Part shown: positions 1 through 64,000 of the stretch, piece after piece
Layout: the number at the start of each line of letters is the position of its first letter
How positions within the stretch are numbered: position 1 is the stretch's first letter
Assembly (NCBI RefSeq): GCF_947493765.1
Contig: NZ_CANLSZ010000001.1
Location: 372,001-436,000, forward strand
Direction of reading: 5' to 3'
DNA from: an uncultured Arthrobacter sp.
GTDB taxonomy: Bacteria > Actinomycetota > Actinomycetes > Actinomycetales > Micrococcaceae
Length of the DNA: 64,000 nt
Notes under the pieces: generated by a model
Told to the model about the DNA's origin: nothing
The model's database searches: none
What the model saw: the letters and a program-made list of their open reading frames with translations, nothing else
Program-made: the position numbers and the translations under genes

Positions 1-244
1 GGTGGGACCAGCGGACGGCGTCGGCGAGGATGGGGCGGACGATCCGCTCGAGGGGCCCGAACGGTGTGACGTTGGCAGGGGTGTCGGCAAGGAGCCGTGA
101 TCCCACGTCGACCGCGCGGAGTTGCGGTGCGACGCGCGCGGTGAGCGTCGTGGGCCGCATCGGTGGAAGGCGCACGAGCACGACCCACAGGCCGCACCCC
201 AGTCCGATGCCGCACAGGGCAGCGAGGGCCACCCCGGGATTCAT
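1..244 (-). CDS. Type II secretion F-family protein (TadC-like), N-terminal part only
   Basis: The reading frame starts at an ATG whose bases overlap the TGA stop of the upstream tadB-like gene (ATGA) and runs off the window edge after about 81 codons. The visible N-terminus is hydrophobic (MNPGVALAALCGIGLGCGL), then shows a short basic segment and a helical region, as expected for the first membrane helix and start of the cytoplasmic domain of a TadC/GspF-type inner-membrane platform protein. Position after tadA and tadB is the usual Tad/Flp pilus order. No catalytic motif is expected. The TadC assignment comes mainly from gene order, because only the first third of the protein is visible. 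Confidence 0.7.
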   Translation of the reverse strand, partial: MNPGVALAALCGIGLGCGLWVVLVRLPPMRPTTLTARVAPQLRAVDVGSRLLADTPANVTPFGPLERIVRPILADAVRWSH

Positions 245-1098
245 CGCATCACCCGCTGGTCCTCGGGCAGCGCCCCGATGCGCAGCATGATGCGATAGCA
301 GAGCACGGAGATCAGCAGGCCGCCGAGCAGCACCATCACACCGCCGGCGGTGTTGTAGGCACGGATCGCCTCCGGCCGGGTGGAGAGCAGGAGGAGGACG
401 AACCAGGGCGCTGCGACCGCCAGGCGCGCGGCGTTGATGGTCCAGGACTGACGTGCTTCGAGCTCGCTGCGGGTCCGTGCGGCGTCCCGCAGGAACTCGG
501 ACAGCGTCCCGAGGAGCCGCCCGAGGTCGGACCCACCCACATCGCGCGTCAGGCGCAGCGCCTCGACGATGCGATCGGCCACCGGATCCGCGAGACGCTC
601 CTTCAGGCGGCTGAGGGCATCGTCGAAGCGCCCGCCCGCCCGGTAGTCCGCTCCGAAGGTCCGGAAGGCCGGCCGCAGTTCGAGCGGCCCCTTCTCCCCG
701 AGCTGGATGAGCGCCTCCGGCAATGAGAGACCGGCGCGGATGGCGGAGCGGAGGTGATCCACCACCTCGGGCCACAGTTCGCGCAGCGAGGCCGTGCGTC
801 TCGCTGCGCGCCACCTGACGATCGAGACCGGCAGGAGCGCACCGAAGAGGGCGAAGCACAGCGCGATGGGCGGTGAGCCGGTCAGGACGACGCCGACCAG
901 CATCACGAGGAGCCCGACCGCTGCGCAGGAGGCGAGCAACCCCTTCGGCGAGACCCGCTCCACTCCGGCACGCGCCAGGAGATCCTTGAGGGGCGCCCGG
1001 CGGGCCTTGCCCGGACGACGGCGCTCCGGGCGCTCCCAGAAGGACCACCAGATGAGCAGGAGGCCCGAGCCGAGGGCGACTCCGAGTGCCGCGCTCAC
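241..1098 (-). CDS. tadB: Type II secretion F-family protein, TadB-like pilus platform protein
   Basis: This 285-residue protein is a likely inner-membrane platform component of a Tad (Flp pilus) secretion system, working with the TadA ATPase. I chose the GTG at 1098 because it overlaps the tadA stop (GTGA) and is followed directly by a hydrophobic helix (SAALGVALGSGLLLIWW). Two more hydrophobic segments follow near residues 55-95, then a cytoplasmic F-domain with the typical pattern LWPEVVDHLRSAIRAGLSLP, and a C-terminal hydrophobic pair. The longer 449-residue frame in the ORF track is only an upstream extension antisense to, and inside, tadA. Overlaps at both ends suggest strict translational coupling of tadA-tadB-tadC. 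Confidence 0.87.
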   Translation of the reverse strand: MSAALGVALGSGLLLIWWSFWERPERRRPGKARRAPLKDLLARAGVERVSPKGLLASCAAVGLLVMLVGVVLTGSPPIALCFALFGALLPVSIVRWRAARRTASLRELWPEVVDHLRSAIRAGLSLPEALIQLGEKGPLELRPAFRTFGADYRAGGRFDDALSRLKERLADPVADRIVEALRLTRDVGGSDLGRLLGTLSEFLRDAARTRSELEARQSWTINAARLAVAAPWFVLLLLSTRPEAIRAYNTAGGVMVLLGGLLISVLCYRIMLRIGALPEDQRVMR

Positions 1099-2321
1099 GC
1101 CGCGGATCCCAGCAGGGCCGCGATGTCCACACCCGCGGCTGCGAATTTGTCCTCCGCCGGCATGCCGCTCGCCGCGAGGTGCAGGGCTCCGTCGATCCGT
1201 CTGAAGACGTAGGAGGACTCGATCACCCCGTTCTCGACGCGTCGGCCGAGGGCCATGATCTCCATGACTCTGCGCTGGCCGCCGGGGAGCCGGGCGCAGT
1301 GCACCACGAGGTCGATGCAGGAGGCCACGGTGGGCACCACGAAGCTGCTCGAGATGTTCTCCCCGGCCAGCAGGGGAAGCGTGCAGATCTTCGTGATCGC
1401 GTCGTGCGCACTGTTGGCATGGACGCTGCACATGCCCGGGAGCCCGCTGTTGAGCGCGATGAGCATGTCGAGGCTCTCGGCCTCCCGCACCTCCCCCACG
1501 ATCAACCGGTCCGGCCGCATCCGCAGGGCCTCCTTGACCAGGCGTCGCAGCGGGATCTCGCCGTGTCCCTCGAGATTCGGTTGCCTGCACTGCAGTCCGA
1601 CGACGTCGCGCAGCGGCAGCTGGAGCTCGAAGATCTCCTCCACGGTGATCACGCGCTCCCGGGGGCCGATCGAGGCCCCGAGGCAGTTGAGCATGGTGGT
1701 CTTCCCCGCCTGCGTGGCACCGGAGACGAGGACGTTGAGCCCGCTCGCAACTGCCACACCGAGGAAGCGCGCCGCCTGCGGGGACAGGGTGCCGAGCTCC
1801 ACGAGGTGCTCCAGTCTCGAGGCGCGCGCAATGAACTTCCGGATGTTCACGGACCAGTGTTTCCGTGTCACCTCGGGGATGACCACGTGCAGTCGCGAGC
1901 CGTCGGGCAAGGACGCGTCGACGAAAGGCGACGAGACGTCGAGACGGCGCCCGGAGGACTTCAGCATCTTCTCCACGAGATCGCGCACCTGCTGGTCGGT
2001 CAGCGAAAGGGCGGTGAGCTCGGACTCGCCGTCGCGCGCCACGTACACCTCGGACGGCGCGTTGATCCAGATCTCCTCGACGGTCGGATCATCCAGGAGC
2101 GGCTGCAGGGCTCCGAATCCGGCGACGGCATCGAAGATCTGTTTCCGCGCGGTGTCGAGCCTGCCCAGTGGTGGGACGACGCCCAGGACCGAGCGGTCCT
2201 CGTAGTCGGCCACCGCGTCGGTCACTAGGAGCTGCACCTCTGCGGCCTGCAGCGTCGGGTCCAGTCCGCGCCTGCGGATCAGCTCCCGCACCTCGCCCTC
2301 GATCAAGCGCACTGCATCCAT
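1095..2321 (-). CDS. tadA: CpaF/TadA-family secretion ATPase
   Basis: The hexameric ATPase that would power a Tad pilus. An N-terminal helical domain (EGEVRELIRRRGLD) precedes the type IV secretion ATPase core. Visible motifs are Walker A GATQAGKTT, the acidic Walker B stretch RLIVGEVREAESLDML, and the conserved IWINAPSEVYV and DGSRLHVVIPEV segments. I prefer the ATG at 2321 (408 residues, MDAVRLIEGEV), which sits behind a G-rich stretch and matches where CpaF proteins begin. The ORF-track start at 2393 would add 24 poorly conserved residues, and an intermediate ATG lies at 2348. It is the first visible gene of a minus-strand operon that continues beyond the window. Confidence 0.92.
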   Translation of the reverse strand: MDAVRLIEGEVRELIRRRGLDPTLQAAEVQLLVTDAVADYEDRSVLGVVPPLGRLDTARKQIFDAVAGFGALQPLLDDPTVEEIWINAPSEVYVARDGESELTALSLTDQQVRDLVEKMLKSSGRRLDVSSPFVDASLPDGSRLHVVIPEVTRKHWSVNIRKFIARASRLEHLVELGTLSPQAARFLGVAVASGLNVLVSGATQAGKTTMLNCLGASIGPRERVITVEEIFELQLPLRDVVGLQCRQPNLEGHGEIPLRRLVKEALRMRPDRLIVGEVREAESLDMLIALNSGLPGMCSVHANSAHDAITKICTLPLLAGENISSSFVVPTVASCIDLVVHCARLPGGQRRVMEIMALGRRVENGVIESSYVFRRIDGALHLAASGMPAEDKFAAAGVDIAALLGSAA

Positions 2322-2625
2322 CGCAACCCCCGCGAGCCCTGACACCATCGTCGGCCGACCGGCGGAGCCACTGCGGTCCGCGCCGAATTTCACCCTACTG
2401 AAGGGGGGTGCAGCCCGGAAAGAGGAACAGCGATATGTGAGTATCCCGACCCGGGATCAGGAGTAGTCCTCCACAGGCGACACGCGGAAGGAGCCCCCGC
2501 TTACTCGCAGGTTTAACCCAGCATTCCTACCGCTCTTCCGAAAGCCCCGTCACGGCGATTCCGGATGGGTAGTCTGCACGGGATTCATTTAGCTGGCTGA
2601 CGCCCGGATTCTGCTGGAGAAACCC
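2322..2625. other. Intergenic region between divergent tadA and the secreted metalloprotease gene
   Basis: About 300 bases with no credible ORF. It must carry promoters for both divergent units, but I could not pick a convincing -35/-10 pair. It holds a short inverted repeat (aggag-tagt-cctcc, near 2460-2473) and, just before the + gene, a good ribosome binding site (ggaga, five bases before the GTG at 2626). Confidence 0.6.
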
Positions 2626-5592
2626 GTGACCTTGCCCTTCCATGCCCGGCTTCTGTGTGCCGCCTTACTGTCCTTTGGTCTCATTGGCAGTGCGGTTCCC
2701 GCAGTAGCACTCGATGCACCACCGACCCCCTCCCCCTCGGCGACCCCACCGGCGGCTGCGCCGATCGAGACGACGCCGGCGTCACCGGCCGAGGCGACGC
2801 CCGCCCCGCAGGACACTACGACGCCGTCGGAGGCTCAGCCGACGCGGACCTCGCCGACAGAGGCGGCATCGGCTCCGGCCGCGCCGACAGCGCCGAAAGC
2901 CGCTCCGGAGAAAATTACGTCCTTCGTGCCGGATCTGAACTGGAATCCGCTCGATGACCCCGATTCGAATGCCCGATATGGCGAGCACTACGTGGACCAG
3001 AGCGACGGACCTGGCTCGGCAGCACCGTCGACCACGGACGGCAGCGGCGGTAGTGCCGCGCTGGCACCGCGGACAGGCACCTTCAAGGTCACGCTGGTCA
3101 CCGTGCAACTGTCGGGGAAGACAGTTGCCGATACCAATGCGATCAACTTGACGGCGGCCCGCAACTCGATCATCAATGCGAACAACTACTGGAACTCCTC
3201 CTCCGCCGGACGGCTGTCCTTCACAAAAGTGAACGAATACAGGCATCAGTCCGCCGCCAAGATCACAGACTCCTACGGCGTCATCATGGACAAGGTGACT
3301 CGCGAGCTCGGATGGCAATACCGCCCGTACGAGGCGCTGGTGATCTTCGTTCCGCATGCGGATCTGAGCTACAACGGCTCCTGGGGAATCCTGGGTGGCG
3401 GCTTCACTGATGGACCGACCAGCGGCCGCGTGATCATGCCGTACCCCTCCGCACTGACGAACAACGTGGTCGCGCACGAGTTCGGCCACGTCCTCGGCCT
3501 GCACCACGCCAACTCCCTCGCCTGCAGCAATGGGCGCTCCGATGTGTCCCGCTCCGGCGGCACATGGACGGACCGCGAGTGCTACTCGGCGGAGTACAGC
3601 GACACGACCGACCTCATGGGCTACGCACAGGTGAGCTCGCCGCGGGTCAATGCCTTCATGTGGGAGTACGGCGGCTTCGGGAACGGGCAGGAGATCCGGA
3701 ACCTCGGCACGCCGACGGCGGCAACGAGGGTGAGTCTCAAGCCATGGGCAGGGACAGCGACGGCACGCGCGGCGAAGTTCACCGACCCGGTGAGCAAGGA
3801 GGTCTACTACCTCGAGGCACGTCTGGCCGTGGGCTACGACAGCCAGACGGCTGTCGGCGGCAACGAGGGTGTGAAGATCACCAAGCGGGACAATCTCGGG
3901 TGGAGTGGCAATGCGTCGATCGTCCTGACACCCGACAGCCGGCGCTCCGGCTGGGGAAACACCTCGCTGACCTGGCAGCAGGGTCAGACCTTCACGACCT
4001 TCGCCGGGACCAAGGTCAGGATCGATTCCCTGACCTCCGCAGGCGCGACCGTGACCGTGACGCCGAAGGTGATCGCGCCGGTGGCTCCTGCGTTGGATCG
4101 GACGGAGTTGCGTTTCAGTGGGCCTGATTTCACCGGTGATGGCATCACCGACCTGTTCCATCGACGTGCTGATGGCACGTTGTGGGTCAGCCCAGGCACC
4201 ACAGGAAATACCTACGGCACTCCCCGCAAGATCGGCACCGGGTGGAGTTCTTTCAATCAGGTCTTCGCTGTCGGCGACTTCAACGGAGATCGACACGCGG
4301 ACCTGGCAGCGAGGAAGACCAACGGCGAACTATGGCTGTACCCCGGTAACGGTTCGGGCGGGTTCCTGAAGAGTTCTCGCATCGGCACCGGCTGGCAGAG
4401 CTTCGACACTGTCCTCGGGGTGGGAGACGTCACCGGTGACGGGCGGGCAGATATCGCCGCCAGAAACGCGGGCACCCTGTCGATCTACCCTGGATCGGGA
4501 ACAAGCGGCTTCAAAGCACGCATCACGTCAGGCACCTCCTGGCAGGGACTGAAGTTCGCCAGCGGCATCGGCGACTACAGCGGCGATGACGCCCCGGATC
4601 TCATCGCCCGCGATACCGCCGGCAAGCTTGTGATGTTCCGCAGCCTGCGCAACGGACAATTCGCACCCGCGAAAATCGTCGGATCAGGATGGGGCGGTTT
4701 CACCGACGTCATGGTCGGTCAGGACGTGAACCGTGACGGGCGTGCAGATACCGTGGCACGTTCCTCCGATGGACGTCTGACGGCCTACCTCGGAAACGGC
4801 TTCGGCGGCTACCTCAAAGAAACCATCGCCGCCGGACAGTGGAACTTCACCGAGACCATAGACGGCACGGACTTTGACTCCAACGGGACCGCCGATCTCC
4901 TGACCATCAACTCTGCAGGGGCCCTGGCTCTCCACTCCGGTACCGGAGCCGCCAGCACCACAGCACCCCGACAGATCGGTCGCGGCTGGCAGAACTTCAC
5001 CGAGGTCATGAACGGACGGGACTTCGACGGCAACGGTAAACCAGATCTCATCGCCCGCACCAAGACCGGAAACCTCGTCCTCTACACCACCGACGGCACC
5101 GCAAGATTCACCGGGCAACGTACCATCGGCACCGGCTGGAACGGCTTCACCGACATCATCAGCCCCGGCGACTTCAACGGCGATTCCCGCCCCGACCTCA
5201 TCGCCCGCACCAAGGACGGCACGCTGTTCCTCTACCCAGGAACAGGAACCGGAACCTTCAAGAAAGCGACCAAAATCGGAACCGGCTGGAACACCTTCAC
5301 CACTATCGCCCCAGCCCACGACATCAACGGGGACAAAAAAGCCGACCTCCTGGCCATCACACCCCAAGGCACCGCCTACATCTACCCCGGAAACGGAACA
5401 GGAGGATGGAAGCCCCGCATCAAGACCACCGAATATTGGTCAGCCACCACCATCCCCGCCGCAACACGCAACTTCGCCATGCCCAACCAAACCGCAACCC
5501 TCACCCCTGGTCGAAACGGCTCCCTCACCCTCCGCAACCTCAAACCCACCGGAGAACTCAACACCATCACCCTCAACACCGGAAAACTCTAA
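2626..5592 (+). CDS. Secreted metzincin-like zinc metalloprotease with C-terminal FG-GAP/VCBS module
   Basis: A 988-residue secreted protein. The start is a GTG five bases after GGAGA. Residues 1-28 form a signal peptide ending near AVA-LDA. Residues ~30-110 are a Pro/Ala/Thr-rich linker. The catalytic part holds the zinc-binding signature HEFGHVLGLHH and, further on, TDLMGYA, which could supply the metzincin Met-turn. It resembles M11/reprolysin-like peptidases rather than thermolysin. From residue ~484 onward come nine Asp-rich calcium-binding motifs of the type DFNGDxxxDL (FG-GAP/VCBS, probably a beta-propeller), then a ~60-residue tail. This C-terminal half is encoded by a direct repeat shared with the next gene. 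The substrate is unknown; wall-associated or environmental protein is plausible. Confidence 0.85.
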   Translation: MTLPFHARLLCAALLSFGLIGSAVPAVALDAPPTPSPSATPPAAAPIETTPASPAEATPAPQDTTTPSEAQPTRTSPTEAASAPAAPTAPKAAPEKITSFVPDLNWNPLDDPDSNARYGEHYVDQSDGPGSAAPSTTDGSGGSAALAPRTGTFKVTLVTVQLSGKTVADTNAINLTAARNSIINANNYWNSSSAGRLSFTKVNEYRHQSAAKITDSYGVIMDKVTRELGWQYRPYEALVIFVPHADLSYNGSWGILGGGFTDGPTSGRVIMPYPSALTNNVVAHEFGHVLGLHHANSLACSNGRSDVSRSGGTWTDRECYSAEYSDTTDLMGYAQVSSPRVNAFMWEYGGFGNGQEIRNLGTPTAATRVSLKPWAGTATARAAKFTDPVSKEVYYLEARLAVGYDSQTAVGGNEGVKITKRDNLGWSGNASIVLTPDSRRSGWGNTSLTWQQGQTFTTFAGTKVRIDSLTSAGATVTVTPKVIAPVAPALDRTELRFSGPDFTGDGITDLFHRRADGTLWVSPGTTGNTYGTPRKIGTGWSSFNQVFAVGDFNGDRHADLAARKTNGELWLYPGNGSGGFLKSSRIGTGWQSFDTVLGVGDVTGDGRADIAARNAGTLSIYPGSGTSGFKARITSGTSWQGLKFASGIGDYSGDDAPDLIARDTAGKLVMFRSLRNGQFAPAKIVGSGWGGFTDVMVGQDVNRDGRADTVARSSDGRLTAYLGNGFGGYLKETIAAGQWNFTETIDGTDFDSNGTADLLTINSAGALALHSGTGAASTTAPRQIGRGWQNFTEVMNGRDFDGNGKPDLIARTKTGNLVLYTTDGTARFTGQRTIGTGWNGFTDIISPGDFNGDSRPDLIARTKDGTLFLYPGTGTGTFKKATKIGTGWNTFTTIAPAHDINGDKKADLLAITPQGTAYIYPGNGTGGWKPRIKTTEYWSATTIPAATRNFAMPNQTATLTPGRNGSLTLRNLKPTGELNTITLNTGKL

Positions 5593-5598
5593 GGAACA
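4077..5598 (+). repeat. Direct repeat copy 1 (1522 bp) encoding the FG-GAP module plus the following ribosome binding site
   Basis: Bases 4077-5598 reappear at 6785-8306 with a constant offset of 2708. Every segment I compared is identical, and the ORF track gives the same shadow ORFs on both strands in both copies (for example the 227-residue minus-strand frames at 4684 and 7392), which implies nucleotide identity and not only protein similarity. The repeat starts in the Pro/Ala linker codons (gccggtggctcctgcg), covers the whole FG-GAP domain and the stop codon, and ends after taaggaaca, which includes the SD of the downstream gene. Confidence 0.93.
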
Positions 5599-5600
5599 TC

Positions 5601-8300
5601 ATGGTTTCGTCTACTACGAGCCGGAGGACGTGTTCCTCTGTAAGACTTCGTGCCGTCCTCAGTATCAGCGTCGCAGCTCTCATCTCAGCTGCTGTCGTGG
5701 GCACATCTCTTCCCGCCACAGCATCATCGCTTTCCACATTCCCCGCGGACCAGGCACCACAAGCCCAGATTTCCCCTTCGACGGAGGAGAACTTGCCAGG
5801 CGCGGAGATCGAGACTGGCCTTACTCCTCCTGTCACCCCTCCTACCGAAGCATCTCCTGATGAGGGAGAAGCCGAACAAGCTGAAGAAAACGCAGTGGAC
5901 CCGCAGGTGGGCAAGTTCGGCGCCGAAATGGGACAGGGAGTGAAACGAGCCGCGGCCGGCCTGGAGACGGCCCTGTCCCGGCAGGAGCTCCTCGATCGCG
6001 AAGCGGATGCTGAGTCGGCAAAGGATGACTCGACAGGGTCGTCCGCCATGAGTGGCTCGACGTGGCGCCCCAGCGGCGTTCAAGGCATGGATGTCAGCGC
6101 CTGGCAGGGGAATGTCGACTGGAAGTCCCAATGGGCGCTGGGCGCGCGCTTCACGTACATCAAGGCAACAGAAGGCACCTTCTACAAGAATCCGGAGTTC
6201 TCGCCCCAATACAGCGGTAGTTCCGCGGTCGGGATGTTGCGAGGGGCCTATCACTTTGCTCTGCCCAACCTGACCTCGGGTCGCGAGCAAGCCAATTACT
6301 TCCTCGACAACGGAGGCGGATGGTCCGCCGACGGTCAAAGCCTCCCCCCACTCCTCGACATCGAGTACAACCCCTACGGGGCCGATGTGATGCCCAGCGG
6401 TAGGGGTGATACCTGCTACGGCATGACGCCCTCCCAGTTGATCTCCTGGGTCCGCGATTTCTCGAACACCGTCAAAGCCCGAACCGGACGCCTTCCGATG
6501 ATCTACACAACGGCGAACTGGTGGAACTACTGCTTTGCCAGCACAACGGCATTCGGCGATCATCCACTGCACCTGGCTGCCTTCAACAACGTGGGAGCGG
6601 GTGCCTTGCCTGCGGGCTGGACGAGGTATTCCGTCTGGCAGTACAGCGAATCGGGTCCCTTCGCGGGGGACTCCAACCAGTGGCCGGGCTCCTACGCATC
6701 ACTGGAAGCCTTTGCGCGTAATGCCAGCACTGTGCCTGTTGCGCCTGCGCCTGCGCCGGTTGCTCCTAGGCCCGTGGCTCCGGTGCCGGTGGCTCCTGCG
6801 TTGGATCGGACGGAGTTGCGTTTCAGTGGGCCTGATTTCACCGGTGATGGCATCACCGACCTGTTCCATCGACGTGCTGATGGCACGTTGTGGGTCAGCC
6901 CAGGCACCACAGGAAATACCTACGGCACTCCCCGCAAGATCGGCACCGGGTGGAGTTCTTTCAATCAGGTCTTCGCTGTCGGCGACTTCAACGGAGATCG
7001 ACACGCGGACCTGGCAGCGAGGAAGACCAACGGCGAACTATGGCTGTACCCCGGTAACGGTTCGGGCGGGTTCCTGAAGAGTTCTCGCATCGGCACCGGC
7101 TGGCAGAGCTTCGACACTGTCCTCGGGGTGGGAGACGTCACCGGTGACGGGCGGGCAGATATCGCCGCCAGAAACGCGGGCACCCTGTCGATCTACCCTG
7201 GATCGGGAACAAGCGGCTTCAAAGCACGCATCACGTCAGGCACCTCCTGGCAGGGACTGAAGTTCGCCAGCGGCATCGGCGACTACAGCGGCGATGACGC
7301 CCCGGATCTCATCGCCCGCGATACCGCCGGCAAGCTTGTGATGTTCCGCAGCCTGCGCAACGGACAATTCGCACCCGCGAAAATCGTCGGATCAGGATGG
7401 GGCGGTTTCACCGACGTCATGGTCGGTCAGGACGTGAACCGTGACGGGCGTGCAGATACCGTGGCACGTTCCTCCGATGGACGTCTGACGGCCTACCTCG
7501 GAAACGGCTTCGGCGGCTACCTCAAAGAAACCATCGCCGCCGGACAGTGGAACTTCACCGAGACCATAGACGGCACGGACTTTGACTCCAACGGGACCGC
7601 CGATCTCCTGACCATCAACTCTGCAGGGGCCCTGGCTCTCCACTCCGGTACCGGAGCCGCCAGCACCACAGCACCCCGACAGATCGGTCGCGGCTGGCAG
7701 AACTTCACCGAGGTCATGAACGGACGGGACTTCGACGGCAACGGTAAACCAGATCTCATCGCCCGCACCAAGACCGGAAACCTCGTCCTCTACACCACCG
7801 ACGGCACCGCAAGATTCACCGGGCAACGTACCATCGGCACCGGCTGGAACGGCTTCACCGACATCATCAGCCCCGGCGACTTCAACGGCGATTCCCGCCC
7901 CGACCTCATCGCCCGCACCAAGGACGGCACGCTGTTCCTCTACCCAGGAACAGGAACCGGAACCTTCAAGAAAGCGACCAAAATCGGAACCGGCTGGAAC
8001 ACCTTCACCACTATCGCCCCAGCCCACGACATCAACGGGGACAAAAAAGCCGACCTCCTGGCCATCACACCCCAAGGCACCGCCTACATCTACCCCGGAA
8101 ACGGAACAGGAGGATGGAAGCCCCGCATCAAGACCACCGAATATTGGTCAGCCACCACCATCCCCGCCGCAACACGCAACTTCGCCATGCCCAACCAAAC
8201 CGCAACCCTCACCCCTGGTCGAAACGGCTCCCTCACCCTCCGCAACCTCAAACCCACCGGAGAACTCAACACCATCACCCTCAACACCGGAAAACTCTAA
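5601..8300 (+). CDS. Secreted GH25 muramidase (lysozyme) with C-terminal FG-GAP/VCBS module
   Basis: An 899-residue exported protein that should cleave the MurNAc-GlcNAc linkage of peptidoglycan. The ATG at 5601 has AAGGA six bases upstream, overlapping the previous gene's stop region; the ORF-track start at 5406 lies inside that gene. A signal peptide (residues ~1-43, ending near PATASS) is followed by a variable acidic/Pro-rich region. The GH25 barrel covers about residues 150-375, with GMDVSAWQGNVDW, YIKATEGTFYKNP, GAYHFA and the catalytic LLDIEYNP (Asp-x-Glu). A Pro/Ala/Val linker (VAPAPAPVAPRPVAP) leads to the same nine-motif FG-GAP module as in the upstream protease. The short gap suggests co-transcription with it. 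The shared module may target both enzymes to the same surface ligand. Confidence 0.93.
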   Translation: MVSSTTSRRTCSSVRLRAVLSISVAALISAAVVGTSLPATASSLSTFPADQAPQAQISPSTEENLPGAEIETGLTPPVTPPTEASPDEGEAEQAEENAVDPQVGKFGAEMGQGVKRAAAGLETALSRQELLDREADAESAKDDSTGSSAMSGSTWRPSGVQGMDVSAWQGNVDWKSQWALGARFTYIKATEGTFYKNPEFSPQYSGSSAVGMLRGAYHFALPNLTSGREQANYFLDNGGGWSADGQSLPPLLDIEYNPYGADVMPSGRGDTCYGMTPSQLISWVRDFSNTVKARTGRLPMIYTTANWWNYCFASTTAFGDHPLHLAAFNNVGAGALPAGWTRYSVWQYSESGPFAGDSNQWPGSYASLEAFARNASTVPVAPAPAPVAPRPVAPVPVAPALDRTELRFSGPDFTGDGITDLFHRRADGTLWVSPGTTGNTYGTPRKIGTGWSSFNQVFAVGDFNGDRHADLAARKTNGELWLYPGNGSGGFLKSSRIGTGWQSFDTVLGVGDVTGDGRADIAARNAGTLSIYPGSGTSGFKARITSGTSWQGLKFASGIGDYSGDDAPDLIARDTAGKLVMFRSLRNGQFAPAKIVGSGWGGFTDVMVGQDVNRDGRADTVARSSDGRLTAYLGNGFGGYLKETIAAGQWNFTETIDGTDFDSNGTADLLTINSAGALALHSGTGAASTTAPRQIGRGWQNFTEVMNGRDFDGNGKPDLIARTKTGNLVLYTTDGTARFTGQRTIGTGWNGFTDIISPGDFNGDSRPDLIARTKDGTLFLYPGTGTGTFKKATKIGTGWNTFTTIAPAHDINGDKKADLLAITPQGTAYIYPGNGTGGWKPRIKTTEYWSATTIPAATRNFAMPNQTATLTPGRNGSLTLRNLKPTGELNTITLNTGKL

Positions 8301-8306
8301 GGAACA
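6785..8306 (+). repeat. Direct repeat copy 2 of the FG-GAP cassette
   Basis: Second copy of the 1522-bp repeat at 4077-5598. The left boundary falls in the Pro/Ala linker codons of the muramidase gene; the base before it differs (t here, c in copy 1). The right boundary falls after taaggaaca, where copy 1 continues tcATG and copy 2 continues ctga. The ribosome binding site is therefore retained here without a gene behind it. Confidence 0.93.
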
Positions 8307-8317
8307 CTGACCCGGTG

Positions 8318-8366
8318 AAGGCGCGTTCAGGGGATCCCTCGAAGAGGGCTTTACTGAACGTGCCTT
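8318..8366. terminator. Nested hairpin between convergent genes, probable bidirectional terminator
   Basis: A 13-base inverted repeat, aaggcgcgttcag at 8318-8330 and ctgaacgtgcctt at 8354-8366, pairs with one G-U. Inside the loop is a second perfect hairpin, ccctc-gaa-gaggg (8336-8348). It lies between the muramidase gene and the convergent DUF2304 gene. There is no clear U-run, which is common for actinobacterial terminators. Confidence 0.55.
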
Positions 8367-8395
8367 TGCCGGAGCAGTTCAAGTTCACTCCATTG

Positions 8396-8818
8396 TCACG
8401 GTGCCGCACTTCCCTTTTCTGCTTCGCCCTCTGGGTCATCACGAAGGACTGTGCGAGAAAGACCTGCCGGTCGGCCGTCCTCCCACGGACGCTCGGCCTC
8501 ATCCAGAGCAATACGTCTCGAAAGCTTCGTCAAGATTCCCTCCGTCTGACGGAAGCGCTGATGCGTCGTCGAAATGTACACGAGGAACGAGACAATGAAG
8601 GCATACAGCATAAGATCGGTCCCACGACCCACGCCTACTACACGGGCCAGTTGAGTGAGGATCTCGGGAAAGAAGATGGAGAGGACGGCCGCCACTGCGA
8701 ATAACAGAACCATAAGACGGCGTACAGCCATGTGCTTTGCATTGGATCCACCGCGGATAAGCACCAGGGAGAAGAGGATGACGGCGACGACAAGCACTAT
8801 TTGCACGATGAATATCAT
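8396..8818 (-). CDS. DUF2304 membrane protein
   Basis: A 140-residue protein with three hydrophobic helices in its first ~95 residues (IVQIVLVVAVILFSLVLI, LMVLLFAVAAVLSIFF, LMLYAFIVSFLVYISTT) and a charged cytoplasmic tail. This is the layout of DUF2304 proteins, which usually sit beside a family-2 glycosyltransferase of the dolichol-phosphate-mannose synthase type and are thought to assist it at the membrane. That is the case here: the GT2 gene ends only five bases upstream. The pair probably makes or uses a polyprenyl-phosphate-linked sugar for wall polymer decoration. The biochemical role is inferred from context. Confidence 0.85.
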   Translation of the reverse strand: MIFIVQIVLVVAVILFSLVLIRGGSNAKHMAVRRLMVLLFAVAAVLSIFFPEILTQLARVVGVGRGTDLMLYAFIVSFLVYISTTHQRFRQTEGILTKLSRRIALDEAERPWEDGRPAGLSRTVLRDDPEGEAEKGSAAP

Positions 8819-8823
8819 GAGTA

Positions 8824-9489
8824 TTACCTAAAGAGCAGATCCGCGAGGATGTTCACAGAATTAAGAAGAGATTGGCCCTTTGCTTTTGAATAGTCCGTGT
8901 AGATGATTTCGACCGGGTGTTCCGTCCATCGAGGCTTGAGAGCGACGAGCACTTGAATCAGCTCGGAGGCATGAGCCATCCGATTCTGAGTCAGATGCAG
9001 ATGCGCCACCACGTCGCGATTGAACGCGCGCAATCCGTTGTGAGCATCGGTGAGGTTCATTCCCGTACTCAAACGGGTTTGCAGAGCTGCTGTTCGAAGC
9101 ACTAGCCGCTTGAGCGCCCCGATCTTGGTGCGTCCGTCGAGGAACCGCGAACCGAGAACGACATCGGCCTCTCCTGATTCGAGCCGTCTGACCATTGCCA
9201 GTGCATCCGACACCCGATGCTGACCGTCAGCGTCGAACGTCACGATGGACGACATGTGAGGGTCGAGCAGCGCGTACTCGAATCCAGTTTGGAGGGCGGC
9301 TCCCTGCCCCAAATTCACCGGGTGTTGAACAACGACCGCTCCAGCAGTTCGAGCAGCTTCCGCCGAGCTGTCGGTGCTGCCGTCATCCACGCAGACGATG
9401 TGCGGAAAGACTTCGAGGAGATCACGGATGACGGATCCGATGACGGGAGCCTCGTTGAACAGCGGGATCACGATCCAAGTACGACTCAC
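8824..9489 (-). CDS. Family 2 glycosyltransferase, polyprenyl-phosphate sugar synthase type
   Basis: A 221-residue soluble GT-A enzyme starting at GTG 9489. It shows the opening WIVIPLFNEAPVIGSVI, the nucleotide-binding VDDGSTDSS and the metal-binding TFDADGQH, as in DPM1/polyprenyl-phosphate glycosyltransferases. It lacks the C-terminal membrane helices that some relatives have; the downstream DUF2304 protein would supply the membrane part. Likely reaction: transfer of a hexose from a nucleotide sugar to a polyprenyl phosphate. The donor sugar cannot be told from sequence. It is preceded by a 126-base gap after the next glycosyltransferase, so it may have its own promoter. Confidence 0.87.
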   Translation of the reverse strand: MSRTWIVIPLFNEAPVIGSVIRDLLEVFPHIVCVDDGSTDSSAEAARTAGAVVVQHPVNLGQGAALQTGFEYALLDPHMSSIVTFDADGQHRVSDALAMVRRLESGEADVVLGSRFLDGRTKIGALKRLVLRTAALQTRLSTGMNLTDAHNGLRAFNRDVVAHLHLTQNRMAHASELIQVLVALKPRWTEHPVEIIYTDYSKAKGQSLLNSVNILADLLFR

Positions 9490-9615
9490 AGTCCCAGTAT
9501 CGCACGGGGTGTGCTTGACCCCCGGTGCTGACGCTCACCAAGGTCGTTGTTGCTGCATCCGAGCGCACTTCCGAGTCCAGATCCATCGAGTACCCACAGG
9601 TGCTCCGATGAACTG

Positions 9616-11505
9616 CTAGCGCTTCAACACATGGACTAGGGCGACGACACCTCGCACAAGATCGGCTTGTGTACGGGACCTCAATTGCCAAACGGCTCGT
9701 ATTGCGCGCGTATCCGCAGCCATGACCACGTCCGCCATGCGCAGCTCGGCGCCAAAAGTTCGATCCTTCAGAACGGCCAGGGCAAGTCGACGTGAACGCA
9801 GATTGTCGTGGCACAGTCTGCTCAGCATCCCCACCGGGCCGCCGGCGGAAGACAACCTATATGCCATGCGCTCGGCGCGTCCGGCAGGGGCCAAGGAAAG
9901 GGTATGCGACCCATCTGCCGTGTGTGTGTAGTTCGCAGCAAATTCGACAAGAGAAAGCGACACTGTTCTGATCGAGCTCGCGCGTGCGCGAACGTCCTCA
10001 AGTACTTCGCGACTGGCGTCGTCCATCACCACGAGGACTCTCACATCTCTGGCCGCCCCGATGTCCGGACCGCCCGGAGCTTGGACCTGACGCCCTGCTC
10101 GTGGTTCTTTAGTTTCCGCTTCTTCATGACGCTCGGCTTTCTTCCGGTCCCCTGCATCAGGCGGCGTCAAACCAGGCAGAGGGAAGCCGACGCTTCTGGT
10201 CAGTTCCTCGATCACGGGCGCCATCAAGGTCGAGCGGAGAAAGGACTGACCATAGTCCCATGCTGCCGACCAGCGAGCTTCGTCGGGTTCTTGAAGCTGT
10301 TGAGCACATCGACGCAACGCCGCGCTAATGCCAGTAGCTGTCAATTCCGTGGCAGGAAACCAAAGAGGATAGTCGCGGAGCAGGTCAGTGGCCGCGTTGC
10401 CATGCTCGTGTGCGGAGACGATCGGCAGCCCGGTTGCCAGATACTCGGCCGTTTTACCACCGGTAACATATTTGCCCGAGGCGAGTAGTAGGATCAGCGC
10501 GTCTAGATCCTTATAGAAGCGAGCGACTTCGCGTTTGGGCACCGGACCGCCGTATTCGATGCCGTGCCTCCTTACGCCGTCGAATCTACGGAGGAGCTCA
10601 GGCGCTGCGCTTCCGCTGGAGCTGAGCTTTCCCCGGATCTGCGCCGTTGCCGCAGGCGTCTTTCTGCCACCAGTCAGGCCAAAGGCCTCAACCCATCCGT
10701 CAAGAAATGCATCCAAGGGATTGTTCTCATGCTGAAGGGTGCCGAGGTACCCGAACGACGGCGTTGCTCTGCGCCTTGCAGTGGGCCGACCGTGTCCGGG
10801 CTGCGGGTCGAAACCGTTGGGAACAACGCGCATCTTGGCAGCAGTAGCGGGATATCTGCGAACGTACTCGTCCTGAATCGGAGCATTTACGAACCAGACC
10901 TGTAGGGCCTCTTGCAGAAATGTCGCCTCCAACTTCCCATTGCTGGACCGAGGTGAGAAATTGTCGGATCCAGTGATGGTATTGAAGGCCCATGCATCCC
11001 GGTAGTCCAAGACGTAAGGAACGTCGGGCAAGGAACGCGCCACTGCAAACGACACGTAGGGGCTCGCCGACGCGATGACCAAGTTGACCGGGTGGTGCCG
11101 GTGGACCTCGCGAGCAGCCTTCGACGCCGGCTTCAACCACAGTCCGTGGAATGCTTCCGGGAATGAACGACGACTGCGGAGAGACTTCAGTCGCTCCCAC
11201 ACGTAAGGAGCCTCAATGCGCAACCTCGAGTAGTCCCGCAGATCACCTCTTGCATGATCCTCTGATCCGCCGTCGGACACTCTGACAACCTGCACCGACG
11301 AGTCAATGGAATCCAGGAGGCCCGTATCAACGCCCGAGATCTCGGACCACGTTTCTCCATCGATTGTAAGAACGGTGACGTCCCAGCCAGCTGCGGCGAA
11401 TGCATTGGGTACGGCTAAAGAACGGTAGACCGAGGATGCGGTACTCGGAGGGTACGCGAAGCCTATGTACAGCAGGTGGGGCTTAACGTTCGATGCAATT
11501 TTCAC
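9616..11505 (-). CDS. Two-part glycosyltransferase: GT4-like domain plus C-terminal domain of unknown function
   Basis: A 629-residue protein, much longer than a usual ~380-residue GT4 enzyme. Residues 1-~430 look like a GT-B glycosyltransferase (YIGFAYPPSTASSVYRSL, YVLDYRDAWAF, RVVPNGFDPQ, FGYLGTLQHENNP, GGKTAEYLATGLPIVS). A charged linker (DAGDRKKAERHEEAETKEP) leads to a ~150-residue C-terminal domain with a Rossmann-like start (VRVLVVMDDASREVL) and an end ELRMADVVMAADTRAIRAVW, whose function I do not recognise. The start is GTG 11505, behind GAGGAAG; the same bases hold the stop codon of a broken upstream frame (GTGA). Its acceptor and donor are unknown; the locus suggests wall or capsule polysaccharide. 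Confidence 0.8.
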   Translation of the reverse strand: MKIASNVKPHLLYIGFAYPPSTASSVYRSLAVPNAFAAAGWDVTVLTIDGETWSEISGVDTGLLDSIDSSVQVVRVSDGGSEDHARGDLRDYSRLRIEAPYVWERLKSLRSRRSFPEAFHGLWLKPASKAAREVHRHHPVNLVIASASPYVSFAVARSLPDVPYVLDYRDAWAFNTITGSDNFSPRSSNGKLEATFLQEALQVWFVNAPIQDEYVRRYPATAAKMRVVPNGFDPQPGHGRPTARRRATPSFGYLGTLQHENNPLDAFLDGWVEAFGLTGGRKTPAATAQIRGKLSSSGSAAPELLRRFDGVRRHGIEYGGPVPKREVARFYKDLDALILLLASGKYVTGGKTAEYLATGLPIVSAHEHGNAATDLLRDYPLWFPATELTATGISAALRRCAQQLQEPDEARWSAAWDYGQSFLRSTLMAPVIEELTRSVGFPLPGLTPPDAGDRKKAERHEEAETKEPRAGRQVQAPGGPDIGAARDVRVLVVMDDASREVLEDVRARASSIRTVSLSLVEFAANYTHTADGSHTLSLAPAGRAERMAYRLSSAGGPVGMLSRLCHDNLRSRRLALAVLKDRTFGAELRMADVVMAADTRAIRAVWQLRSRTQADLVRGVVALVHVLKR

Positions 11506-11823
11506 GTCGCTTCTTCCTCTATCTGCTCGGCCAATGCCTCGGCATATACGGTCCTCAACCGGTCGACCAGGCGCCTGGCGTTACGATGTCTGTTTACGTC
11601 GGCCGGACCACCCGCCGTTGAGAGGTGGTCCGCAAATCACCAATGGCTTCTGGAACGTCAGGGCGCCGGCCCGAGCGCACCGTCCGCGGGCGCTGCGCTC
11701 TCGCCCGCCGTTCTGGACGTACCACCGCTCGGTGAGCGGAAAAAACAGCGCCAGTTGGGCTGGATTCGGTCGTGCGTCCGCTGCATCCCACTCCGCGTCC
11801 ACGTGCCACGCATCCGACGCCAT
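11503..11823 (-). pseudogene. Frameshifted 3' remnant of an unidentified gene in the polysaccharide locus
   Basis: No intact gene fills 11506-12041, but the minus strand keeps coding character in two frames. One frame (11823 to ~11636) reads like protein with a GC-rich third position (DAWHVDAEWDAADARPNPAQ, LFFPLTERWYVQNGGRE, ALTFQKPLV). The next 45 codons continue in another frame (FADHLSTAGGPADVNRHRNA, then VDRLRTVYAEALAEQIEEEA) and stop with a TGA overlapping the GTG of the downstream glycosyltransferase (GTGA), the same coupling used by most intact genes here. A single-base indel near 11636 would join them. The upstream part may reach an ATG at 11921 in a third frame. I do not recognise the family. 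A sequencing error is the main alternative to true decay. Confidence 0.55.
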
Positions 11824-11934
11824 GGCTCCCCTTCGCCGCGCCCTTCAGACATAGTCGCCGAACCGACACCTGCGCAGACGAACAGATGTGTGACGCGAGT
11901 GCTTCCCGGCATGCATGTCATCCTCTCACGCTGC

Positions 11935-11961
11935 TTGTACGTCCCCTGGACCAGCTAGGGT
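11935..11961 (+). promoter_or_regulatory. Possible promoter of the ABC flippase gene
   Basis: TTGTAC at 11935-11940 and TAGGGT at 11956-11961 resemble actinobacterial -35 and -10 hexamers. The 15-base spacer is short, so this is a weak call. The predicted start would lie ~75 bases before the preferred ATG at 12042. Confidence 0.3.
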
Positions 11962-12041
11962 GCTAAAGAGGAGAGCCACGTAGGATGGAAGGCGTGCCTG
12001 CTGCAGGTACACCCCTGCTCCCCCGCCGCTTCGGAGAACCG

Positions 12042-13847
12042 ATGAAAGAACTGTTCCGCGTCCTGCGCGAACTCATACCTATTCTCCCTGCCAGGGCGCG
12101 ACGTTTCATCATCGTCTTCGGTCTGGCACTTTCCCTCCTGTCCCTGCTCGAGGCGGGGGCACTTGGCGTGTTCGCCGTGATCATGACCCAGATTCTTGGT
12201 GGTGGTGATCTTCAGCTGCCCGTTCTCGGCACAGTGTCCCGCGACATGAGCCTGTGGCTGCTGGTCGCCTCCACTGCCCTTATGATCGTGAAATCCTTCG
12301 TCAGTATCTGGATGCAGTGGATCTCTACCCGGAAGTTTGCTCAGTTCGAGCTCGAAATCGGCACCCACCTCTTCAATAGCTACATCCGCTCGCCGTGGAC
12401 CGAACGAATGAAGCGATCAACGGCTGAGCTGGTGCGGCTCATCGACGTCGGCATTGCCAACACGATCGCCGGCGTGTTGATCCCCGCCGTCACCATTCCA
12501 TCGCAGATCCTCACTTTCCTGTCGGTACTGGGCATCCTGGTGGTCACGCAACCGTTGACCGCTCTGCTCACCGTGGTTTACCTCGGCCTAATCGCCGGGG
12601 TGCTCTACGTCTGGTTGACGAAGAAGTCCTATGTGGCAGGGCGGGTCAACCGGGACTCGGCTATGCGCATGGCGACCCTCGTGTCCGAGATGATCTCCGC
12701 GCTGAAGGAGATTACCCTCCGTGATAAGGCGCAGGAGGTGGGCGACGTCGTTTTCGTCAGTCGATCACGCGCAGCGCACTCCCGCTCGAACATTCGATTC
12801 CTCGCGGCTGTTCCGAAGTTCGTCGTCGACATGGCGCTGCTCGGCGGGTTCCTTCTTATCGGCAGCGTGTCTTTCCTGACCGGTGGCCTGGAGAGCGCGC
12901 TCGCGGCCGTCGCCATCTTCGGCATCGCCGGGTTCAAGATGGTACCGTCCCTCACCGCAGTGCAGTCACAGCTTGCCCTGACGCAGTCCACGCTGCCGTA
13001 CACGAGCATTGTGTTGGAAGACATCAAGCGCATGGATTCCTACAGCAACCGCGACGAGAACATCGGCGGCTTGCGGATAGGAGCCGAGCCTCGAATGTTG
13101 ACACTCAAGGGTGTCGGGTTCACTTATCCTGGAGCATCGTCGCCGGCGGTGAGCGACATAGAGCTCGCGGTCCCGATCGGATCGTCGGTCGGCATTGTCG
13201 GCCAGTCCGGCGCAGGGAAGTCCACCCTCATTGATATCCTGCTGGGTCTACTGACCCCGTCCGCAGGGTCGATGCATCTCGATGGCGTACCCCTCGAGGA
13301 CGTTCTGGCCGACTGGCGGTCCAGGGTGGGTTACGTCCCTCAGGACGTCGCCATTTTTGATGGATCGATCGCACAGAATGTCGCTCTCACCTGGAGCGAT
13401 GACTTCGACGAGCAAAGAGTCCGCGAGGCTCTGCGGAAGGCGCAGCTGCTCGAGACCGTCGAAATGAGAGCCCGCGGAATCCATGGGAGGGTGGGCGAGA
13501 GAGGCTTGGCGCTGTCCGGAGGCCAAAGACAGCGGCTCGGCATTGCACGAGCGCTCTATGTGGATCCACTCGTCCTCGTGCTCGACGAGGCGACCAGCGC
13601 GCTCGATACGGCGACCGAAGCTGCAGTGGCGGACGCGATCGGAGAACTGCACGGCGAGATCACAGTCATCTCCGTGGCGCATCGGCTGTCCACCATCAGG
13701 CACAGCGACCAGGTGTGCTTCATGAGTGATGGCTCGATCATCAGCCGAGGAACCTTTGACGAGGTGGTCGCAGGGAATACCGAGTTCGCTCAGCAGGCGA
13801 TGCTGGCTGGTCTCACTCCGGACGATCAGCCTGTCAAGAACTCATAA
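12042..13847 (+). CDS. ABC transporter with fused permease and ATPase, MsbA/PglK-like lipid-linked saccharide flippase
   Basis: A 601-residue half-transporter. The preferred ATG at 12042 (MKELFRVLRELIP) has GGAG at a good distance; the ORF-track ATG at 11985 would add 19 residues with a poorer SD. About six hydrophobic helices occupy residues 20-320. The ATPase domain follows with Walker A GQSGAGKST (near residue 386), signature LSGGQRQRLGIARAL, Walker B LVLVLDEATSALD and the H-loop VAHRLSTI. Single-chain exporters in polysaccharide loci often flip polyprenyl-diphosphate oligosaccharides (PglK type) or other lipids. Substrate and direction are inferred from location. It is the only + strand gene between two minus-strand glycosyltransferase groups. 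Confidence 0.88.
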   Translation: MKELFRVLRELIPILPARARRFIIVFGLALSLLSLLEAGALGVFAVIMTQILGGGDLQLPVLGTVSRDMSLWLLVASTALMIVKSFVSIWMQWISTRKFAQFELEIGTHLFNSYIRSPWTERMKRSTAELVRLIDVGIANTIAGVLIPAVTIPSQILTFLSVLGILVVTQPLTALLTVVYLGLIAGVLYVWLTKKSYVAGRVNRDSAMRMATLVSEMISALKEITLRDKAQEVGDVVFVSRSRAAHSRSNIRFLAAVPKFVVDMALLGGFLLIGSVSFLTGGLESALAAVAIFGIAGFKMVPSLTAVQSQLALTQSTLPYTSIVLEDIKRMDSYSNRDENIGGLRIGAEPRMLTLKGVGFTYPGASSPAVSDIELAVPIGSSVGIVGQSGAGKSTLIDILLGLLTPSAGSMHLDGVPLEDVLADWRSRVGYVPQDVAIFDGSIAQNVALTWSDDFDEQRVREALRKAQLLETVEMRARGIHGRVGERGLALSGGQRQRLGIARALYVDPLVLVLDEATSALDTATEAAVADAIGELHGEITVISVAHRLSTIRHSDQVCFMSDGSIISRGTFDEVVAGNTEFAQQAMLAGLTPDDQPVKNS

Positions 13848-13873
13848 ATCGAGGTTTTCAGGTCGCGTGCCGA

Positions 13874-14884
13874 TTACGCTCCCACATCGGAGCATCCGGC
13901 AACTGCTCTGTAGAGTGCATCGAGTTTCGGAATGTACGAGGCAGCGTCGTACCGGGGTACGGCCCAGGTAGAACTTCCGAATCGGCTCGCTGCCAGCCTA
14001 GGGTCATCCAGTGCGGTGAGCACCTGTGCAACGACGTCGTCGACCGGACCCTCCATGACCGGCGGGACGGTACCGTCGTCGGGCCTGGCAAGACGAGTTC
14101 CCAGAGCTGCCATCGGAAGACCCATGCACAGGGCTTCGAACTCACTTGTCGCGAAGTTGTTGGTCGCTTGTCCGATGGCAACGTGCGCGTTCGACATCAC
14201 TTCATGAAATTCGGACTGAGGCATCCGCGGCAGCAACTCCACCCCGGCCGCGCGCGCTGCTTCAGCTCCCGGTCCCCAGTCAAGTCCGACCAAACGCGCA
14301 CGGTTCCGTGCTGCGCGAAAGAGAGCTGCAGCCAACTCAAGCTGACCGTCGACCCCCTTGTCCGCATCCCAGCGCGAAACGAACAGAATGCTCGGTTGCA
14401 CCGCATCAGGGGACCATGGCGGCAATATCGAGGCATCCACGAGCGCCGGAAGGAACTCGGCATCCGATCGAGCCGCAAGCGCATTGTCCGCTGTGTCGTT
14501 GTTCGCGTAGAAGACGTGAGCAGCCTCGTCCACAGCACGTTGGATCTCACCGTGGAACTGCGAATCCTTCCACTGCCGACGGATGTCGGACCCATGAAGG
14601 GTCAACACATACGGTCGCTTCGGGACCCCTGCTTCACGGAGAAGCCGAGCGGAGGTCCCGTAATGCACGTGAACCACATCGGCCCGGCCGACCGCCACCA
14701 TACGGCGTGCCCGGTACGGGATATAGGTGGCCTTACGGCGCAGCGGCCCTCCCAGCACAGGGCGCATCGGCCGGACGAGAGAGGGCGGGAGATAGTCCCA
14801 GCGCAGCCCCGTTCTTGCTGCTGCGGTCACCATGGACCGCGCCACAGATGCACAATCGTTGAACTGCAGGACCTTTGGGGTCAC
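13874..14884 (-). CDS. Glycosyltransferase, GT-B fold (GT4-like)
   Basis: A 336-residue enzyme starting at GTG 14884, which overlaps the stop of the upstream glycosyltransferase (GTGA). The N-terminal half has VVHVHYGTSARLL and the acceptor-side motif VLTLHGSDIRRQW; the C-terminal half has ILFVSRWDADKG and the E-x7-E-like SEFEALCMGLPMAALG that binds the nucleotide-sugar donor. It probably adds one sugar during assembly of the lipid-linked repeat unit. Donor and linkage cannot be read from sequence. Translation is probably coupled to the upstream partner, so the two may act consecutively. Confidence 0.83.
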   Translation of the reverse strand: MTPKVLQFNDCASVARSMVTAAARTGLRWDYLPPSLVRPMRPVLGGPLRRKATYIPYRARRMVAVGRADVVHVHYGTSARLLREAGVPKRPYVLTLHGSDIRRQWKDSQFHGEIQRAVDEAAHVFYANNDTADNALAARSDAEFLPALVDASILPPWSPDAVQPSILFVSRWDADKGVDGQLELAAALFRAARNRARLVGLDWGPGAEAARAAGVELLPRMPQSEFHEVMSNAHVAIGQATNNFATSEFEALCMGLPMAALGTRLARPDDGTVPPVMEGPVDDVVAQVLTALDDPRLAASRFGSSTWAVPRYDAASYIPKLDALYRAVAGCSDVGA

Positions 14885-16029
14885 GTTGCTTTCCTGCTAC
14901 CGACGAGAGCGTCAATAGCACGCGCCCACTCTTTGACCTGCTCCTCGGCCGACAGCTTCCGTGCTGCAAGCGCAGATGCGCGTTTGTAGTCGGCAACCCC
15001 TTCGGGCGTCAACGCATCAAGGGCAGCCGCGAGTGCCTCTGCAGTGAAATTCTCGGTGACGACACCAATGCCCTCGGCGCGGACGATCGCCGCCATCTCC
15101 GGCGACGGGCCGATCACGAGCCCGAGTCTGGCCTGGACGAAGTCGAAGAACTTGTTCGGAAGCGACCAGGCAAAGTTGAAGTTGATAGGAGGAAGGACAT
15201 ACACCCCTACGTCGTAATCGTTGAGCGTCCGGGACAGCTCTGCATACGGCACCGGAGCGTGGAGGGCTACATTCGGCATCGAGTCCACGCGACGTCGTAG
15301 CGACTCGTAGTACGGACCCTTGTTCTGCGTCAGGTACAGGTCCAGCGTCGCATTACCCGCGAGCATTCCCATGGCATCGAGAGTGAGCTCGATGAACCGC
15401 CCGTGCTGTGCAGCGCCGGAGTGGACGAGCCGGATAGGATTCCCCACTGCACCTGGCTCGAAGTCCGAGAACGGAGCCGCGTTCGTGACAACGGAGGCAT
15501 GGAGACCGAACTCGCGTCGGTACTCGTCTGCAATGTGGCCGGCAACCGTTGAGACCGAATCCGCCTGCGTTGCGAAGTGCCGTACCAGCCAGCGCATGAA
15601 GGGACCGACGAAGATGCGCCACCTGAGGAGTTCTTCCTTGGTGCGCGGGTGATACTCATGGAGGTCCAGGTGGACGCCGTGTACCGATTGTAGGGACAGG
15701 GCGAGCCCGGCGGTGTCGATGTCGTTGGCCAGAACGACGTCGAACGAACGCCCGGCGAAGCGAGGTCGCAGATGAGCGATGACGGGGTTCGTCCAATAGG
15801 CGCGGCGGTAGGCACGGAGGATCACCGCGATCCTGTCGTAGTCCCATTCCTTGAGGTTCGCCGGTATCTCGATATGACTCGCCACTCCGTCGGGTGCATC
15901 CCCATACCCGCAGGTCGTGATCTCGTATCGATCCTTGAACAAGGCAATCTGCTTCAAGATCCGCGCGTCCGAACGGAGGGGAGAAAAGGAGATGATCAGG
16001 AGGCGCGGGGCAGACATGCGCACCATCAT
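14881..16029 (-). CDS. Glycosyltransferase, GT-B fold
   Basis: A 382-residue protein. The start at 16029 (ATGATGGTGCGCATG) is chosen because GGAGGG lies five bases upstream; the ORF-track start at 16230 would run through the neighbouring divergent gene. Visible segments are LLIISFSPLRSDARILKQI, VDVVLANDIDTAGLAL-like acceptor-side sequence, LHEYHPRTKEEL, and the donor-side LPNKFFDFVQARLGLVIG with SPEMAAIV. It has no membrane helices, so it would act at the inner face of the membrane. It is the first gene of a two-gene unit with the 13874-14884 enzyme. Its short upstream region (130 bases) is shared with a divergent family-2 glycosyltransferase gene. Confidence 0.82.
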   Translation of the reverse strand: MMVRMSAPRLLIISFSPLRSDARILKQIALFKDRYEITTCGYGDAPDGVASHIEIPANLKEWDYDRIAVILRAYRRAYWTNPVIAHLRPRFAGRSFDVVLANDIDTAGLALSLQSVHGVHLDLHEYHPRTKEELLRWRIFVGPFMRWLVRHFATQADSVSTVAGHIADEYRREFGLHASVVTNAAPFSDFEPGAVGNPIRLVHSGAAQHGRFIELTLDAMGMLAGNATLDLYLTQNKGPYYESLRRRVDSMPNVALHAPVPYAELSRTLNDYDVGVYVLPPINFNFAWSLPNKFFDFVQARLGLVIGPSPEMAAIVRAEGIGVVTENFTAEALAAALDALTPEGVADYKRASALAARKLSAEEQVKEWARAIDALVGSRKAT

Positions 16030-16159
16030 GTCAGCCCTCCCAGGTCCAGTCCATTTGCGCAGCACACCTGGGAAGGCCTGGGTGACGAGCCGCTTCATGA
16101 AGTCCCACCTGGATGAAATAGAGTATCCCGCAGTGTCTAGCTGTAGGAGTGACCGCCCC

Positions 16160-17395
16160 ATGCGTCCCCGCGAGAACCGAACTCCGCGAGTTCCAGTGAC
16201 GATCGACGCTGTCATTCCACTGCACGACACGGCCCGTCCATTCCGTCGAACGGTGGCCTCCCTCCTGGATCAGCGGGCGTCGCTCGCAGAGATCGGAGCA
16301 AGGCTGACAATTTCGATCATCTGCCACAACATCGCCGTCGAACCTGTGCGGTCGGCACTCGGACCCCAGTCGGCAGACAATGACATCGTGCTGGAGCACT
16401 TCGTCGACGGAATATTCTCGCCCGCCGGTCCGAAAAATCACGCCCTCGCCCGGGCTGCGGCAGAATTCGTCACCTTCGTCGACTCCGATGACTATCTGGA
16501 ACCCGGGGCGCTCAGCAGCTGGGTGACACGCGCCGAAGCCACAGGTGCTGACGCAGTTCTGGCCCCGATCCGCACCCCTGAAGGGGCCATCCTCGCGACT
16601 CCGGGGCTGCGCCCGACCAAGCCCAGGACCCTGGACCCAGTGAAGGACGGACTGGCTACCCGTAGTCTGCCGTACGGATTACTCCGCACCGCTTCATTAC
16701 GCCGGATCGGGTTCCGCTTCACGGAAGGTCTGAGGGTCGGAGAAGACCTCGAGCCGACATTGAGGCTACTTTTCAGCGATTGCCTCATCACCTATCCGTA
16801 TGGTGGGGGCGCCTACAGTCAGACCGATGATGCTGCGGCAGGTCGGGTGACCGCTGCTGTGGCCCCGCTACGTGAGGAGTTCCGCTGGCTCGATCTCCTG
16901 GCCACACAGGAGTGGTTGCTGGCACTGCCCCTGACCCATCGGCGCTCGATCGCATTGAAGCTCATGAGGATCCACGGGGTGGGCGCCCTGCTCCGCCGCG
17001 GCGACGCGCTCGCACCGAGCACTCACCGGTGCGGGAGTGCCCCTGACGATGCGCGCACACTGTGGAATGCGGACGAGCAGGACGCGTGGCTGACGATCCA
17101 GCGCACCATCGAGGGGATCGCCGGGGGCGAGCTCGCGGCGCTCAGCCGGGCGGATGCCCGGCTCGTCGAGGCAGCTGGCAGGACGGCCGGTCCTGCAGAT
17201 TTTGCCGCTGCAGCCTCGTACCACCGATCGTCGACCCGGCATGACGAACTCCTGACGAGGAGGCTGACCCGTGTCCTGACCCGCGATGCGATCATCCGGC
17301 GCTACATTCGGGACAAGCGACGGCGCTCACGCGGGGTATTCGACGCTGCCAGCGACGCACGCGGGCCCGGGATGACGCGCAGCTCAGCGGAGTAA
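16160..17395 (+). CDS. Family 2 glycosyltransferase
   Basis: A 411-residue GT-A enzyme. The ATG at 16160 follows AGGAG; the ORF-track start at 15917 lies inside the divergent neighbour. The catalytic domain covers about residues 10-230: VTIDAVIPLHDTARPFRRTV, ISIICHNI, GIFSPAGPKNHALARA, the metal-binding FVDSDDYLEPGAL and GEDLEPTLRL. The C-terminal ~170 residues are helical and Arg-rich. It is clearly paralogous to the convergent gene at 17384-18499 (shared CHNI, SPAGP-NH, DPxKD and R-FT-GL blocks). The two 3' ends overlap by 12 bases. Confidence 0.85.
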   Translation: MRPRENRTPRVPVTIDAVIPLHDTARPFRRTVASLLDQRASLAEIGARLTISIICHNIAVEPVRSALGPQSADNDIVLEHFVDGIFSPAGPKNHALARAAAEFVTFVDSDDYLEPGALSSWVTRAEATGADAVLAPIRTPEGAILATPGLRPTKPRTLDPVKDGLATRSLPYGLLRTASLRRIGFRFTEGLRVGEDLEPTLRLLFSDCLITYPYGGGAYSQTDDAAAGRVTAAVAPLREEFRWLDLLATQEWLLALPLTHRRSIALKLMRIHGVGALLRRGDALAPSTHRCGSAPDDARTLWNADEQDAWLTIQRTIEGIAGGELAALSRADARLVEAAGRTAGPADFAAAASYHRSSTRHDELLTRRLTRVLTRDAIIRRYIRDKRRRSRGVFDAASDARGPGMTRSSAE

Positions 17396-18499
17396 CGCGG
17401 CCGCGGGCAGGAATCTCAGTGGCGACTCGGGATCCAGTGCCGACCCCAGCGACGACGGTAGGACGGTGGCCATGCTCCCGAAGCGTCGCCGCGACAGGGC
17501 ACGCTGCCGCAGTACTTCCGAGTCCAATGAGGGATCCAGGATCGCCTTCGCCAAGCGGCGGTCTGCGAGGCTCAGCGGACGCAGGGCGCCTGGCGCTCGC
17601 CGCAGCAGCGCCGACATGACGCCCGCGAGCTCCGTCCGATCAGCAGCGGACCAGCCACCTGACTCATACCGTGTCTGGACCAAACCGAAGACGTGCACCC
17701 GCACCAGTTTCACCACGATCGCGCGCCGTTCAGCGTCGCTGAGGCCCTGGAACCATTCGCCGGCCACCAGTGACCTGACGAATTCGAGCTCCACCGGCAC
17801 GGGCCGTCGGGCGAAGCTGACACGGTCCACCGCCTGGGCGCCGACAACGTAGCGCCCGGCGCCGCGGGCGTAGTCGATCCTGCCCCCTCCGAACCACAGC
17901 TTCGACGTGAACTCCTGGTCATCCCCGGTGGGAAGACCAGGCGTGAATCGGAGCGACAGCCGCGCGATCTCAGTCCGGCGTACCAGTCCCAGAGGCGCTG
18001 TGCGGTACGACAGTCGATCCTTGATCGGGTGCAGGGCACGGTGGCGTCCGGCGCGCAGCACCGGGGTGCGGATGATCCGGCCGTCGGCGTGGCGTTCCGG
18101 GGCGATCACGGCATCGGACCGGAATCTCTCCGCCAGCGTGAGCCAGTCCGAGATGGCTCCGGGCTCCACCGTGTCGTCGCTGCCCATCACCCCGACGTAT
18201 CTGGCGGTCGCGCGGGCGATGCCGTGATTGAGCGGTCCCGCAGGGCTCGCGATGCCGTCCTGCAACTCCAGAAAACGGACGCGGGTTCGTGATGCCTCGG
18301 GCAGCCGGGCGGAGATCCGCGTGACCGGGATGTTGTGGCAGACCACAGTGATCCTCAGGCCGGCGGGCCGATCGGTGGCGAGGCCGCCGTCGAGCAGTGA
18401 GTCGACCGCCGCCGCGATCGGGCGCTCCTCACTGTGGACAGCGATGACCATGTCGACTTGCGGTGCCGGCCCGGTCAGATCAAGGGATTCGTGGGTCAC
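17384..18499 (-). CDS. Family 2 glycosyltransferase, paralogue of the 16160 gene
   Basis: A 371-residue GT-A enzyme starting at GTG 18499, overlapping the TGA of the upstream GT4 gene (GTGA). The ORF-track start at 18769 is a shadow extension into that gene. Key segments are VDMVIAVHSEERPIAAAV, LRITVVCHNIPVT, GIASPAGPLNHGIARA, GVMGSDDTVEPGAI (the DxD equivalent is SDD) and TGDDQEFTSKL. The order and spacing match its convergent paralogue at 16160-17395, which suggests a local inverted duplication followed by divergence. The enzyme likely transfers a related sugar in the same polymer. Donor unknown. Confidence 0.85.
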   Translation of the reverse strand: MTHESLDLTGPAPQVDMVIAVHSEERPIAAAVDSLLDGGLATDRPAGLRITVVCHNIPVTRISARLPEASRTRVRFLELQDGIASPAGPLNHGIARATARYVGVMGSDDTVEPGAISDWLTLAERFRSDAVIAPERHADGRIIRTPVLRAGRHRALHPIKDRLSYRTAPLGLVRRTEIARLSLRFTPGLPTGDDQEFTSKLWFGGGRIDYARGAGRYVVGAQAVDRVSFARRPVPVELEFVRSLVAGEWFQGLSDAERRAIVVKLVRVHVFGLVQTRYESGGWSAADRTELAGVMSALLRRAPGALRPLSLADRRLAKAILDPSLDSEVLRQRALSRRRFGSMATVLPSSLGSALDPESPLRFLPAAALLR

Positions 18500-19620
18500 G
18501 GAAGAGCTTTCCTGGCTCGCCTGGTGTTCGATCGGAGCTCTGCAGCCTCGTAGGCCATCGTGAAGAGATCGGCCACGACCCGCGCGTTGAACCGTTCCCG
18601 AACGGGTCCGGCAAGACCCTCCGGGGTGCTGTGCTCGAGCAGGGCACCCGCTTCGATGATCGCCTCCCCCAGTGTCTCGGCCGTGGGCGTCTCCACGAGC
18701 ACGCTGTTGGTCGCGTCGCAGTAGTCGTCGTAGCCGCCGGCGACGGCGGCCACCACCGGCCGCCCGCACGAGAGCGCCTCGGCGGCGGCGGTGAAGAAGT
18801 TCTCCTGCTCGGAGGGGAGGAAGAACAGATCCGCTTCCTCCATGCGCGCGAAGATCTCATCGGGTGGTAGCGCACCGCGCAGGTGGATGAGCTCGGCCAC
18901 CTGCGCGGTCGATGCCCGCTGCCGCATCTGGTCCTCGAGCGGGCCCTCGCCTACCCATTCCAGGTGCACGGCCCGGCCGTGTTCGGTCAGCCACTGTACG
19001 GTTTCGAGGGCTAGGAGGGGTCGCTTGCGTGGCACGAGCCCGCCAACGGCGACGAGCCGGAGCCGCTCCGCCCGTGGCCAGGGTCGTAGTGGGCGGCTGT
19101 TGTCGACGACGCACGGGACCACCCGCGATGCACCCGGCCGGGCGAAGAGCTGCAACCGCTCGGCGAGTTCCGTGGTGACCCCGGTGACGCCGTGAGGGAA
19201 GCGCAGGAGATGGCGAAGCCACGCGAGGCGCTGCCAGGCGGGCCCCACGCTCGCCGGATTCGTGACCCCGTTCCAGTGCTCGGTGTGGAGCCAGGGCAGG
19301 CGGACGGTGAGCCATACCGGCAGCATCAGGAGAATCGTGGAGAAAGCCATCGAATGGACGATGTCCGCCTCCTTCATCTCCCGTCGCAGAAGGGCGTGGA
19401 CCGACAGGATGCTCCAGGGCTTCCGCAGATTCAGGGAGACGCGTAAGACCTCGACGCCGTCGACGTCGTCCGTCCTGGGTGCCGCGGATGACCGCAAGCG
19501 GATATGGATCACGCGAACAGCATGTGCCGACCGGATCGCCTTGACATGCTCGTGGTTGAAGGGAGCTTCAGTGGGCGCTTCGACGGAAGGGTACCAAGTG
19601 GACACGGCGAGGATCTTCAT
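18496..19620 (-). CDS. Family 4 glycosyltransferase
   Basis: A 374-residue GT-B enzyme. It opens with KILAVSTWYPSVEAPTEAPF, typical of GT4 N-terminal Rossmann folds, includes WLHTEHWNGVTN on the acceptor side, VAVGGLVPRKRPLLALE at the domain hinge, and FFLPSEQENFFTAAAEALSC on the donor side, which resembles the E-x7-E motif (E-N-F-x5-E). No membrane segment of note, apart from one hydrophobic helix near residue 105 (ILLMLPVWLTVRLPWL). It is translationally coupled to the GT2 gene that follows it. Confidence 0.86.
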   Translation of the reverse strand: MKILAVSTWYPSVEAPTEAPFNHEHVKAIRSAHAVRVIHIRLRSSAAPRTDDVDGVEVLRVSLNLRKPWSILSVHALLRREMKEADIVHSMAFSTILLMLPVWLTVRLPWLHTEHWNGVTNPASVGPAWQRLAWLRHLLRFPHGVTGVTTELAERLQLFARPGASRVVPCVVDNSRPLRPWPRAERLRLVAVGGLVPRKRPLLALETVQWLTEHGRAVHLEWVGEGPLEDQMRQRASTAQVAELIHLRGALPPDEIFARMEEADLFFLPSEQENFFTAAAEALSCGRPVVAAVAGGYDDYCDATNSVLVETPTAETLGEAIIEAGALLEHSTPEGLAGPVRERFNARVVADLFTMAYEAAELRSNTRRARKALP

Positions 19621-19868
19621 GCGGCACCGGAGTCTTCGATGATCGGTTCGACGATCAGCGTCCGCTCGGTTGCCGATCTTCCTTGGGAAGGAACCGGTAT
19701 CACTCCCTGGGCTGCAGCCCCTTGCCTACGCTGGTCGGTCACCGGGCAAGGCTATCGCACCGCAGAAGGACGCAGGGGACTACGGACGCCGTGGTAATCT
19801 TGCCAAGTTTGCCGGTCGTCCGCGTCCGAGCGTCGGACCGATGGATCACTTTAGCTACAGGAGTCATG

Positions 19869-21830
19869 ATGTCCTGGTGGGACCTCCTGCCGACCCTGGC
19901 AATGACAAGTGCGCTACTCACCCTTCCGGGCCTGAGCCTGGCCGCCGCGCTCAACGTGCGGGGCGCCCTCTCGCTGGGTCTCGCGCCCGTCCTCTCGGTA
20001 GCGATGGTCGGAACCGCGGCGGTCCTCCTGTCGCTCCTCGGTATCCGCTGGTCCCTGATCAGTTTCGTGGCTACCTCCGCGGGATTCGTCCTCGCCGGAC
20101 TCCTCGTGAAGCACCTTGCCTTCCACTCCCGCTGGCTGGAGTTCTCGTTCCAAATGGATCGACGCACCGTACTGGGAGCCCTGGCTGGTCTTCTGACAGG
20201 TGGAGTCGCCTCTGCCTACAATCTCACCCGCATCTTTGGCAGTCCAGGCAATATCGCCCAGCGGTACGACAACGTGTATCACCTCAATGCCGTCCGGTGG
20301 GTGCTCGATCAGGGGGACGCGTCCACGCTGACGCTGGGACGCATGCTGAGCCCTACGGCCGAGATCGCTCTGTATCCGGCCGCCTGGCACGGCTTCGCAG
20401 CATTGATCGTGGAAGTGACGAACCAGCCCATCCCGGTTGCCGTCAATGCGCTCAACATCGTCATCGCCTCGCTGGTGTGGCCGATCGGCGTCATGCTTCT
20501 CGCGCGTATCGTCTTCGGCGCCTCAGCCGTACTGATCGCCCTGGTGGGTCTCTTCTCCGCCGGGTTCACGGCTTTTCCCATCGGCCTCATCGACTTCGGA
20601 CCGCTCTACCCGAACTTGCTGTCCTACGCTGTTTTGCCGGCAGCCCTTGCGTTGGCGGTCCTGATTCTCGGGGTACGACCACGAGAGGACACCACTCTCG
20701 GCGTGATCCTGCTGGCGTTCCTGACCTCGATCGTCGCGCTGATGCTTGCTCAGCCGAACGGCTTGACGGCGCTCCTTGCCCTGTCGCTGCCGGTCGCGAT
20801 CGTCAGTTGGTTCCGCTGGTCAAAGCTCAGATTCAGGCGACGCGGAGCCCGCGGCGTGCTGGTGCCGCTGCTCGTCGCCGTCGTGTTCACCAGTGGCGTC
20901 GTCGTCATCTGGCGAGCCCTGCTCCTCGGGTACAACACGTGGTTGCCTTTCACCCGGTACTCCAACGCCATCGGGCAGGCGATCACGAGCGCACCCCACG
21001 AGCGCGACATCCCCGTGGTCATCGCGGTCTGTACAGCGATCGGGCTACTTCGCCTCATCCGGGCCGGGGGCCACGGGTGGCTCCTGGGAGTCTACGGAGT
21101 TGCCGTTGCGCTCTATGCGGTGTCGGCGGCAGAACCCCGCGGCGCCTTCCGTCAGGTGATGGTAGGTAGCTGGTACCAGGATCCGCAGCGCCTGGCTTCA
21201 CTTCTTCCTCTTCCGACCGTGCTCATCGCCGCATTCGGAGCAACCGGGCTTCTCATGTGGCTGTGGAATGGCGTACTGCGCTTCTCCTCGGAACCATCGC
21301 CGTGGGTACGAGCGGTAGCAGGAGCCGTCGTCGCCGTCGTGGCCATCCTTGGGGGTCTCGAGAGCCAGCGTGGTCCGATCGACGAGATGGTGATCGAGAG
21401 CAGGCAGAACCACACGTGGGAGGGGAACCCGACCATCCTCTCGCTCGATGAGCTGGCTCTGCTCGAACGGTTGGACGACGAAGTGCCCGAAGATGCCGTG
21501 ATCGCCGTCAACCCTTGGAACGGTGGATCTCTCGCATACGCGATCAGCGGTCGTGCAGTGACCCAATACCATATGAGCTCGCGAGCACTACCGCCCGATC
21601 TTTCCGTTCTTTCCCACAGGCTCGACGTCGCCACCTACGACTCGAGGGCCTGCTCGATCGCCAGAGAGGAGAATGTCGAGTACGTGCTCGACTTCGGCCA
21701 CTACTACCTCCTGGACCGGCTGGAGGCCGAGGACTATCCCGCATTCGACGACGTCGCCGACGCCCCCAATCTGGAGCTCGTCGACCGCGAGGGCGATGCA
21801 AGGCTCTATGAAGTGACCAATTGCTTCTGA
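19869..21830 (+). CDS. Polytopic membrane protein, DUF6541-like (possible membrane glycosyltransferase)
   Basis: A 653-residue protein with about twelve hydrophobic helices spread over residues 1-480, followed by a soluble C-terminal part of ~150 residues (AVNPWNGGSLAYAISGR, DFGHYYLLDRLEAEDYPAF). This layout is that of the DUF6541 family found in actinobacterial polysaccharide loci, which look like GT-C enzymes using polyprenyl-phosphate sugars. Between helices 2-5 sits a periplasmic-side loop with YDNVYHLNAVRWVLD that may hold acidic catalytic residues. Of the tandem ATGs at 19866 and 19869, the second is better spaced from AGGAG. The DUF2304/GT2 pair could provide its donor. Function inferred, not shown. 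Confidence 0.75.
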   Translation: MSWWDLLPTLAMTSALLTLPGLSLAAALNVRGALSLGLAPVLSVAMVGTAAVLLSLLGIRWSLISFVATSAGFVLAGLLVKHLAFHSRWLEFSFQMDRRTVLGALAGLLTGGVASAYNLTRIFGSPGNIAQRYDNVYHLNAVRWVLDQGDASTLTLGRMLSPTAEIALYPAAWHGFAALIVEVTNQPIPVAVNALNIVIASLVWPIGVMLLARIVFGASAVLIALVGLFSAGFTAFPIGLIDFGPLYPNLLSYAVLPAALALAVLILGVRPREDTTLGVILLAFLTSIVALMLAQPNGLTALLALSLPVAIVSWFRWSKLRFRRRGARGVLVPLLVAVVFTSGVVVIWRALLLGYNTWLPFTRYSNAIGQAITSAPHERDIPVVIAVCTAIGLLRLIRAGGHGWLLGVYGVAVALYAVSAAEPRGAFRQVMVGSWYQDPQRLASLLPLPTVLIAAFGATGLLMWLWNGVLRFSSEPSPWVRAVAGAVVAVVAILGGLESQRGPIDEMVIESRQNHTWEGNPTILSLDELALLERLDDEVPEDAVIAVNPWNGGSLAYAISGRAVTQYHMSSRALPPDLSVLSHRLDVATYDSRACSIAREENVEYVLDFGHYYLLDRLEAEDYPAFDDVADAPNLELVDREGDARLYEVTNCF

Positions 21831-21858
21831 GGTAGGCTCATCGTTCGACGAAGGGCTT

Positions 21859-22587
21859 TCACACTGCGCGGAGATGAGTGATGGCTTCGCTCACGCTGCC
21901 GTCCTTCACGATGCGCCCGTGTTCGAGCACGACGCCGCGCTCGCAGACCTTGCTCACCATGTCAAAATCATGGCTCACCACAACGAGCGTCTTTCCCGCC
22001 GCGTTCAGCTCCTTGATCTTCGCGAGGCACTTCTTCTGGAAGGGCTCGTCGCCGACCGCGAGGATCTCGTCGATGAGGAAGATGTCGGGATCCGTGTGGA
22101 CAGCTACCGCAAACGCAAGGCGGAGATACATCCCGGAGGAATAGAAGCGGACCTCGGTGTCGATGAACTCTCCGATCTCGGAGAACTCGACGATCGAGTC
22201 GAACTGCTGCCGTATCTGCTTCTCCGTCATGCCGAGAATGGATCCGTTGAGGAACACGTTGTCCCGGCCGCTGAGATCCGGATGGAAGCCGGCGCCCACC
22301 TCGATCAGACCGGCAACCCTACCCCGTACCCGGACGGAGCCCGCGTCGGGCAGCATCACTCCCGAGATGTGTTTGAGCAGCGTCGACTTCCCGGAGCCGT
22401 TGAATCCGAGCAGGGCGACTGTCTCCCCCTGCTGGACCGTGAGATTCACGTCGTCCAGTGCGGCGAATTTCCGACTGAGGTCGCCCTTACGTCCTTTGAC
22501 GAGCCACAGTGCGGCCTCCTTGATGGACCGCGTATGGCGCAGGACAAAGCGTTTGTCGAGTTTTCTGATTTCGATCGAGACGGACAT
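21859..22587 (-). CDS. wzt: ABC-2 polysaccharide exporter ATPase (Wzt/TagH/Rv3781-like)
   Basis: A 242-residue nucleotide-binding protein. It has Walker A GFNGSGKST, the unusual signature YSSGMYLRLAFAVA typical of polysaccharide and teichoic acid exporters, Walker B IFLIDEILAVGD and the switch VVSHDFDMV. It lacks the C-terminal carbohydrate-binding domain present in O-antigen Wzt proteins, so it resembles the short mycobacterial galactan exporter ATPase. Its ATG follows the permease stop codon directly, with no gap. With the permease it should export a finished lipid-linked glycan across the membrane. The galactofuranan genes just upstream point to a Galf polymer as substrate. Confidence 0.9.
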   Translation of the reverse strand: MSVSIEIRKLDKRFVLRHTRSIKEAALWLVKGRKGDLSRKFAALDDVNLTVQQGETVALLGFNGSGKSTLLKHISGVMLPDAGSVRVRGRVAGLIEVGAGFHPDLSGRDNVFLNGSILGMTEKQIRQQFDSIVEFSEIGEFIDTEVRFYSSGMYLRLAFAVAVHTDPDIFLIDEILAVGDEPFQKKCLAKIKELNAAGKTLVVVSHDFDMVSKVCERGVVLEHGRIVKDGSVSEAITHLRAV

Positions 22588-23483
22588 TCACAGCTCCTGG
22601 GCGAATCGGCCCTCGAGCCGGCGGAAGACCAGCTGCCCGAGGATGACGACGATCAACGAGATGGCCAGACCTACGGGTACCCAGACCGAGAGGAAGGACG
22701 GCGGCAGACCCTGGGTCTGCTCGGCCGTCGGCATCCAGAAGGCGAAATGGAAGGACTCCACCCCGATGGTGATCGGGTTGAGTAGATAGATGTCGAGCGC
22801 GGCCTCCCCCAGTTGGTCACGGACCATGGTCCACGCGTAGAGGACGGGGGATGCCCAGGTGGCGACCATGAGCAGCATGTCGACGAAGTTCTCGGCGTCC
22901 CTGAAGTAGACGTTGACAGCGCCGAAGATCAGGCCGAGGCCCGTGGCGAGGAAGGCCACGATCAGGAATCCGACGACGGCAGTGCCGAGCTGGAGCACGG
23001 AGGGTGTCCAACCCGTCAGGAGACAGGCCCCCACGAGGATCACCATCTGGGGCAGGAAGTGGATCCCGGAGACCCAGATAGCAGAAACCGGGAAGAGCTG
23101 ACGCGGCAGGTAGATCTTCTTGATCAGGCCGCCGTTGGTCACGATGGACCGCGAGGCATTGCTCAGTGCTTCCGAGAAGAAGTTGATCAGCACGATCCCT
23201 GAGAACAGATAGATTGCGTAGTTCGGCAGACCGGCCGGGTTGCGCTCGCTCTGCTCGAGGCCGAGGAAGATGCCGAGGGCAATGTAGAAGACCACGAACT
23301 GGATACCGGGTTTGACATAGGACCACAGCAGGCCCAGGATCGAGCCGCGATAACGGACCTTGATCTCCTTGTCCACCAGGAGCTTGAGCAGGAATCTACT
23401 TCCCACCACATCCCGGACGCCCCCGCCACGACCCGGTGCTACCAGACCGACTGCGCCGTCGCCGGCTCGTGAAGCGCCAGCGC

Positions 23484-23487
<4 letters not shown>
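22588..23487 (-). CDS. wzm: ABC-2 polysaccharide exporter permease (Wzm/Rv3783-like)
   Basis: A 299-residue membrane protein starting at GTG 23487, which overlaps the glfT2-like stop (GTGA). The ORF-track start at 23745 lies inside that gene. An N-terminal amphipathic stretch with LLVDKEIKVRYRGSILGLLW is typical of ABC-2 polysaccharide permeases, then about six helices (VVFYIALGIFLGL, YAIYLFSGIVLINFFSEAL, FLPQMVILVGACLLTG, VVGFLIVAFLATGLGLIFGA, near 260 VWVPVGLAISLIVVILGQLV). The NVYFRDAENFVDMLL segment is the conserved coupling region. It pairs with the ATPase downstream. In mycobacteria the equivalent pair exports the galactan of arabinogalactan. Confidence 0.9.
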
Positions 23488-26764
<3,277 letters not shown>

Positions 26765-26914
26765 TCACCAGAATGCGCGGTACGAGACGTATAGGTTCGC
26801 GTTCTAGGCTACCGGAAGCCGGGTAGCGTCCTGATCTCCACCATGATTCCGACACGGCCCAAGCTCTATCGGCCTCGTGCCGGGTCGGGCTTTGGGGAGG
26901 TTAAGCTTCTAGTC

Positions 26915-27967
26915 ATGCGAATCTTGAGTGTGGTCGGCGCCCGTCCCCAGTTCGTGAAACTGGCACCCATCGCTCAGGCGATGAAGGGCGAGGCCGAGCA
27001 TCTGATCGTCCACACCGGCCAGCACTACGACGCCATGATGTCCGACGTGTTCTTCCAGGACCTCGGTATTCCTGAACCCGATTTCAATCTCGGCGTCGGG
27101 TCGGGCAAGCACGGACAGCAGACGGGCGCCATGCTCGGAGGCCTCGAGACCATTTTCGAGGACGTACGTCCGGACTACGTGCTGGTCTACGGTGACACCA
27201 ATTCCACCCTTGCGGCAGCCCTGGCCGCGGTGAAGCTCCATGTGCCACTCGCTCATCTCGAGGCGGGCCTACGATCGTTCAATCGGCGCATGCCCGAGGA
27301 GCACAATCGCGTCCTCACCGATCATGCGGCGGATCTCCTGCTGGCGCCCACCGAGGTCGCGATGGCCCACCTGGAGCACGAGGGCCTCGCAGAACGAAGT
27401 GTCCTCGTCGGTGATGTCATGACCGATGTCCTCTTCAGCACACGGGCAGCCGTGGAAGCCCGCAAGGAGGAACTGCCGGGGGGTGTGAGCAAGGGTGGCT
27501 ACTACATCTGCACCATTCACCGACCCGACAACACCGACGATCCCGAGCGCCTGGGCCAGATCGTCGAGTCCCTGGCGCGCCTGGACAGGCCGGTGATTCT
27601 ATTGGCCCACCCTCGTCTGGTGGCGCTCGCTGGTAAGCACGGCATTCACCTCGAATCGGGGTCCATCCGGCCCGCGTCCCCGCTTGCCTATCCCCAACTG
27701 GTCAATGCTGTCATGAACAGTGCAGGGGTCATTACCGACTCGGGTGGTCTTCAGAAGGAGGCCTTCCTACTGCGTGTTCCCTGCACGACGATCAGGCCGG
27801 AGACCGAATGGGTGGAGACTGTGAGACTTGGCTGGAACGTACTGGTCTCCGAGGATCTGGCTACCCTCACAGCCGTCGTCCAGCGTCCGATGCCCGAGCC
27901 GACCGTCGCTACCCCTTACGGCGAGGGCCGGGCGGCAGAGCAGGTCGTCAGGGCGATCCTCGGGTGA
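26915..27967 (+). CDS. wecB: Non-hydrolysing UDP-GlcNAc-type 2-epimerase (WecB/WbpI-like)
   Basis: A 350-residue enzyme that inverts C2 of a UDP-N-acetyl-amino sugar. The ATG at 26915 begins MRILSVVGARPQFVKL, the family N-terminus; the ORF-track start at 26843 adds 24 residues that do not fit. Signature segments are HTGQHYDAMMSDVFF, VYGDTNSTLAAALAA, HLEAGLRSFNRRMPEEHNR, CTIHRPDNTD and TDSGGLQKEAFLLRVP. WecB acts on UDP-GlcNAc; WbpI acts on the diacetamido-glucuronate analogue. Sequence alone does not separate them, but the WbpA/B/D/E-type genes across the convergent junction favour the WbpI role. It is transcribed alone, away from glf. Confidence 0.9.
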   Translation: MRILSVVGARPQFVKLAPIAQAMKGEAEHLIVHTGQHYDAMMSDVFFQDLGIPEPDFNLGVGSGKHGQQTGAMLGGLETIFEDVRPDYVLVYGDTNSTLAAALAAVKLHVPLAHLEAGLRSFNRRMPEEHNRVLTDHAADLLLAPTEVAMAHLEHEGLAERSVLVGDVMTDVLFSTRAAVEARKEELPGGVSKGGYYICTIHRPDNTDDPERLGQIVESLARLDRPVILLAHPRLVALAGKHGIHLESGSIRPASPLAYPQLVNAVMNSAGVITDSGGLQKEAFLLRVPCTTIRPETEWVETVRLGWNVLVSEDLATLTAVVQRPMPEPTVATPYGEGRAAEQVVRAILG

Positions 27968-27987
27968 TCGGCGGATCGTAGTGATGA

Positions 27988-28018
27988 CGATGCGTCTGGG
28001 TCGACCCTAGACGCATCG
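27988..28018. terminator. Strong bidirectional terminator hairpin
   Basis: A perfect ten-base stem, cgatgcgtct (27988-27997) and agacgcatcg (28009-28018), extended by ggg/ccc with one bulged t around a tcga loop. It lies exactly between the convergent epimerase and glycosyltransferase stop codons, so it likely ends both transcripts. Confidence 0.75.
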
Positions 28019-28019
28019 C

Positions 28020-29171
28020 TCAGCGCCTTGTCCTCTGATCGATGTCAGTCAGGACGTTGGCAACGTCGTCTCCGACGCGGGTCAGCGAGTAGTTGTCCTC
28101 GACCCAGGCAGCGAGACGCTGCTTCTCGCTGTGTGGCCTTCTGGTGGCGAGAAGTCGGCGCATCGCCTGCGCCACGTCATCAGCGTTCCATTCGACACTC
28201 AGTCCCAGGTTCTCTCCGGCGATGATGTCCTTCAATGGACCGACCCCCGCATAGATCACCGGCGTGCCACAGCTGAGGCTGACGAAGGCCTTGGTGGCGA
28301 AGGCGAAGTCGTATCCCTTCGCGGGCCGCACCGATGCAAGCCCGGCGACTGCTCCCCTCAGAACGCTCGAGAGATATTCGCTGTCCACCGTGCCGGGAAA
28401 TGTGATGCGTTCTCCCGCAGGCACTGAGCGGTCGAGGAGTTCATCCCTTTCGACGCCCTGACCGTACATGATCAACCGGACGTCCGGAAATTCCGCCATC
28501 ACTTTCAGGAAGCCATCAACGAAGACACCGGCACCCTGGATCTCGGACATGGTACCCGCATAGACGAAGTACCGGCCAGGCTCGGGCGTGGCCCGGCCCT
28601 CGACGGAGAACTTCCGGGTGTCGACACCCGTCCCTACGTTCACTACACGCTCAGGACGGCTAGTGAGGCGGACAACTGCATCTGACACACCCGGCGAGAC
28701 CGTGAGGACATAGCGTGCTGCGGACAGGACGTACCGCTCGAGAGTGCGGAGCAGCAGGACGACCGGTGCGGCAACGCCGATCCCGGCGGCAGCGACAGAG
28801 CTGACATCCGCCGCGAAGTAGATGAACGGCCGCCTACGTAGTGCAGCAGCTATGCGGACCATCAAGCCGGTGGTGGGCGGCGGTTCCACGATGACGACGT
28901 CGAATGCCCGTCCGAACAGGAGGCGGAACAGGAGTGGGATGTCGAAACTTGCGTACTGCAGATATCCGCGGACAGCGCCTGTTCCGTCCCGCAGGACGGG
29001 CCATCTTCGAACTGTCGGGCTTGACCGTTCGGCTCCGGGCGCGCGTGTCGTGTAGACGGTCACCTCGTGGCCGCGCTTCTCCAGTTGACGGACCGTCGCA
29101 GCCAATCGGTAGGCGGCAGCGCCGGTCTCCGGTTCGAAGATGCGTGTCGCGACTGCAATGCGGAGACCCAC
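28020..29171 (-). CDS. Family 4 glycosyltransferase
   Basis: A 383-residue GT-B enzyme starting at GTG 29171. Visible are RIAVATRIFEPETGAAAYRL at the N-terminus, VVIVEPPPTTGLMV and the hydrophobic PFIYFAADVSSVAAAGIG (membrane-facing side), VNVGTGVDTRKF, YFVYAGTMSEIQGAGVFVDG, and donor-side FATKAFVSLSCGTPVIYAG. It follows the Gfo/Idh/MocA oxidoreductase gene by two bases and closes a five-gene unit for a diacetamido uronic acid, so it is the best candidate to transfer that sugar (WlbE/WbpH-like role). This donor assignment is an inference from position. Confidence 0.85.
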   Translation of the reverse strand: MGLRIAVATRIFEPETGAAAYRLAATVRQLEKRGHEVTVYTTRAPGAERSSPTVRRWPVLRDGTGAVRGYLQYASFDIPLLFRLLFGRAFDVVIVEPPPTTGLMVRIAAALRRRPFIYFAADVSSVAAAGIGVAAPVVLLLRTLERYVLSAARYVLTVSPGVSDAVVRLTSRPERVVNVGTGVDTRKFSVEGRATPEPGRYFVYAGTMSEIQGAGVFVDGFLKVMAEFPDVRLIMYGQGVERDELLDRSVPAGERITFPGTVDSEYLSSVLRGAVAGLASVRPAKGYDFAFATKAFVSLSCGTPVIYAGVGPLKDIIAGENLGLSVEWNADDVAQAMRRLLATRRPHSEKQRLAAWVEDNYSLTRVGDDVANVLTDIDQRTRR

Positions 29172-29173
29172 GG

Positions 29174-30160
29174 TCAGAGGTCGCGGACGACGCCGTCGCG
29201 TGCCGCCTCGATGATGGCTTCGGCGACACGAAGGGTGTTCAGGCCCTCGCGCATGGTCACCGTATTGTCGGCGACTCCGAGGGCCGCGTCACGGAACGCC
29301 TCGAGCTCGGAACGGAGGGGCTCACGCTTGGTGAGGGCCAGCCGGGTGATGTTGCCCTCCGACACTCCCCTGAAGTTGGAAACGGCTTCCCATTCCGTCG
29401 TGAAGGTCCCGTTCTCGTAGAACGTGAGGTCAGCGGTGAGGGTGTCGGCGACGAAGGCTCCCTTCTCCCCTGTCACGACGGTGACGCGCTCCTTCATCGG
29501 CGAGAGCCAGTTCACCAGGTGACTGGTGATGACGCCGTTCTCGAGCTGACACGATGCCGTGACCATGTCCTCGTGGGCCCGACCGGATCGAGTACTGGTG
29601 CGCGCCGATACCGAGACGAACGGTGACTGCGCCAGCCAGGACGTCAGATCGATGTCGTGCGTACCGAGGTCCTTCACCACACCGACATCCGCGATCCGGG
29701 CAGGGAACGGACCCTGCCGTCGCGTGGCGATCTGGTACACCTCGCCGAGGTCGCCCGAGGCGATCCGGCTCCTCAGGGACTGCAGCGCGGGGTTGAAGCG
29801 CTCGATATGCCCCACGGCACCCACCAGGCCGGCTTCTTCGAAGGCCTCGACCAGATTCAGGCCCGCCTGCACGGTGTCCGCGATGGGCTTCTCGACGAGG
29901 GTGTGGACACCGGCGGCTGCGAGTGCCAGACCCACCTCCTCGTGGAGCCCGGTGGGTACCGCGCAGACCGCCAGGTCGAGACCCTGACCGATGAGCTCGT
30001 CGATGGAACCGCAGAGCTCCAGATCACCGGCGGCTCCGTGCGGGTCACCGTAGGCATCGGCGACGGCGACGAGCTGCAGACCCTCGACCTCGCGGATGGC
30101 CCTCGCATGGTTCCTGCCCATCATGCCCAGCCCGATCAGGCCTACCCTCAGATCAGCCAT
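29174..30160 (-). CDS. Gfo/Idh/MocA-family NAD-dependent oxidoreductase (WbpB/WlbA-like)
   Basis: A 328-residue dehydrogenase with an N-terminal Rossmann fold (RVGLIGLGMMGRNHARAI), the EKP motif (LVEKPIADTV) and the KDLGTHDIDLTSWL segment of the C-terminal domain, in which D and H are typical of the active site. In the WbpB/WlbA role it oxidises C3 of UDP-GlcNAcA to the 3-keto sugar, which the adjacent aminotransferase then aminates. Its stop is two bases before the next glycosyltransferase start, and it starts four bases after the aminotransferase stop. The order WbpA, WbpD, WbpE, WbpB types on one strand supports this substrate over inositol or other sugars. Confidence 0.87.
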   Translation of the reverse strand: MADLRVGLIGLGMMGRNHARAIREVEGLQLVAVADAYGDPHGAAGDLELCGSIDELIGQGLDLAVCAVPTGLHEEVGLALAAAGVHTLVEKPIADTVQAGLNLVEAFEEAGLVGAVGHIERFNPALQSLRSRIASGDLGEVYQIATRRQGPFPARIADVGVVKDLGTHDIDLTSWLAQSPFVSVSARTSTRSGRAHEDMVTASCQLENGVITSHLVNWLSPMKERVTVVTGEKGAFVADTLTADLTFYENGTFTTEWEAVSNFRGVSEGNITRLALTKREPLRSELEAFRDAALGVADNTVTMREGLNTLRVAEAIIEAARDGVVRDL

Positions 30161-30163
30161 GAG

Positions 30164-31255
30164 CTAGGCACCGGCCTTCGCGAGCGCGTTGACCGCTGTG
30201 ACGATCCGGTCGAGGTCCTCCGCGTCGAGCGAGGGGTGGACGGGGAGCGAGAGGACCTCGCGGGCGGCGATCTCCGTGTTCGGCAGGTCCTCGGTCCGTC
30301 GGAAGGAGGGCAGCCGGTGGTTGGGAATCGGGTAGTAGACACCCGAGCCGATGTTGTATTCGTCCTTCAGTGCGGCGGCGAAACCGTCGCGGTCGCTTTC
30401 CACCCTGATGGTGTACTGGTGGTAGACGTGCACTGCGCCCTCGGCCACGGCCGGCGGGACGACACCCTCGAGATTTGCGGTGAGGAACGCCGCGTTCGAC
30501 TGGCGCTGTTCCGTCCACCCGCCCACCTTGGTCAGCTGCACCCGGCCGATGGCGGCGTGCAGATTCGTCATCCTGGCATTGAACCCCACCAGTTCGTTCT
30601 CGTACTGGCGTTCCATCCCCTGATTACGCAGTAGACGGAGGCGGCGTTCGATATCCGGGTCTCCGGTGGAGACCATGCCGCCCTCGCCGGAGGTCATGTT
30701 CTTGGTCGGGTAGAGGGAGAACATGGCGAAATCGCCGAACGTGCCGACCTGCCGCCCGTCGAAGGACGCTCCGTGTGCCTGCGCGGCGTCCTCGAAGAGC
30801 ATGATGCCGCGATCGTCGGCGAGCTGCCGGTATGCGGCGAGATCGGCCGGGTGACCGTAGAGGTGCACCGGCATGATGCCCTTGGTCTTCTCGGTGATAA
30901 GACTGGTGACGTGGTCGACGTCCAGGCAGTAGTGGTCGAGCTCCACGTCCGCGAAGACGGGCGTGGCACCCGTGAGGGCCACGGAGTTGGCGGTCGCCGC
31001 GAAGGTGAACGACGGGACGATGACCTCGTCGCCCGGCCCGATGCCCGCGGCGAGCAGACCGAGGTGGAGTCCTGCCGTCCCCGAGTTGACCGCGACGGCG
31101 CCCCGGCCGTCGAGGAGCACATCCGAGAACTCCTTCTCGAAGGCGGCCACCTCGGCGCCCTGCGCGAGCATGCCGGAGAGCAGCACGGCGTCGACGGCGG
31201 CGCGTTCGTCTTCTCCGACGATCGGTTTCGCTGCGGGAATGAATTCAGTGCTCAT
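30164..31255 (-). CDS. DegT/DnrJ/EryC1-family sugar aminotransferase (WbpE/WlbC-like)
   Basis: A 363-residue PLP enzyme. The ATG at 31255 overlaps the acetyltransferase stop (ATGA); the ORF-track extension to 31486 is shadow sequence. Motifs include AVNSGTAGLHLGLLAAGIG, VIVPSFTFAATANSVALTG, LFEDAAQAHGASFDG and the PLP-binding lysine in SLYPTKNMTSGEGG, plus GFNARMTNLHAAIG. It should transfer an amino group (from glutamate in characterised relatives) to C3 of the 3-keto-uronate made by the neighbouring oxidoreductase. Placement in the diacetamido-uronate block supports that, although the family includes many other sugar substrates. Confidence 0.9.
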   Translation of the reverse strand: MSTEFIPAAKPIVGEDERAAVDAVLLSGMLAQGAEVAAFEKEFSDVLLDGRGAVAVNSGTAGLHLGLLAAGIGPGDEVIVPSFTFAATANSVALTGATPVFADVELDHYCLDVDHVTSLITEKTKGIMPVHLYGHPADLAAYRQLADDRGIMLFEDAAQAHGASFDGRQVGTFGDFAMFSLYPTKNMTSGEGGMVSTGDPDIERRLRLLRNQGMERQYENELVGFNARMTNLHAAIGRVQLTKVGGWTEQRQSNAAFLTANLEGVVPPAVAEGAVHVYHQYTIRVESDRDGFAAALKDEYNIGSGVYYPIPNHRLPSFRRTEDLPNTEIAAREVLSLPVHPSLDAEDLDRIVTAVNALAKAGA

Positions 31256-31848
31256 GCTTCTACCCCTACCAGTGTCAGTTGTCCGTTCGATTCCTCGTAC
31301 CGCTCGGCCGTCTCGGGACAGACCCAGACGCCGTCGACGTCGTGCAGTGGGCGGCCTGCACGGCCGACCCAGCCGATGCGTTTGGCGGGTACACCCGCGA
31401 CCAGGGCGAAGGGCGGCACGTCCTTCGTGACCACCGCGCCCGCCGCTACGGTGGACCACGCCCCGATGGTGACGGGCGCAACGCATACGGCGCGCGCCCC
31501 GATGGCCGCGCCCTTCTCCACCGTCACTCCTACCGGCTCCCAGTCCTCCGAGCTCTTGAGTCCGCCGTCGGGGGTGATGGAGCGGGGGTAGGTGTCGTTG
31601 GTCAGCACGACGGCGGGCCCGATGAAGACGCCCTCCCCCAGCACCGCCGGTTCGTAGACGAGCGCATAGTTCTGGAGCTTCGAATTGGCTCCGACACGGA
31701 CGCCGGTACCCACATAGGCCCCGCGCCCGACGATGCAGTTCTCACCGAGGTGAGCGTCCTCGCGGACCTGGGCGAGATGCCAGATCTTGGACCCTTCTCC
31801 GATGGAGGCGTTGGGCGATACGTCAGCCGTTTCAGCGATGTAGCTCAT
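31252..31848 (-). CDS. Left-handed beta-helix sugar N-acetyltransferase (WbpD/WlbB-like)
   Basis: A 198-residue trimeric acetyl-CoA-dependent enzyme by family. Hexapeptide repeats run through most of the protein (IGEGSKIWHLAQVREDAHLG, CIVGRGAYVGTGVRVG, SKLQNYALVYEP, VFIGPAVVLTND, TIGAWSTVAAGAVV, VAGVPAKRIGWVGR). The NYALVYEP and NDTYPR segments are typical of the WbpD/WlbB subgroup that acetylates the 3-amino group of UDP-GlcNAc(3NH2)A. The ATG at 31848 has a GAGAGGA stretch upstream. The C-terminal tail (VDGVWVCPETAERYEES) is often seen in actinobacterial members. Located between the dehydrogenase and aminotransferase genes of the same pathway. Confidence 0.92.
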   Translation of the reverse strand: MSYIAETADVSPNASIGEGSKIWHLAQVREDAHLGENCIVGRGAYVGTGVRVGANSKLQNYALVYEPAVLGEGVFIGPAVVLTNDTYPRSITPDGGLKSSEDWEPVGVTVEKGAAIGARAVCVAPVTIGAWSTVAAGAVVTKDVPPFALVAGVPAKRIGWVGRAGRPLHDVDGVWVCPETAERYEESNGQLTLVGVEA

Positions 31849-31920
31849 GATGCTTTGATTCCTCTCTGCAGCTGCCGGAGCCGCCTGTGGAGCTGCGACG
31901 CCGAGGGAAGTGCATGGTGG

Positions 31921-33210
31921 TCAGGCCCGCCCGATGACCCGGTAGTCCACATCGGCCCACTGCTCCGGGCTGCTCACGCGGCGCCCGTCGATGAAGGCCT
32001 TGATACCCGGCAGATCGGAGGAGGTCAGTCCGGCGTACTCCTCGTGGTTGGCCTGCACCACGGCTGCGTCGATTGCCTCGCCGAAGTGGTAGGGCGCGAA
32101 GCCGAGCTTCTCGAGTTCCTCGTCGGTGTACATCGGGTCGTTCACGACGGCGACGGCGCCGCGCGAGGTCAGGGCATCCACGGCGGCGAACACACCGGAG
32201 AAGGCGGTCTCCTTGACGCCTCCGCGGTACGCGGCGCCCAGCACCACGACCTTCGCTCCCGTGAGGTCCCCGTACACGCCCTCGAGGAGGCCGATCGTGT
32301 AGTCCGGCATCCCGGCGTTGGCCTCACGCGCTGCTCGGACCACCGTGGCCGCGGGGTCGTTCCACAGGTACAGGCGCGGGTAGACGGGAATGCAGTGCCC
32401 GCCGACGGCGATGCCCGGCTGGTGGATGTGGCTGTACGGCTGCGAGTTGGAGGCCTCGATGACCTGGTAGATGTCGATGCCGACCGTGGAGGCGTACCGG
32501 GCGAACTGGTTGGCCAGTCCGATGTTCACATCGCGATAGGTGGTCTCCGCCAGTTTGGCGAGCTCCGAGGCTTCCGCGGACCCCAGGTCCCATACTCCGT
32601 TGCCGCGCTGCAGGTCGGGCCGATCGTCGAAGTCCAGGACGGCCTCGTAGAAGTCCACCGCACGCCGGGCACCCGCGGGCGACAGACCGCCGACGAGCTT
32701 CGGGTACTTGCGCAGGTCCTCGAACACGCGGCCCGTCAGCACCCGCTCCGGGGAGAACACGAGGTGGAAGTCCTCGCCTTCCACGAGTCCGCTACCGGAC
32801 TCGAGGGCCGGCTTCCAGCGGTCCCGGGTGGTGCCCACGGGCAGTGTCGTCTCGTAGGAGACCAGGGTGCCGGCGGTGAGGTGCTTCGCGAGCTCGGCAG
32901 TGGCGGCGTCCATCCAGCCGAAGTCGGGCTGCGCCTCCGCGTCGACGAAGAGAGGAACCACGAGCACGACGGCGTCGGCGCCCGGAACGGCGTCGGCGTA
33001 GTCGGTCGTGGCTCGCAGGTTGCCCGCGGGCACCAGCTCCGAGAGCTTCTCCTGGAGGTGGGCCTCGCCCGGGAACGGCTCGCGTGCCTCGTTGACCATT
33101 GCCACAACTGCAGCGTTCACGTCCACGCCGATGACCTCATGGCCCTTGGAGGCGAATTGCACCGCCAGCGGCAACCCGATTTTGCCCAGGGCAATGACAG
33201 CAATTTTCAC
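31921..33210 (-). CDS. UDP-N-acetyl-hexosamine 6-dehydrogenase (WbpA/WecC family)
   Basis: A 429-residue NAD enzyme that oxidises C6 of a UDP-HexNAc to the uronic acid in two steps. The GTG at 33210 is chosen (VKIAVIALGKIGLPLAVQFA, the NAD-binding N-terminus); the ORF-track ATG at 33234 adds eight residues. Key segments: VLVVPLFVDAEAQPD, YETTLPVGTTRDRW, VFSPERVLTGRVFEDL, AKLAETTYRDVNIGLANQFA and the catalytic cysteine in GGHCIPVYPRLYL. It opens the minus-strand block with the acetyltransferase, aminotransferase, oxidoreductase and glycosyltransferase. In the WbpA role it makes UDP-GlcNAcA; a WecC role (UDP-ManNAcA) cannot be excluded from sequence. Confidence 0.9.
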   Translation of the reverse strand: MKIAVIALGKIGLPLAVQFASKGHEVIGVDVNAAVVAMVNEAREPFPGEAHLQEKLSELVPAGNLRATTDYADAVPGADAVVLVVPLFVDAEAQPDFGWMDAATAELAKHLTAGTLVSYETTLPVGTTRDRWKPALESGSGLVEGEDFHLVFSPERVLTGRVFEDLRKYPKLVGGLSPAGARRAVDFYEAVLDFDDRPDLQRGNGVWDLGSAEASELAKLAETTYRDVNIGLANQFARYASTVGIDIYQVIEASNSQPYSHIHQPGIAVGGHCIPVYPRLYLWNDPAATVVRAAREANAGMPDYTIGLLEGVYGDLTGAKVVVLGAAYRGGVKETAFSGVFAAVDALTSRGAVAVVNDPMYTDEELEKLGFAPYHFGEAIDAAVVQANHEEYAGLTSSDLPGIKAFIDGRRVSSPEQWADVDYRVIGRA

Positions 33211-33447
33211 GTGAGAGCACCTTTTCGTCTTCATGTCCCGCTCGAACGCAGCGGTTTATTCCCCCACCAGCGTATAGGTACCAGCCCACACCGCCGTTCA
33301 AAGTGCTGCCGCGCGTCGGGTATCCCTCCAACACCTGCAGCCGTCGAACGGGGCGGACGAGACGGTGTCCACATGCACCGCCGACATCCGCGCGCCCGGA
33401 GGCCCGCTCCCTAGTCTCGGACCAGCAGGACTGCGTCAGGAGGCTCC

Positions 33448-36400
33448 ATGGATCTTCACATCACCCTCGTGGACGCTCCGCCGGCGGTGTCCCCTGCCCG
33501 CGAGATCGTCGTCGACACCGACGTGCTGCGCTCCGGCGCCACGCTGGCGCAGCGGCTCGAGGCCGCAGGGCACCGTGGCCCGTTCACCGTGGACGGTGTG
33601 CCCCTCGCAGCTCTGTCGCCCCTGGCCGGAAAGCTGCCGAACGGCGCGGTGGTCGTGGCGGGCCTCCGGCCCGCCCCTCCCCGGGCGGAGCGGCTCCCCC
33701 ACCTCGTCCTCGTGGTCCGGTCGGGGCCCGACGCCGGCCAGGTGGTCCCGCTCACGCGCGGCAGCTATACGATCGGGCGCACCGACAGCGACATCGTCAT
33801 CGCCGATCCGGCCCTGTCGCGACGCCAGGCGCTCCTCACCGTGGGCGAGGACACCATCACGCTGGAGGACCTGGGCTCGGTGAACGGCACCCTGGTGGAC
33901 GACGAACCCATCACGACGGCGGTGATCACCGTCGCTGCGGTTGTCGCCTTCGGGACGAGTCGGTGCGGCCTCGAACTGGTCGACGGCGCCGAGTGGCTCC
34001 CCTCCGCGGTGCGCGACGTCCTCGCCCCGCTCCCCCTCGGCGTCGACGTCCCGGCCAGACCCTCGCGCATCCTCGTACTCACCGCCTTCCTGCCGCTGGT
34101 CCTCGGCGTCGTCCTCGCCCTGACCACCGGGATGTGGTTCTTCCTCGCCTTCAGTGCCCTGTCCGCCGTGACCGGCATGGTCCCGCTCCTGACGTACCGC
34201 CGCAGCTCGAAGGACTTCGCCCACACCGTGTCCCGTGCCGCCGGGCAGGACCGCGACCGCCGGAGCCGTGCCGTTCCTGATCCAGGACAGACGGCCCTCG
34301 ATGCCCTGCGCCACGGTGCGGGTCCGATGCCGCGGGGGAACCGGCAGGAGCGTCACCCACCGACACTCGCCCTGCTGCGCCTGGGCCTGGCGTCACAGGC
34401 GGCCCGGCTGTCCGTCGACCGGGCCGACCAGGGCTTCGTCCCGCCCGTCCTGCCGGACCTGCCGCTCCTGGTGCCGTGCGCGATCGGTGCTGACGGCGCC
34501 GCGCCGAACCGCGTCACGGTGACCGGTGAGGCCGACGCCGTCCGCGCCCTGGCGAGGGCGCTGCTGCTGCAGCTGGCCCACCCGGCCGCCGATCCTTTGC
34601 CGGTCCTGTGCTGGGGTCCACCCTCCCAGGTGCCCCGCAACGCACGCTTCCTGCCCCACGTCCGGCTCAGTCACGACGCCCGAGTGCTCGCATCGCTCGC
34701 GGCCGGCTCGCCCCTCCTCCTCGTCCTCCAGTTCTCGGACGATCTCCCCGACCTCGGTGCTGCACCGCACGTCTGCGTCTTCCGCTTCCGCCCGGGCGAC
34801 ACGCTGTCCGACCAGGAGCTGTCGACGGATCACGTGCGGCTCTGCTCCGGGGGAGCACGGGCCCGGCTCGGCGGCATCGATCACGACCTCCGGGCCGACG
34901 GCGTCGCCAGCCACGTGTTCGAGCGGACAGCCCGTCTGCTGGCCCGTTCGAAGCCACCGATCGACGCGCGGGCGGGGCTCGCGGCGGGCACGGCGGGCGG
35001 ACTCCCCCGCTCGGCCTCCCTGTGGACCGGGGACCTGAGCCCCGGAACCCTGGCGGCGACGGCGCGGCCCCGGTGGGCGCGGGCGGATCCCCGACACCCC
35101 GTGGTCCACCTGGGCCGGGCTGCGAGCGGCGATCTGTTCCTCGACCTCGTCGACGACGGCCCGCACCTCCTCGTCGCCGGGACCACGGGCTCCGGCAAGT
35201 CGGAGTTCCTGAGAACCCTCGTGCTGGGCCTGGCGGTGGATCAGCCGCCGGAGCTGCTGACCATGCTGCTGATCGACTACAAGGGAGGCTCCGGCCTCGG
35301 GTCCCTGGCCGCACTGCCGCACTGCGTGGGCAGCCTCACCGATCTCTCCTCCGAATCCACCGCGCGGGCCCTGACCTCGCTGAGGGCGGAACTCCGGCGG
35401 CGCGAGACACTCTGTGCCGATCACGATGCCTCCGATCTGGTGGACCTGCGCCGCGTGGACCCCGCCGCATGCCCTCCGCGACTACTGGTGGTCATCGACG
35501 AGTTCAGGATGCTGAGCGAGGACGTCCCCGGCGCCGTGCAGGATCTGCTGAGGATCGCCGCCCTCGGGCGCTCGCTGGGGGTGCACCTCGTGCTCGCCAC
35601 GCAGCGGGCCCAAGGTGCTGTGACACCTGACCTCCGGGCCAACATCACCTCGTCCGTCCTCCTGCGGGTCCAGACGCCCATGGAGTCCCACGATCTCCTC
35701 GGGTCCGGTGCGGCCGCCGAGATCGGCGTCGACTGCCCGGGCAGGGCCTATCTGCGCCGCGGCGGAGAGGTACCGGTGGGCTTCCAGGTGGCCTCGTCCT
35801 CCTTCCTGCCCCCGGCGTCGACGACGACCGGGTGGCAGGATCTCGCCGCGTACGTCACCGGAAAGGACCCTGCCCCGCACGCAGAACCTGGATCTGATCC
35901 CGCACCCGTCGCCGGCGTGCTCGACAAGGCGGTGAAGGCCCTCGGTGCTGCTGCGGGCAACTCCTCCGCTCTGCAGCTGCCCCGTCCCGTCCTCCCACCA
36001 CTGCCGCCGCTCCTGCCGCCGGCCGCCGTGTCCGGATACCAGCCGGCGGACCGACCGGGGTGCTGTCCGCCCGGGGGCGCGGTGCCACTGGGTCTTGCCG
36101 ACTTCCCCGCCGCACAGGACCAGCGCCTCCTCCTGTGGCATCCGGGCGGCCACTCCCATCTCGCCCTGGTCGGTCCGGGTGGGAGCGGAAGCACGGCAGC
36201 CCTTGCGTCCGTCGTGTCACGACTGCCGGTGATCGACCCCGATCTGCATCTGTATCTGCTCGACGGCGACGGCTCGCTGACCGCAGCGCGCGGATTCACC
36301 CAGGTCGGCGCCCACGTGCAGTCCCACGAGACGCACAGGGCAGCCCGGGTGCTCTCCCGGCTGGCGTCGCTGCCCCTGCAGGAGCCGGGCTCCCGGGCCC

Positions 36401-37503
36401 ACGTGGTCGTCGTGATCACCGGCTGGGGCCACTGGAGTACCCGGTTCCGGCAGGGTCGCTCCCTCGAGGCGGAGGAGGACCTGCACACGGTGGCGCGCGA
36501 CGGCGCGACCCGCGGCGTGAGTATCCTCATCAGCGGTGACCGCGAGCTGACGACCGCCCGCTTCTTCGCCCTCCTCCCCAACCGCGTGTATCTGCCGCTC
36601 GGCGCGCACCAGGAGACCACGCTCACCTGGCCGAAGCTCCCGCTGCTCGACGCCGTCGCAGGGCGTGGTCTCGCCCAGGGACCGATCACGGGTGCCTCCG
36701 GCGACGGCGCCTGCCAGCTCATCACCGATCCGGCCGGACAGGACACCGGCGCCGATCCGCCCCGGCCACCCGCGACCCCTCCCTTCCCCGTGCACCCGCT
36801 GCCACGCTTGATCCGGGTCGACGAGCTCCGCCCGGGGCCCGGCGGACGAGGGAGCGGCCCTGCCGCTGCCATCCCCGTGGGGGTGCATGGAGACGATCTC
36901 GCCACGTTCTCGGTCTCCCTGCTCCCCGGCGAGGTGTACGTGGTGCTGGGGCCGCCGGGCTCCGGGCGCTCCACCGTGCTGCGGGTGTTCGCACGATCGC
37001 CCGGACACCGCCGGGCGCCGCGCCGCGTCCTGGCTCCCCCGGCGGGTGCAGGGGCGACCGAGTACTGGCGGGAGGTGCGGGACCGCGGATTCGGCCGGGT
37101 CCCGCCCGAACGGGTCATCATCGTGGTCGACGACGCCGATCGGCTCCCCGCGGACGTGCAGCAGATTCTCAGCGCCCTCGTGACCGCGGGAGCTGCGGCC
37201 GTCCTCTCCGCCACACCCGGCCCTGCCCTCCTGACGCGGGTTCCCCTCTCCCTGCACGCCCGGGGCTCGGGCCGCGGGATGATCCTGGCACCGAGGACGC
37301 CGGCCGACGGCGACTTCTTCGGGCTGCGTCTTGAGGTGGAGGGTCCGCCCCTGGCCGGACGCGGCTGGGCCTGCGAGCCGTCCGGGGCCGTCCAGCTGCA
37401 GATCGCGTGGCCGGCGGACGAACCCGACGCCGTACCCCTGCCGACGGCTCCGGGCGACGGTTCGGCTAGAGCATTTTTCCGGAGCCCGCCGGGCGCACCG
37501 TGA
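33448..37503 (+). CDS. FHA-domain FtsK/SpoIIIE membrane ATPase, EssC/EccC-like
   Basis: A 1351-residue protein. Residues 1-~80 form a small alpha/beta domain, ~85-180 an FHA domain (YTIGRTDSDIVIADPALSRR, LGSVNGT), ~208-250 two membrane helices (ILVLTAFLPLVLGVVLAL, WFFLAFSALSAVTGMVPLL), then three FtsK-type ATPase units. The first is canonical (Walker A AGTTGSGKSE near residue 576, LLIDYKGGSG, LLVVIDEFRML). The second has GPGGSGST (lysine replaced by Ser) and the third GPPGSGRST (Lys to Arg). This is the layout of type VII secretion motors in Gram-positives. No WXG100 substrate or other T7SS gene is visible nearby, so it is an orphan in this window. DNA translocation is less likely because it lacks the FtsK gamma-type tail. 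Confidence 0.85.
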   Translation: MDLHITLVDAPPAVSPAREIVVDTDVLRSGATLAQRLEAAGHRGPFTVDGVPLAALSPLAGKLPNGAVVVAGLRPAPPRAERLPHLVLVVRSGPDAGQVVPLTRGSYTIGRTDSDIVIADPALSRRQALLTVGEDTITLEDLGSVNGTLVDDEPITTAVITVAAVVAFGTSRCGLELVDGAEWLPSAVRDVLAPLPLGVDVPARPSRILVLTAFLPLVLGVVLALTTGMWFFLAFSALSAVTGMVPLLTYRRSSKDFAHTVSRAAGQDRDRRSRAVPDPGQTALDALRHGAGPMPRGNRQERHPPTLALLRLGLASQAARLSVDRADQGFVPPVLPDLPLLVPCAIGADGAAPNRVTVTGEADAVRALARALLLQLAHPAADPLPVLCWGPPSQVPRNARFLPHVRLSHDARVLASLAAGSPLLLVLQFSDDLPDLGAAPHVCVFRFRPGDTLSDQELSTDHVRLCSGGARARLGGIDHDLRADGVASHVFERTARLLARSKPPIDARAGLAAGTAGGLPRSASLWTGDLSPGTLAATARPRWARADPRHPVVHLGRAASGDLFLDLVDDGPHLLVAGTTGSGKSEFLRTLVLGLAVDQPPELLTMLLIDYKGGSGLGSLAALPHCVGSLTDLSSESTARALTSLRAELRRRETLCADHDASDLVDLRRVDPAACPPRLLVVIDEFRMLSEDVPGAVQDLLRIAALGRSLGVHLVLATQRAQGAVTPDLRANITSSVLLRVQTPMESHDLLGSGAAAEIGVDCPGRAYLRRGGEVPVGFQVASSSFLPPASTTTGWQDLAAYVTGKDPAPHAEPGSDPAPVAGVLDKAVKALGAAAGNSSALQLPRPVLPPLPPLLPPAAVSGYQPADRPGCCPPGGAVPLGLADFPAAQDQRLLLWHPGGHSHLALVGPGGSGSTAALASVVSRLPVIDPDLHLYLLDGDGSLTAARGFTQVGAHVQSHETHRAARVLSRLASLPLQEPGSRAHVVVVITGWGHWSTRFRQGRSLEAEEDLHTVARDGATRGVSILISGDRELTTARFFALLPNRVYLPLGAHQETTLTWPKLPLLDAVAGRGLAQGPITGASGDGACQLITDPAGQDTGADPPRPPATPPFPVHPLPRLIRVDELRPGPGGRGSGPAAAIPVGVHGDDLATFSVSLLPGEVYVVLGPPGSGRSTVLRVFARSPGHRRAPRRVLAPPAGAGATEYWREVRDRGFGRVPPERVIIVVDDADRLPADVQQILSALVTAGAAAVLSATPGPALLTRVPLSLHARGSGRGMILAPRTPADGDFFGLRLEVEGPPLAGRGWACEPSGAVQLQIAWPADEPDAVPLPTAPGDGSARAFFRSPPGAP

Positions 37504-37888
37504 ACTGGACCACGGGCCTCGAGAAGAGCGTCACGATGACCGCGGCAGCCGGCACCAGCAACAGGACTCCGAGCAGCGGGTTGCCCGCCGAGAAGTAGGG
37601 GAACGAGAGGATCACGAGGAACAGCTGGACCACGAGTGCGGGTGAGCGCGGCCAGCGGAAGCCGGTGGAGAGCCGGCGCGCGAGCGTGACCAGACCGACC
37701 GCGAGCAGGACCAGCAGGACTGCCATGAACACGGACCCGCCCACGGAGAGGGGATCCGCCCCGAAGAGGATGAGCACGAACCGGACCGCGAGCAGGAGCA
37801 GGGCCGCTGCCTGCACCACCAGGACACCGCTGATCAGCAGGACGCCGGGGGGCCGGACGGCGGGCTGGGGTGCGGGATCGACGGTCAC
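37466..37888 (-). CDS. Small polytopic membrane protein of unknown function
   Basis: A 140-residue protein starting at GTG 37888 with four hydrophobic segments (GVLLISGVLVVQAAALLLLA, VFMAVLLVLLAVGLVTLA, PALVVQLFLVILSFPYF, LLGVLLLVPAAAVIVTLF) and a Pro-rich N-terminus. I do not recognise a named family. Its last 38 bases overlap, antisense, the 3' end of the FHA/FtsK gene. The hydrophobic pattern, GC-rich third positions and Actinobacteria-like composition make it a real gene. It could be a partner of the FtsK-like ATPase, but only position suggests it. Confidence 0.75.
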   Translation of the reverse strand: MTVDPAPQPAVRPPGVLLISGVLVVQAAALLLLAVRFVLILFGADPLSVGGSVFMAVLLVLLAVGLVTLARRLSTGFRWPRSPALVVQLFLVILSFPYFSAGNPLLGVLLLVPAAAVIVTLFSRPVVQFTVRPAGSGKML

Positions 37889-38005
37889 ACCCGAACCCTA
37901 CCCGACAGCGCCGAGGCCCCGAGTGCCCTCGCAGGGCAGCTCCGCTGTGACCGACCCCTCACCTGTCAAGGCAAAGAGGGCCGGGAAAACACTTGTTTAC
38001 CCGTT

Positions 38006-38033
38006 GGGAACATGACAGCCTTAAAAGCAGTTG
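38006..38033 (+). promoter_or_regulatory. SigR/SigH-type promoter of the whiB1-like gene
   Basis: GGGAAC at 38006-38011 and GTTG at 38030-38033 are separated by 18 bases, matching the thiol-stress sigma factor consensus (GGAA[T/C]-N18-GTT). The transcript would start near 38040, giving a leader of about 90 bases that begins at the GGGGCC hairpin. Confidence 0.65.
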
Positions 38034-38040
38034 AGACCCG

Positions 38041-38058
38041 GGGGCCGAGATCGGCCCC
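38041..38058 (+). promoter_or_regulatory. Perfect hairpin at the predicted 5' end of the whiB1-like transcript
   Basis: GGGGCCGA-GA-TCGGCCCC forms an eight-base perfect inverted repeat followed by TTTA. It sits seven to ten bases past the GTTG element, so the mRNA would begin with it. It could protect the 5' end, act as attenuator or bind a regulator. Confidence 0.55.
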
Positions 38059-38128
38059 TTTACTATGTGGCCCCTCGTGAATGTTTTCACAAGTATGGCG
38101 AGCGAGGCCGAAGGAGAATGTGATCATC

Positions 38129-38377
38129 ATGGATTGGCGAAGTCGCGCAGCATGTCTGGACAAGGATCCGGAGCTGTTCTTCCCCGTCGGCAATACCGGA
38201 CCGGCGTTGCTGCAGATCGAGGAAGCCAAGAGCGTGTGCCGCCGCTGCCAGGTCCAGGAGACCTGCCTCCAGTGGGCCATCGAGTCCGGTCAGGACGCCG
38301 GGGTGTGGGGTGGGCTGAGCGAGGACGAGCGCCGCGCACTCAAGCGTCGCGCCGCCAGGGCGCGCCGCGCCTCGTAG
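38129..38377 (+). CDS. whiB1: WhiB-family iron-sulfur transcription factor, WhiB1/WblE type
   Basis: An 82-residue regulator. Four cysteines at residues 9, 37, 40 and 46 (C-x27-C-x2-C-x5-C) bind a [4Fe-4S] cluster; GVWGG (the family turn) and the basic tail RRALKRRAARARR bind partner sigma factor and DNA. MDWRSRAACLDKDPELFFPV is the WhiB1/WblE-type N-terminus. I chose the ATG at 38129 by similarity; the in-frame GTG at 38120 is closer to AAGGAG and could add three residues. A SigR-like promoter and a leader hairpin lie upstream. WhiB1 relatives are essential or nearly so and sense nitric oxide in mycobacteria. Confidence 0.95.
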   Translation: MDWRSRAACLDKDPELFFPVGNTGPALLQIEEAKSVCRRCQVQETCLQWAIESGQDAGVWGGLSEDERRALKRRAARARRAS

Positions 38378-38448
38378 GCGTCGGAACAGCGCAGACCCCA
38401 GCGCACCGGTACCGGGACGCTGAGTACCGGAACGACGCAGAGCAGAGC

Positions 38449-38470
38449 ACGGCGGTCGCAGGACCGCCGT
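38449..38470. terminator. Terminator hairpin 1 after whiB1-like gene
   Basis: Perfect nine-base stem acggcggtc-gcag-gaccgccgt, 72 bases after the whiB1-like stop codon. It forms a tandem pair with the hairpin at 38476, between convergent genes. Confidence 0.65.
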
Positions 38471-38475
38471 AAGCC

Positions 38476-38500
38476 AAGGGCCACCCATCGGGTGGCCCTT
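38476..38500. terminator. Terminator hairpin 2, between whiB1-like and pdtaS-like genes
   Basis: Perfect eleven-base stem aagggccaccc-atc-gggtggccctt. It is the stronger of the two hairpins and could stop transcription from either side. Confidence 0.75.
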
Positions 38501-38607
38501 CGGCGTTCCCGCCCTTTCGCGGCACGTTCCCGCACCGGCCCCGGCGTATTCCCGCACCGTTCCGGTGCTGTTCCTGTCCGGACCGCGCGGGGCAGGCGCG
38601 TGCCGGA

Positions 38608-40086
38608 CTACGGTGAGCCGTCCAGCGGGAGATAGAGCTCGAGCACGACGGTGGTGCCTCCGCCCGTCCGGTTGCTCCAGGTGATCGTGCCGTCGAGTTC
38701 ACTCGTCACGAGGGTCCTGACGATCTGCAGGCCGAGACCCTCGGCGTGACCCTGCGGCGGGAGACCGATGCCGTCGTCGCTGATCGTCACCCGGAGGATC
38801 TCCTGGCCGCCGGACTCCGTCCGACGATCCGCGATCAACCACACGGTGCCGGCCCGGCCGGCGAGCCCGTGCTCCACCGCGTTCGTCACCAGCTCGTTGA
38901 TGACCAGTGCCAGCGGTGTCGCCAGATCGCTCGGGAGCTCCCCGAAGTCACCGCTGCGCTCCGTCCGGACGGTCTGCGTGGGGGACGCGACCTCGGCGCT
39001 CAGGAGGAACTGCCGTCCGATCAGCTCGTCGAAATCGACGCGCTGGGCGAGACCCTGCGACAGCGTCTCGTGCACCAGCGCGATGGTCGAGACGCGGCGC
39101 ATGGCCTGGTCGAGCCCCAGCCTGCCCTCCTCGCTGACCATCCTCCGGGACTGCATGCGCAGCAGCGCCGCCACCGTCTGCAGGTTGTTCTTCACCCGGT
39201 GGTGGATCTCGCGGATCGTGGCGTCCTTCGAGACCAGTTCCAGCTCACGGCGGCGCAGCTCGGAGACGTCCCGGCACAGGACGAGGGCGCCGAAACGCTC
39301 CTTCTCGTCGCGCAGCGGGATCGCCCTGAGGGACAGGCTCACGCCGTGGGACCCGATCTCGGTCCGCCACGGCATCCGCCCGGTGACCACGAGGGGCAGG
39401 GTCTCGTCGACCAGGCGGCGGTCCTTGAGCAGCGCCGTCGTGATCTCCGCGAGTGTCCGCCCCTCGAGCGTCTCGACGTCGCCCAGCCTGCGGAACGCGG
39501 AGACACCGTTGGGGCTGGCGTACTGGACGATCCCGTCGACGTCGAGCCGGATCAGGCCGTCCCCCACGCGGGGCGCACCGCGGCGCGCGCCGGTCGGCGT
39601 GGCGAAGTCGGGCCACAGCCCCAGGGTGCCCATGCGCAGGAGGTCGTCCGCGCACTGCCGGTACGTCATCTCGAGTCGCGACGGCATCCTCGACGTCGAC
39701 AGGTCCCGATGGGTGGTCACGACGGCGAGGGTGCGCCCGTTGCGGACCATCGGGACGGCCTCGACCCGCATCGCGGCCGCGGTGGTGGGGCCCGTGTCGG
39801 CTGCACGCCCGATCTTCTGGGAGGCCCACGCGGCGTCGACGAGGGGCTGGAGGTCGGCACGGATGCGCTCGCCCACGAAGTCGGTGTGGAAGACCGTGTG
39901 CGTGGTCGACGGCCGGGCGTGCGCAAGACTGACGTAGCCGCCGTCGTCCAGCGGGAACCACAGGGCCAGGTCCGCGAACGCGAGATCGGCGACCATCTGC
40001 CAGTCCCCCACGAGCAGGTGCAGCCACTCGGCGTCGCCGGGCTCGAAGCCCTCGTACTCGCGGATCGGGTCCGTGAAAATTGCCAT
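38608..40086 (-). CDS. pdtaS: Cytosolic sensor histidine kinase, PdtaS type (HisKA_2)
   Basis: A 492-residue soluble kinase with an N-terminal GAF-like domain (residues ~1-150), a PAS domain (~170-290, IVQYASPNGVSAFRRLG) and a HisKA_2/HATPase core. The phospho-acceptor is in IREIHHRVKNNLQTVAALLR; ATP-binding boxes are VINELVTNAVEHGL, ISDDGIGLPP and GLGLQIVRTLV. No membrane helices. In mycobacteria PdtaS pairs with the antiterminator PdtaR, which is not in this window. The adjacent whiB1-type gene is convergent, so the two are not co-transcribed. Confidence 0.9.
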   Translation of the reverse strand: MAIFTDPIREYEGFEPGDAEWLHLLVGDWQMVADLAFADLALWFPLDDGGYVSLAHARPSTTHTVFHTDFVGERIRADLQPLVDAAWASQKIGRAADTGPTTAAAMRVEAVPMVRNGRTLAVVTTHRDLSTSRMPSRLEMTYRQCADDLLRMGTLGLWPDFATPTGARRGAPRVGDGLIRLDVDGIVQYASPNGVSAFRRLGDVETLEGRTLAEITTALLKDRRLVDETLPLVVTGRMPWRTEIGSHGVSLSLRAIPLRDEKERFGALVLCRDVSELRRRELELVSKDATIREIHHRVKNNLQTVAALLRMQSRRMVSEEGRLGLDQAMRRVSTIALVHETLSQGLAQRVDFDELIGRQFLLSAEVASPTQTVRTERSGDFGELPSDLATPLALVINELVTNAVEHGLAGRAGTVWLIADRRTESGGQEILRVTISDDGIGLPPQGHAEGLGLQIVRTLVTSELDGTITWSNRTGGGTTVVLELYLPLDGSP

Positions 40087-40178
40087 GGGATCTCTCTGTC
40101 ACCGGGTCCGGATGGATGCCGGTGCCCAGTCTTCCACCCCGGCCGGTCCGGACCGACCGGGGCCTGCGTCGGCCGCTG

Positions 40179-40274
40179 CTCAGCGAACGCCGTCAGCGCG
40201 CGCCGTTCAGCGAATGCCGCTCAGCGCACGCCGCCCGACAGGAGCCGTCAGCGCACGCCGCTCAGCGCACGATG
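40179..40274. repeat. Seven-unit imperfect 13-14-bp tandem repeat at the gdh 3' end
   Basis: Units of the form ctcagcgcacgccg start at 40179, 40193, 40206, 40220, 40234, 40248 and 40261, with some changes (unit 5 is the most divergent, two units are 13 bases). The last unit covers the stop codon of the glutamate dehydrogenase gene. The array separates it from the pdtaS-like gene. Confidence 0.8.
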
Positions 40275-43200
40275 GACCGCAGCAGGCGCAGGGCCACCGA
40301 GAGCGAGGAGATGTCGTCCTGCTCGAGGAGATTGACCTCGGCGAACATGTTCGAGGCCCGCTGCAGCTGGTCGGCGTTCTGCTCCTGCCACGCCAGCAGC
40401 CGCTCCCCCGCGTCGCGGTCCTGCAGGTCCTGCGACGCCCGCATCACGGCGACGCAGATGTCCGCCGTGGTGGAGTAGAGGTCGTCGCGCAGTGCTGCCC
40501 GCGCGAGTGCCTGCCACCGGTCCGTCCGTGGGAGCTTCGTGATCCGCTGCAGCAGGTTGTCCACCTCGAAGCGGTCGTAGACGGCGTAGTAGACCTTCGC
40601 GATGTTCTCCACCGGCTCGTCGACCCGCCGGGTGCTGTAGGCGATGTCCAGCAGGGCGAAGGACTCGAACTGCTCGGCCCAGTGCCGGCCGAGCTCCTCC
40701 GGCAGCTGCCACTGGGACGCCGTCGCCATGCCCTCGCGGGCCCGCTCGTGGTCACTGCCCTGCAGGTACTCCGACAGGTGCGTGCGGAACGGCGCGATCA
40801 GCGGCTTGAAAGCCGCGACGTCCTCGTCCACCGAGGTGCCCTGCGCCACGTGGTTCACGAACCAGCGCACCCCACGGTCCAGCAGCCGGCGCAGGTCCAG
40901 GTAGACCGTGGTCCACCGGTCGGTCGGGAAATCCGCCGGCAGGGCGGAGAGCGCCTCGACGGTCTCGTCCAGCGCGTAGATCTCGCGCAGCGCCACGAAC
41001 GCGCGGGCGACCACGGACTCGGGCACCGAGGTCTCCTCCATCACCCGGAACGCGAAGGTGATGCCGCCGAGGTTGATGATGTCGTTGGCGACGAGGGTCG
41101 AGATGATCTCCCGGCGCAGCGGGTGCGTGTCGAGCAGGTCGTCGAAGCGTTCCACGAGCTGCCGCGGGAAGTAACGCCGCAGGGTCCCCCGGAAGTACGG
41201 GTCGTCGGCGAGATCCGAGGCGGTCAGCACCCGGCTGAGCTCGATCTTCGCGTACGCGGCCAGCACCGCGAGTTCGGGCGAGGTGAGCCCCTGACCGGCG
41301 TCGACCCGCCTCCTGAGCTCCGCCGTGGTGGGCAGCGCCTCGAGGGTGCGGTCCAGGTCCGCCTTGTCCTCCAGCCAGTCGATCATGCGCTCGTAACTGG
41401 GGCTGAACTCGATCACCTGGCGTCGGTCGTTGAGCAGCAGGATGTTCTGGTCGATGTTGTCCTGCAGCACCAGGTCGGCGACCTCGTCGGTCATGGAGTG
41501 CAGGAAGTCGGCACGCTCCTCCGGCTGCAGCCGCCCGGCGCGCACCATCCGGTCGACGAAAATCTTGATGTTGACCTCGTAGTCGGAGCAGTCCACCCCG
41601 GCGCTGTTGTCGATCGCATCGGTGTTGAGGATGACGCCGGAGAGCGCCGCCTCGATGCGTCCGCGCTGGGTCATGCCCAGATTGCCGCCCTCGCCCACGA
41701 CGCGCGCACGCAGCTCGCCGCCGTCCACGCGGATGGCGTCGTTGGCGCGGTCCCCGACCTGGGCGTGTGTCTCGTCCGCCGCCTTCACATACGTGCCGAT
41801 ACCGCCGTTGTAGAGCAGGTCGGCGGGGGCGCGGAGGATGGCCTTGAGCAGTTCGGGTGGGCTCAGCTTGGTGACCGAGGCGTCCAGGCCCAGCGCCTCG
41901 CGTACCTCGGCTGACACGGGGATCGACTTCGCCTGCCGCGGGTAGACGCCGCCGCCGGCGCTGATGAGCCGCGTGTCGTAGTCCTCCCAGCTCGAGCGCG
42001 GCAGCTCGAAGAGGCGGCGCCGTTCGGCGAAGGACGCCTCGGCGTCGGGGTCCGGGTCGAGGAAGATGTGGCGGTGGTCGAAGGCCGCGAGCAGGCGGAT
42101 GTGCCGGGAGAGCAGCATGCCGTTGCCGAAGACGTCGCCGCTCATGTCGCCCACACCGACCACCGTGAAGTCCTGCGTCTGCGTGTCGACGTCGAACTCG
42201 CTGAAGTGCCGCTTGACGGACTCCCAGGCGCCGCGCGCCGTGATGCCCATGGCCTTGTGGTCGTAGCCCACCGATCCGCCGGAGGCGAAGGCGTCACCGA
42301 GCCAGAATCCGTACTCCGCGGAGAGCTCGTTCGCGATGTCGGAGAAGGAGGCCGTCCCCTTGTCCGCCGCGACCACCAGGTAGGAGTCGTCGTCGTCGTG
42401 CCGCACCACGCGCGTCGGCGGCAGGATCGACTCGGTGGAGCCGTTGGTGACCACGTTGTCCGTGATGTCGAGCAGGCCGCGGATGAAGGTCCGGTAACTC
42501 GCCTGGCCCTCGGCCATCCACGCCTGCCGGTCGGCGGCGGGATCCGGGAGCTGCTTCGCGAAGAACCCGCCCTTGGCGCCGGTGGGGACGATCACCGCGT
42601 TCTTCACGGTCTGCGCCTTCACGAGGCCGAGCACCTCCGTGCGGAAGTCCTCCCGGCGGTCCGACCAGCGGAGACCGCCGCGGGCCACCTTCCCGAAGCG
42701 CAGGTGCACGCCCTCGATCTGCGGCGAGTACACCCAGATCTCGAACCTCGGGCGCGGGAAGGGTGCTCCCTCGATCCGCTCCGTCGCGAACTTGAAGCTC
42801 ACGTGCCGCTTGTCCTGGAAGTAGTTGGTGCGCAGGGTCGCCTCGATGAGATTGACGAAGATGCGCAGCACCCGGTCGGCGTCGAGCGTGGGGACCTCCT
42901 CGAGCCCCTGCTCGAGCCCGGTGCGGGCCGCGGCGCTCGCCGCCTCGCGGTCGCCGTCGAGGTCGGGGTCGAAACGCGCCATGAACAGGGCGATCAGGCC
43001 CCGGGTGACCACGGGATTCCTCATGAGCGTGTCGGCCACGAAGTCGTAGGAATTGGCGTTGCCCAGCTGGCGGATGTACTTCGCGTAGGCACGCAGGATC
43101 AGCACCTGCCGCCACCCGAGCTCCTCGCTCAGGACGAGGCGGTCCAGCGGATCGGACTCGCTGTTCCCGACGACGGCGGCCCGGAACGCCTCCTGCAGCA

Positions 43201-45100
43201 GGGTCGCCGTCCCCAGCGGTGAGACGCCGGCGGGGTACTTCAGCCCCAGGTCGTAGAGGAAGAACGTGCGTCCGTCGGACCGCGTCACCTTGAACGGGCG
43301 CTCGTCCAGGACCTCGAGACCGAGATTGTGGAAGTAGGGCAGGATCCGGGTGAGACTCCTGGCCTCGGTGAAGTACAGCTTCAGCCGCGCGTCCTGCGCG
43401 TCGTTCGGCGCCGCCCCCGAGGGGACGTAGACCCGGAGTGTCGGCGCCCCCGATTCCGCGGCGGCCAGCTCCTCGAAGCGGGCGATGTCCTCGAGGGCGT
43501 CCTCCACCTCGTAGGCCACCCGGTAGCTGGGAGGGAAGGACTCCGCCCAGAGAGCCGCGAGGGGCTCGGCCGTGTCCTGCTCGAACCGCTGCCGGGCCAC
43601 CTCCTCGATGCCCTCGGACCAGGAGCGGGCCGCATGGACCAGGCGGCCCTCGAGCTGCTCGGCGTCGACGGGGGGCAGCTCGGTGCCGCGCGGCAGGCGG
43701 ATCCGGAAGAACAGGCGGGCCAGGGCCGACTCGCTCAGTCGCGCCTCGAAGTCGATGGACTCGGCGTGGAAGGCCTCGCGCAGCTCGCCCTCGATCCGCA
43801 GCCGCACATTCGTGGTGTACCGGTCGCGCGGCAGGTACACCAGGGCCGACATGAAGCGACCGTAGATGTCGGGGCGCAGGAACAGGCGCGTGCGACGCCG
43901 CTCCTGCAGCCGGAGGATCCCGAGGGCGGTGGACACCAGATCCGAGACCTCGATCTGGAAGAGCTCGTCACGCGGGTAGGTCTCGAGGATGGACAGCAGG
44001 TCCTTGCCCGAGTGGGAGTCCGAGGGGAAGCCGCAGCGCCGCAGCACCTCCGAGACCTTGTCGCACACCAGGGGGACGTTGAGGACGGAGCCGGTGTACG
44101 CACTGGTGGCGAAGAGTCCGATGAAGCGCCGCTCGCCGTCGACCCTGCCCTGCGCGTCGAAGCTCTTGACGCCGATGTAGTCGAGGTATGCCGCCCGATG
44201 GACCGTGGACCGGGAGTTCGCCTTGGTGATGACGAGGGCCCGACGCTCGCGGGCCTTGGCCCGGCCTGCCTCGGTGAGCTGCTGCACGGCTCCGCCACCG
44301 CCGCCGTGCCGGAGCAGCCCCAGCCCGCTGCCCTCGCGGACGCGGAGGGCGTCGGCCCCGTTCTCGTCCTGCACGAGGTCGTACTCCTTGTACCCGAGGA
44401 AGGTGAAGTTCCCGTCCTCGAGCCAGCGGAGGAGGTGCCTCGCCTGCTGCAGATCGGGGATGTCCCCGCCGCCCGCGACGTCGCCGAGCGATGCCGCGAT
44501 GGTGCTCACCTTGCCGCGCATGGCCGCCCAGTCCTCGACGGCGGACCGGACGTCCCGCAGCACCCGGTGCAGCCCCTCCCGGACCTCCTCCTTCGCCGCG
44601 GCATCGGGCAGGCGCGAGACCTCGACCGACATCCACGACTCGATGTGCGTGGTGCGCTCGCCGGCACCGTCCGGTCCGGCATGGACGGGGAGCGCCGCCG
44701 TGTCGCCGCTCGAGGCACCCGCCGTCGACGGCACCCGCTCCAGCGTCTCCAGCGTGTGCGTCGCCCCGCTGCGCCCGGCGACGAACGTGGGGTGCACCAC
44801 GAGGCGGATGGCCGCGTTCTGGCGCACGAGTTCGGCGGTGACGGAGTCGACCAGGAAGGGCATGTCGTCGGTGACGATGAGGACGATGCTGGACACGCCC
44901 TGGTCCAGGATGTCGATCACGGCAGTGCCCGGTTCGCGGGACTCGGCCAGCGTCCGGTGGGCCAGGGCCCGCTCCCGGAGGTCGGCGGGGTCGTAGGCGA
45001 GGGCGTCCTCGCGAGCGAGGTGCTCGAAGTAGTTCCTGACGAATTCCTCCCCTGACGTGTCCGCGATTGACTGATCCGTTAGCCGGGATCCAGACGACAT
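40262..45100 (-). CDS. gdh: NAD-specific glutamate dehydrogenase, 180-kDa class
   Basis: A 1612-residue enzyme, the length typical of the GDH-180 class, that deaminates glutamate to 2-oxoglutarate with NAD. The N-terminal ~700 residues contain ACT-like regulatory segments (SIVLIVTDDMPFLVDSVTAE); the catalytic domain has GGLRWSDRREDFRTEVLGL, KNAVIVPTGAKGGFF, and the Rossmann part VGVGDMSGDVFGNGML. The helical C-terminal ~500 residues are also typical. The ATG at 45100 is plausible (MSSGSRLTDQSIAD). It is monocistronic with a short 5' gap. The class normally serves amino acid catabolism and nitrogen balance. The ORF track's long + strand frames here are shadows. Confidence 0.95.
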   Translation of the reverse strand: MSSGSRLTDQSIADTSGEEFVRNYFEHLAREDALAYDPADLRERALAHRTLAESREPGTAVIDILDQGVSSIVLIVTDDMPFLVDSVTAELVRQNAAIRLVVHPTFVAGRSGATHTLETLERVPSTAGASSGDTAALPVHAGPDGAGERTTHIESWMSVEVSRLPDAAAKEEVREGLHRVLRDVRSAVEDWAAMRGKVSTIAASLGDVAGGGDIPDLQQARHLLRWLEDGNFTFLGYKEYDLVQDENGADALRVREGSGLGLLRHGGGGGAVQQLTEAGRAKARERRALVITKANSRSTVHRAAYLDYIGVKSFDAQGRVDGERRFIGLFATSAYTGSVLNVPLVCDKVSEVLRRCGFPSDSHSGKDLLSILETYPRDELFQIEVSDLVSTALGILRLQERRRTRLFLRPDIYGRFMSALVYLPRDRYTTNVRLRIEGELREAFHAESIDFEARLSESALARLFFRIRLPRGTELPPVDAEQLEGRLVHAARSWSEGIEEVARQRFEQDTAEPLAALWAESFPPSYRVAYEVEDALEDIARFEELAAAESGAPTLRVYVPSGAAPNDAQDARLKLYFTEARSLTRILPYFHNLGLEVLDERPFKVTRSDGRTFFLYDLGLKYPAGVSPLGTATLLQEAFRAAVVGNSESDPLDRLVLSEELGWRQVLILRAYAKYIRQLGNANSYDFVADTLMRNPVVTRGLIALFMARFDPDLDGDREAASAAARTGLEQGLEEVPTLDADRVLRIFVNLIEATLRTNYFQDKRHVSFKFATERIEGAPFPRPRFEIWVYSPQIEGVHLRFGKVARGGLRWSDRREDFRTEVLGLVKAQTVKNAVIVPTGAKGGFFAKQLPDPAADRQAWMAEGQASYRTFIRGLLDITDNVVTNGSTESILPPTRVVRHDDDDSYLVVAADKGTASFSDIANELSAEYGFWLGDAFASGGSVGYDHKAMGITARGAWESVKRHFSEFDVDTQTQDFTVVGVGDMSGDVFGNGMLLSRHIRLLAAFDHRHIFLDPDPDAEASFAERRRLFELPRSSWEDYDTRLISAGGGVYPRQAKSIPVSAEVREALGLDASVTKLSPPELLKAILRAPADLLYNGGIGTYVKAADETHAQVGDRANDAIRVDGGELRARVVGEGGNLGMTQRGRIEAALSGVILNTDAIDNSAGVDCSDYEVNIKIFVDRMVRAGRLQPEERADFLHSMTDEVADLVLQDNIDQNILLLNDRRQVIEFSPSYERMIDWLEDKADLDRTLEALPTTAELRRRVDAGQGLTSPELAVLAAYAKIELSRVLTASDLADDPYFRGTLRRYFPRQLVERFDDLLDTHPLRREIISTLVANDIINLGGITFAFRVMEETSVPESVVARAFVALREIYALDETVEALSALPADFPTDRWTTVYLDLRRLLDRGVRWFVNHVAQGTSVDEDVAAFKPLIAPFRTHLSEYLQGSDHERAREGMATASQWQLPEELGRHWAEQFESFALLDIAYSTRRVDEPVENIAKVYYAVYDRFEVDNLLQRITKLPRTDRWQALARAALRDDLYSTTADICVAVMRASQDLQDRDAGERLLAWQEQNADQLQRASNMFAEVNLLEQDDISSLSVALRLLRSIVR

Positions 45101-45147
45101 GGGGAGAGCCTCCGTTGTGAAAGGAAAGGCCGCTCCGTTGCGACCTC

Positions 45148-46476
45148 TTATCCGCGAAGCCTAGCGGGGTTGGAGGGAAACTTCACGTTGCGCGGGCTGC
45201 GCCGGAGCCGCCGTCGCCGCGCGTCGTTCGGCGCAACATCGGCGAGTTCGGCGATGGCGCGGCGCAGCGGTGACGCGGGCGCCGTCTCGAGCAGGGCCGT
45301 ACCCGCCAGGAGCGCCTGGTCCGCCGCTGCGTGGTCGATCGGGAGGAAGGCCGCGATGTCCGTGGACGGGCCGAAGCGCGCCCACGCCTCCCGCAGCTGG
45401 GTCTCCGGGGACCGACCCACGGCCGCGGCCCTGACCTTGTTGAACACGACGCGGGGCGCGCACGTGGGAACGATCTCCACGAGCTCCGTCAAGGCCTTCA
45501 CCATGCGCGGCACGCCGATCGCATCCGCGCCGCCCACGGCGAGGACGACGTCGGCGGCCTCCAGGCAGCGCAGCGTGGCCCCGTTGCGTCGCGGGGCGAG
45601 CGTGTCGAAGCTCAGTTCCTCGTCCGCCTCGAGGCAGAACCCGCAGTCGACGACGGTCACCTCGGCCAGGGAGCGGGCGGCTTCCAGGACATGGCCCAGG
45701 GCCGCCGGACGCACCTCGGGCCAGCGGTCGGCGCGGGTGATGCCCGTCAGGACCCGCAGGCGACCTCCCTTGATGGCGACACTCACGGCGATCCGCTCGA
45801 GGGCTGCGGGCGAGAAGCCGCCCTGGTCGGCGATGCGGCAGGCCTGTGCGAGCCCCGCCGATTCGTCCAGCAGCCCGAGACAGGCGCCGACACTCGCCGC
45901 GTAGGTGTCGGCGTCCACCAGCAGCGTCGAGGTCCCCGCCGCCGCCAGTTCCGCCGCCATGTTGATCGCCACGGTGGTCCGTCCCGGGCTCCCCACCGGA
46001 CCCCAGACCGCGACCACCCGCCCGTCCCCGGGCGGCCCCGCCGTGTCGGCGAGCGCGGCCCGGGCCGGTTGCGGCACGTCGAAGGGGTCGGCGAACGCCA
46101 ACGAGCCACGCGGCGGCGGGTCCTCCTCCTCGAACTGCTCGACGGCCCGCGAGACGGCGTCGGCGAGGGTCGCCGGGGCCACGCCCTGGTCGACGTACAC
46201 CACCCCGTCCACGGCCTCCGCGCCCGGCGTCGCCGCAGGCTCGGACAGGGCGACCACGACGACGCCGGCGAAGTGCAGTCGCGTGATGAGCGAGACCGTC
46301 AGCTCCGCGGCGCCGGGCGCGAGGATGACCGCACGGGCGAGTCCGCTCTGGCAGGCGGCGACGAGTTCGGCCAGGTCCTCGCACCGGCGCACCACCGTGA
46401 CCGGGCCCCGGAGCTGCTCGAGCCCCGGCACGAAGGCGCTCGCCACGCCGCCGAGCGTGATGACCGGGATGCTCAC
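45148..46476 (-). CDS. TadZ/CpaE-like MinD/ParA-family ATPase
   Basis: A 442-residue protein with an N-terminal receiver-like domain (residues 1-~120, AVILAPGAAELTVSLITRL) and a P-loop domain from ~150. The deviant Walker A is VWGPVGSPGRTTVAINMAAE, with Arg replacing the usual lysine, and DADTYAAS follows. VVDCGFCLEADEEL and VVFNKVRAAAVG are the other MinD-like segments. Such proteins place Tad pili at a cell pole or regulate assembly. The GTG start overlaps the SAF-protein stop (GTGA). It lies 43 kb from the tadABC genes of this window. The Arg in Walker A may reduce ATP hydrolysis. Confidence 0.78.
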   Translation of the reverse strand: MSIPVITLGGVASAFVPGLEQLRGPVTVVRRCEDLAELVAACQSGLARAVILAPGAAELTVSLITRLHFAGVVVVALSEPAATPGAEAVDGVVYVDQGVAPATLADAVSRAVEQFEEEDPPPRGSLAFADPFDVPQPARAALADTAGPPGDGRVVAVWGPVGSPGRTTVAINMAAELAAAGTSTLLVDADTYAASVGACLGLLDESAGLAQACRIADQGGFSPAALERIAVSVAIKGGRLRVLTGITRADRWPEVRPAALGHVLEAARSLAEVTVVDCGFCLEADEELSFDTLAPRRNGATLRCLEAADVVLAVGGADAIGVPRMVKALTELVEIVPTCAPRVVFNKVRAAAVGRSPETQLREAWARFGPSTDIAAFLPIDHAAADQALLAGTALLETAPASPLRRAIAELADVAPNDARRRRLRRSPRNVKFPSNPARLRG

Positions 46477-47129
46477 GAACCCGCACCGAGATTCAGGACG
46501 ACGGCGATGCGGGCATCGTTGGACAGGGCGTCGAGCAGGTCGGGCATCGCCTCGTCGCCGACGAGCACCTGCACGAGGGTCGAGGTGCTCGCGCCGAGGG
46601 CCGATTCCCCGACCGTCAGCTCGGCCACTTCCGCGGCCTCGAGCAGCAGCCGGGGTTCCTCATAGCTGTTCGTGTCCGTCCGCAGGGAGACCCACACGTC
46701 GACGCGGTCCCCCGTGCCGGTTCCCGAGGGCAACGGATCCTCGACGGTCAGCCCCACGGGCTTGCGGTCCAGGGCGTCGGCGCGTCCGAGCGAGGCCGTG
46801 GGGATCAGCTCCCCCGCGGTGACGAGCCTCGTCACCACCGCACCGTCCGGGATCTGCTCACCGGCCGACAGGTAGGAGCCTGCAGCGTCGCCGAGGCGCA
46901 CCGGCACCGCCACGACGTCGTCGGGCGTCAGCGGCGACCCGACCGCCACGTTCTGCCGCGCCGAGTACACCTCCGTGGTCGTGTTCTGGCTGTCCAGGAG
47001 GGCCACGACGCCGGCGGTCGAGGCCAGCACCAGCAGGAGGCCGATGAGCAGGCGCGGGTCCTTCCACGACGGCTTCCTCAGGCGCGGGGCCTCTCCTGTG
47101 GGCTGGGCGATCCGTACGTCGGTGCTCAC
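46473..47129 (-). CDS. SAF-domain protein, RcpC/CpaB-like pilus assembly factor
   Basis: A 218-residue protein. I chose GTG 47129 with GGGGGA upstream; the ORF-track start at 47363 is an extension. A membrane helix (LLIGLLLVLASTAGVVALL, residues ~28-46) is followed by the SAF domain (YSARQNVAVGSPLTPDDVVA, PDGAVVTRLVTAGELIPTAS) and a beta-rich tail. CpaB/RcpC proteins stabilise the outer pilus apparatus and bind glycan. Co-transcription with the TadZ-like gene through a GTGA overlap supports a pilus role, but the genes are separate from tadABC. Divergent from a BldC-like regulator. Confidence 0.8.
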   Translation of the reverse strand: MSTDVRIAQPTGEAPRLRKPSWKDPRLLIGLLLVLASTAGVVALLDSQNTTTEVYSARQNVAVGSPLTPDDVVAVPVRLGDAAGSYLSAGEQIPDGAVVTRLVTAGELIPTASLGRADALDRKPVGLTVEDPLPSGTGTGDRVDVWVSLRTDTNSYEEPRLLLEAAEVAELTVGESALGASTSTLVQVLVGDEAMPDLLDALSNDARIAVVLNLGAGS

Positions 47130-47310
47130 TCTCGTCCCCCATCGGGTCCGTGGCGCCCGCATCCGGCACCCCTGACCGCCATTGTTGTGTACGGCGGCTC
47201 CGATGGGAACCGGTCGCTGCCAAATCACGGTGCGGTGTGGATATCCGCCGGAGAGGACGGATGCGGTGGCAGACTTGAGCCGTGACCGAACCAGCAGGAG
47301 AGGGGCCGTA

Positions 47311-47538
47311 GTGGTCGAGCGACGCTTCCTCACCCTCGCCGATGTGGCCGAGGTCCTCAACATCAGCTCGTCGCAGACCTACGCGCTCGTGCGCTCGGGT
47401 GAACTGCCGGCCATCCAGGTGGGCGGACGTGGCCAGTGGCGAGTGGAGACCCGCGTCCTCGAGGACTACATCACCAGGGCCTACGAGAAGACCGCCTCCG
47501 GCCTCCGGAACGACGACGCAGGCCTGCCCCCGGCCTGA
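47311..47538 (+). CDS. Small MerR-like HTH DNA-binding protein (BldC/AlpA-like)
   Basis: A 75-residue regulator: a helix-turn-helix (FLTLADVAEVLNISSSQTYA, LVRSGELPAIQVGG) followed by the wing RGQWRVETRVLEDYI. This is the excisionase/MerR-type domain of BldC-like proteins. The GTG at 47311 follows GGAGAGGGG; the ORF-track start at 47182 adds unrelated residues. It is encoded away from any phage genes, so it is probably a housekeeping regulator and not an excisionase. It is divergent from the SAF-TadZ pair and could regulate it. Confidence 0.82.
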   Translation: MVERRFLTLADVAEVLNISSSQTYALVRSGELPAIQVGGRGQWRVETRVLEDYITRAYEKTASGLRNDDAGLPPA

Positions 47539-47657
47539 CGGACGTCACGGTCCGCGAGGTCACGAACTCCCTGGTCACGGCTCCTGGTCACGGCTCCTGA
47601 TCATCATCTTCGGCAGACTGCGGCGGAACGCCGTCCCGTCGACCCTCGCCCGATCCC

Positions 47658-48218
47658 TCACTCCGAGGCGGTCGCCGCATCGAGGGTGTCGATGGAGGCG
47701 AAGGGCACGGTCAGGAGATCGCGCATCACCGTTCCCCTCCTGCCCTCCCCCGGACCGGTGAGACCGAGATCGAGGAAGTCGGCACCGACGCGATCGATCA
47801 CGCCCGTGGTGCGTGTTGCCGGTGCCACCAGCCAGATCGACACCTGCACCCGGTCCCGCGAGAGCGCCCGCAGCGCGGACCCCAGTCCGAGCCTGGCGCC
47901 GACGCCCGTGAGCGGCTGACCCACGCCCCGGCCCAGCCCGCGGATGCTGCTGAGCGAGTCCAGCGGCACGATGATCGAGCGGCCCTCCACGAGGACGGCG
48001 ATCCACGCCGAACCGACCGTGGTCAGCCTCCCGGTGAGGGACCGGCCTCCGCGGGTGGTGACGCCGAGTGGACGGTCGAGGTGTCCGGCCAGGCGCTGGA
48101 CGAGGGTGAGGCGCGACTGCTCGGCCCTGGTCCGTTCCCGGATCTCGCTCTCCTGCTCCCGGGTGGCGGCCGACTCCAGCTGCGCCTCCAGATCGTCGAA
48201 CAGGGCATCCCAGCGCAT
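47658..48218 (-). CDS. Conserved actinobacterial protein of unknown function
   Basis: A 186-residue protein. The ATG at 48218 (MRWDALFDDLEAQLESAATR) is preceded by GAGG; the ORF track's 405-residue frame is an upstream extension through the LysM gene region. The first ~55 residues are an alpha-helical, charged region; the rest is a beta-rich domain (WIAVLVEGRSIIVPLDSL, VQVSIWLVAPATRTTGVIDR). I do not recognise the family. Composition and start are convincing; function is not. It is convergent with the BldC-like gene. Confidence 0.72.
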   Translation of the reverse strand: MRWDALFDDLEAQLESAATREQESEIRERTRAEQSRLTLVQRLAGHLDRPLGVTTRGGRSLTGRLTTVGSAWIAVLVEGRSIIVPLDSLSSIRGLGRGVGQPLTGVGARLGLGSALRALSRDRVQVSIWLVAPATRTTGVIDRVGADFLDLGLTGPGEGRRGTVMRDLLTVPFASIDTLDAATASE

Positions 48219-48289
48219 CACCTCACGATAGGCAGGGCCGATCGACCGGTCAACGACTGTGCACAAGAAAACTGGGTCTCGACAAACGA

Positions 48290-48309
48290 CATCAAACTGC
48301 ATCAAACTG
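48290..48309. repeat. Tandem direct repeat CATCAAACTG x2 upstream of the LysM gene
   Basis: CATCAAACTG occurs at 48290-48299 and 48300-48309 with no mismatch, 40-60 bases before the LysM protein start, in the region between it and a divergent gene. It is AT-rich for this genome and could be an operator or part of a promoter. Confidence 0.6.
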
Positions 48310-48348
48310 ATCCAAAAGAAGCACACGGACGTACTCGAGGTGGGGATC

Positions 48349-49287
48349 ATGACGAGACAGGCTGACGCACTGCAGGCGGGGCTGATCCTGCTCACCGGGG
48401 CTGTGCTGCTGGTGGCAGGACGCACGCTGCACGGATCGACGGCATCCGTCGGTGTCGAGGACACCCTCGCCGTCGGGCTCTCCGTCGCAGGCCTGGGCAT
48501 CATCGGTGTGTGGATCCTCGCGCTGCTGCTCGCGCTGGCGTCCGAGCTGCTGCGGCGGCGGGGCCCGTCACCGGCCGCCACCTGGGCTGCACGCTGGACT
48601 CCGGCGACGATGCAGCGCCTCGCCGTGGCCCTTCTGGGCCTCAACGTCCTGGCCGTCCCGGCCGTGGCCCAGGCAGCGCCGGCCCCGTCCGGTGCCGCGG
48701 GCATCGCCCTCCCCGCGCCGGCGGAGCACGGGGGCTCGGACGTCCTCCTGCGGTCCCCGGACCGGACCGCCCCTGCCTCCGCCGCTGCCGCTACCCCTGC
48801 CCCTGCCTCCGCCGCTGCCGCTACCCCTGCCTTGGAGAGTTCCGGGTCCGTCCCGCCCGCGGGGGATGCAGGCACTCCCGGCGCTCCCGGATCGCCCTAC
48901 TGGACTCCGCAGGACCTCCCGTCCCCCGGATCCGACGCCGCGGGAACACCGCGACCGGCACCCACGTGGGCCACGCCTGCACCCACGCCGCTGCCCACCG
49001 GGGACGCCGGCGCGCCCGCCACGGACCGCGGGTGGGAACCTGCGCCGATACCGACCGACGGCGGACCCATGGTCCGCGCGGAGACACGACCGCAGGTGGG
49101 GCCCGCGGAGATCGTGGTTGCACAGGGTGATTCGCTCTGGTCCATCGTGGCGGCCCAGCTCGGCCCCCTGGCGACCGCGGCCGACGTGGCCGCGACCTGG
49201 CCCGGCTGGTACGAGGCGAACGCGTCGACCATCGGGCCCGATCCCTGCCTCCTGCTCCCCGGCCAGGTTTTGCGGGCTCCGGCCTAG
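48349..49287 (+). CDS. Membrane-anchored or secreted LysM-domain protein
   Basis: A 312-residue protein. The ATG at 48349 has GAGG eight bases upstream. Two N-terminal hydrophobic helices (LILLTGAVLLVAG, AVGLSVAGLGIIGVWILALL) and a third near residues 90-105 (AVALLGLNVLAVPAVA) suggest a membrane protein. A long Ala/Pro-rich spacer containing a 30-bp duplication follows, then a C-terminal LysM-like domain (VVAQGDSLWSIVAAQLGP, LLPGQVLRAPA). LysM binds GlcNAc-containing glycans such as peptidoglycan. It sits upstream of an Rv3235-family gene and secA. Function beyond wall binding is not clear. Confidence 0.78.
   Translation: MTRQADALQAGLILLTGAVLLVAGRTLHGSTASVGVEDTLAVGLSVAGLGIIGVWILALLLALASELLRRRGPSPAATWAARWTPATMQRLAVALLGLNVLAVPAVAQAAPAPSGAAGIALPAPAEHGGSDVLLRSPDRTAPASAAAATPAPASAAAATPALESSGSVPPAGDAGTPGAPGSPYWTPQDLPSPGSDAAGTPRPAPTWATPAPTPLPTGDAGAPATDRGWEPAPIPTDGGPMVRAETRPQVGPAEIVVAQGDSLWSIVAAQLGPLATAADVAATWPGWYEANASTIGPDPCLLLPGQVLRAPA
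48771..48830. repeat. Perfect 30-bp tandem duplication within the LysM gene
   Basis: Bases 48771-48800 and 48801-48830 are identical (start ccctgcctccgccgctgccg). The unit encodes PASAAAATPA in the Ala/Pro-rich spacer, so copy number changes alter spacer length without breaking the frame. Confidence 0.85.
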
Positions 49288-49356
49288 GATCCCGACTCCG
49301 ACCCCGACCCCGACCCCGCAGCAGCGAACGCAGACACCCTGTGGAAAGGAAGCGCC

Positions 49357-49959
49357 ATGTCGACCGTCAGCAGACTCCGTGAGAACACCGTCCATCAGCT
49401 CGCCGAGGCCAGCGGGGCGCCACGCCCGGTGCGTCAGCCGATGCGTGCGCGGCCCCGGGACGCGGCGCCCGTCATCGAGCTCCGCCCCTGTACGGGTGAC
49501 GCCGAGGGCGGTGCACCACCGGAGGAGGGACGTGCACGGATCGACGCCGCCCCCCGCCGGCTGGATCACGATGCGGATCCGGATGCGGATGCGGAATCCG
49601 AGACGTCCCGACGGGTTGCCCGGATTGCCCGGTCCGTGGCACAGGGGGCACTCGAGGTGCTCGCGGGCACCCGGCCGCTGCAGCAGCTGGCCCGCTGGCT
49701 GGATCCGGAGAACTACGAGCGGCTGCAGCTGCGCACCAATCTGGTGCGCTGCATCACGCAGCCGGTCCATCGGGTCGGGGCGGCACGTACAAGCACCCCG
49801 CGGCATGTCCTGATCCGGTCCGTCCGCATCTGTGAGGTCACCAGCGGCATCTACGAGGCGTCGGTGGTCGCCTTCGACCAGAAACGGGTCCGCGCCATCG
49901 CCCTCAGGATCGAGCAATGGCGCGGGTCGTGGCGGATCACCGCCCTCGAGATCGGCTGA
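49357..49959 (+). CDS. Rv3235-family protein
   Basis: A 200-residue protein with a low-complexity, acidic N-terminal half (residues ~1-90, including DHDADPDADAESE) and a conserved C-terminal domain (VAQGALEVLAGTRPLQQLAR, WLDPENYERLQLRT, VRICEVTSGIYEASVV, AIALRIEQWRGSWRITALEI). This is the Rv3235/DUF6459 family, typically near secA in actinobacteria, as here. The ATG at 49357 follows GGAAAGGAAGC. Its function is unknown; the fold looks cytosolic. It is convergent with secA, with one base between their stop codons. Confidence 0.8.
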   Translation: MSTVSRLRENTVHQLAEASGAPRPVRQPMRARPRDAAPVIELRPCTGDAEGGAPPEEGRARIDAAPRRLDHDADPDADAESETSRRVARIARSVAQGALEVLAGTRPLQQLARWLDPENYERLQLRTNLVRCITQPVHRVGAARTSTPRHVLIRSVRICEVTSGIYEASVVAFDQKRVRAIALRIEQWRGSWRITALEIG

Positions 49960-49960
49960 G

Positions 49961-52669
49961 CTACTTCTTCCGGGTCTTCTTGCTCCTGGTGGGCGCCACC
50001 TCGGCCTTGGTCCGCTCCACCTGGACCTCGGCCTCGCCCTGGGCGTTGGGGGCGATGAAGTTCAGCGTGGCGGGTTTCGCCGGAGCATCGAGCCCTGCTG
50101 CCTTGATGGACGGGGCCTGGACCAGGCTCCGGCCGTCGGTGACACCGGGCAGGCCGGTGGCGGCCGGTGCCGACACCTCGATCTCCATGTTGAAGAGGAA
50201 CCCGATGCTCTCCTCACGGATCGACTCCATCATGGCCTGGAAGAGGATGAAGCCCTCGCGCTGGTACTCGACGAGCGGATCGCGCTGCGCCATGGCGCGC
50301 AGCCCGATGCCCTCCTTCAGGTAGTCCATCTCGTACAGGTGTTCCTGCCACTTCCGGCCGATGACCGACAGGACCACGCGGCGCTCCAGTTCGCGCATGG
50401 CCTGCTCGCCGAGCGCCTCCTCACGGGCCTGGTAGGCGAGCTTGGCGTCGGAGAGGATCTCCGCGTGCAGGAAGTCGCGCGTGAGCCTGGAGGCACCACC
50501 GGCTTCCTCGATGACCTCCGCCGAGGTGAGCGTGATCGGGTAGAGCGTCCTCAGGTTCGTCCACAGCAGGTCGTAGTCCCAGTCGTCGCCGTGGCCCTGC
50601 TCCGTGGCCTCGTCCACCATCGCGGTGATGACGTCCTCGAGGAAGAACCCCACCTTCTCCTTCAGGTCCCCGCCCTCGAGGATGCGGCGGCGGTCACCGT
50701 AGATGGCCTCACGCTGCCGGTTCAGGACGTCGTCGTACTTGAGGACGTTCTTGCGCTGCTCCGCATTGCGGCCCTCCACCTGGCCCTGCGCGTTCTCGAT
50801 GGCCTTGGACACGAGCTTCGACTCGAGCGCGACGTCGTCGGGCATCGTGGAACTGTTCATGATCCGTTCCGCACCGCCGGAATTGAAGAGCCGCATGAGG
50901 TCGTCGGTGAGCGAGAGGTAGAACCGGGAGCGGCCGGGATCACCCTGGCGGCCCGACCGGCCACGCAGCTGGTTGTCGATACGGCGCGATTCGTGGCGCT
51001 CGGTCCCCAGCACGTACAGACCGCCCAGCTCGCGGACCTCCAGCTGCTCGGCCTTGACCGCTTCCTTGGCCGCCTCGAGCGCGCCGGGCCATCTCGCCTC
51101 GTAGGCCTCGGCGTCGTCGGCCGGGTCCAGTCCCAGCTTCTCGAGGGCGGCGACGGCGTTGAACTCCGCGTTGCCGCCGAGCATGATGTCGGTGCCGCGC
51201 CCGGCCATGTTCGTGGCGACGGTGATGGCGCCCTTGCGGCCGGCCTGGGCGATGATGGCGGCCTCACGCGCGTTGTTCTTCGCGTTGAGCACCTCGTGCC
51301 GCACCCCGGCGCCGGCCAGCTGCTTCGAGAGGTACTCGCTCTTCTCCACACTGGTGGTACCGACCAGGACCGGCTGACCGGTCTTGTTGCGCTCGAGGAT
51401 GTCCTTCACGACCGCCTCGAACTTGGCGACCTCGTTCTTGTAGATCAGGTCCGAGAGATCCTGACGGATCAGTTCCCGGTTGGTGGGGATGGGGACGACG
51501 CCGATCTTGTACGTGGACATGAACTCGGCCGCCTCGGTCTCGGCGGTACCCGTCATGCCGGAGAGCGTGTCGTACAGGCGGAAGTAGTTCTGCAGGGTGA
51601 TCGTGGCGAGGGTCTGGTTCTCGGCCTTGATGTCCACCCCCTCCTTCGCCTCGATGGCCTGGTGCATGCCCTCGTTGTAGCGGCGGCCGGCGAGGATCCG
51701 GCCGGTGTGCTCGTCGACGATCATGACCTCCCCGTTGAGCACGACGTAGTCCTTGTCGGCCTTGAAGAGTTCCTTGGCCTTGATCGCATTGTTGAGGAAC
51801 CCGATGAGAGGCGTGTTCGCCGACTCGTAGAGATTGTGGATGCCGAGGTAGTCCTCGACCTTCTCGATCCCGTCCTCGAGCACACCCACCGTGCGCTTCT
51901 TCTCGTCCACCTCGTAGTCGACGTCGACGGAGAGCTTCTGCACCACCTTGGCGAACTCGTTGTACCAGCGGTTGACGTCGCCCGAGGCCTGACCGCTGAT
52001 GATCAGGGGTGTCCGGGCCTCGTCGATGAGGATGGAGTCCACCTCGTCGACGATGGCGAAGTTGTGACCGCGCTGGACCAGCTCGGTGGAGCTCCAGGCC
52101 ATGTTGTCGCGCAGGTAGTCGAACCCGAACTCGTTGTTCGTCCCGTAGGTGATGTCGGCGGCGTACTGCTCCCGGCGGGTGGCGGGGTCCTGCTTCGACA
52201 GGATGCAACCGCTCGTGAGGCCGAGGAAGCGGTAGACACGCCCCATGAGATCCGACTGGTACTCGGCCAGGTAGTCGTTGACCGTGATCACGTGGACGCC
52301 CTTGCCGCTGAGGGCGTTCAGATAAGCGGGAGCCGTCGCCACGAGGGTCTTGCCCTCGCCGGTCTTCATCTCGGCGATGTTGCCCAGGTGCAGGGCAGCG
52401 CCGCCCATGAGCTGGACGTCGAAGTGGCGCAGGCCGAGGGTCCTGCTCGAGGCCTCTCGCACGGCCGCGAACGCCTCGGGGAGGAGATCCTCCAGCGATG
52501 CACCGTCCGCGTGGCGCTTCCTGAGCCGATCGGTCTCCCCGCGCAGGTCGGCGTCGGTCATGTCCCGGAATTCGTCCTCGAGGACATTGATGGCGTCAGC
52601 GTAGTTCCGGAGTCTCTTCAGTGTCTTCTTATCGCCGGTCCGAAGTACTCGTTCAAGAAGTGATGGCAC
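49961..52669 (-). CDS. secA: Preprotein translocase motor SecA
   Basis: A 902-residue ATPase of the Sec pathway. Seen are Walker A MKTGEGKT, the preprotein crosslinking and DEAD-type segments [17 protein letters not shown] and [48 protein letters not shown] and [15 protein letters not shown], then the helical scaffold region. GTG 52669 has GGGAG upstream. The C-terminus ends in basic TRSKKTRKK and has no zinc-binding CxCxS motif. It is the conserved essential SecA (SecA1 type); no SecA2 is seen. Confidence 0.97.
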
Positions 52670-52782
52670 TGGTCTCTGCTCCCAATCTGATGCTGCCCAA
52701 GATGGCCTGTCTAGTGTACTTCGACGACCGGATCGCCGCGTCGGTTCCCCGCCGGACCGCGCCGACGAGGATCCCTACCGGC

Positions 52783-53994
52783 TCAGGCTAGCCTGCCCGC
52801 CTCCACGGCGAGCGCATGCGCCAGGTCCCCGCGATCCTCGACGACGACGTCGTCCAGTCCCAGCCAGCGGGCCAGGAGGCGCAGCTCGTCCGCGAGTTCC
52901 GCCGCGGTACCGGGTGGCGCTCCGGTCTCGGCATGGGCGCCGCGCACGAGCAATCGTCCAGAGGCCCTGTCCGCCTTGAGATCGACGCGGGCGACGATCG
53001 CGTCGCCGAGGAGGAAGGGCAGCACGTAGTACCCGTGGATCCGCCGGTCCGCCGGCGTGTAGATCTCGATGCGGTAGTGCACGCCGAACAGGCGGTGCAG
53101 GCGGTCGCGGTCGAAGACGAGGGAGTCGAACGGACTCAGCAGCGCCCGCCCGCCGGCCCGCCTGGGGCGGACCGCTGCGGGGTGCAGGTACCACCGCTCC
53201 TGGCCCCGGTCCACGGTGACCGCCTCCAGGGACCCCGCCGCCACGAGGTGGTCGAGCGCGTCACGCGTGGGACGGACGGGTGTGCGGAAGTAGTCGGCGA
53301 TCGATCGGGCGGAGGCCACCCCGAGGGCCCCTGCTGCGCGCTCGGCCAGGACGGCCAGGGCCGCGGGCCGCTCGATCTCCAGCGTGGCCAGGGCGGGCTC
53401 GGGGAGCACCCGGCTGATGGGTGCGTAGCGGCGCTCGAACTGGGAGGTGCGGCCGGCGGATCCGAGGAGGCCACGGCCGAAGAGGTCCTCCAGGACGCGC
53501 TTCGCCGCGGTCCACCGCCAGCCCCAGCCGTCGGCGGGCCGCGTGGGGTCGGCACCGAGGCGCCGCTGGATCTCCGAACCGGTCAGCGGGCCGCTGCGGT
53601 CGAGGAGTTCGAGGATGGTGGTCTCGAGCAGGGTACGCTGGGCCTGCGGCAGGCTGCCCGCCCCCATCCAGGTGCGGCGCTGCCAGGCGCGCAGGTGCGG
53701 GAAGAGTTCGGGCGGGACGAGGCTCGCCTCGTGGGCCCAGTACTCCACGAGTCGCCGGGGCGCCCGCGCCGACAGCGCATCCAGGAGGGCCGGCTCGTAG
53801 GGTCCGAGGCGCGAGAACAGCGGCAGGTAGTGCGAGCGCGTGAGGACGTTGACGCTGTCGAGCTGCAGGACCTGCAGGCGCCGGACCGCGGTGTCGATCC
53901 TCCGGCGGGTCGGCTCGGTCTCCGGTCGCGGCCGGTGCAGCCCCTGGGCGCCGAGGAGGATGCGCCGGGCCTGGGCCGTGGTCAGATCGGGCAT
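52783..53994 (-). CDS. YcaQ-family crosslink repair DNA glycosylase (HTH_42)
   Basis: A 403-residue winged-helix protein. The N-terminal segment LTTAQARRILLGAQGLHRP and the catalytic-region QLDSVNVLTRSHYLPLFSRL are diagnostic for the AlkX/YcaQ family, which unhooks DNA interstrand crosslinks. Winged-helix domains follow (RSGPLTGSEIQRRLG, LVAAGSLEAVTVDR), and SPFDSLVFDRDRLHRLFG and HGYYVLPFLLGDAIVARVDLK are conserved. I chose the ATG at 53994 since it fits the family N-terminus and lies past the hpf terminator hairpin; the GTG at 54018 would start beside that hairpin. Confidence 0.88.
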   Translation of the reverse strand: MPDLTTAQARRILLGAQGLHRPRPETEPTRRRIDTAVRRLQVLQLDSVNVLTRSHYLPLFSRLGPYEPALLDALSARAPRRLVEYWAHEASLVPPELFPHLRAWQRRTWMGAGSLPQAQRTLLETTILELLDRSGPLTGSEIQRRLGADPTRPADGWGWRWTAAKRVLEDLFGRGLLGSAGRTSQFERRYAPISRVLPEPALATLEIERPAALAVLAERAAGALGVASARSIADYFRTPVRPTRDALDHLVAAGSLEAVTVDRGQERWYLHPAAVRPRRAGGRALLSPFDSLVFDRDRLHRLFGVHYRIEIYTPADRRIHGYYVLPFLLGDAIVARVDLKADRASGRLLVRGAHAETGAPPGTAAELADELRLLARWLGLDDVVVEDRGDLAHALAVEAGRLA

Positions 53995-54020
53995 GGGCTC
54001 CTGTGCGGGCTGCTGCACGG

Positions 54021-54052
54021 ACCTGCCCCCGCGTTCCGGCGCGGGGGCAGGT
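54021..54052. terminator. Strong terminator hairpin downstream of hpf
   Basis: A perfect 13-base stem acctgcccccgcg / cgcgggggcaggt with a six-base loop (ttccgg). It lies after the hpf stop codon in the minus direction and immediately before the YcaQ-family gene. Confidence 0.8.
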
Positions 54053-54095
54053 GGATGACTGGTTGCTGTTCGGGAGCCTCAGCTCCCGGGGACGA

Positions 54096-54824
54096 TCAGG
54101 CCGACGCCGCTTCCTCGCCGCGGTAGGCGAGGAGCTGCTCACGCGACGGCGCGGTGCCGTCCAGTCCCTCGGCGTCGAGCGAGATCACTCCGTAGGTCCA
54201 CCCCTGCCTCCGGTACACCACCGAGGAGGCTCCCGTGGCGGAGTCGACGAAGAGGTAGAAGTCGTGGCCCACCAGTTCCATGTTGTCGACGGCGTCGTCG
54301 AGCGTCATCGGCGTGCCGGAGAAGACCTTCCGGCGGATGAGGACCGGCGAATCACCGGCGGGCACGTCGTCCGGCGAGGCATAGGGATCGCCGTCCTGCT
54401 GCGAGGCCGGTCGGGCCGCCTCCGCGGCCCCCTGGGACTCCTGGTAGAGGGGCTGGCCGGGATCCGCGGGCTCGAGCCCGGCGGTCGCCGTCCGCACGGC
54501 GACGGGCGTGTGGCGTCCGTGATGGACCTTCCGGCGGTCGCGGGCCCGGCGCAGTCGCTCGAGGAGCTTCGCATAGGCGAGATCGAAGGCGGCGAACTTG
54601 TCCGAGGCCGAGGCTTCCGCGCGGACCACCGGTCCCCTGCAGATCACCGTCAGTTCGACGGTCAGCGACGTGTCCGCCATGCGTGCGTTGGGTTCCTTGG
54701 TGATCTTCGCGTCGACCCGCTGTACCTTGTCGCCGAGCTGCTCGATCTTGTCGATCTTCTCGGTCGCGTACTCACGGAACCGGTCCGATACCGCAAGGTT
54801 CCGGCCATTGATCTCAAACTCCAT
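54096..54824 (-). CDS. hpf: Ribosome hibernation-promoting factor, long form
   Basis: A 242-residue protein that inactivates 70S ribosomes into 100S dimers in stationary phase. The ATG at 54824 is chosen (MEFEINGRNLAVSDRFREYA, with GGAGGG upstream); the ORF-track start at 54935 is an extension. Residues 1-~110 form the ribosome-binding domain (LAVSDRFREYATEKIDKI, ELTVICRGPVVRAEAS), a flexible linker follows, and the C-terminal dimerisation domain is at ~180-242 (VLIRRKVFSGTPMTLDDAVD, HDFYLFVDSATG, VVYRRQGWTYGVI). A 28-base inverted repeat (gggtac-N16-gtaccc, 54889-54916) lies upstream. Confidence 0.94.
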   Translation of the reverse strand: MEFEINGRNLAVSDRFREYATEKIDKIEQLGDKVQRVDAKITKEPNARMADTSLTVELTVICRGPVVRAEASASDKFAAFDLAYAKLLERLRRARDRRKVHHGRHTPVAVRTATAGLEPADPGQPLYQESQGAAEAARPASQQDGDPYASPDDVPAGDSPVLIRRKVFSGTPMTLDDAVDNMELVGHDFYLFVDSATGASSVVYRRQGWTYGVISLDAEGLDGTAPSREQLLAYRGEEAASA

Positions 54825-54888
54825 GGTGCCCTCCACATCGTCAAGGTGACACAACGGCGGCCGCGCGCTGTGCAGAGCCGCCGCCGAG

Positions 54889-54916
54889 GGGTACGTTCCG
54901 TCACTGAGTTGTACCC
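54889..54916. promoter_or_regulatory. Inverted repeat upstream of hpf, possible operator
   Basis: gggtac at 54889-54894 and gtaccc at 54911-54916, separated by 16 bases, lie between comF and hpf, about 65-90 bases before the hpf start. Spacing of about two helical turns would suit a dimeric regulator. No known regulator consensus was recognised. Confidence 0.35.
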
Positions 54917-54948
54917 ATGCCTCACGGTAGTTCACCCCGGTGCTTTAT

Positions 54949-55920
54949 TCACCCATCGGCGGGAGATGTCTCGTCCGTATGTCCCCGCGCGTCCGCACCG
55001 GAGGAACGGCCGGCCTCCCCCGCGGGCGGGACAGCCGCCACCACGACGGCGCCCAGGACCGTGGCACCGCAGGCCACCAGGACACGGTGCACCTCCCCGA
55101 GGGTCGCCCCGGTGGTCAGGACGTCGTCCACGATGACGCACTCGCGTCCGGACAGCGTGCTCCGGGCCCGTGCCGCCACCCCCATGGACCCGAGCACGGT
55201 GGACCGGCGACGACGCCGACCCAGCCCCTTCTGGCCGCCGGCATCCGGAAGGACCGCCGCGCGGAGCTCGCGGACGGACGGCAGGCCGTGCCGCCGGGCG
55301 AGCCGTGCCACGAGCGCCGCCCACGGGCGGTGCCGGACGACCGGACCGAGCACTGTTCCCGCGGGCAGGGAGGCGCTACGCTGCAGGCGCGCCAGGAGCA
55401 GCATCACCGGATCGTAGCCGCGGCGACGTCGCGACGACGCCCGCGTCGGCACGGGGACGAGGAGGACGCCCCCTCCCGCCGGAACCCCCGCCCCGCCGGT
55501 GTCCGCGGGGACCGCGGCGTGCAGCGCGCCCGCGAGTGCCGCCGCGACGGGTGCGGCCAGATCCACGTGCCCGTGGTTCTTGTAGGCCAGCAGCACCCGG
55601 GCCACCACGCCTCCGTACCGACCCGCCGCGACGACCGGCAGGGGCCCGAAGCCGTGGTCCGCGGGGCGCACCGGGTCCGGCGGCGGGACGTCGGGCAGGG
55701 ACTCGGCTCCGGCCTCCGCGCGGAACGGCCGTGCGGTGGACCGCCTGAACCGGGTGAGGCACGCGCGGCACAGGGAGGAGTCCCAGGCGCCGCACTGCAC
55801 GCACGACGCGGGCAGCACGAGGGTCCCGAAACCGCGGAGCGCACCCGCGAGGCGCTGGTACGGACGCCCGAAGTACACGGCGTCCAGCCCGCGGGACAGG
55901 GCCGCTCTGCTGGGATCCAC
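54949..55920 (-). CDS. comF: ComF-family phosphoribosyltransferase-like protein
   Basis: A protein of about 323 residues. A four-cysteine zinc ribbon (CVQCGAWDSSLCRAC) near the N-terminus and a PRTase domain with the PRPP loop ECVIVDDVLTTGATLGE near the C-terminus are diagnostic. ComF proteins assist DNA uptake in competent bacteria; in actinobacteria the role is less clear. Start uncertain: GTG 55920 gives VDPSRAALSRGLDAVYFGRP, whereas GTG 55965 is closer to the lpqB stop. The ORF track's 413-residue version is an extension into lpqB. Confidence 0.85.
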   Translation of the reverse strand: MDPSRAALSRGLDAVYFGRPYQRLAGALRGFGTLVLPASCVQCGAWDSSLCRACLTRFRRSTARPFRAEAGAESLPDVPPPDPVRPADHGFGPLPVVAAGRYGGVVARVLLAYKNHGHVDLAAPVAAALAGALHAAVPADTGGAGVPAGGGVLLVPVPTRASSRRRRGYDPVMLLLARLQRSASLPAGTVLGPVVRHRPWAALVARLARRHGLPSVRELRAAVLPDAGGQKGLGRRRRRSTVLGSMGVAARARSTLSGRECVIVDDVLTTGATLGEVHRVLVACGATVLGAVVVAAVPPAGEAGRSSGADARGHTDETSPADG

Positions 55921-55981
55921 GCCTTCAGCAGAGCACGGCTGCGCACCGGAGGCGGGCCGGAGCACAGCTATGTGGACGACC

Positions 55982-57745
55982 TCACCCGGGGAAGGCGGGG
56001 TCGACCACGTCGATGTTCTCGTCGACCCAGCTGTTGCCGATGCGCCGGTAGAGGGTCTCCCCCGCCTGCGCGTAGAACATCTCCTCGGCGTCCGCTCCTG
56101 CACTGATCCCGAGGACGCCGTCGAGCGTGGCCATCGCCTCCTGCTCGCCGTCCAGATGCAGCACCACCGGCTCCGCCGTGACGGTGGCACCGACGGCCGA
56201 GGCGACGATGGTGCTCTGCCCCGCCCACTTGGCGGTGTCGACGTCGACCGCGGTGGGAATGGACAGCGGCGACGTCAGGGTCTGGGGTACGCCCTCGGGG
56301 GACCGCGTGATCCCGCTCAGGACCACTTCCGCCGCACCCCCGCGATCGGTGACGACCAGGGCACGGGCTCCGTCCCGCGAGACGCGCAGATCGAGGACCT
56401 CCTGGTCCCCGAGCCAGCTCGCCGTCAGCACGGCGGCGTCCCGCTCCGCCCCACCGGGCGGCACGGCGAGGACCTCGCTGCGCCCGCCGACGGAGCGCGC
56501 CGTCCAGACCCAGTTCTCGGTGTCGAAGGACGGCTGGGTCAGCGCCGTACCCACGGCGATCCTGCGTGCCTCGCTGCCCGGCGCCGCGACGTACAGCGCC
56601 TTGCGCGCGGCGTCCACGAAGGCATAGGCGCTGCCCGAGACGGAGGCCGCCGGATCGCGCGGCCCGAGCTCGGCCACGGACGGCAGGCCCTCGATCGGCG
56701 CGACCCGGCCGTCGCGCACGGAGACCAGCTCGTCGTCGGAGACCGCCACCTGCTCCCCTCCCACGTCGGGGGAGAGCTCGGGCACCACGAGGTCAGGGGA
56801 CGGCGGGCCCAGCTCGATGGGCTGGTCGGTGGTCATCTCCACCGAGGTGACATCGTTCAGGCCCAGCAGATTGACCTGCAACTGCTGGTTCATCTGCTGC
56901 AGGCTCAGATTCGTGGCGTTCTCGAGGACCTGGGAGGACAGTTCCACCGTCGCGGTTCCCGAGGTGATCGGCACCGAGTCCCGGGCGAGGCTCACACCCT
57001 CCGGGAAGGCGCTCGTGACGGAGCCCTGGAGGTAGGGCACCGGACCTGCCAGCATGGCCCCGACCACCCGGGCCGTCACGCCGGTGCGACGGACGAACCA
57101 GCGGGCGTCGGGCACCCAGTACCGGTAGGTGCTGCTGTAGAAGTAGAGGTCGTGGGAGAGCAGGAGATCCCGCGCGCTGCTCTGGGCGAGCATGATCCCG
57201 TCGGGGATCTCGTCGATCCGCCACTGGCCGTCCACCTGCACCAGGCGCACGTCCATGGTCTCCGTCGCCGGCACCACGCTGTTGGTCCGCACGCCCGCCG
57301 CGTCGATGATGCCCGTGGTCTCGAGCTGGATCTGGTACGCGCCCTCGGCCTCGCGCGCCTCCACGCGTGGATCGGAGCGGAACAGCACGATCCGCTCCTC
57401 CGGCTTCCAGGTGTCCTGCAGCTCCGGGGTCAGGTACTGGCGGGCCACGCTGTAGCCGTCGCTCGTGCCGGTCCCCGCGGTGATGAAGTCGAGGAGGATG
57501 CGCACGGGACTCGCGTCGACCGCCGGGCCCCGGGGATCGAACACCGCCGCCACCCCGCCGGTCTCGCCGTCGGAGGCGGAGATGACCCCCACCGGACCGT
57601 CCGTCGGGATCGCCGTGCAGGCGGACAGGAGCAGGCACATCAGCAGCGCCGTCAGGACGCCGATCGGGCCGGTAGTGGCGCGGCATGACCTCCCGGCCGG
57701 CGTCGGCGTCGTGTTCGTCGTCGTCGTCGTTCTAGGGGGTCTCAC
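55982..57745 (-). CDS. lpqB: Lipoprotein LpqB, MtrAB-associated (GerMN domain)
   Basis: A 587-residue lipoprotein starting at GTG 57745, overlapping the mtrB 3' end by 14 bases. A signal peptide ending in the lipobox LLLSAC is followed by AIPTDGPVGV. The conserved LpqB part includes the GerMN domain (residues ~200-330, LLSHDLYFYSSTYRYWVPDA, VSLARDSVPITSG) and a beta-propeller-like C-terminal half (VWTARSVGGRSEVLAVPPGG). LpqB modulates the MtrB sensor at the membrane in mycobacteria. The order mtrA-mtrB-lpqB is conserved across actinobacteria. The ORF-track start at 58051 is inside mtrB. Confidence 0.93.
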   Translation of the reverse strand: MRPPRTTTTTNTTPTPAGRSCRATTGPIGVLTALLMCLLLSACTAIPTDGPVGVISASDGETGGVAAVFDPRGPAVDASPVRILLDFITAGTGTSDGYSVARQYLTPELQDTWKPEERIVLFRSDPRVEAREAEGAYQIQLETTGIIDAAGVRTNSVVPATETMDVRLVQVDGQWRIDEIPDGIMLAQSSARDLLLSHDLYFYSSTYRYWVPDARWFVRRTGVTARVVGAMLAGPVPYLQGSVTSAFPEGVSLARDSVPITSGTATVELSSQVLENATNLSLQQMNQQLQVNLLGLNDVTSVEMTTDQPIELGPPSPDLVVPELSPDVGGEQVAVSDDELVSVRDGRVAPIEGLPSVAELGPRDPAASVSGSAYAFVDAARKALYVAAPGSEARRIAVGTALTQPSFDTENWVWTARSVGGRSEVLAVPPGGAERDAAVLTASWLGDQEVLDLRVSRDGARALVVTDRGGAAEVVLSGITRSPEGVPQTLTSPLSIPTAVDVDTAKWAGQSTIVASAVGATVTAEPVVLHLDGEQEAMATLDGVLGISAGADAEEMFYAQAGETLYRRIGNSWVDENIDVVDPAFPG

Positions 57746-59552
57746 GGCGCTGTCCCACCTCCTGTACTTGCTGGGCCCGCCCGTCGGCGCCGATCTGCCC
57801 GGGATCGTCCGCCCCGGACCCGCTCGTCCCGACGGCGTCCGTGGACGCCGCGGTGGTGATCGGCGCGGGCGGGAGCGCCACCGGGGAGGACGCCAGATCG
57901 ATGTCCTGGCGTCGCGGCAGGGTGAGCCGGAAGCACGACCCCTGCCCGGGCTCCCCCCAGGCCTCCAGCCACGCCCTGTGGAGGCGGGCGTCCTCGGTCG
58001 CGATGGACAGCCCCAGCCCGCTGCCCCCCGTGGTCCTGGCACGGGCCGCATCGGCCCGCCAGAAACGATCGAACACGCGTGAGGCCTGGTCCCCCGTCAT
58101 GCCGATGCCATGATCACGGACCGCCACCGCGACGGCCTCCGGGCTGCAGTTGATGTGGATGTCGACCGGCCTGCCCTCCCCGTGCTCAAGTGCATTGACG
58201 ATGAGATTGCGCAGGATCCTGTCGATCCGCCGCGCATCCGCGTCGACGATACAGCTCGATTCCGTGGAGATGATGGTCACCTCCGAGCCGAGCCGCTCGG
58301 CGAGCGGCCAGGCGCCGTCGATCGCGTGCTGCACCAGCTGCACGATGTCCACCGACTCGGCCTCCAGCGTCGCCGCGCCGGCGTCGAAGCGGGAGATCTC
58401 GAGCAGATCGGCGAGCAGGGCCTGGAAGCGCTCCACCTGGTCGAAGAGGATCTCGGCGGATCTCCTGTTGATCGGGTCGAAGTCCTCCCGGGCATCGTGC
58501 AGCACCTCGGCGGCCATGCGCACGGTGGTCAGCGGGGTGCGGAGTTCGTGCGAGACGTCCGAGACGAAGCGCTGCTGCATCTGCGACAGCTGGGCCAACT
58601 GGTTGATCTGGTCCTGCAGGCTGCCGGCCATGTGGTTGAACGAGACCCCGAGGCGCGCCACCTCGTCCTCCCCGCTGACCTCCATGCGCTCCTGCAGCTG
58701 ACCCGCTGCGAGCTTCTCGGACACGGCCGCGGCATGGCTGACCGGGCGGACGACACTGCGGGTGACGTACCAGGCGATCGCACCGATCATGACCAGGAGG
58801 ATGAGACCCGAGATCGCCAGGACGCGCTGGATGTAGTTCAGGGTCGCCTGCATGGTGGACAGGTCGTAGAAGACGTAGAGCGCGTAGGGCGTCTGCTCCG
58901 GCGGGAGGGTCACCCGGGTACCGAAGGCGACTCCGGGGGCCTCGACCTCGCCCCTCTCGGTCACCGGGATCACGATCGGGGACCAGTAGATGTCCTCGCC
59001 GTCCGCGACGGCGGCCTGGAGGTCCTGGGGCAGCATGCGCGCCGTCGCACCCTTCTGGCTGGACGTGGTGGGGATGACGATCTCCTCACCGGAGATGGGT
59101 GCCAGGATGGCCTCGCGCGGCGAATCGGTGTCGTTCCCGGCCAGGGCGGTGACCGAGTCGAGCACCAGGCGGCTGATCGTGTCCCGATCGGTGGCCGGGG
59201 AGTCCCGGAAGACGGCCTTGTACCGGGTGAGCTCGGTGGTCGCCTCGGCGCTGAACTGATCGAAGCGCTGGTCGTAGAGCGCACCGGCGATCTGGGTGGA
59301 CAGGAAACCGCCCACCGCGACCGACGACGCCGAGGTCAGCAGCATCGTCGCCACCACGGTGCGGAACTGCAGCGACCGCCTCCAGTGCGCCGCGATCCTC
59401 CGGAGCACACCGCGGAAGCGTGCCGGAGCCCCCTGGACACGGCCCACGGCCGGGTGGGCGCCGGCTGACCCGCCTGCCACGGACGGCTCGTGCGGCGGGG
59501 CTCCGTCGGCGCCCGCCAGGTCAGGCCTGACCGGCTCGGTAGCCGACACCAC
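57732..59552 (-). CDS. mtrB: Sensor histidine kinase MtrB
   Basis: A 606-residue membrane sensor kinase. An N-terminal Pro-rich tail precedes TM1 (TVVATMLLTSASSVAVGGFL, residues ~65-87), an extracytoplasmic sensor of ~160 residues and TM2 (ISGLILLVMIGAIAWYVT). HAMP, HisKA (FVSDVSHELRTPLTTVR, with the phosphorylated His) and HATPase domains (NLIVNALEHGEG, VRDHGIGMTG, GSGLGLSI) follow. The GTG at 59552 overlaps mtrA by 32 bases; other starts (GTG 59549) are possible. It partners MtrA and regulates wall hydrolases and division. The Thr/Ala-rich C-terminal tail (~50 residues) is unusual but not alarming. Confidence 0.95.
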   Translation of the reverse strand: MVSATEPVRPDLAGADGAPPHEPSVAGGSAGAHPAVGRVQGAPARFRGVLRRIAAHWRRSLQFRTVVATMLLTSASSVAVGGFLSTQIAGALYDQRFDQFSAEATTELTRYKAVFRDSPATDRDTISRLVLDSVTALAGNDTDSPREAILAPISGEEIVIPTTSSQKGATARMLPQDLQAAVADGEDIYWSPIVIPVTERGEVEAPGVAFGTRVTLPPEQTPYALYVFYDLSTMQATLNYIQRVLAISGLILLVMIGAIAWYVTRSVVRPVSHAAAVSEKLAAGQLQERMEVSGEDEVARLGVSFNHMAGSLQDQINQLAQLSQMQQRFVSDVSHELRTPLTTVRMAAEVLHDAREDFDPINRRSAEILFDQVERFQALLADLLEISRFDAGAATLEAESVDIVQLVQHAIDGAWPLAERLGSEVTIISTESSCIVDADARRIDRILRNLIVNALEHGEGRPVDIHINCSPEAVAVAVRDHGIGMTGDQASRVFDRFWRADAARARTTGGSGLGLSIATEDARLHRAWLEAWGEPGQGSCFRLTLPRRQDIDLASSPVALPPAPITTAASTDAVGTSGSGADDPGQIGADGRAQQVQEVGQRRETP

Positions 59553-60198
59553 GCACCGTCAGGACGATCTCGGGCGCCTCCGGGTCACGCTCGATCTTCG
59601 ACCGGAGCCGTTGCACGTGTACGTTGACCAGCCGCGTGTCGGCGGCATGCCGGTAGCCCCAGACCTGTTCCAGGAGCAGCTCCCGGGTGAAGACCTGCCA
59701 CGGCTTCCGGGCCAGCGCCACCAGCAGATCGAACTCGAGCGGCGTGAGCGACACGCGCTCCCCGGCCCGGGTGACCTCGTGGCCCGCGACGTCGATCGTG
59801 ACGTCCTTGATCCGCACGGTCTCGGGGGCCTTCGACTCGGCCGGTCGCAGCCTGGCGCGCACCCGGGCGACGAGCTCGGCGGGCTTGAAGGGTTTGGGGA
59901 CGTAGTCGTCCGCGCCGGACTCGAGTCCCCGGACGACGTCGGAGGTGTCCGACTTGGCGGTCAGCATCACGATGGGGACGTCCGACTCGGCGCGGATCTG
60001 ACGGCAGACCTCGATCCCGTCGATGCCGGGGAGCATGAGATCCAGCAGCACGATGTCCGGGTTGCTCGCACGGAAGACACCGAGTGCGGCATCGCCGTCC
60101 GCGCAGAACACGGGATCGAAGCCGTCGTTGCGGAGAACGATGCCGATCATCTCGGACAGGGCTTCGTCGTCATCGACGACCAGGATGCGCGCCTTCAT
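59521..60198 (-). CDS. mtrA: Response regulator MtrA
   Basis: A 225-residue OmpR-family regulator. Receiver domain: RILVVDDDEALSEMIGIVL, the phosphorylated Asp in DIVLLDLMLPGIDGIEV, LTAKSD and YVPKPFKPAELVARV. Winged-helix domain: VSLTPLEFDLLVALARKPWQ and LLLEQVWGYRHAADTRLVNV. It is the cognate regulator of MtrB and controls wall metabolism, division and osmotic response in actinobacteria. The ATG at 60198 is the first codon of the conserved KARILVVDDDEAL. Its divergent promoter region contains a 26-base palindrome. Confidence 0.96.
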   Translation of the reverse strand: MKARILVVDDDEALSEMIGIVLRNDGFDPVFCADGDAALGVFRASNPDIVLLDLMLPGIDGIEVCRQIRAESDVPIVMLTAKSDTSDVVRGLESGADDYVPKPFKPAELVARVRARLRPAESKAPETVRIKDVTIDVAGHEVTRAGERVSLTPLEFDLLVALARKPWQVFTRELLLEQVWGYRHAADTRLVNVHVQRLRSKIERDPEAPEIVLTVRGVGYRAGQA

Positions 60199-60279
60199 GC
60201 CTCAATAGTGTCGTACGGGGCCCTCAAGTCCCAACAGCGCCGCCGGGCGCCCGACAGGGCGTGTTGTCCGCACGCCGCT

Positions 60280-60305
60280 CCGCATCCCTCCGCGGAGGGA
60301 TGCGG
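60280..60305. promoter_or_regulatory. Perfect 26-bp palindrome between mtrA and the divergent membrane protein gene
   Basis: ccgcatccctccg-cggagggatgcgg is self-complementary with no mismatch. It ends four bases before the candidate -10 (TATGAT, 60310) of the + gene and ~90 bases from mtrA. It may be an operator for a dimeric regulator, or less likely a terminator. Confidence 0.6.
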
Positions 60306-60309
60306 TGCC

Positions 60310-60315
60310 TATGAT
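60310..60315 (+). promoter_or_regulatory. Candidate -10 element
   Basis: TATGAT is a good -10 match, about 56 bases before the ATG at 60372. A -35 hexamer 17 bases upstream would fall inside the palindrome and is not convincing. Confidence 0.4.
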
Positions 60316-60371
60316 GCTAGGGAGGGAGGGAGGCGAGCCGTGCTTCCCGGACGATCGACCGGAGGAACACC

Positions 60372-61604
60372 ATGAGTGATCCGGACAGCCGGCCGGGCCA
60401 GGGACCGGGCCCCGACCCGGATGGAGCCCGCGGCGGTGGGTGGACCGGCGCGGACGACGACGGCCAGGCCTCGTCACCGTGGCAGCCCCCCGGACGGTCT
60501 CCGGCGCAGGGCTGGGGCGAGCAGTACGGAACCCGGGGCCACGGCCCGGCGTTCGGGGGCCCCGGGCAGTTCCACCCTCCCTGCCCGATATATCGGGCAC
60601 CCCCGAAACCGGGTGTCATCCCGCTCCGCCCGCTGGGCCTCGGGGAGATACTGGACGGAGCGTTCCAGGCCTGCCGCAGGAACCCCCTCGCCACCTTCGG
60701 CACCGCGATCCTCCTGCAGGCCGTCGTCGCCGTGGTGGTCGTGCTCCTGTTCGGCAGTCTCGCCTCCTCCCTGGCGGTGTTCGAGGCGACCGATCCCAGC
60801 ACGGAGAGCATGATCGGTGCCCTTGCCGGCCTGGGCGTCTTCGCCTCGGTGTCGGGCATCGTCTCCGCCGTGGCACTGCTGCTCCTGCAGGGCATCCTCG
60901 TCATCCCGATCGCGCGCTCCGTGATCGCTCAGAGGACCTCCTTCGGCCAGGCCTGGCGCCTCGCCCGGCCCCGCCTGCTGCCGCTGCTCGGCTTCGGGCT
61001 CCTCGCCTTCGCCGCCACCGCCCTCGGCGTGGTGCTGCTCGTGGGGATCTCGGTCCTCGCCATCGCCGGCCTCGGCACCGATTCCGCGCTCCTGATCGTG
61101 CCGCTCGCGCTCGGCGCCGTCGTGGTCCTGGTCTGGGCGAGCATCAAGCTCGTGGTGGCCCCTGCTGCGCTGATGCTCGAGGGCACCGGACCGTGGGCGT
61201 CGATCAGGCGCTCGTGGGTACTGACCCGCGGCAACTGGTGGCGTACCTTCGGCATCGTGCTGCTGACCAGCGTGATCGTCTCGGTGATCAGCTCCGTCAT
61301 CGCCGCTCCGCTCACCTTCGTCGTGACCCTGCTGATCGGTTTCGGCTCGAGTTCCTCCGCCGCGCCGGACGTCCTCGAATCGCTTCCCGTCCTGGCCGCC
61401 ACACAGGCCATCACGGCCCTGTTCACCGCCGTCGGCTACGCGTTCCAGGCCGGAGTCACGGCGCTGCTCTACGTGGACCTGCGGATCTGGCGGGAGGGGT
61501 TCGACGTCGTGCTGATGCGCGAGCACGAGAACGCCGGCACCACGACGACGGATGTCATCCCGGGAGGGACCACCTCCTTCGGTCATCGGGGCGGGTCCAC
61601 CTGA
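60372..61604 (+). CDS. Membrane protein with GDPD-like membrane domain
   Basis: A 410-residue protein. The first ~80 residues are a Pro/Gly-rich, probably cytosolic tail. From residue ~95 onward it has about six hydrophobic helices in long stretches (AVVAVVVVLLFGSLASSLAV, LLLQGILVIPIA, LLPLLGFGLLAFAATALGVV, SALLIVPLALGAVVVLVW, VTLLIGFG). The PLGLGEILDGAFQACRRNPL segment is typical of glycerophosphoryl-diester phosphodiesterase membrane-domain proteins found beside DUF4129 genes in actinobacteria. No catalytic domain is present, so the name indicates a fold and not an enzyme. The ATG at 60372 follows CGGAGGAACACC. It leads the DUF4129-DUF4350-MoxR operon. Confidence 0.83.
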   Translation: MSDPDSRPGQGPGPDPDGARGGGWTGADDDGQASSPWQPPGRSPAQGWGEQYGTRGHGPAFGGPGQFHPPCPIYRAPPKPGVIPLRPLGLGEILDGAFQACRRNPLATFGTAILLQAVVAVVVVLLFGSLASSLAVFEATDPSTESMIGALAGLGVFASVSGIVSAVALLLLQGILVIPIARSVIAQRTSFGQAWRLARPRLLPLLGFGLLAFAATALGVVLLVGISVLAIAGLGTDSALLIVPLALGAVVVLVWASIKLVVAPAALMLEGTGPWASIRRSWVLTRGNWWRTFGIVLLTSVIVSVISSVIAAPLTFVVTLLIGFGSSSSAAPDVLESLPVLAATQAITALFTAVGYAFQAGVTALLYVDLRIWREGFDVVLMREHENAGTTTTDVIPGGTTSFGHRGGST

Positions 61605-61647
61605 TACCCGCGGCGGTGGACGCGCTCACGGCGCGACGGGCCGGCCC

Positions 61648-62295
61648 GTGATCCTCGGAGCCCTCACGCCCGACGCCGATGAGGCACGCCGGCTCCTCGA
61701 CGAGGAGCTGTCGAAGCGCGTCTACGTGGAGGCCCGACCGAATCTCGCGGAGCGGATCGTCGAGGACCTCCTGCGCGCCGTCGGCAGGCTCCTCGACGGA
61801 CTGGGAGCGCTCGGGCCGGGGCCCGGGACGGTCGTCCTCCTGCTCGGGGCCGGGATCGTCGTCGTCCTCGCCGTGATCCTCGTCAGGCCGCGCGCCGATC
61901 CGCGGGGTGCCCGACCGGAGCCGGACGTCTTCACCGGCGACGTGAGGCGCTCGGCCGCCGGGCATCGCAGCCGCGCCGTCGACCGCGCGGCTGCTGGGCA
62001 CTGGAACGAGGCGATCGCCGAACTGCTCCGCGCGATCATCCGCTCGGCGGAGGAACGCGTCCTCGTGGACGAGCAGCCGGGCCGGACGGCGTCAGAGGCT
62101 GCGGCGCAGCTCGGCGGCGTGTTTCCCGCCCTGGCCGGGGAGGTCGCCTGGCTCGCCGAACTGTTCAACGAGACCCACTACGGGCGAGGGACCGCGTCGG
62201 ACCAGCAGTATCGCCGGGCAGCGGAGGTGGACGCCCGGTTCTCCGCCCATCCCGTACGCGGGGCAGCCGCCGAGAGCCCGGCGGCACTGCGGTGA
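61648..62295 (+). CDS. DUF4129-domain protein
   Basis: A 215-residue protein starting at GTG 61648 (VILGALTPDADEARRLLDEE). The ORF-track ATG at 61552 would overlap the preceding gene by 53 bases and adds low-quality residues. A single membrane helix (TVVLLLGAGIVVVLAVILV, near residue 60-78) precedes the DUF4129 part with AAGHWNEAIAELLRAIIRSA and GRTASEAAAQLG, in which R-T-x-x-E is conserved. DUF4129 proteins are encoded with MoxR ATPases and DUF4350/DUF58 proteins in many actinobacteria. Function unknown; likely chaperone-like membrane complex. Confidence 0.82.
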   Translation: MILGALTPDADEARRLLDEELSKRVYVEARPNLAERIVEDLLRAVGRLLDGLGALGPGPGTVVLLLGAGIVVVLAVILVRPRADPRGARPEPDVFTGDVRRSAAGHRSRAVDRAAAGHWNEAIAELLRAIIRSAEERVLVDEQPGRTASEAAAQLGGVFPALAGEVAWLAELFNETHYGRGTASDQQYRRAAEVDARFSAHPVRGAAAESPAALR

Positions 62296-63692
62296 GCGCC
62301 CGCACGCGGCGTCCCGGCGCGTCGGCGGTCCCGGCGGCCGTGTCGAAGTCGAAGTCGAAGTCGAAGTCGAAGTCGAAGTCGAAGTCGAAGTCGGCGTCGA
62401 AGTCGGAGTGGGAGTCGGCGTCGAAGTCGGAGTTGGAGTCGGCGTCGGCGTCGGCGTCGGCGTCGGAGTTGGAGTCGGCGTCGGCGTCGGCGTCGGCGTC
62501 GATGGACCATGCCGGCGGGCCCGAGCCCATGGGCGACGGCGGCAGCGCCCGAGCGACAGCACGGCACCGGATCCGGGGCGCACGTCCCCTCGTGGTGGGC
62601 GCCGTCGTCCTGGCGCTCACGGTGCTGATCACCCTCCTCTCCGGCACCGGGGAGGAGGGTGCACCGCTCTCCCCGGAGAATCCCGGCCCCGAGGGGGCAC
62701 GGGGCGTGGCGCAGGTCCTCGCGGACGAGGGCGTGGACGTGGAGCGCCCCGGATCCTTCGACGAGGCCCTGGCGCTCCTCGACGCCGGACCGGCCACACT
62801 GTTCCTCAACGACGCCCGGCAGTACCTCAGCGCCACGCAGATCGCCACCCTGACCACGGCGGCGGACCGCTCGGTACTGGCCGGACCCGGGGCACGGCAG
62901 CTCACGGCACTCGGGGAGGACATCGACCTCGTGGGGCCCCTGCCCTTCGACCCGGGTGGCGACACTCCCCCGCCGGAGGCGGCATGCGCCGATCCCCGAG
63001 CGAGCGCTGCCGGGACGATCACCGCCACCGGCTCGCTCTACTCGGGGCCCGTCGAGTGCTTCCCGTCCGCCACGGGCGACCCGCCGGGGGGCCTGTACGT
63101 CACGGGCGCCGACGGATCCGTGGGGGTCCTCGGCGCGCCGGGCGTCCTCGCGAACCGATCGATCACGGCCGAGGGCAACGCCGCCCTCGCGCTCCAGCTC
63201 CTGGGGTCGTCACCGGCGCTCGTCTGGTTCGAGCCCACCGGAGCCGACGTCGCCTCGGTCGGCGAAGGCATCGACCCGCTGACCCTCCTCCCGCCCTGGG
63301 TGGACCTGCTGCTCGCCTGGCTCCTCGTCTGTGCCGTCCTCGCCATGCTCTGGCGGGGCCGGCGGATGGGCCCGCTCGCCACCGAGCCCCTGCCCGTCCT
63401 CGTGCGCGCCGCGGAGACGGCGGAAGGGCGTGCGCGCCTCTACCAGGACGCGCGCTCCGTCGAGCACGCAGCCGCGACGCTCCGATCGGGCACGCTCACG
63501 CGCCTGGCACGGAGTCTCCGGGTGGACCACTCCGCCCCGGCGTCAGAGATCATCGATGCCGCCGCGCGCAGGAGCGGGTACCCGCGCGAGGAGCTCGAGC
63601 GACGCCTGCTGCACCGCCCCACCACGAACCGTGAGCTCGTGCCCTGGTCGCAGGGACTGCTCGACCTCGAGAAGGAGATCACCCCGCCATGA
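62292..63692 (+). CDS. DUF4350-domain membrane protein with Ser-rich microsatellite at the N-terminus
   Basis: A 466-residue protein if read from the GTG at 62292, which overlaps the DUF4129 stop (GTGA). Residues ~18-70 are a simple repeat of SK, SA, SE and WE/LE pairs encoded by a hexanucleotide microsatellite. An ATG at 62502 right after it would give 396 residues, close to the usual family size. A membrane helix (LVVGAVVLALTVLITLLSG) precedes the DUF4350 domain (ARGVAQVLADEGVDVERPGS, VLAGPGARQL, GLYVTGADGSVGVLG), then a second helix (WVDLLLAWLLVCAVLAMLW) and a cytoplasmic tail. Its stop overlaps the MoxR start (ATGA). The function is unknown. Confidence 0.8.
   Translation: MSARTRRPGASAVPAAVSKSKSKSKSKSKSKSKSASKSEWESASKSELESASASASASELESASASASASMDHAGGPEPMGDGGSARATARHRIRGARPLVVGAVVLALTVLITLLSGTGEEGAPLSPENPGPEGARGVAQVLADEGVDVERPGSFDEALALLDAGPATLFLNDARQYLSATQIATLTTAADRSVLAGPGARQLTALGEDIDLVGPLPFDPGGDTPPPEAACADPRASAAGTITATGSLYSGPVECFPSATGDPPGGLYVTGADGSVGVLGAPGVLANRSITAEGNAALALQLLGSSPALVWFEPTGADVASVGEGIDPLTLLPPWVDLLLAWLLVCAVLAMLWRGRRMGPLATEPLPVLVRAAETAEGRARLYQDARSVEHAAATLRSGTLTRLARSLRVDHSAPASEIIDAAARRSGYPREELERRLLHRPTTNRELVPWSQGLLDLEKEITPP
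62343..62501. repeat. Hexanucleotide microsatellite (TCGAAG)8 plus TCGGCG/TCGGAG variants
   Basis: Eight perfect TCGAAG units (62343-62390) followed by 18 related hexamers (tcggcg, tcgaag, tcggag, tgggag, ttggag) and a final tcg, ending just before an in-frame ATG at 62502. In all frames it reads as a dipeptide repeat. Expansion by whole units keeps the reading frame. Confidence 0.95.
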
Positions 63693-64000
63693 CCCATCCC
63701 GACCAGATGCAGGACATCGCCGATCAGGACGCCACCGACGGCGAGTCGACGCGCGCCGCGCTCCTGCGTGTCCGTACGGAGGTCGGCAAGTCGATCGTGG
63801 GCCAGGACGCGGCGGTGACCGGTCTGCTCATCGGCCTGCTCGCCGACGGCCACGTCCTGCTCGAGGGCGTGCCCGGCGTCGCCAAGACCCTGCTCGTCCG
63901 GACCCTCGCCACGGCCCTGGACCTGGACACCCGGCGTGTGCAGTTCACCCCTGACCTCATGCCCGGTGACATCACCGGGTCCCTCGTCTACGAGGCGAGG
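63689..64000 (+). CDS. MoxR-family AAA ATPase, N-terminal part only
   Basis: The reading frame runs from the ATG at 63689 (overlaps the DUF4350 stop, ATGA; GAAGGAGA upstream) off the window end after ~104 codons. The MoxR hallmarks are present: VGKSIVGQDAAVTGLLIGLL, Walker A EGVPGVAKTLLVRTLA and VQFTPDLMPGDITGS. MoxR ATPases act as chaperones for von Willebrand-type and DUF58 proteins, a gene of which often follows. Truncated only by the window edge. Confidence 0.93.
   Translation, partial: MTHPDQMQDIADQDATDGESTRAALLRVRTEVGKSIVGQDAAVTGLLIGLLADGHVLLEGVPGVAKTLLVRTLATALDLDTRRVQFTPDLMPGDITGSLVYEAR

Follow-up and report, generated by a model that had tools for sequence, protein, structure and literature searches.

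Identical and jointly changing C-terminal tails on a neighbouring secreted protease and muramidase in Arthrobacter

In the 64-kb stretch of Arthrobacter DNA analyzed here (the window), two neighbouring genes encode secreted enzymes with unrelated catalytic heads that end in the same FG-GAP module. Why should a protease and a muramidase carry one and the same tail, and what keeps the two copies alike? The explanation that we favour, with a probability of roughly 0.6, is that two wall enzymes share one predicted lectin, which fits the cell's own wall glycopolymer and follows its changes, and that the two lectin copies are homogenised. The initial annotation of this DNA had proposed a fixed C-terminus combined with changing catalytic heads.

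Two unrelated heads joined to one repeat

The pair consists of gene P, encoding a putative metzincin-like protease, and gene G, encoding a GH25 muramidase, with the following features.

2626..5592, + strand: gene P, secreted metzincin-like protease with FG-GAP tail, assigned from sequence, Pfam metalloprotease matches lying below the curated cut-offs
4077..5598, + strand: tail copy 1, FG-GAP lectin-like module of 1522 bp, identical to copy 2
5590..5603, + strand: P stop, Shine-Dalgarno-like AAGGA and G start, as read in the DNA
5601..8300, + strand: gene G, secreted GH25 muramidase with FG-GAP tail (PF01183, E 8e-47)
6785..8306, + strand: tail copy 2, FG-GAP module, identical to copy 1

P is composed of a signal peptide, a Pro/Ala/Thr-rich region, a catalytic head at about 2914-4068 and the FG-GAP tail. 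Both marks of a metzincin were found: the zinc motif HEFGHVLGLHH at 3475-3507 fits HExxHxxGxxH, and LMGYAQ at 3613 is a possible Met-turn. P did not score above the cut-off of any named Pfam peptidase family, the best being M43 (19.8 bits, cut-off 23). The P heads of relatives also matched M10, M12B-like and M7 families weakly, and a PDB search with the P head returned chance matches to antibody light chains and nothing else. G starts with an ATG at 5601, has its head at about 6048-6716 and belongs to GH25 by its PF01183 match and its catalytic D/E motif (DIE, within LLDIEYN at 6351). The P stop and the G start are 8 bp apart and AAGGA overlaps the P stop; P and G probably form a tightly spaced, translationally coupled pair.

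Base-by-base comparison of 4077-5598 with 6785-8306 revealed a constant offset of 2708 and 0 mismatches over 1522 bp, in a 31-contig draft genome (G000) in whose assembly one or two inter-copy differences may have been lost. This confirms the identity and constant offset first reported for the two segments. Aligning the copies revealed no synonymous differences: 504 codons are identical, all third positions included, which excludes chance. Outside either repeat edge we found no similarity; the upstream parts are unrelated, and their earlier identification as a metzincin-like protease and a GH25 muramidase holds. The repeat starts 9 bases past the catalytic head in P and, in G, after about 70 bases of Pro/Ala/Val linker past the GH25 head; it extends through the entire FG-GAP region and the stop codon to 6 bp beyond that stop. 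It is the sole long repeat of the window, and whole-genome DNA and protein searches for further tail copies returned only these two. A phage origin was also considered and rejected, as there was no DNA match among 50,697 phage records. When genome contigs were searched with the tail, matches were obtained only in Arthrobacter echini (G001), the nearest relative among the genomes compared, and in a distant Actinoplanes.

Conserved heads, matched and changing tails

Across the genus, the P and G heads keep a single position, with tad-pilus genes on one side and a wall-polysaccharide locus on the other. Searches with each head matched the protease head in 36 of 39 genus genomes and the GH25 head in 24, and in 14, the window's own included, P and G were readable as neighbours. 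The pair is flanked by tadA upstream, where this side was read, and by the wall-polysaccharide locus downstream. In the window, these flanks include the following features.

1095..2393, - strand: presumably tadA, pilus ATPase (name from sequence and knowledge of such proteins), the conserved upstream flank of the pair
8396..9489, - strand: DUF2304 protein and family 2 glycosyltransferase, the start of the downstream wall-polysaccharide locus
11985..13847, + strand: MsbA/PglK-like ABC transporter, in the polysaccharide locus
22588..26716, - strand: galactan-type ABC permease, GlfT2-like galactofuranosyltransferase and UDP-galactopyranose mutase, with homologues in nearly all flanks read that far (the exception being G033)

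Comparison with relatives largely turned the first reading of the locus around. A recent swap of catalytic heads is ruled out by the conservation of both heads at one locus, and it is the tail that changes, in both genes. In another clade of the genus (G035, G025, G009, G006, G058, G011 and G022), the protease head carries an SLH-like tail and lies apart from the GH25 gene.

Matched P and G tails recur in 12 further genomes, nearly all with 0-3 differences in about 1.4-1.8 kb. The two tails are 99.5-100% identical over 1.4-1.8 kb in G000, G002, G008, G030, G034 and G060 (0 differences), G004 and G013 (1 base), G007 (2), G024 and G306 (3), and G012, whose copies differ by small gaps that lie in P and break its reading frame there. 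G306 belongs to a different genus and has the reversed gene order, and its tails are still matched. Identity is looser in G259 (97%) and G033 (95%); in the pair clade, only the latter (L100, L196) has tails that have drifted apart, with 42 differences in 827 bp. Between sister species, by contrast, the tails differ by 9-18% (identity 0.91 for G024/G030, 0.89 for G004/G002, 0.85 for G024/G007 and 0.82 for G002/G012). At third positions the difference is 0-0.4% within genomes versus 11-29% between relatives. The residual differences between copies lie mostly at the repeat edges (genomes of genus g1), and the homogenised tract is bounded by homology, from the head-tail junction to just past the stop.

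Tails that are alike within a genome, divergent between sisters and different mainly at their edges point to gene conversion limited by homology, and we consider it very probable that the P and G tails are under concerted evolution by this process, that is, by homologous recombination between the copies. The suggestion that gene conversion keeps the copies identical is strongly supported, since copies within a genome are far closer than the orthologues of sister species. A recent swap, which was the other suggestion, or a recent duplication is not needed and would leave the recurrence in other genomes unexplained. Bacterial duplicates such as tuf or rRNA genes likewise evolve in concert, their copies being homogenised by gene conversion within a genome. 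P and G differ from these in that the genes are unrelated apart from their tails, to which the homogenisation is confined, and in that non-homologous folds take the place of the tail from one species to another. We also observed tandem pairs of whole FG-GAP-tailed genes in G003, G005 and G023 (L042, L043, L045) which, unlike the homogenised P/G pair, are 75-79% identical.

The tail family has been replaced several times by unrelated folds, each time in P and G together. Both genes carry an FG-GAP beta-propeller tail in G000, G008, G013 and G034, an LGFP stalk as tail in G024, G004, G002, G007, G012, G030 and G306, and a BTRD1-like repeat tail (below the Pfam cut-off) in G060. A tree of 112 protease heads from one bacterial family shows at least 24 changes of tail family, the tails being of LGFP, FG-GAP, SLH-like, GWAxD-type and other kinds, in a typing that left out 14 genomes of genus g31. 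Matching is not obligatory, as G032 and G028 have both heads adjacent and different tails. GH25-head identity tracks the tail type and not the P head: for G024 and G060 it is 0.52, against 0.83 for the P heads, and for G013 and G008 it is 0.86, against 0.63. This suggests that tail, GH25 head and tail probably move as a block. Relative to third positions, the tails have more first- and second-position change than the heads, an excess that fits relaxed or diversifying selection on ligand recognition.

It could be argued that the identity is a by-product of adjacency, neighbours that share a long tail being homogenised without any selection for matching. Gene conversion acts generally between repeats that lie close together, the position of the inter-copy differences at the repeat edges is in line with it, and P away from the GH25 gene carries other tails, such as the SLH-like one. 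However, adjacency leaves unexplained why P and G repeatedly came to share a new fold, even in a different genus whose gene order is reversed, and as an explanation of the whole pattern we find it somewhat unlikely.

Predicted ligands and the neighbouring wall-polymer genes

The relatives of the tails in the PDB are informative on what the tails may bind. A profile search with the FG-GAP tail returned the UmbA chains 8w20 and 8w22 (8w20 chain C, residues 248-497, E 6e-32). The best fold match of the tail model was 9oee, UmbA4 bound to a teichuronic acid polymer, a match that rests mostly on repeat similarity since the AlphaFold model is poor (pTM 0.49). The model of the LGFP tail is good (pLDDT 94) and matches MytA (6swz, TM 0.93 of target), and LGFP tails match the MytA LGFP domain in sequence too; the BTRD1-like tail of G060 had no PDB relative by sequence. 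The UmbA4 propeller binds a polymer of ManNAc3NAcA and GalNAc (PMC13274773), and the LGFP domains of MytA bind the peptidoglycan-arabinogalactan wall (PMC11299179). From these relatives (UmbA, MytA), the surface-binding role first proposed for the module is likely, and we predict with moderate confidence that the tail is a lectin for the producer's own wall.

UmbA of the Streptomyces umbrella particles (8w20, 8w22, 9oee; PMC11062931, PMC13274773) carries at its C-terminus a beta-propeller lectin from the sequence family of the FG-GAP tail, and it likewise combines a conserved head with many interchangeable lectin folds and a link to ManNAc3NAcA wall polymers. The UmbA head is trypsin-like, whereas P and G have metzincin-like and GH25 heads and neither has an N-terminal trypsin-like part; moreover, here two adjacent genes hold identical predicted lectins, and the lectin family tracks the producer's own pathway. 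The LGFP domain of Corynebacterium glutamicum MytA (6swz, 6sx4) resembles the LGFP tails of the relatives in sequence and fold, but has 5 LGFP repeats compared to 9-12 in these tails, which sit on other enzymes. We take the bacteria with LGFP tails to be devoid of mycolic acids, unlike the host of MytA. In pneumococcal choline-binding proteins, a wall-binding module is common to several wall enzymes, and one kind of module directs different catalytic heads to a single wall polymer, as proposed for P and G. To our knowledge, choline-binding modules diverge between proteins and keep one family, whereas the P/G tail copies do not differ at a single base and switch family jointly.

Near the pair, in the window, lies a complete predicted set of five genes for UDP-ManNAc3NAcA.

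26843..33234, both strands: complete predicted UDP-ManNAc3NAcA set, compared with the pathway of PMC13274773
26843-27967, + strand: 2-epimerase
29174-30160, - strand: 3-dehydrogenase, WbpB/UtrB-like
30164-31252, - strand: aminotransferase, WbpE/UtrA-like
31252-31848, - strand: N-acetyltransferase, WbpD/UtrJ-like
31921-33234, - strand: 6-dehydrogenase, WbpA/UtrD-like

All five enzyme types of the Wbp/Utr pathway were found together, assigned by family only, at 19-25 kb from the pair. A distance of 9-23 kb separates the GH25 head from the WbpB-like gene in 12 of the 13 genus genomes with both. The WbpB-like gene was present in all 9 FG-GAP-tailed genomes of the pair clade versus 2 of 14 with other tails, a correlation that amounts to 1-2 independent contrasts. 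We therefore used wider genome sets and a Pagel test. The WbpB-like gene was present in 7 of 8 FG-GAP genomes outside the window's genus versus 4 of 34 with other tails, and, among all 112 genomes, in 29 of 33 versus 16 of 79. With the P-head tree, not a species tree, as the basis of the comparative tests, the dependent model was preferred for tail and pathway (112 genomes; LRT 24.9, 4 df, p about 5e-5), and a stricter independent-pairs test leaned the same way without reaching significance (about 4 concordant and 0-1 discordant pairs, p 0.06-0.13). The exceptions are LGFP tails with the pathway (G026, G033) and FG-GAP tails without it (G366, G346, G409, G281). In G033, LGFP tails stand beside a pathway otherwise met with FG-GAP tails, possibly a recent mismatch. 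We also noted that at 23487-26716 of the window the GlfT2-like transferase and UDP-galactopyranose mutase adjoin the galactan-type ABC permease, which suggests a galactofuran-containing wall polymer.

Under our preferred explanation, the locus would be an old two-gene unit encoding a metalloprotease and a GH25 muramidase, both secreted and both ending in a glycan-binding tail. The tails are direct repeats, 2.5-3.5 kb apart, that stay identical in each genome, for which gene conversion is the best explanation. A new tail would arrive as a tail-GH25-tail block, or in one gene and then be copied to the other. The tail would serve as a lectin for the wall glycopolymer made by the adjoining locus and change when the polymer changes; for the FG-GAP tail, we predict a teichuronic-acid-like polymer with ManNAc3NAcA as the ligand. 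With matched tails, protease and muramidase would be brought to the same sites of the wall. More tentatively, the wall-polymer locus and both tails may change together as a lectin-polymer matching system, with gene conversion copying the currently correct lectin from one enzyme to the other. If so, the tail family would report which wall polymer a strain makes. Should the tails indeed fit the wall polymer of their producer, ligands could be predicted from the genome for FG-GAP and LGFP modules, common but largely uncharacterised parts of secreted actinobacterial proteins, and there would be a simple way to test how autolysins keep up with a wall that changes. Neither modular wall-binding domains nor gene conversion is new, but a limited literature search found no account of two adjacent, unrelated enzymes with lectin tails that stay identical and are jointly swapped for other folds.

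The same tails might instead aim both enzymes at the walls of competitors, as a bacteriolytic weapon whose target range is set by the tail. Among solved structures, the FG-GAP tail is closest to the UmbA lectins, which Streptomyces use against other Streptomyces, and a muramidase with a protease is a plausible lytic set; since kin also carry the polymer, attack on close relatives would be possible. However, the tail family tracks the producer's own sugar pathway, the pair adjoins the producer's own polymer locus, and we saw no UmbB/UmbC-like partner among the neighbours of the pair that were scanned. We consider such a weapon rather improbable.

Assembly, possible loss and possible growth of the repeat

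Direct repeats could also act as a switch, in which recombination cuts out the GH25 gene while a protease-tail gene stays intact. In G014 (L036:5432-7615), whose P head is nearly identical to that of G013, a single P-tail gene with a shortened FG-GAP tail is joined directly to the flank lying behind GH25 in G013, and we found no GH25 head in this genome. G014 is, however, a 210-contig draft in which a repeat collapsed in assembly would look similar, and most relatives keep both genes, making a switch improbable. An assembly artefact or a recent one-off tail duplication in the window strain, to which the draft state of G000 and the many draft relatives that break exactly at the tail could point, is ruled out by single-contig or near-complete genomes with matched tails (G024, G004, G060, G007 and G012), several with single inter-copy differences proving that the copies were assembled separately, by the matched tails of G306 in another genus, and, as to a one-off duplication, by the recurrence in 12 genomes.

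Short-read assemblies break at the P/G locus or lose the muramidase gene. In nine genus drafts the contig ends 85-537 bases past the protease head, as expected if the tail is a repeat that the assembly could not resolve.

Two further observations concern the tails themselves. A CCCACC-like stretch follows the P and G stops across tail families (L033, L034, L087, L089, L094, L095, L096 and L097) and might provide a short homology through which tails are exchanged. Internal tandem copies that are 88-98% identical, with units of about 160-530 bp, occur in several tails (L094:6199-7514, L253:7643-8643, L252, L255, L125 and L127); tails seem to grow by tandem duplication.
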